IMG/VR virus record: IMGVR_UViG_3300042555_002696
Location: 1-20,273 of that record
From: a virus
DNA length: 20,273 nucleotides
Direction: 5' to 3' (one strand)
Shown here: positions 1-20,273 of the stretch, piece by piece
How the letters are laid out: each line of letters begins with the position of its first letter
How positions within the stretch are numbered: position 1 is the first letter of the stretch
Program-made: the position numbers and the translations under genes
The notes under the pieces: model-generated
Database searches by the model: none
Told to the model about the DNA's origin: nothing
What the model saw: the letters and a program-made list of their open reading frames with translations, nothing else

Positions 1-49
1 TAATCTCCGGTGGCGTTTGGTATGTGCGAAGAAGCGAGAACTTTGGCAT
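1..49 (-). CDS. 5' end of a further leftward gene (partial)
   Basis: An ATG on the minus strand at 49-47 opens a frame that stays open to the window edge (16 codons, starting MPKFSLLRTY). A purine-rich GAGAG lies about 4 bases upstream, over the end of the preceding oxygenase gene, whose TAA is at 51-53. The position just behind a tightly packed minus-strand cluster suggests the next gene of the same operon. Too little is visible to name a product. The start could be spurious. Confidence 0.4.
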   Translation of the reverse strand, partial: MPKFSLLRTYQTPPEI

Positions 50-50
50 C

Positions 51-698
51 TTACTCTCTTGAATCGTCGTAGTTAGACGGCAGATCATGGTTTCGATCAT
101 TGTAGTCAAACATCGTTACGGCGGAATACTTGACTCCGCTTGTCACCGGTTTTGCAGCGTGGGCAAATATGTACGTTGACGGGAATAGCACGATGTCTCC
201 GTACTCTGGCTTGAACTCGAGATCAAGATACGGGAACCATAGTTCACCGCCGTCGTACTCGTCGTTAAGGTACATCACCGATGACATTGTGCACGTGTAC
301 GAAAACCCGTGATCCGTGTGCACCTGGAAGTGCTGCTTCTCACCATAGCGAACATAGTTGATCGCCTCCATATAGTTGAGCCCGATGTTGTACCGCTGCT
401 GATAGTCTTCGACACAGCGACGGAGATTGACAACCGTATCGTTGTATATGTTGCGAAGCTCTTCAAACTGTGGCGGAAGATGCTGTAGATGGATATCGCC
501 GATCTTGCAGTCCACACAGTCGCGGTATTCAGGCATCTTTTGTGCATAGCCGACAAGTGCCTCCATCCACATAAACGGTGGAGTTGTGCTTTTGCCGATT
601 GTCTTTTCTAGACGATTGACAAGCTCAAGTTCTTTTGGCAGTGCGTTCTTGTAGACAAGAACTCCTAGACGTGGGTCACTTAGATATATCGGGTTCAT
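51..698 (-). CDS. Prolyl-4-hydroxylase-like 2OG-Fe(II) oxygenase
   Basis: A 215-residue protein of the double-stranded beta-helix 2-oxoglutarate/Fe(II) dioxygenase superfamily, which couples oxidative decarboxylation of 2-oxoglutarate to hydroxylation of a substrate. The facial triad is visible as H127-x-D129 (QVHTDHG) and H180 (FAHAAKP), with the typical YLNDEYDGGEL strand between them. The 2OG-anchoring basic residue is K190 (SGVKYSA), ten residues after the distal His. Lysine at this spacing is what collagen prolyl 4-hydroxylases use, whereas the two neighbouring paralogs have Arg. Residues 1-110 are a variable alpha/beta region. It is the last complete gene of a four-oxygenase cluster, starting 3 bases after the upstream stop, with no clear Shine-Dalgarno. 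The substrate is unknown. The nearby collagen-like fibres are an inferred candidate. Confidence 0.85.
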   Translation of the reverse strand: MNPIYLSDPRLGVLVYKNALPKELELVNRLEKTIGKSTTPPFMWMEALVGYAQKMPEYRDCVDCKIGDIHLQHLPPQFEELRNIYNDTVVNLRRCVEDYQQRYNIGLNYMEAINYVRYGEKQHFQVHTDHGFSYTCTMSSVMYLNDEYDGGELWFPYLDLEFKPEYGDIVLFPSTYIFAHAAKPVTSGVKYSAVTMFDYNDRNHDLPSNYDDSRE

Positions 699-701
699 AT
701 G

Positions 702-1385
702 TCAGTCTACAGACGCAAAGAATCCTTGCGACATGTATCTCTCTCCTTTTGTCACTGGTAAGACACCGTGCGCCATGTCTTCATGCCACACATGTGACCA
801 AAGAATAAGCGAGTTTGCCTTTGGTTTGATCTTTACACCGATTACCGGTATGACCAGTTCTCCGCCTTCGTAGTCATCATTGACATAATAGACGGCGGAA
901 AAATCTGTACTTAAATCTGGATTGGCGATAAACGTCCCGTCGCAGTGGAGATTCATGTGCCCACCTGCAGGAGCTCGAGACAACCACGGTCCACTTTCAT
1001 ATATTGTCTGGTTTCCATGAATGTCAGAGATCAACCGTTGAGTGACGCGCAGCATCGTCGATAGCGTTTCACCTGTGTGTTCATCGTATAGAAAGTGTGA
1101 CGTATTTGTGAGATCAACCATGTAGATCTTGTAGTTATCGCCGTGCCGGGTTCCGGTGTCATTCTTGTCGTCAGAGAGATACGAGCGCTGGTACTTGATG
1201 TCATGACGCTGCGAGTGTGTGTATTCTTTGTAGCGCATGTTCGAGCCGTATCCGATAAACTCAAAACTGTCGCCTTTGGATCTACAGTATGCGTCTACAG
1301 TCTGCCAGTCGCTTTCTGGCAGAAAGTCATTAAAGACAAGCACGCGTGGAGATAGAGCGTTATGCGGCTTCTTTCCTGCAATCAT
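702..1385 (-). CDS. 2OG-Fe(II) oxygenase, prolyl-hydroxylase-like
   Basis: A 227-residue 2-oxoglutarate/Fe(II) dioxygenase counted from the ATG at 1385. This start is preferred because GAGG (1394-1391) sits 5 bases upstream and overlaps the stop of the preceding gene. A longer frame begins at 1433 but would overlap that gene by 41 bases and lacks such a site. In the 227-residue numbering the iron ligands are H147-x-D149 (LHCDGTF) and H206 (MAHGVLP), and the 2OG-binding arginine is R216 (KGERYMS). VYYVNDDYEGGEL marks the core strands. The N-terminal 90 residues resemble neither neighbour, so the three P4H-like enzymes have diverged outside the catalytic core. That fits different substrates or different sites, though no function is shown by the sequence. 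Confidence 0.85.
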   Translation of the reverse strand: MIAGKKPHNALSPRVLVFNDFLPESDWQTVDAYCRSKGDSFEFIGYGSNMRYKEYTHSQRHDIKYQRSYLSDDKNDTGTRHGDNYKIYMVDLTNTSHFLYDEHTGETLSTMLRVTQRLISDIHGNQTIYESGPWLSRAPAGGHMNLHCDGTFIANPDLSTDFSAVYYVNDDYEGGELVIPVIGVKIKPKANSLILWSHVWHEDMAHGVLPVTKGERYMSQGFFASVD

Positions 1386-1390
1386 TCTGT

Positions 1391-1394
1391 CCTC
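1391..1394 (-). promoter_or_regulatory. Ribosome binding site that sets the 1385 start
   Basis: The minus strand reads TGAGGACAGAATG: the stop TGA of the preceding oxygenase overlaps a GAGG Shine-Dalgarno, followed 5 bases later by ATG. This is the only clear ribosome binding site in the oxygenase cluster and argues for the shorter protein with a 7-base intergenic gap. Confidence 0.6.
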
Positions 1395-2010
1395 ATTTGA
1401 CTGTGTAGAACACCGGTGACGTAAATCGTTCACCCTGTGTAATTGTCTTTACGCCATGTAGATAATGTATATCACCGGGGTGGATGACCGCGAGACCAGG
1501 TTCAGGTTTGACCACGATGTCTAGCTCTGGATAATATAATTCACCACCCTCAAAGTCGTCATTGTAGTAGAACAACGAGTTTATGTCATAGGCCTGAAAA
1601 GGATTTGGAGATCCGTCGAGCAGTTGTTTGTCCGCGTGCGGCTGCTGCTCTATCCCGGGGAACCACCTGATGATACACGGTGGACGTTTCTCAAGTTCGC
1701 AGTTGAATAGCTCTCCGGCAACGATCGCCATCTTGTCTATATATGAATCAATCAGCGCGTGAATCTCAGGACTTAGTCTCTGCAAGATCTCGCTTGAGCA
1801 TTGTCGATCTTTCCAATACCAAGAGCTGTACGTGCACGTCCCATCTTCGTTGTACGTGTCCTCCATGCCGTCGGTAAGCCACTCGTTTATTGTCTTTGAA
1901 AACGCATAGATCTTTTCCACGTCTTCGCGGTCAATAAAGTTTCTCAATATCTTTACATTTTGGGGACCAGTGCCAAAATATCCAGGTGGGATCTTCCAGG
2001 GTGAGTCCAT
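1393..2010 (-). CDS. 2OG-Fe(II) oxygenase, prolyl-hydroxylase-like
   Basis: A 205-residue dioxygenase of the same superfamily as its two downstream neighbours. The facial triad is H125-x-D127 (QQPHADKQ) and H185 (YLHGVKT), with R195 (QGERFTS) ten residues later to bind 2-oxoglutarate. SLFYYNDDFEGGEL is the conserved strand pair. Residues 106-123 hold a Cys/Pro-rich stretch before the first iron ligand. The gene starts 12 bases after the stop of the PhyH-type gene, with no recognisable Shine-Dalgarno, and stops 7 bases before the next start. Genes of this type are known from cyanophage and other aquatic phage genomes, mostly without proven substrates. It is probably cytosolic and acts on a phage or host protein during infection (inference). 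Confidence 0.85.
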   Translation of the reverse strand: MDSPWKIPPGYFGTGPQNVKILRNFIDREDVEKIYAFSKTINEWLTDGMEDTYNEDGTCTYSSWYWKDRQCSSEILQRLSPEIHALIDSYIDKMAIVAGELFNCELEKRPPCIIRWFPGIEQQPHADKQLLDGSPNPFQAYDINSLFYYNDDFEGGELYYPELDIVVKPEPGLAVIHPGDIHYLHGVKTITQGERFTSPVFYTVK

Positions 2011-2022
2011 AGATTGATTGTA

Positions 2023-2739
2023 TCAATGGACTACGTACAAAATCTCACCGTGTTTTTTGAGCTTATCTGGATACTCTGCTTCTGGGTTTTTTGACGAGTT
2101 ATACCTACCGATCATCGTGTGTCGTTCAATCGATAGACTAGTAGGTCTGCTGCCACGGTGCATTGCGTATCCACTCCAAAGCACGATGTCACCTCGTTTA
2201 CATAAGAACTTACGAGGTTCTTGCGCATGATCTACTATAGCTTTTTCGTAGTACTTCCAGCAAGAAGTTGCGTTTTCTGCGCAATTTTCTTTTGTGATTA
2301 CGTTCCAATCAATGTTCCAAAGATGTGAACCTTCAATAATCTCAAGCGGTCCTGACTCTTCTGTTGCATCTTGCAGACAGACCTGAACAACCACAAACTC
2401 GTCCCACGGCTTATCATCTGCGCCAAAGTAGTCAATATGCCAGTCAATCTGCGATGACCCGCGTCTCGCCTCAATTATTTGCAGCATATACTGCTGCCCA
2501 GACAGCGCCAAAAATCTTACAAGTGTCTCATGACAGATGATGTTTCGTATGATCTTGCTATTTATATATGCGGCTCGATCTGCAATGTACGAGGCATACG
2601 GAGGTATATCTGTATATTTTTCTCGAGGATATTCTTTCTCGAATGCGGTGATCAGTTCTTCATCGATGACGTTCTCAAGAACCGCAAAACCATTCTTTTC
2701 GTATTCTCTATACAGCTCTGAAAGACGAAGATCGTCCAT
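2023..2739 (-). CDS. Phytanoyl-CoA dioxygenase (PhyH)-family oxygenase
   Basis: A 238-residue protein with the PhyH pattern rather than the P4H pattern of its neighbours. H101-x-D103 (DWHIDYF) is followed by a long insert containing SGPLEIIEGSHLW, then GDIVLWSGYAMHRGS with the distal H194, and R206 (SIERHTM) for 2-oxoglutarate. The N-terminus (YREYEKNGFAVLENVID) is the classic opening of this family, in which the chain enters the fold through a GFAV/GY-VV strand. Family members hydroxylate lipids, amino acids and small metabolites, and a few halogenate; the Asp ligand here argues for hydroxylation. The gene follows the fibronectin-III gene by 6 bases and begins the oxygenase cluster. Its substrate cannot be read from the sequence. 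Confidence 0.85.
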   Translation of the reverse strand: MDDLRLSELYREYEKNGFAVLENVIDEELITAFEKEYPREKYTDIPPYASYIADRAAYINSKIIRNIICHETLVRFLALSGQQYMLQIIEARRGSSQIDWHIDYFGADDKPWDEFVVVQVCLQDATEESGPLEIIEGSHLWNIDWNVITKENCAENATSCWKYYEKAIVDHAQEPRKFLCKRGDIVLWSGYAMHRGSRPTSLSIERHTMIGRYNSSKNPEAEYPDKLKKHGEILYVVH

Positions 2740-2745
2740 CGGCGT

Positions 2746-3444
2746 CTACTTAAATACTGGTGGAAAAAACGGAGGAAAGAATGGAGGGAAAAATGGAGGA
2801 AAGAATGGAGGGAAAAATGGAGGAAAGAATGGAGGAAAGTATGGAGGCGCAACCGGCGTGACAGAGTTTGAAGAAGCAGAGTTAGGGCTATTACCAAATG
2901 CGCTTTCCGCTCTTACAACAAATGTGTATGCGGTTCCGTTTGTAAGACCAGTTACCGTTAGTGAGGTGACGTTGATACCAGTAGTAACAAGACCACCAGG
3001 GCTTGAAGTAGCCCTATATGTAACCGCGCCTGCCGCTGCAGTTCCAGTTGCACCCTGTGTAAAGGTTACGGTTGCTTGAGCGTTTCCAGCGGTTGCTGTT
3101 CCAATTGTCGGTGCGCTTGGCGCAACGCCTGGCGTAACCGAGCTTGAAGCCGCTGAAGAATCCGACTGTACGCCGCTTGATGAGGTGGCTCGTACGGTAA
3201 AGGTATAGGCAGTTCCGTTAGTAAGACCAGTAACTACAAGAGGCGACGAACTTCCAGTTGCGGTAAACCCACCAGGACTTGAAGTCGCTGTGTATGTGAC
3301 TGTTCCTTTTCCTATGTAGGTAGAAGCTGTAAACGCGACACTTACCTGCGTGTTGCCGACAGTTGGAGTTCCAATTGTTGGAGTGGTTGGCTTTTTACCG
3401 CCACTGTCTCTTAATACCATAGTGGTTAGATCGTACCATGTCAA
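2746..3444 (-). CDS. Fibronectin type III repeat protein with Pro/Phe repeat tail
   Basis: A 232-residue likely virion surface protein. Two fibronectin-III domains are visible, roughly residues 18-106 and 107-196. Each starts with a PTIGT-(P/A)-T-(V/A)-GN strand and carries ATSSPGG, then V-TGLTNGTAYTF-VRA, then SSVTP. The last 35 residues are a low-complexity tail of about seven PPFF tetrapeptides ending PPVFK. Fn3 domains are common on phage tails, where they are thought to bind cell-surface carbohydrates. The start is uncertain: the frame can begin at TTG 3444, six bases after the fibre stop, or at ATG 3420, and neither has a good Shine-Dalgarno. No signal peptide is seen. The gene lies between the giant fibre and the oxygenases, probably in one transcript. 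Confidence 0.7.
   Translation of the reverse strand: MTWYDLTTMVLRDSGGKKPTTPTIGTPTVGNTQVSVAFTASTYIGKGTVTYTATSSPGGFTATGSSSPLVVTGLTNGTAYTFTVRATSSSGVQSDSSAASSSVTPGVAPSAPTIGTATAGNAQATVTFTQGATGTAAAGAVTYRATSSPGGLVTTGINVTSLTVTGLTNGTAYTFVVRAESAFGNSPNSASSNSVTPVAPPYFPPFFPPFFPPFFPPFFPPFFPPFFPPVFK
2759..2848 (-). repeat. 12-bp tandem repeat encoding the PPFF tail
   Basis: Read on the plus strand, seven 12-base units span 2759-2842 with a half unit after. Two unit types, GGAGGAAAGAAT and GGAGGGAAAAAT, alternate, giving a 24-base higher-order period across 2771-2818. The edge units are degenerate (GGTGGAAAAAAC and GGAGGAAAGTAT). On the coding strand each unit gives Pro-Pro-Phe-Phe. The unit length is a multiple of three, so copy-number slippage would keep the frame. 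Confidence 0.9.
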
Positions 3445-3450
3445 CCATCA

Positions 3451-6400
3451 CTAGGCTGACAAGTCTCCAACGGCAACCCAGGTATCAGTTGCGCGCTTGA
3501 TCAGTGTAACCATTGACCACTGCGCACGTGTCTTCAGACCAGGTGTTCCGTTGATAGTTACGCCTGCCACCTGTGGAGTAATTGTGCACTGACCGGCGCC
3601 TGTCTGGAGAACTTGAATTTGAGAACCTACCGCAAACGCAACGTTTGCATTGGTAGGTACTGTAAGTACGTTTGCACTTGCCACGTTCATTTCTACTATC
3701 TTGTTCTTATCTGCTAGAACAAGTGTATATGACGCCGTCTGCGCGCTGGTTGAGATGTCAGCAAGTTTGCCAAGGTCAATCGCGGCAGTTGCGCTGATGT
3801 CAGCATTGACAATTACACCTGATCCAATCGCCGTGACACCAGCATTTGTGATTGTAACGTCACCTGTAACCGACACATACGTAGGCACACCGGTTGCGTT
3901 TGCAACTGGTATCTGCGCAGATGTTCCTGACGCAAGTTTGCTCAGTGCGATCGCGGCGGACGCGCTAACGTCTGCGTTGACGATAACACCCGTACCGATC
4001 GCAGTGACGCCAGCATTTGTAATCGTGACATCGCCGGTTACCGCTACAGACGTTGCAACGTTAGTTGCGTTACCTACAAGAATGTTTCCGCTCGTAAGAG
4101 CCGCGAGCTTGCTGTAGTCAATCGCCGCGCTAGCGTTTACATCTGCGTTGACAATTGCGCCTGATGCGATTGCAGTAACGCCTGCGTTTGTAATCGTGAC
4201 ATCTCCAGTAACTGCAACTGATGTCGCCACGTTAGTTGCGTTACCTACAAGAATGTTTCCAGATGTAAGTGAGTTTGTAAGAGCGCCAGAAAGTGTTACG
4301 GCGCCTGTCGAAGATATCGTCGCGCCACCGCTCATTGTCACCGCAGTAAGTACTCCGGTTGCATTTGCTACCAAGATCTGACCAGAGGATGCAGATGCAA
4401 GTTTGCTGTATGCGATTGCGGCTGACGCGTTTACGTCTGCGTCTACGATTACACCCGACGAGATTGCTGTTACACCAGTGTCGGAGATCGTAATGTCACC
4501 AGACTCTGACACCCATGTCGGTACGCCTGTTGCGTTTGCCACCAAGATCTGACCAGATGTGCCTGACGCCAACTTGCTTACCGCAATTGCCGCAGTCGCA
4601 CTAACATCTGCGTCAACAATGACGCCTGATCCAATCGCCGTTACACCTGCTCCAGTGATTGTTACGTCGCCGGTAACCGTGGTCGCCGTAATAACACCAG
4701 TAGTGGTTGTTCCGAGAAGTAACTGACCAGCAGTTGCGTTAGCAAGTTTGCTATGAGCTATAGCAGCAGAAGCATTAACATCGTCGTTAACAATTACTCC
4801 AGAGGCAATAGCCGTTACACCTGTATCAGAAATTGTTACGTCTCCAGTTTCAGCAACTGCTGTTGGGACTCCAGACGAGTTGTAAACGATGATGTTTCCA
4901 GCGGTGCTTGTTGCAAGTTTGCTCAGTGCAATTCCAGCAGAAGCGTTGATATCAGCGTTTGTTATTGCGCCAGCCGCGATTGCCATCGCGCCAGCGTTAT
5001 CAATAGTTACATCACCAGATGTAGACACATACGTAGGCACCCCGGTTGCATTGGCGACAATGATCTGCGCGGAGGTACCGGACGCAAGCTTGCTTAGTGC
5101 AATGGCGGCCGTCGTGCTTATATCTCCATTGGCAATTGTTCCGTCAAGAATCATCGCGCTTGTAACCGTGCCCGTCGGCAGGGTTACGGTACCTGTAAAC
5201 GTAGGACTAGCAAGCGGTGCGTAGTAGGTGCTAGCTTGTCCGTTTAGATACTGCGCGTTGAGGTTTGCAACCAATGTTGTCGAGTTAACAGCAAGCGGTG
5301 CGGTGCCAGTTGCAATTGTTGACTCAAGTGTGCGAACAACAACAGTTGAAGGTTCATAAGAAACGTTTGCCGTGTCAATTGGACTTACAGGCTCAGGCGC
5401 ATAGTTTGAGAAAAACTTCCACTTGCCGTCTGTAGCATCGCGGAACACGCCAGCATGATGGTACGTACCGTCATTGTAGTTACCGGCAATACCAAGGTCT
5501 GGGTTTGAGATGTTGCTGTTGTTATTTAAGTAGATAAATGGATCATCAATTGACAGACTATTTTGTGTATACGTATTGATATTTCCAGTGAGGTTTAAGT
5601 TTGCACCAATTGTTACGTCACCAGTAGTTGTCAAGCTTCCAAATGTAACGCTAGCTGTATTTGATACTGACTGGCCAATTGCAATCGTTGGTGTTGAACC
5701 TTCACCGGTATTTGAAGTTACCGTTACGCCAGTTCCACCGATGACTGACGCCGTGTAGTTTCCAGTTGTATCTGTTCCAAGAGCAACAGAGTTTGCCGCA
5801 ATTGTTGCAGAACCACCAGATGTAATTGTGATGTCTCCAGACACCTTGCCAAACACGTAGTCTGTAACTCGAGTAACTGCCGCCTTGCGGTTTGTTCCAG
5901 CACCACCGTCGTCGACAATGATCAAGTCTGCGTCAGCAAGTGCGGCTCCGATATCTGTGCCGCCGTCGATGTTGAGTGCCGAGAGCGACACCTTATCTGC
6001 AGTTGAAATCGTGGCAAGCTTTGTATCTACAATTGCAGCTGACGCGTTGATGTCACCGTTGACAATTGTTCCATCGGCAATCATTGTGCTCGTTACGGTT
6101 CCAGTATCACCTGTTGTGACAATAGTTCCTGTCACGTTTGGAATCGTGATTGTTCTATCAGCTGTTGGATCTGTAACAGTTAGTGTTGTCTCGAAGTTGT
6201 CTGGTGTTGCGCCTTCAAACACGACGTTGCCAGTGAGGTTCATGTCTACAAATGTCGGACTTGCTGACGTTGCAACACTCTGGCCAATTGCGATTGAAGG
6301 TGCGGATCCCTCTCCGGTATTTGACGAGATCGTGACGCCGGTGCCCGGTACGACAGTTCCTACGTAGTCACCAGTTGTGTCTACACCAAGTGCAACTGAG

Positions 6401-9400
6401 TTTGCCGCGATCGTTGTTGAGATGGCGGCGTCCGCTGAACCGTTAAACGATACAGAGCCAGTGACATCTCCTGTGAGAGAGATTGTTCGCGATGTTGTAA
6501 GTGTACTTGCGCTACCGGCAACGTTACCTGTGATATTTGCGGTGACTGTGTGGAACGAGACGTTTGATGAAGTACCAACAGCTTGTCCAATTGAGATAGA
6601 CGGTGCTGAACCTTCTCCAGTGTTTGAACTGATTGTTACACCAGTTCCAGGTACAACGGTACCGACATAGTCGCCAGTTGTATCTGTTCCCAACGCCACA
6701 GAGTTTGTTGCAATCGTTGCTGCAATTGACGCAGTCGCTGAACCGTCAAATGTTGCTGATCCTGTGACATCGCCTGTCAGCTGAATTGTGCGTGCGGTCG
6801 CAAGTTTTGTTGCAGTGCCGGCGTTTCCAGAGACGTTGCCAGTCACATCGCCTGTGATGTTCGCGGTGACGGTGTGGAATGCCACGTTTGCACTTGTCGC
6901 GACACTCTGTCCAATCGCAATCGAAGGAGATGAACCCTCGCCAGTGTTACTTGAGATCGTTACACCAGTGCCAGGTACGACTGTCTGTACGTAGCTTCCT
7001 GTTGTGTCTGTTCCTAGCGCGACGCTATTTGCACCAACGGTCGCGGTGATTGTTACATCAGATGAGCCGTCAAACGAAGCTGAACCACTGAGATCACCAC
7101 CAAGTGAGATCGTGCGTGCTGTTGAAAGAGTATTTGCTTTTCCAGCAGTACCTGAGATATTGCCGGTGATGTTTGCTGTAACTGTGTTGAACTGCACGTT
7201 TGCACTGGTTGCAACATCTTGACCGATCGCGATTGACGGAGATGAGCCTTCGCCGGTGTTTGACGAGACTGTTACACCGGTGCCGGGTACAACAGTTGAA
7301 AGATAATCTCCAGTTGTATCTGTTCCAAGCGCTACTGAGTTTGCCGCGATGGCTGTACTAATGGTTGCGTCAGCTGTGCCGTTGAATGATGCTGTTCCTG
7401 TTATGTCACCAGATAGTGTGATGTTGCGTGAGGTCTGCAATGCGGTTGCAGTGCCGGCGTTTCCAGAGACGCTACCAGTTACGTTGCCGGTAACATTGCC
7501 TGTAACGTTGGCTGTAACAGTATTGAATGACACGTTCGCGGATGTTGCAACGCTTTGACCGATCGCAATTGACGGTGCTGAACCTTCACCCGTATTTCCA
7601 GTGATTGTTACACCAGTACCTGGGACAACTGTCGCGAGGTAGTCGCCTGTTGTCTGTGATCCAAGCAAGATCTCAACGTTAGACCTTGTGTATCCAAGAA
7701 TGCGGCCATACCCGTCGGTTGTAACGTCTTGGATAAACACGGTGTTTGATCCGGTAAGAACATTGTTCTGCGTGATTGCTGGAAGGTCAATCGCATTTGA
7801 TGTTACAAGAATTCGTTCGTTGCTTGCTGTTGTTACGTTGATTGTGCGACCTGTTGATGTAAGACCGTTACCGATACCGAGACCAGCAACTCCACTTATT
7901 TCTTCAAACGTAATGCTGTCTGTTCCAACAACATGAATGCTTCCTGAGATAGATCCAGCTGACGATACAGCAAGGAAGCGTAGTCCCCACTCTGATCCAC
8001 TTGCAACATAAAATACGTCGCCAAACAAAACTTGATCTGTTGTTCCACCGTCAAAGTCTGTTGTTCGAGTAAGTTGCCAGTACTGACTCACGCCGCCAGT
8101 TGCTGTGACTTCATAGATTCCATTGTGGACCGTGTTTGACTGATTCTGTACGCAGATGCGGTTGCCAACTATCGGAGACACAGTGTCAACTGTTAGTGCA
8201 CCGTATGTTGTTGCCGTAAGCGTTGCGCCAGTCCCAGTACTGCCGTTTTGTCCAGCAGACCCGGCGGTGTACGTGGGCGAATTTGGAAGAGCTATTGTTG
8301 TTGCAAGACGAACTGGCTTGTGGAACGTCTCCTGTCCAAGTCGCGTCTCAAGAGTTGCTGTTGTGGTAAGCGGAGAATATGTCGAACCGTTTGTTGTTAT
8401 TTCCCAAACATCGCTTGATTCGTTCCAACGAAGCAACACATTTGTTGAGTCGCCACGTTCAATCTCAATGCCGGCGTTCAGTGTTGGCGAACCCGTGGCT
8501 CCAGAGTTGAGAACAACGATGTTGTCTTCAATAGTAAGTGTCTCAGTGTTGAGTGTTGTTGTGTTTCCGCTAACTGTCAGGTTGCCTGACACGGTGACGT
8601 TTGCGAATGTTACATCTGCCGTTGTTGCAACGCTCTGTCCGATGGCGATTGTTGGGGTTGCGCCTTCGCCAGTGTTGCTTGAAACCGTTACACCAGTTCC
8701 ACCGATAACTGTTGCGGTGTAGTCACCAACAGTGTCAGTGCCTAGGTTGATCTGGTCATTTACCCAAAGTGTTCCGTTGTACTTAAGGAAGTCTCCTGAT
8801 GTTTTGTCAACAATAGAAACATCGTGCAATTCGTCTAATTCGTACCCGTTTTGAGTAGCGACATAGATAATTCCGTTATTGGTTGCACGGACAACAACAC
8901 CAATAAATACCAAGTGGTCTGGGGCTACTGGTTTTGTTTTAGTAAATGCACCGTTCTCACCCAACCATAGAACATCACCAGCGGTATAACCAACGCTTAA
9001 GTCAATACCGTCAACATAACCACGAGTAACAATTGGACCATTGTTTGATGCAGTGATGTTTGCGCCAGCAACACCAATTGTTTTAGAGGATGTGGCATCA
9101 GAATTATTATCTGCACGTTTTACTGTTGCATGGTCACCAGTGGCACCAAACAAGTAAACGCACGTACCAGTGGTAATAGTGGTTGATTCTACGTTGCGAA
9201 CATAGGTAACAGTTGAGGCATAGGCGTTAACCCAGTTTGTTCCGTTGTACTCAAGAGTTTGAAATTCTGCTGGGTCAGTAATGACTACATCGCTGAGAAC
9301 ATCGATACTTCCAGATGCTCCGGTTGGACCAGTTGCTCCAGTTGCGCCTGTAGGACCAGTTGGTCCAGTGACGCTACTTGCCGCGCCGGTTGGGCCGGTT

Positions 9401-10878
9401 GGGCCTTGTGCACCTGTAGGGCCAGTGACGCCTTGAATACCTTGCGCACCAGTGGGACCTGTTACACCTTGAATACCTTGCGCACCGGTTGCGCCTGTAG
9501 GACCAGTGACAGTTGAGGCTGCGCCTGTCGCGCCGGTTGGACCTGTTACACCTTGTACGCCTTGCGGGCCTGTTGCTCCGGTTGCACCTGTTGCACCGGT
9601 TGGGCCAGTTACGCCTTGCGCGCCGGTTGGGCCAGTTGCACCTGTTGCACCTGTAAGACCGGCTGGACCTGTTGCGCCTTGCGCACCTGTTACACCTTGT
9701 ACGCCTTGCGCACCGGTTGGGCCAGTTGCACCTGTTGCACCGGTTGGGCCAGTTACGCCTTGTACGCCTTGCGCGCCGGTTGGACCTGTTGCTCCAGTAG
9801 CACCAGTTGCGCCTGTAGGACCAGTGACAGTTGAGGCTGCGCCAGTTGCACCTGTCGGACCCACGCCCGTTGTCATCAATGCTGCAGAAAACCAAGTGCC
9901 TTGACCAGCGCCACCCCACTGCAGAACTCTTGACGAAGAGTCACCGTTGTACGCAGTAAAGTCCACGTAGTCTGTTGAACCATTTAGGTAAACAACTCGA
10001 CTTCCACCCTGCGATGACCCTGAACCTGTCACTGTTTGGTTTTGGAAGATAGCAGATGTACTACTATTTTTACGAATCTGCACGTTGTATTGATTAGTAG
10101 TTGCTGTAGCGAGTTGCCACCAAACGTGAAGTGCTATGTTGTAGTAGCCAGCAATTGTTGGCGTGAACTGTTTTGTGGTTGCATTCCACCAGTTATTGGG
10201 ATCAATGTCATCAACAAAAGAAATAAGAACATCATTGGTGTTACTTGCGATTGACTGGTCGCTAGATAATTTTCCTGTCACGACAGTGTCGGTTGCAGAG
10301 ATGTTTGCGCTTGGTCCAGTCGCGCCTGTTGCGCCAGTCGCACCTGTAGGACCTGTTGCGCCTTGCGGACCTGTAGGACCTGTAACAGTTGAGGCTGCGC
10401 CTGTCGCGCCGGTTGGACCTGTTACACCTTGTACGCCTTGCGGGCCTGTTGCTCCGGTTGCGCCTGTTGGACCCGTGTCACCTTGTATACCTTGTGTACC
10501 TGTCGCGCCGGTTGGACCTGTAGGACCAGTCGCACCTGTAGGACCTGTTGCGCCACCGCCAGTGGCTATGGTCGCGGCGACAAACTTAGTTCCGTCAAAC
10601 TTAAGTATTTGATCGGTTGTTGCTCCGGTCGGATCAATCTCAATACTGTCTACAAAGAGTGTTGGTACTTTAAAAGTATCATCAGTACGAAGTACATTGG
10701 CCTCATCACGATAGAGGTTTACATCGCCAGCAGACGCGCCATCGCCCCAAACAAGACGACCGCCCGCTTCAACTTTTAAACGAGCATATGTGTCGGCATC
10801 AACATAGACGGTTACGGCGTCAGAACTAGCAGACGTTAGCTGCTTAACAGTAATTGGTACTGTGAATTTCTGTGCCAC
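3451..10878 (-). CDS. Giant modular collagen-like tail fibre / adhesin
   Basis: A 2475-residue protein, almost certainly a virion fibre or adhesin. Approximate modules: N-terminus 1-105; collagen-like Gly-x-Thr tract 107-189; C1q/TNF-like jelly-roll domain 190-336 ([27 protein letters not shown]); second collagen-like tract 337-525; a compact domain 526-690; a phage structural module near 720-860 ([20 protein letters not shown]); a module at 860-1035 shared with the neighbouring 433-residue fibre; about five 100-110-residue repeats at 1070-1510 ([20 protein letters not shown]); a cyanophage-like module at 1750-1850 ([20 protein letters not shown]); 57-residue repeats at 1920-2370; and a C-terminal cap. 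The start is GTG at 10878, supported by an MAQKF N-terminus shared with the adjacent gene; a GAGG lies unusually close to it. It is by far the largest gene here, with TAG at 3451. Confidence 0.85.
3790..5115 (-). repeat. Array of 57-residue (171-bp) fibre repeats
   Basis: About seven full copies lie in the C-terminal third of the giant fibre, each following (N/S)A(S/T)[42 protein letters not shown]. One copy carries an insertion (around 4210-4370), so the spacing between landmarks there is longer. Most copies differ at the DNA level, but 4058-4089 and 4229-4260 are identical over 32 bases with a 171-base offset, indicating a recent duplication or conversion. Confidence 0.8.
6250..7680 (-). 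repeat. Array of 100-110-residue fibre repeats
   Basis: Five successive copies of a module start near 7665, 7335, 7020, 6690 and 6390 on the minus strand. Each carries [47 protein letters not shown] and then a TARTI.L.GD.TGS..F.G.AD stretch. Spacing is 300-330 bases. A related copy opens at about 5785 and another at about 8740, showing that the same unit was reused along the protein. Confidence 0.75.
9488..9525 (-). repeat. 38-bp exact direct repeat in the second collagen tract (pair with 9806-9843)
   Basis: The 38 bases at 9488-9525 recur exactly at 9806-9843, offset by 318 bases (106 codons). They encode the [10 protein letters not shown] interruption that punctuates the collagen-like tract. 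Part of the repeat overlaps the 77-bp repeat. Confidence 0.85.
9509..9585 (-). repeat. 77-bp exact direct repeat, copy in second collagen tract
   Basis: These 77 bases are identical to 10385-10461, by direct base-by-base reading, and differ from that copy at both flanking positions. The copy lies in the second collagen-like tract of the giant fibre gene. The offset between copies is 876 bases, exactly 292 codons. Confidence 0.9.
10385..10461 (-). repeat. 77-bp exact direct repeat, copy in first collagen tract
   Basis: Identical to 9509-9585 and in the same reading frame. It lies in the first collagen-like tract, so the two copies flank the whole C1q-like domain of the giant fibre. Confidence 0.9.
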
Positions 10879-10926
10879 GACCTCAATCGCTTTCTATGCT
10901 GTGACCCCTCAAGGTCTGTTTAAGTA

Positions 10927-12228
10927 TTAGCCTTGTACGACGATTACGTAATCACCAGAAGAAATTGTTCCATACATGGTGACTGTTACCGTGTTACTGT
11001 TGGTGCGGACGGTGTCACCGATTACGGTATTTCCCGAAGACACTTCGTAAATCTGTATCATTACATCACTTGTATTGAAGTTGTGAGTAACTACTGTTGT
11101 TGACGTTCCGCCACTGCTTGCGGCGCATGCTTGTTTAGCGGTGCGAGCAAGTGCAGGTGTACTTGTGGTGCGTCCCGTCGACTCTGATGAAGCCGAAGCC
11201 AAGTTGGTGCGAGCGCCAGATTCAGTAGAAGAACCAGTACCACCAGCGGTTACTGCAACGTCAGTTCCGTTCCATACACCAGTGGTGATTGTTCCCAAGG
11301 TGGTGATGCTTGATTGACCAACGTAGTTGGCAGAAATATCAACGGCGTCTGAACTAACCGAGATTCGATCAGTGGTACCGCCAACATTGATTGTGTTTCC
11401 AGTCTTGCTAAGACCGTCACCAGCAAGAATGGTTCCAGCAACTGAGAACAAAGCCCAGTTAAGTGCGGTTGAACCAACGGTGATTGTTCCATTGGTGGTA
11501 AGTACCCAACCGCTGTCTGCGTTGAGTGTTCCTTCTTCAACGAAGGTAAACGCGCCCGGTGTTACTTCTGCGGTGGAGTCAAAGTCAGTTGCCCGAGTTG
11601 GTGCTCCTGTAGCATTAACAACATAGATGCCGTTTTCAGACGCTGTACTTTGGTCTTTAACGAGAACACGGTCACCAGTTGCAAGAGTCACCGTGGTGTC
11701 AAGTGTGTCGCCATTTTCAAGTCCTGTGGCGAGTGTGATTGGTCCAGTTGTCGCGGCACGAACTGACTGCTTGACATCAAGACCTGAACGAGCTGCATCT
11801 ACATAAGCCTTGGTTGCGGCATGGTCATCAGCAGTTGGTGTACCGAACTTAGCCTGACCGTTAGAGTCACGGATAACTAGTTTGTTCGCAGTAGCATCAG
11901 ACGTAGCATCTGCCAACTTTGAGAAGTCTGAAGATGAGAGAAGACCCGCAATTGATGATGTAGCAAGGTTTGGCGTAATCGTAATTGCGCCGTTGGATTC
12001 ATTGATAGTGAGGGCACTGGACTGTGAACCAGCCGAGGTGACACCTGTGACCATCTTTCGCCATGCTGAGGCGGTAACATCGTAGACTTTAATAGTACCT
12101 TCAGTGCTATTAAAGATCATTCGACCGTCAAATAGGTTTGTATTAGGGTCGGTGCCTACTACTTCAAAGGTGCCGTTAATCAGTTGATTCTGATTAAGAT
12201 CAATGTTAGTTAGAAACTTCTGAGCCAT
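10927..12228 (-). CDS. Phage tail fibre-like structural protein
   Basis: A 433-residue protein. It begins MAQKFLTNIDLNQNQLINGTFE, shares the MAQKF opening with the giant fibre, and contains a motif common in phage fibres (DDHAATKAYVDAARSGLDVK, about 135-155). Residues about 155-310 hold a module with GDRVLVKDQSTASENGIYVV, TRATDFDS, and GDGLSKTGNTINV. This aligns by eye with residues 860-1035 of the giant fibre. The C-terminal 60 residues (VVTHNFNTSDVMIQIYEV ... SGDYVIVVQG) resemble the end of the adjacent 254-residue-frame protein and may be a small beta tip domain. AAGGAG lies 5 bases before the ATG and overlaps the upstream stop, an excellent ribosome binding site. It is probably a receptor-contact or baseplate-associated fibre. 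The exact role is unknown. Confidence 0.75.
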   Translation of the reverse strand: MAQKFLTNIDLNQNQLINGTFEVVGTDPNTNLFDGRMIFNSTEGTIKVYDVTASAWRKMVTGVTSAGSQSSALTINESNGAITITPNLATSSIAGLLSSSDFSKLADATSDATANKLVIRDSNGQAKFGTPTADDHAATKAYVDAARSGLDVKQSVRAATTGPITLATGLENGDTLDTTVTLATGDRVLVKDQSTASENGIYVVNATGAPTRATDFDSTAEVTPGAFTFVEEGTLNADSGWVLTTNGTITVGSTALNWALFSVAGTILAGDGLSKTGNTINVGGTTDRISVSSDAVDISANYVGQSSITTLGTITTGVWNGTDVAVTAGGTGSSTESGARTNLASASSESTGRTTSTPALARTAKQACAASSGGTSTTVVTHNFNTSDVMIQIYEVSSGNTVIGDTVRTNSNTVTVTMYGTISSGDYVIVVQG

Positions 12229-12237
12229 TAGAACTCC

Positions 12238-12972
12238 TTATGTGAGATAGGCATAACCTGAGAACGCTGTTGTGAAACTTACCACAATTTGCGTGGTGCT
12301 TATATATGTAATTTCTCCAAATACAACGGTTTTAGCGCTATCAACAACAGTTACTGACGGATAACCACCTAAAGCATGGTTAATTGTCCATGTTGTCGAC
12401 GCTGTCCCTTGAGTATGCACGTGACGCGTTGCCGTAGGATAGACAAGGTTGAGAACTTGGTTTGGCGGAGTTCCCGTAATGCTGGCAGATGCCGTCCCTG
12501 TTGTAACTGTTCCGATGGTTAACGTATTTCCTGGGCCAGTAGGACCTGTTGCGCCTTGCGGACCAGTTGCACCTTGTGGGCCAACAGGCCCTTGCACTGA
12601 TGACGGTGGAGGCGCGTATGGATCTCCGTCTGTTACAGTTCCAAGATCGTTAGAGATGTCGGTTGGAGAACCGTCACCTTCGATAAGATACGCGAAGAAC
12701 GAGATTGGTGGCGCACCATAGATGTGTACGTGGACTTGGTACGCCCAGTTAGTTGGCGTAAGAAGTGGATTATCTGTTGTCGGCAGCTCGGCTGAAAATG
12801 ACCCACTTGAGTCAAGTATATATTGGATTGGGCTGTCGACAACTACAGCATCGTCTGTGTCTACGACAACTGTTGTTGGGGTAAACGTTACTTTTCCTCG
12901 CGCCGCGCCACCAGATGGCCCGGTATACGTGCCTGTAACAACCCGCGTTACAACATCTTGCGACCAACTCAC
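12238..12972 (-). CDS. Short collagen-like tail protein
   Basis: About 244 residues from the GTG at 12972, or 254 from a GTG at 13002. The former is preferred because GGAG (12983-12980) lies 7 bases upstream. The N-terminal 110 residues form a beta-rich domain (VVTGTYTGPSGGAARGKVTFTP ... NWAYQVHVHIYG) seen at the start of many phage minor tail proteins. About seven collagen-like triplets follow ([12 protein letters not shown]), then a GNTLTIGTVTTGTASASI linker typical of collagen-containing phage proteins. The last 60 residues (WTINHALGGYPSVTVVDS ... FSGYAYLT) form a beta tip resembling that of the next gene. Its stop overlaps the Shine-Dalgarno of the 433-residue fibre, so the two are translationally linked. 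It is the first gene of the long leftward structural operon. Function in adhesion is inferred. Confidence 0.7.
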   Translation of the reverse strand: MSWSQDVVTRVVTGTYTGPSGGAARGKVTFTPTTVVVDTDDAVVVDSPIQYILDSSGSFSAELPTTDNPLLTPTNWAYQVHVHIYGAPPISFFAYLIEGDGSPTDISNDLGTVTDGDPYAPPPSSVQGPVGPQGATGPQGATGPTGPGNTLTIGTVTTGTASASITGTPPNQVLNLVYPTATRHVHTQGTASTTWTINHALGGYPSVTVVDSAKTVVFGEITYISTTQIVVSFTTAFSGYAYLT

Positions 12973-12979
12973 CAGGCAA

Positions 12980-12983
12980 CTCC
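12980..12983 (-). promoter_or_regulatory. Ribosome binding site supporting the 12972 GTG start
   Basis: GGAG on the minus strand, 7 bases before GTG 12972. The alternative GTG at 13002 has no purine-rich site upstream. This favours a protein starting MSWSQDVV. Confidence 0.45.
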
Positions 12984-13032
12984 AGTCCGTGCAGCGTCCC
13001 ACACAGGTGCTAAATAGCGAAACTCAACCAGA

Positions 13033-13041
13033 ATAATACCA
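13033..13041 (-). promoter_or_regulatory. Extended -10 promoter for the fibre operon
   Basis: The minus strand reads TGG-TATTAT (13041-13033), an extended -10 with five of six -10 bases. It lies about 60 bases upstream of the first fibre start and just downstream of a candidate terminator. No good -35 is seen, as is usual for extended -10 sites. Similar TGG-TAT elements lie before 14368 and before 19694. Confidence 0.45.
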
Positions 13042-13079
13042 ATGAATTTTGAGGGTGTCATTAGGGAATAGCACCAAAG

Positions 13080-13097
13080 ACCCTGTATAGACAAGGT
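13080..13097 (-). terminator. Weak hairpin terminator after the phosphoesterase
   Basis: On the minus strand ACCTTGT-CTAT-ACAGGGT forms a 7-bp stem with one G-U pair and a 4-base loop, about 38 bases beyond the phosphoesterase stop. It is followed by CTTTGG, only a weak U run. Its position between the stop codon and the next promoter supports a terminator role; the stem is modest. Confidence 0.3.
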
Positions 13098-13134
13098 ATC
13101 AGTGGGTAAAGAATGCTTTCTTCTTTATTGTGAT

Positions 13135-14133
13135 CTAGTCAAGCCAAACTGTGTACTCGGCGGTGACTCTTCCTTTGGATGGGTCAATGAAGTGAAGTCT
13201 TTGCGATGGAACTCCGATCGCACCGACAACCTCACGGGCGTATTCGTTGTGAGATTCTGGAGATCCTGAGATAAATACGCGACCCCCGTTAGACATGGTC
13301 AACGTCGTCGGGGTATGCCAGTGACCCATATATACATCTTTAAAGTCTTCAATGACTCCGGTCGCCCAGGCGTTTGCTTTTCGCATGATACTTCCGAATG
13401 ACTTTGTCTCATCACCGTGAACAAGTAAGGCACGATATGCACCTATTTCAACGATTTGATACCAGTCTGGAGACATCTGCCAGGTCACGTTTTTGAGGTC
13501 TTTTGTTCGGTCTTTTGTGATCCTGTACGAGATCGCGTCGATGTTGTCATTGCCTGGAAGCTCACCCTTGCGCCCGAGGCGGCCGTGGTTGCCAAACTCG
13601 CAGACCACATTTACCTTGTCAAAGAACTCGGCAAACGTTCTAACCATCATTTCTTCGATCCCTACGGTCTCAAATAGTTGCTCAAATAGATGAGCTTCTA
13701 CCTCCCAGGCCTGTCCAGGAAAGATCGTGATCCCTTCGACCATGTCTCCGCCAAACATGAGGGTACATTCACGAACGGGATGATGAGTACGCTGGAGTTC
13801 TGTTAGTTCCAGAACTTTCTTTGTAAACTGCTCCATACGCTCTTTGCATGTCTTAAGCCCGTATGTTACGGTCTTTTTGCCGTTCTGCCAGTCGGTTGCA
13901 TGTACCAGCGCAACCTCTGGTTTGATCTTTCGCGTGTCTTTTTCCCGCTGTGTTTTCTCTACTTTTTTAGTAGATCCAGCAGCAAGTGCCGCGTCTCGAG
14001 CAGCTTCGTAGACAGCGTCGACGATGATCTCGCTGGCACGTTTTGCCTTATATTCAGCCTTCTGCGCACGCTTGAGCGCCGTTCTAAGTTCTGTAATTTC
14101 GTCTTCTTTACGGATATCGTCAGACAGGCTCAT
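13135..14133 (-). CDS. Calcineurin-like metallophosphoesterase (Mre11-like)
   Basis: A 332-residue protein. Residues 1-65 are charged and probably helical or coiled-coil. The catalytic domain follows, with ATDWQNGK (D81), GGDMVEG (D130), GNHGR (N182, H183), LVHGDE (H239) and MGHWHTP (H271, H273): the ordered metal-binding motifs of calcineurin-like phosphoesterases. The first motif has Gln (Q83) where the usual D-x-H has His, a variant that may alter the first metal site. Proteins like this in actinobacteriophages are often annotated as Mre11-type double-strand-break nucleases, but the Mre11 capping domain is not evident, so nuclease activity is unproven. A role in DNA processing is likely given the adjacent replication genes. 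The start overlaps the upstream gene by 14 bases, implying coupled translation. Confidence 0.8.
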   Translation of the reverse strand: MSLSDDIRKEDEITELRTALKRAQKAEYKAKRASEIIVDAVYEAARDAALAAGSTKKVEKTQREKDTRKIKPEVALVHATDWQNGKKTVTYGLKTCKERMEQFTKKVLELTELQRTHHPVRECTLMFGGDMVEGITIFPGQAWEVEAHLFEQLFETVGIEEMMVRTFAEFFDKVNVVCEFGNHGRLGRKGELPGNDNIDAISYRITKDRTKDLKNVTWQMSPDWYQIVEIGAYRALLVHGDETKSFGSIMRKANAWATGVIEDFKDVYMGHWHTPTTLTMSNGGRVFISGSPESHNEYAREVVGAIGVPSQRLHFIDPSKGRVTAEYTVWLD

Positions 14134-14368
14134 TTATGACCGTCAACAGTTCTCCGCGTCGAAAGCGGCTAATGACATTTACTGCCAGTTTTATCCCACG
14201 CTTCTCAAGAGCTTTTGAGATATTTGATGCTGGAATTGAATGATCATTCAACGCTTTTAGTAGATCTGCTGCGTCCGACTTTGACAAAGACTCAATGATC
14301 TCAGCAATTCGTGACCGCGAACCTGGCGTTGATTTTTCTTTCTTAATTTCGTCAAACAGTGACCCCAT
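14120..14368 (-). CDS. Small helix-turn-helix-like protein
   Basis: An 82-residue charged protein starting MGSLFDEIKK. The ATG at 14368 is chosen over an upstream in-frame ATG at 14440 because AAGGA (14379-14375) lies 6 bases before it, while the longer form would begin upstream of the predicted promoter. The second half (SIPASNISKALEKRGIKLAVNVISRFRRGE) has the spacing of a helix-turn-helix in which a basic recognition helix ends in RFRRGE. Small proteins of this look occur in phages as DNA-binding regulators, but the family is not recognised with certainty. It is first in a two-gene leftward operon with the phosphoesterase, and overlaps that gene by 14 bases. Confidence 0.65.
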   Translation of the reverse strand: MGSLFDEIKKEKSTPGSRSRIAEIIESLSKSDAADLLKALNDHSIPASNISKALEKRGIKLAVNVISRFRRGELLTVINEPV

Positions 14369-14374
14369 GCGTAA

Positions 14375-14379
14375 TCCTT
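14375..14379 (-). promoter_or_regulatory. Ribosome binding site that sets the 14368 start
   Basis: GGAAGGA on the minus strand, with AAGGA 6 bases before ATG 14368. It is the strongest Shine-Dalgarno of this operon and supports the 82-residue product. Confidence 0.6.
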
Positions 14380-14392
14380 CCGCCGTAAGTAA

Positions 14393-14450
14393 ATACCTGT
14401 AATGTAATTTATACCATATTCTGGTCTGTATTAAGTACATATTCAGGTAT
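14393..14450. promoter_or_regulatory. Candidate operator: short inverted and direct repeats around the leftward promoter
   Basis: ATACCTG (14393-14399) and CAGGTAT (14444-14450) form a 7-bp perfect inverted repeat that brackets the promoter. Inside it, CATATTCTGGT (14415-14425) and CATATTCAGGT (14438-14448) are direct repeats with one mismatch, 23 bases apart, close to two helical turns. This could be a regulator site; the small DNA-binding-like proteins on either side are candidates. Chance cannot be excluded for repeats this short. Confidence 0.3.
14408..14416 (-). promoter_or_regulatory. Extended -10 promoter, leftward from the divergent region
   Basis: The minus strand reads TGG-TATAAA (14416-14408), about 40 bases before the start at 14368. 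An 11-bp near-identical direct repeat (14415-14425 and 14438-14448) overlaps and follows it on the upstream side. Confidence 0.5.
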
Positions 14451-14531
14451 GGCTGTTAATTTTTTGATAAGGTGATCTTCCCCAATATGCAATATCTTGA
14501 GATAGTTCCACAGTTTCCGTACTTCCTTGGA

Positions 14532-14537
14532 TATAAT
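14532..14537 (+). promoter_or_regulatory. Candidate -10 for the primase operon
   Basis: A perfect TATAAT on the plus strand in the 282-base divergent gap, about 114 bases before the primase ATG. No convincing -35 lies 16-18 bases upstream (nearest is CACAGT). The ATG at 14651 has no obvious Shine-Dalgarno. Confidence 0.35.
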
Positions 14538-14650
14538 CTTGCGCATACTTCATTGAATAAAAGTGCAAATCTGCATCTCTCCCAACAAAAAGGCCAACGA
14601 CAAATGATAGAAAGTTTTCTACAACGGTCCCTAAAGACGGCGCGTAAATA

Positions 14651-17287
14651 ATGTCGGCGTGGGATCAAGCAAACGGACGATTAGGACCAGCTGCAAAATG
14701 GTATGCCGAGCACGGCTGGAAGATCATGCCCTGCTATGGGATCTCAAACGGACGCTGTACATGTGGCGGCACGCACGCTGAACCTAAAGATGTTGGCAAG
14801 CACCCGAGCATTCCCGAGTGGAACTCGCAGGCGACAAGCGAGGTTCACGAAGTTGAGAAGTGGTGGCCGGACGGAGGCGAAAATAACGTCAGCGTCTTCT
14901 GTCGCCCAAGTGGGTTCTTTGTAATCGACATCGACCCACGCTCTGGTGGACCTGATTCGTTTGAAAAGTTTGAGTCTTTAGTTGAAGGCGCGTTGCCGCC
15001 AACCGTTGAGGCGATCACCGGCGCATACACAATGAACGGCAAGGCGACGCGAGGACGTCACCTTTTCTATCGCTGTGACGAGTCTGAAAATCTTGTCGGC
15101 AACCTAAAGAAGTCTGGACTAAACGGAATTGACATCAAGCATAACGGATATGTATTGATTGCGCCGTCACGTCACTTCTCAGGTGTGTGCTACGAGTGGG
15201 TCAAGGGCAAGGCCCCGTGGGAGATTGAGATTGCACAGGCTCCTGAAGAGTTGCTTGTCACTCTGCGAAAGCGCAGCAAGAGTTCATCAACAGGCGTCGG
15301 CACAGGCGACTGGGGTTTCATGGACGACCTTGAGTGGGGCGGCCAGCGCGTTGACATTGAGCGTTTACTTCAAGAAGGAATTGACGAAGGATCGCGCGCG
15401 GTTGATATCTATGCGCTTACATGTGCACTTGCAAACAAGTTTCCAGTAAACACAGAAGCAGGTAAGCTCGCTGTTGAGACGATGATGATTCGTTTCAACG
15501 CTGAGAAAGTTCGTCCGCCTCTAGAACTTGAAGGTCAAGGCGGACTGATGATGCACGTCCGTCGTGCAATTCAATTTGTTCTTGATAATCCAAAGACAGA
15601 GCGTCTCTGGCCTGGTCTTCAAGAGTGGGCACAAAAGTCTCAAGACGAATCACGTTCAACATTTCCTAAGCCTGCAAATCTTCCTTCACAGAAGACATCG
15701 CAAAAACCGGCGCAGAACAGCATGAACACTGGAACGTCGAATCTTCCAGGGACAATCGGCGGTTCTGTTCTTTCGTCAGTCGAAGACGGTGACTCACTCG
15801 CTGATGCAAGTAAGTTATCAAATATAGACGTACCGAAAGACCCTGACGCACTTAGTGAAGAAGAAGGTGGAGAACCTGGTAAACGAACATTGACAGACGT
15901 AGGTAACGGACGTCGACTCATTGACTCGTTTGGTTCTGCAGTTCGATACACACCTGGTCTTGGCTGGTTCCACTGGGACGGTGGGTATTGGAAGCCAGAC
16001 GTTGAAAGTCTTGAGATGCGCGAACTTTCTAAAAAGGTTGCGCCGATCGTTGCAAGTGAAGTTGTTCACTATCTTGATGATGCAGATAAGCAATCAGAAG
16101 TTATTAAGTGGGCTCAACAGGCAAAGTCAAACTCGCGTATCAATGGTTTGATTGAAAGCGCAACATCTGACCCACGTATCTTGATCGACGTTGAGTCGTG
16201 GGACAGCGATGAAACGTTGCTCGGTGTGTCAAACGGAGTTATTGATCTACGTACAGGAGAACTTCTTCGTGGTCGACCAGATCTATACATCACGCGACGC
16301 GCGCCTGTAGCATATAACCCAGGTATTCGCAACGTCCGTTGGGAACAGTTTATTGACTTTGCAACTGGCGGAGATAAAGAATTGCAAGAGTGGTTGCAGA
16401 AAGCTGCAGGCTACTCGCTGACTGGTTTGCGAACATATGACGTTATGTTCATGGTCTACGGTCCGCCGGGTTCGGGTAAGAACACAATGGTTGAAGCTTT
16501 GGTTAAGGCGATGGGTACATCACAATACGCATGGCCACTTGACTCAAGCATTCTCGCTCAGGGTGATGGACAAGCGCACGGTTCGGATCTGTATCACTGG
16601 GCTGAGTTGCGTGGACGTCGTATGGTGTGGGTTGACGAATTACCAGACGGCGAACGAGTAAAAGAAAACTCGATCAAGAAACTTACAGGTTCATCTGAAA
16701 TCTCAGCGCGTTCACCTGGTGAAAAACCGTTTACGTTCCAGTCTCGCGCAAAGTTGTGGGTAACTACAAACCACAGACCGATCATCACTGATGACGCGAT
16801 GTGGCGACGTATTCGACCAATTCCACTTGGAAACGTTCCAGAAAATCCAGATCCAGACTTGAAGCACTACATCTTTGATCCCGAAGGTGCTTTGCCGGCA
16901 GTTCTTGCATGGGCAGTTGAAGGTGCAATCAAGTTACTTGGATCAAGCGCACGCGATGCACTTGGCTGGTGCAAGGCTGTTAGCGAGTCGGCAGAGATGT
17001 ATCGCAAGAACGAAGATCGCATTGGCTTCTTCTTAACAGAAGAAACAAAAGAATCTGAGAATACCGCAACGCCGGTCAAGTCACTATATGCTGTTTATCG
17101 TGCGTGGAGCGAAGAACGTGGTGAACGTGCGATGACACAGATCGCGTTTCAGCGTAAACTTTCCGATCGTGGACTGCAGATTGATGGACACGGATCACGC
17201 GCACAGATACTCGGTCGACAACTACTGCCACGCGCAGTGTCTACGGGCGAGGTTGACTGGGGAACAGTTCAGAGGTTTGCACGATGA
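14651..17287 (+). CDS. Bifunctional primase-polymerase / SF3 (D5/P4-type) helicase
   Basis: An 878-residue replication protein. The N-terminal 200 residues are a prim-pol domain of the archaeo-eukaryotic primase type: D93-x-D95 (FVIDIDP) for metal binding, H137 (GRHLFY) and IDIK. A Cys/His cluster (C28, C36, C38, H42) may bind zinc. A linker around 320-420 is polar and low in complexity. Residues about 440-580 match the D5-N region that precedes SF3 helicases. The helicase has Walker A GPPGSGKN (604-611), Walker B VWVDEL (D662, E663), sensor WVTTNHRP (N707) and an arginine cluster WRRIRP (R719-R722). Such fusions synthesise primers and unwind DNA at the phage origin. The stop overlaps the next ATG (ATGA). 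The start lacks a clear ribosome binding site. Confidence 0.9.
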   Translation: MSAWDQANGRLGPAAKWYAEHGWKIMPCYGISNGRCTCGGTHAEPKDVGKHPSIPEWNSQATSEVHEVEKWWPDGGENNVSVFCRPSGFFVIDIDPRSGGPDSFEKFESLVEGALPPTVEAITGAYTMNGKATRGRHLFYRCDESENLVGNLKKSGLNGIDIKHNGYVLIAPSRHFSGVCYEWVKGKAPWEIEIAQAPEELLVTLRKRSKSSSTGVGTGDWGFMDDLEWGGQRVDIERLLQEGIDEGSRAVDIYALTCALANKFPVNTEAGKLAVETMMIRFNAEKVRPPLELEGQGGLMMHVRRAIQFVLDNPKTERLWPGLQEWAQKSQDESRSTFPKPANLPSQKTSQKPAQNSMNTGTSNLPGTIGGSVLSSVEDGDSLADASKLSNIDVPKDPDALSEEEGGEPGKRTLTDVGNGRRLIDSFGSAVRYTPGLGWFHWDGGYWKPDVESLEMRELSKKVAPIVASEVVHYLDDADKQSEVIKWAQQAKSNSRINGLIESATSDPRILIDVESWDSDETLLGVSNGVIDLRTGELLRGRPDLYITRRAPVAYNPGIRNVRWEQFIDFATGGDKELQEWLQKAAGYSLTGLRTYDVMFMVYGPPGSGKNTMVEALVKAMGTSQYAWPLDSSILAQGDGQAHGSDLYHWAELRGRRMVWVDELPDGERVKENSIKKLTGSSEISARSPGEKPFTFQSRAKLWVTTNHRPIITDDAMWRRIRPIPLGNVPENPDPDLKHYIFDPEGALPAVLAWAVEGAIKLLGSSARDALGWCKAVSESAEMYRKNEDRIGFFLTEETKESENTATPVKSLYAVYRAWSEERGERAMTQIAFQRKLSDRGLQIDGHGSRAQILGRQLLPRAVSTGEVDWGTVQRFAR

Positions 17288-17463
17288 AAACTCCAAAGAA
17301 ACATAGAACGTTTATCATCTACGCCAAAGAGACAGGCGAAGAGATCTGCAAACTTCAACTCACACATGATGAGCATAAAGAACTATCTGCGCTTGCAAAA
17401 GCACAGGGCACAACCGTATCTGATCTACTACTAAACGTCATAAAAGATGAGATTGAAAAATGA
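17284..17463 (+). CDS. Ribbon-helix-helix-like small protein (59 aa)
   Basis: A 59-residue frame starting MKTPKKHRTF, beginning in an ATGA overlap with the primase stop and ending in an ATGA overlap with the next gene. AGAGG lies 8 bases before the ATG. After a basic N-terminus, residues 20-59 read ICKLQLTHDEHKELSALAKA, then QGTTVSDLLLNVIKDEIEK. This is the strand, helix, GTTVSDLL turn, helix pattern of Arc/CopG-type ribbon-helix-helix proteins, which bind DNA as dimers. It could autoregulate the replication operon or act as an accessory protein. The homology is by pattern only. Confidence 0.7.
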   Translation: MKTPKKHRTFIIYAKETGEEICKLQLTHDEHKELSALAKAQGTTVSDLLLNVIKDEIEK

Positions 17464-17687
17464 CAGATCCAGTCTTTAAAGATCTAGCAACACATAAGCA
17501 CTACGCACTGGTTGTAACAGACGGTGAGGTGGGCGGAATTGAGCAGATCCATGTCGACGCCGCCGATGCTCTTGAGATCTGGGATCTAAACCCGATCGTT
17601 GTACCTATTCCAGACGATATGAAAGGAAAGGTTATCGGCGGTTGGTACTACCGAAACGGTACATTTGTACCTGCTTCTGAGCGGTAA
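17460..17687 (+). CDS. Small hypothetical protein
   Basis: A 75-residue acidic protein (MTDPVFKDLATHKHYALVVT), third in the primase operon through an ATGA overlap with the preceding gene. No known family is recognised. It has two beta-rich stretches (HYALVVTDGEVGGIEQIHVD and PIVVPIPDDMKGKVIGGWYY). The ending GGWYYRNGTFVPASE resembles the W-Y-x-G-x-F-P pattern found at the end of some phage tail-fibre assembly and small virion proteins, but that is weak. Location suggests a replication or early function. It ends 56 bases before the convergent recombinase gene. Confidence 0.65.
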   Translation: MTDPVFKDLATHKHYALVVTDGEVGGIEQIHVDAADALEIWDLNPIVVPIPDDMKGKVIGGWYYRNGTFVPASER

Positions 17688-17742
17688 CATTGTACGATTA
17701 TTAGATCTGGCGCCTTGGGAGAGAGGTTGCCATTACGACTGG

Positions 17743-17771
17743 GTCAGGGTTGAGGATCTTCCTCCCCTGAC
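17743..17771 (+). terminator. Strong hairpin between convergent genes
   Basis: GTCAGGG-TT-GAGG-ATCTT-CCTC-CCCTGAC folds into an 11-bp GC-rich stem with a 2-base bulge and a 5-base loop. On the plus strand it is followed by a partly U-rich run (TTAGTCTGTCTTT), so it could end the primase operon. It also covers the last codons of the convergent recombinase gene; on that strand there is no U tract. Confidence 0.4.
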
Positions 17772-18442
17772 TTAGTCTGTCTTTCGCCCTTGTCAACATA
17801 CTGCTTGATTGTCGTCGGATACCAGCGTTTCTCAAACGGAGTCTTGATGCCTTCAGCATTGAACTTATTGGCGATCTTTGCGTATGACATTCCGAGGGTG
17901 CGAAGCTCGATGATCTTTGAGTACAGCTCGTCTGTGATCATACGCTTGGGGCCAAGATCTACTCCCCACTTAAGTCCCTTTTCTCGGCGATCCTTATGAA
18001 CGTCTTTCTGACGCTCAGCAATGATTGAACGTTCCATCTCCGCAAGTGCCGACATGATTGTGACGACAAATCTTCCCTGGTAGGTCGAGGTGTCAAGGTT
18101 GAGGTCAAGCATGACGATACGCCAGTCATTCTTGTTGGCGCGATCTACAATGCTGAGGAAGTCTTGGGTAGATCTTGCTAGCCGGTCGATGCGAGTAACA
18201 AACAACGCTGTCGCCTCTCCTTTATCAAGACGGTCAAGCGCCTCGCGAAGTACGGGTCGACCTTTGATCGACTTGCCTGATCTGCCTTCTTCCTTGAGCA
18301 GTTCCACCTTTGTAAATCCAGCAGAGTTTGCCGCACGCTTGAGATCTCGTTCTTGCGCGCCTAACGACATGCCGTCGGTCGCCTGCATCTGCGTCGAAAC
18401 ACGCGTATAGAGCAGAGCGATGTTTTTCTTCTTTGTGGCCAT
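17744..18442 (-). CDS. Serine recombinase (resolvase/invertase family)
   Basis: A 232-residue site-specific recombinase. The catalytic domain (about 1-150) has the nucleophile S16 in LYTRVSTQMQ with R14, TRIDRLAR (R87, R90), and the E-helix EMERSIIAERQK. The C-terminal part (about 168-218) contains ITDELYSKIIELRTLGMSYA then KIANKFNAEGIKTP, a helix-turn-helix. It is much shorter than large serine integrases (usually over 450 residues), so resolution, inversion or dimer resolution is more likely than classic large-serine integration. AAGGG lies about 7 bases before the ATG. It lies alone on the minus strand between the replication operon and a tail gene pair. No matching crossover site is identified. 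Confidence 0.9.
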   Translation of the reverse strand: MATKKKNIALLYTRVSTQMQATDGMSLGAQERDLKRAANSAGFTKVELLKEEGRSGKSIKGRPVLREALDRLDKGEATALFVTRIDRLARSTQDFLSIVDRANKNDWRIVMLDLNLDTSTYQGRFVVTIMSALAEMERSIIAERQKDVHKDRREKGLKWGVDLGPKRMITDELYSKIIELRTLGMSYAKIANKFNAEGIKTPFEKRWYPTTIKQYVDKGERQTKSGEEDPQP

Positions 18443-18512
18443 AGAAACCCTTATCTCGTAACGGTTTGGTGAGGTTAATGTACAAGTCAGATCGTATATC
18501 TTTAAAGTTAAG

Positions 18513-18518
18513 TTTATA
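18513..18518 (-). promoter_or_regulatory. Candidate -10 for the recombinase
   Basis: TATAAA on the minus strand about 70 bases before the recombinase ATG. A weak TTACAA -35 lies 17 bases upstream, and that -35 sits inside the 18527-18545 palindrome. Support is only moderate. Confidence 0.3.
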
Positions 18519-18526
18519 CGCTTTTG

Positions 18527-18545
18527 GCCCTTATTTTGTAAGGGC
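18527..18545. other. Perfect 7-bp stem-loop in the recombinase leader
   Basis: GCCCTTA-TTTTG-TAAGGGC forms a perfect 7-bp stem. It lies 16 bases beyond the stop of the leftward structural gene and just upstream of the candidate recombinase promoter. Neither strand has a U tract after it, so it is a poor intrinsic terminator. An operator or recombinase half-site pair is possible. Confidence 0.45.
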
Positions 18546-18560
18546 TAGATACTGCTGAGA

Positions 18561-19097
18561 CTAGGTCAGCCCGTTACCGTAAATGATCCACTTAGTTGAT
18601 GTAACCTTCGTTGCTGTTGCCACACCGTACCGCGCAAGTGTCCGCGTTCCAGTGGATCCTGTCGCTGCAAGCTGCAAAGTGTCTGTTGTAATCGCGATTG
18701 AGATGCTCGTTGCTGCGCCTAAGTCATTGAATATGACAAACGTAGTCCCAATCTCATAGGCAACCGCAGTGTTGGCAGGGATAGTAAAAATAGCCGATGT
18801 TGGCGTTCCAGTGACGTAAATGCTTTTTCCAGCGTCTGACGCAGCAAACGTATAGGTAAATGTCCCAGAAGCTACTCGTGCGTTTTGAGGCGTACCAAGG
18901 TAACCAACCACTGACGCGGACGTTGTCACTGTTCCAGATGTCGTGCCTGACGGAGCTACTGGCGTCGCCATTGGGCCTGTTGCCCCTTGTGCGCCCTGTG
19001 GTCCTTGAAGATTTGAGACAACTACCTCTGTTAGACTTGTCAACGACTCGACAGTTGTACTTGCGGTGTTGACATATACAATACTAGTATCAGCCAT
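18561..19097 (-). CDS. Tail-associated structural protein with short collagen-like segment
   Basis: A 178-residue protein. Residues 1-30 are Thr/Val-rich (MADTSIVYVNTASTTVESLT), followed by four collagen-like triplets ([11 protein letters not shown], 32-42) and then a beta-rich domain (FTYTFAASDAGKSIYVTGTP, FTIPANTAVAYEIGTTFVIF). It ends VTSTKWIIYGNGLT. That last domain has the layout of the C-terminal cap of the giant fibre (TLVLAD ... [20 protein letters not shown] ... [11 protein letters not shown]), so the two may be homologous tips. GGAGG lies 6 bases before the ATG. The start overlaps the upstream gene by 8 bases. It is probably a minor fibre or tip protein; the exact role is unknown. 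Confidence 0.7.
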   Translation of the reverse strand: MADTSIVYVNTASTTVESLTSLTEVVVSNLQGPQGAQGATGPMATPVAPSGTTSGTVTTSASVVGYLGTPQNARVASGTFTYTFAASDAGKSIYVTGTPTSAIFTIPANTAVAYEIGTTFVIFNDLGAATSISIAITTDTLQLAATGSTGTRTLARYGVATATKVTSTKWIIYGNGLT

Positions 19098-19443
19098 ATG
19101 TAACCTCCGAAACTACAGTAAGCGTGCCTTTAAGAAGCCTGGTGACCACTCCGCCAGATGACTCAAGTTCAAGATCATAGTTATACTTGCCGGCGATTAG
19201 GTTTGACGTTGCTGTAGCACTTAGTCCTAGTGTGATCGTTCCAGCCGCACCGCCAAGGGTAATTCCGCTTGAGCTCGTCAAAGACAGTGCTGGTGGGGCA
19301 CTTCGACCTGCATTTGTACCTCGCGCCTTTAGTCTTGCAGTATATCCAGTAAGGTTGACCGCGACGTCATTTACTTTCCATGTCAACTGCTGACTATACG
19401 TTGTACCTTGTTCGATTGACAAGTTAAGAATGCCTGCAGACAT
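19090..19443 (-). CDS. Phage beta-sandwich structural protein
   Basis: A 117-residue protein (MSAGILNLSIEQGTTYSQQL). It carries the pattern IEQGTTYSQQLTWKVND..VNLTGYTARLKAR, common at the start of phage baseplate or fibre-associated proteins with an immunoglobulin-like or beta-sandwich fold. It continues with strands ITLGGAAGTITLGLSATATS and KYNYDLELES..G.VTRLLKGTLTVV. No signal peptide or membrane segment is seen. AAGGA lies 7 bases before the ATG. It is the first gene of a two-gene leftward operon and is followed by the collagen-containing protein with an 8-base overlap. A role in the tail or baseplate is inferred from the pattern and neighbours. Confidence 0.7.
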   Translation of the reverse strand: MSAGILNLSIEQGTTYSQQLTWKVNDVAVNLTGYTARLKARGTNAGRSAPPALSLTSSSGITLGGAAGTITLGLSATATSNLIAGKYNYDLELESSGGVVTRLLKGTLTVVSEVTYG

Positions 19444-19481
19444 AGATCGATCCTTTTTGTAGGCAGCAATGCTGTTCTAAC

Positions 19482-19510
19482 TTTATCATCAAATGCGTAG
19501 TCTGTTTGTA
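19482..19510 (-). promoter_or_regulatory. Weak promoter for the two-gene structural operon
   Basis: On the minus strand TACAAA (19510-19505) and GATAAA (19487-19482) are separated by 17 bases, about 40 bases before the start at 19443. Matches are 3/6 and 4/6 to consensus, so this is tentative. It lies in the 250-base divergent gap before the lysozyme gene. Confidence 0.25.
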
Positions 19511-19623
19511 GAAAATTGATGATTAGATGCACTTTTTGGAGTAGATCTGCAATATTTTTTTGTATACGAGCACTGGCTTAGACCCGTTTTTACAGGCAAA
19601 TTGTTATTTTCAGCGTCTTTCGA

Positions 19624-19632
19624 TGGTATAGT
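19624..19632 (+). promoter_or_regulatory. Extended -10 promoter for the lytic enzyme gene
   Basis: TGG-TATAGT on the plus strand, 60 bases before the ATG at 19694. The same TGG-TAT pattern occurs at 13041-13033 and 14416-14408 on the minus strand. No clear -35 at normal spacing; TTGTTA at 19601 is 20 bases away. Confidence 0.45.
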
Positions 19633-19693
19633 AACTACTACTTCAAACTACAGTCCTTGAGCGTCCTTATTCCCTACCCGAGGAGACTGCACC

Positions 19694-20273
19694 ATGAGAT
19701 TCATTAACGGTATACTTTTATCTTTTATTAGTGCCCTAACAGCCGCTGGCGGACTTATAGTCGACGTCACCACCGGCGGGCAGGAACCCCCGAGTCCCGT
19801 GGGGACTATGGGCGAATACACAGAATACACAGAAAGTGGAAGAGACGTAATACTTGTTGATAAAAAAGACAGAGACATAAAGTCTCCGTATATTGCAGAT
19901 TTTGATTACCCTAAAGACCCTAAAAAGAGATGTCCGATGTGGGAACCTCTTTTGCACGAAGCGGCGCTACTCCCGCTAGACGTTTTTTCTTACGTTGCTT
20001 GGCGAGAAAGTGGATGTAATCCAGCAGCGCAAAACGCGCGATGGGACAAGAATGGAAAGATGGTCTACGCGCTAAACAGCGACGGATCATATGACACTGG
20101 CTTGCTACAGATCAACTCTAGCTGGTTCTCTGTAACCAAGCTTGTGTGTGGAGAAGACGCTGTAAAAAATCGTATGCAAGGTCTTAAAGATCCAGTGTGT
20201 AACGTAAACGTTGCGCGCTACATCATGGTGCACAGTAAAGGCAAGCTAGGCAACTGGCGAATGTTCAGAAACT
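19694..20273 (+). CDS. Secreted transglycosylase/lysozyme-like protein (3' truncated)
   Basis: The frame starts at ATG 19694, with AGGAG 8 bases upstream, and runs off the right edge after 193 codons. The N-terminus MRFINGILLSFISALTAAGG is a likely signal peptide or membrane anchor. Residues 75-193 form a lysozyme-like domain: VAWRESGCNP with catalytic E105, then YDTGLLQINSSWF (133-145), the conserved Gly-Leu-x-Gln-Ile segment of SLT and lysozyme folds, then the NVARYIM helix (172-178) and GNWRMF. Four cysteines (80, 107, 152, 169) may pair outside the cytoplasm. It would cleave peptidoglycan, either in host lysis or as a virion-associated or secreted wall hydrolase. Its own promoter and opposite strand from the tail genes suggest independent expression. 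EYTEYTE (41-47) is a small duplication. Confidence 0.8.
   Translation, partial: MRFINGILLSFISALTAAGGLIVDVTTGGQEPPSPVGTMGEYTEYTESGRDVILVDKKDRDIKSPYIADFDYPKDPKKRCPMWEPLLHEAALLPLDVFSYVAWRESGCNPAAQNARWDKNGKMVYALNSDGSYDTGLLQINSSWFSVTKLVCGEDAVKNRMQGLKDPVCNVNVARYIMVHSKGKLGNWRMFRN

Follow-up and report, generated by a model that had tools for sequence, protein, structure and literature searches.

A phage cassette of 2OG-Fe(II) oxygenases linked to a Pro-Pro-aromatic-Phe repeat tail protein: a putative fibre-modification module

The prolyl 4-hydroxylase of Paramecium bursaria Chlorella virus-1 (PBCV-1; vCPH; PDB 5c5t) is a virus-encoded enzyme with the P4H fold whose targets, as Eriksson is reported to have proposed in 1999, are proline-rich repeats within viral proteins. 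It is among the best Foldseek matches of one of the enzymes described here, ox3, but it differs from the phage cassette in being a single enzyme of a eukaryotic virus, with other repeats and no DUF6065 partner. An unpublished analysis, cited in PMC7019647, reported no hydroxyproline in virions. The P4H of Bacillus anthracis (3itq, 5hv0, 5iav) shares the HxD...H...K/R core with ox1 and is its best solved profile match (3itq/5hv0, 4e-7); however, it is encoded by a single cellular gene, and its substrates are collagen-like proteins and EF-Tu, not PPxF (the Pro-Pro-aromatic-Phe repeat unit considered below). Its identity to the ox3 model is about 15-17% over the fold. Human prolyl 3-hydroxylase 1 (P3H1; 8k0m) ranks first for ox3 in both the profile and the Foldseek comparison, at 15% identity, but it works on collagen within a P3H1/CRTAP/PPIB complex.

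Cyanophages and marine phages encode oxygenases of PHROG 61, the same family as ox1, ox2 and ox3. Several copies per cyanophage genome have been described, with a proposed role in modulating 2OG levels (PMC3037559). These genes are scattered, and the PPxF array was absent from both regions examined around isolate and marine homologues. No isolated phage carried a close relative of ox1 or ox3, cyanophage and marine single-cell matches being below 60% identity, with partial coverage in isolates. In the literature searches made, no prior description was found of a PPxF repeat paired with oxygenases.

Gene anatomy of the window

The window analysed is an entire IMG/VR fragment of 20,273 bases (Table 1). 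Two further contigs match it at 99.95% identity where they overlap and extend beyond its left end, where they encode additional oxygenases; a near-identical relative of about 90 kb contains further oxygenases and two WhiB genes, which point towards an actinobacterial host.

Table 1. Features of the oxygenase and tail-gene block, in positions of the window
Feature	Position	Strand	Details
ox1, 2OG-Fe(II) oxygenase	51-698	minus	215 aa; Pfam PF13640 4e-13
ox2, P4H-like 2OG-Fe(II) oxygenase	702-1433	minus	up to 243 aa; Pfam PF13640 2e-12
ox3, 2OG-Fe(II) oxygenase	1393-2010	minus	205 aa; PHROG 61 1e-13
PhyH-like 2OG-Fe(II) oxygenase	2023-2739	minus	238 aa; Pfam PhyH 8e-19
tail protein with fn3 domains and a (PPxF)n C-terminus	2746-3444	minus	Pfam fn3 6e-12; PHROG tail families; orthologs
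(PPxF)n array, inferred substrate region	2749-2847	minus	PPYF(PPFF)6PPVFK
2475-aa tail-fibre protein with Gly-X-Y tracts	3451-10878	minus	Pfam Collagen 1.6e-28
433-aa virion/tail-fibre protein	10927-12228	minus	PHROG 30390 8e-49, 2647 3e-43, 11518 tail fibre 2e-24
254-aa tail-fibre-type protein, 7-triplet collagen-like stretch	12238-13002	minus	PHROG tail families

The initial annotation had described four successive 2OG-Fe(II) oxygenases downstream of fibre genes on the same strand, and the Pfam and PHROG matches across 51-2739 (minus strand) bear this out. Intergenic gaps in the oxygenase and tail-gene block are 3-48 bases, the reading frames of ox2 and ox3 overlap by 41 bases, and the true start of ox2 probably lies inside the annotated frame. 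The three collagen-like or Pro-rich fibre genes placed upstream need correction: there are four tail-type genes, and the one between the oxygenases and the large fibre encodes two fn3 domains with a C-terminal (PPFF)n and is not collagen-like. Comparison with relatives suggests that its true start is likely at 3420 (MVLRDSGGKK...). The 2475-aa protein is indeed collagen-like, with Gly-X-Y tracts of 18, 8, 34, 14 and 7 triplets within about 9304-10554; as had been noted, the tracts are mostly GAT (25) and GPT (22), with the prolines at X and mostly Thr at Y. In the 254-aa protein the short collagen-like stretch scores only 0.027 against Pfam Collagen.

Intact catalytic residues, fold and the repeat tail protein

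The HxD...H iron triad of the P4H-like superfamily, carried on a double-stranded beta-helix, is present in ox1 (HTD 127-129, H180), ox2 (HCD 163-165, H222) and ox3 (H125, D127, H185), and is followed, about 10 positions past the distal His, by a basic 2OG-binding residue: R232 in ox2, R195 in ox3 and K190 in ox1, where Lys occupies this position. In ortholog alignments, the catalytic residues of ox1 are invariant across 15 diverse relatives, and the iron triad of ox3 is invariant among the orthologs of ox3. Judged by its sequence, ox1 is prolyl-4-hydroxylase-like and a core enzyme of the cassette. The other core enzyme, ox3, whose ortholog group was found in 75 loci, scores 22.2 bits against PF13640, under the curated cut-off of 27, but PHROG 61 ('2OG-Fe(II) oxygenase') matches all three proteins, and the AlphaFold2 model of ox3 (pLDDT 90) has a prolyl-hydroxylase-type fold, for which Foldseek ranked P3H1 best, followed by the PBCV-1 prolyl hydroxylase, the B. 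anthracis P4H and PHD2. The remaining two enzymes are accessory: the ox2 ortholog group, found in 24 of 163 loci, is absent from some cassettes, and that of the PhyH-like protein (HID 101-103; 69 bits against a Pfam cut-off of 22) occurs in 15 loci, a minority of cassettes, usually immediately behind the tail gene. Beyond two near-identical contigs, no close relatives of the PhyH-like gene were found in IMG/VR.

The profiles of ox1 and ox3 and the modelled fold of ox3 thus appear closest to characterised peptidyl-prolyl hydroxylases, with modest E-values and with PiuC-type hydroxylases also near, and C4 prolyl hydroxylation would be a conceivable activity. The curated NCBIfam equivalogs (PKHD-type dioxygenase, FlmC) were not reached, the best score being 35.5 against 143 bits. 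Resemblance to prolyl hydroxylases is no proof of the target, since 2OG enzymes that share a fold differ widely in their substrates.

The PPxF DNA pattern matched five times in the window and never in 100 shuffles. Across relatives the repeat is retained while the N-terminal domains differ (an fn3 type, an fn3-less type related to the proteins of loci L038 and L094, and others). Most PPxF tail proteins nevertheless fall in one broad N-terminal family, and therefore few independent origins are to be assumed. F, Y and H all occur at position x, whereas both prolines and the last Phe are nearly fixed. Repeats of this kind, such as (PPFF)7 and (PPYFPPFFPPFF)n, are candidate substrates.

A shared cassette core and a selective association with PPxF

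IMG/VR was scanned, without reference to oxygenases, for DNA that codes for three PPxF units; the control was a matched scan in which GPT/GAT tracts of the collagen-like type were likewise chosen irrespective of oxygenases. Among the matches listed, an oxygenase lay at most 2.5 kb downstream of PPxF (a threshold chosen after the first distances were seen) in 52 of 64 evaluable loci, compared with 6 of 56 loci downstream of collagen tracts and 1 of 50 upstream of PPxF (Fisher 1e-15 and 3e-19, respectively). When the listed loci were merged at a tail-protein identity of at least 70%, a downstream oxygenase was present in 25/34 PPxF and 6/49 collagen clusters, and an upstream one in 1/34 PPxF clusters. 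The co-occurrence survey with collagen-like fibres suggested in the initial annotation therefore yielded a pairing, but with the PPxF tail.

Whole records gave the same picture. Among the matches listed, PF13640 exceeded its cut-off in 36 of 40 PPxF records, often in 5-11 copies (at least five in 29/40), against 4 of 40 collagen records, only one of which had at least five; the three PPxF records from which the domain was missing are all fragments. Many oxygenases occur in a single listed collagen record, and the only PPxF array among these records is found there too, immediately ahead of an oxygenase gene. Local synteny alone does not account for the pairing, since three records have the PPxF array more than 20 kb away from a cluster of 5-6 oxygenases. 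Viewed from the enzymes, cassettes with at least 3 kb of upstream sequence had a PPxF array upstream in 42/49 cases and Gly-X-Y tracts in 5/49. The PPFF tail, raised initially only as an aside, thus proves to be the conserved partner. A scan of cellular genome contigs gave few PPxF arrays among the matches listed. A cellular origin of the pairs was also considered and set aside, as the MAG contigs with oxygenases (L297, L305, L317) resemble phage contigs. The carriers are large bacterial viruses of aquatic origin, and in several of them there are signs that the host is an actinobacterium.

Two cassette arrangements have a common core, made of the ox1 family (P4H-like, HxD-H-K), the ox3 family and DUF6065. 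Among the matches listed, 67 loci combine a PPxF protein with 5 kb or more of downstream sequence; these contain the ox1 family in 60 cases, the ox3 family in 58, DUF6065 in 56 and all three in 56. Oxygenases account for 148 of 282 ORFs of at least 120 aa in the 8 kb behind the listed PPxF genes. Their number varies, many cassettes holding 6-14, with GPx, methyltransferase and AurF-like genes interleaved; because 6-14 oxygenases exceed the obvious needs of a tetrapeptide repeat, some may act elsewhere. A sulfotransferase reading of one cassette gene (Pfam E=0.025, under cut-off) was not counted as evidence. No paper on DUF6065 was found in the literature, and its AlphaFold model (pLDDT 65), with dUTPase-like Foldseek matches at a TM of about 0.3, was not interpretable in terms of function.

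Proposed function and competing explanations

We consider it probable that the oxygenases form a dedicated post-translational modification module, most likely for prolyl hydroxylation, of the PPxF fibre tail. The substrate link, drawn from sequence comparison, is statistical: the PPxF repeat is what the enzymes most likely hydroxylate, given how regularly enzymes and repeat are found together in viral genomes. The phage fibre-hydroxylation system envisaged in the initial annotation gains strong comparative support in this form (42/49 cassettes), but not with collagen-like fibres as the partner (5/49). We infer that these enzymes hydroxylate at all, and the identity of the substrate, proline as target and a role in adsorption are likewise presumed.

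Hydroxylation of the Gly-X-Y tracts of the large fibre, as by P4Hs on bacterial and giant-virus collagen-like proteins, would suit the collagen-like fibre upstream in the window and the weak separate excess of one downstream oxygenase at the listed collagen loci (6/56 vs 0/68 upstream, p=0.007). We regard it as very unlikely: among the matches listed, PF13640 does not exceed its cut-off in 36 of 40 collagen records, intact cassettes have for the most part been observed in phages without Gly-X-Y tracts, the tracts were found far less often than PPxF upstream of cassettes, and their Pro at X with mostly Thr at Y differs from the classic Y-position Pro. Collagen tracts were accordingly rejected as the main association. 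It is also unlikely that a cargo hot spot behind the tail fibres gathers auxiliary metabolic genes, with host metabolites, nucleotides or 2OG pools as the targets of the oxygenases. The variable oxygenase numbers, the interleaved genes and the published cyanophage proposal would agree with such a hot spot, but it leaves unexplained the preference for PPxF over collagen, the ox1/ox3/DUF6065 core in two arrangements and the co-occurrence over more than 20 kb; moreover, a homologue in cyanophage S-CAM9 sits among replication genes without PPxF. Finally, modification, for example by beta-hydroxylation, might fall not on proline but on an aromatic position of the repeat, either x (Phe/Tyr/His) or the constant Phe. 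The variation at x beside nearly fixed P, P and last F, and the other targets of some PKHD-type relatives (PiuC/YbiX), are compatible with this; yet the nearest folds and profiles are those of prolyl hydroxylases and cassette presence is independent of Y or H at x, making such a target highly improbable.

In the preferred PPxF reading, the core pair ox1 and ox3, together with DUF6065, would most likely hydroxylate the repeat, probably at both prolines of each unit, and lineage-specific paralogues (ox2, PhyH, others and the AurF-like diiron enzyme) would add further oxidations. The modified repeat could then form, on the tail fibre, a stiff, more soluble or adhesive rod contacting the host, probably an actinobacterium. 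More tentatively, and with considerable doubt, the locus may exemplify an undescribed class of virion fibre, widespread in aquatic phages: an encoded (Pro-Pro-aromatic-Phe)n polymer that a dedicated multi-oxygenase assembly line, to which DUF6065 is indispensable, turns into a hydroxyproline-rich adhesive or rigid tail tip.

Confirmation of the PPxF reading would make DUF6065 a likely partner of the oxygenases and would speak against annotating phage 2OG oxygenases automatically under headings such as 'host nitrogen metabolism'. If the PPxF reading is true, phage prolyl-hydroxylase-like enzymes, whose viral use has been called cryptic, gain a testable target, which could be approached directly with a single repeat peptide and two or three of the enzymes. 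It would mean that phages chemically mature their fibres post-translationally by dedicated multi-enzyme cassettes, and in the fibre class, if real, phages would possess an equivalent of hydroxyproline-rich structural proteins, for example the extensins of plant cell walls or mussel adhesives.

Fibre and oxygenase genes of the window

The window (20,273 bases) is a complete IMG/VR record, the record itself being a fragment. Four fibre or tail genes and, downstream of them, four 2OG-Fe(II) oxygenase genes are tightly packed on its minus strand from 13002 to 51. The consecutive, same-strand arrangement described in the initial annotation is thus borne out by the ORFs, as is its description of the fibre tracts as mostly Gly-Pro-Thr and Gly-Ala-Thr, the chief Gly-X-Y triplets of the 2475-residue fibre. 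The catalytic residues are intact in ox1 (H127/D129/H180/K190), ox2 (H163/D165/H222/R232) and ox3 (H125/D127/H185/R195), as is HID 101-103 in the PhyH-like oxygenase. The C-terminus of the fn3 protein reads PPYF(PPFF)6PPVFK, an array of Pro-Pro-aromatic-Phe (PPxF) units; three such units in a row occurred in none of 100 shuffles of the window.

Features of the window and of related loci (L003, 90-kb relative of the window; other L numbers, further viral loci)
Feature	Position	Strand	Remark
Fibre-type protein, 254 aa	first in block from 13002	minus	
Fibre-type protein, 433 aa	second in block	minus	
Fibre with collagen-like Gly-X-Y tracts, 2475 aa	third in block	minus	
fn3 protein, 232 aa	fourth in block	minus	before oxygenases
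PhyH-like, ox3, ox2, ox1 (2OG-Fe(II) oxygenases, in this order)	end of block, down to 51	minus	
Prim-Pol + D5-type helicase protein	14651-17287	plus	between fibre block and serine recombinase
Serine recombinase	17744-18442	minus	
Second small protein	18561-19097		Gly-X-Y stretch of 4 triplets
SLT-domain (lysozyme-like) protein	19694-20272		interrupted by contig end
AurF-like (diiron N-oxygenase) protein	L003:8728-9837		within oxygenase cassette; below Pfam cut-off
Methyltransferase	L003:9840-10493		adjoins AurF-like gene
Glutathione-peroxidase-like proteins	L003:7825-8445; L019:7775-8449		
Sulfotransferase-like domain, HIPRTSGTN-type, N-terminal	L028:3993-5468; L035:3009-3785		Pfam weak, E=0.025; in L028 fused with a 2OG oxygenase in one gene
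Small DUF6171-type protein	L070:4005-4247		arrangement B

Overlaps of 4.1 kb and 4.9 kb, 99.95% identical, connect the window with two further contigs. One of these is the 90-kb relative, which past the window's left edge carries DUF6065, a glutathione-peroxidase-like gene, a methyltransferase, further 2OG oxygenases and the AurF-like protein. It also has two WhiB genes, as would be expected of a phage of Actinobacteria. Because WhiB is present in 13/40 PPxF records (among the matches listed) and in 10/16 of a second, partly overlapping set, Actinobacteria are probably the hosts of at least some cassette phages.

The conserved partner of the oxygenases

A search of IMG/VR with ox1 gave 42 loci, and the gene order fibre, fn3/PPxF protein, oxygenases is preserved to about 50% identity. 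Towards its N-terminus the tail protein differs between loci, fn3 being absent in L038-L040, and the (PP[F/Y/H]F)n terminus is retained despite this change; its repeat number differs even among the near-identical contigs L034-L037. Where an ox1 or ox3 orthologue was preceded by 3 kb or more of sequence, a PPxF array was found in 42/49 loci and Gly-X-Y tracts in 5/49. Judging from these sequences, the PPxF array is the conserved partner of the cassette, and collagen tracts are not. For the fibre-hydroxylation system initially proposed, the PPxF tail is a more probable substrate than the collagen-like fibres, hydroxylation itself being what we infer.

IMG/VR was also scanned for DNA able to encode three PPxF units, by a degenerate pattern and with oxygenases ignored; a pattern for collagen-like GPT/GAT tracts served as the matched control. 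Each scan gave at least 120 stretches. Oxygenases were called with one HMM for cassette-type oxygenases, which had no matches among reversed proteins. Within 2.5 kb, a threshold picked following a first look at the data, and among the matches listed, an oxygenase lay downstream in 52/64 PPxF loci and upstream in 1/50, compared with 6/56 and 0/68 for collagen-tract loci; the proposed co-occurrence of oxygenases with collagen-like fibres across phages was therefore found chiefly for PPxF arrays. Oxygenases numbered 3.2 per 10 kb in PPxF loci and 0.06 in collagen loci (matches listed). The loci are mutually related, most PPxF tail proteins forming one broad N-terminal family, and Fisher values ignore kinship; with loci merged into clusters at 70% or more tail-protein likeness, a downstream oxygenase was present in 25/34 PPxF and 6/49 collagen clusters (matches listed).

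Since this HMM was trained on cassette members, the test was repeated with Pfam PF13640, counted across whole records for 40 loci from each scan. Among the matches listed, 36/40 PPxF and 4/40 collagen records exceeded the cut-off, at least five matches occurring in 29/40 PPxF records. One collagen record had ten, and was the sole carrier of a PPxF array among the 40 (matches listed), the array sitting immediately upstream of an oxygenase. In three PPxF records (G020, G029, G033) over 20 kb separate the array from the oxygenase cluster, so that co-occurrence is more than local; the arrays of these records (loci L055, L074, L086) are inside long fibre-type proteins. PF13640 was not found in three PPxF-containing fragments (G018, G046, G051).

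A weaker, separate pattern is a lone P4H-like oxygenase near a collagen-like gene (L196, L259, L260, L265, L267, L175, L233). The downstream excess in collagen loci (6/56 against 0/68 upstream, matches listed) has p=0.007 with kinship ignored, and collagen hydroxylation may, on sequence grounds, occur in other phages.

Core and accessory genes of the cassette

Clustering of all proteins, combined with gene order, gave two arrangements. Arrangement A, the window's type, reads tail, optional PhyH/GPx, ox3, (ox2), ox1, DUF6065, others; arrangement B reads tail, c16, c12, c4, DUF6065, c5, others. By profile comparison, the B clusters c4 and c16 are ox1 relatives (39-41% identity, E<1e-50) and c5 is an ox3 relative (37%, E=2e-62). 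The ox1 family, the ox3 family and DUF6065 are all present in 56/67 loci in which a PPxF protein is followed by 5 kb or more of sequence, a set partly composed of loci retrieved via ox1. Oxygenases make up about half (148/282) of the ORFs of at least 120 aa within 8 kb behind PPxF genes.

Glutathione-peroxidase-like proteins recur in cassettes (39 and 20 loci), where they perhaps guard against peroxide made by uncoupled oxygenase turnover. One cassette gene (L028, L035) has a putative sulfotransferase-like domain, and the DUF6171-type protein separates the PPxF gene from the first oxygenase in about 18 loci of arrangement B.

Precedents and a proposed function

Frequent in phages, 2OG oxygenases have so far been given suggested roles in 2OG/nitrogen metabolism and in DNA repair (PMC3037559), and a Baltic survey terms viral P4H use 'cryptic' (PMC9301287). 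Isolated 'Ca. Nanopelagicales' phages carry collagen-like proteins, and oxygenases go unmentioned in the paper on them (PMC10202952), which fits the view that the partner lies elsewhere than in collagen tracts. No isolate of the phage collection had a close ox1 or ox3 relative, and no earlier description of the PPxF-oxygenase pairing was found in the literature searched. The closest precedent is the P4H of PBCV-1, a viral enzyme proposed to act on virus-encoded proline-rich repeats; PBCV-1 particles contain no hydroxyproline, according to an unpublished analysis cited in PMC7019647.

Against solved structures, the top match of the ox1 profile was B. anthracis P4H, and that of ox3 was human prolyl 3-hydroxylase 1 (P3H1), with B. 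anthracis P4H second. The AlphaFold2 model of ox3 (pLDDT 90) matches P3H1, the PBCV-1 viral collagen prolyl hydroxylase, B. anthracis P4H, PHD2 and algal P4H, all of which target peptidyl proline. A P4H-like and a P3H-like enzyme next to a Pro-Pro repeat suggest that each would take one proline.

Beyond the gene anatomy, motifs, fold, conserved core and PPxF association, which are established here, we propose that ox1 and ox3, aided by DUF6065, would hydroxylate the PPxF tail prior to or amid virion assembly, and that the accessory oxygenases would lengthen or diversify this modification. The fibre tip would thereby carry, in place of a strongly hydrophobic Pro/aromatic repeat, a rod that is hydroxylated and probably extended.
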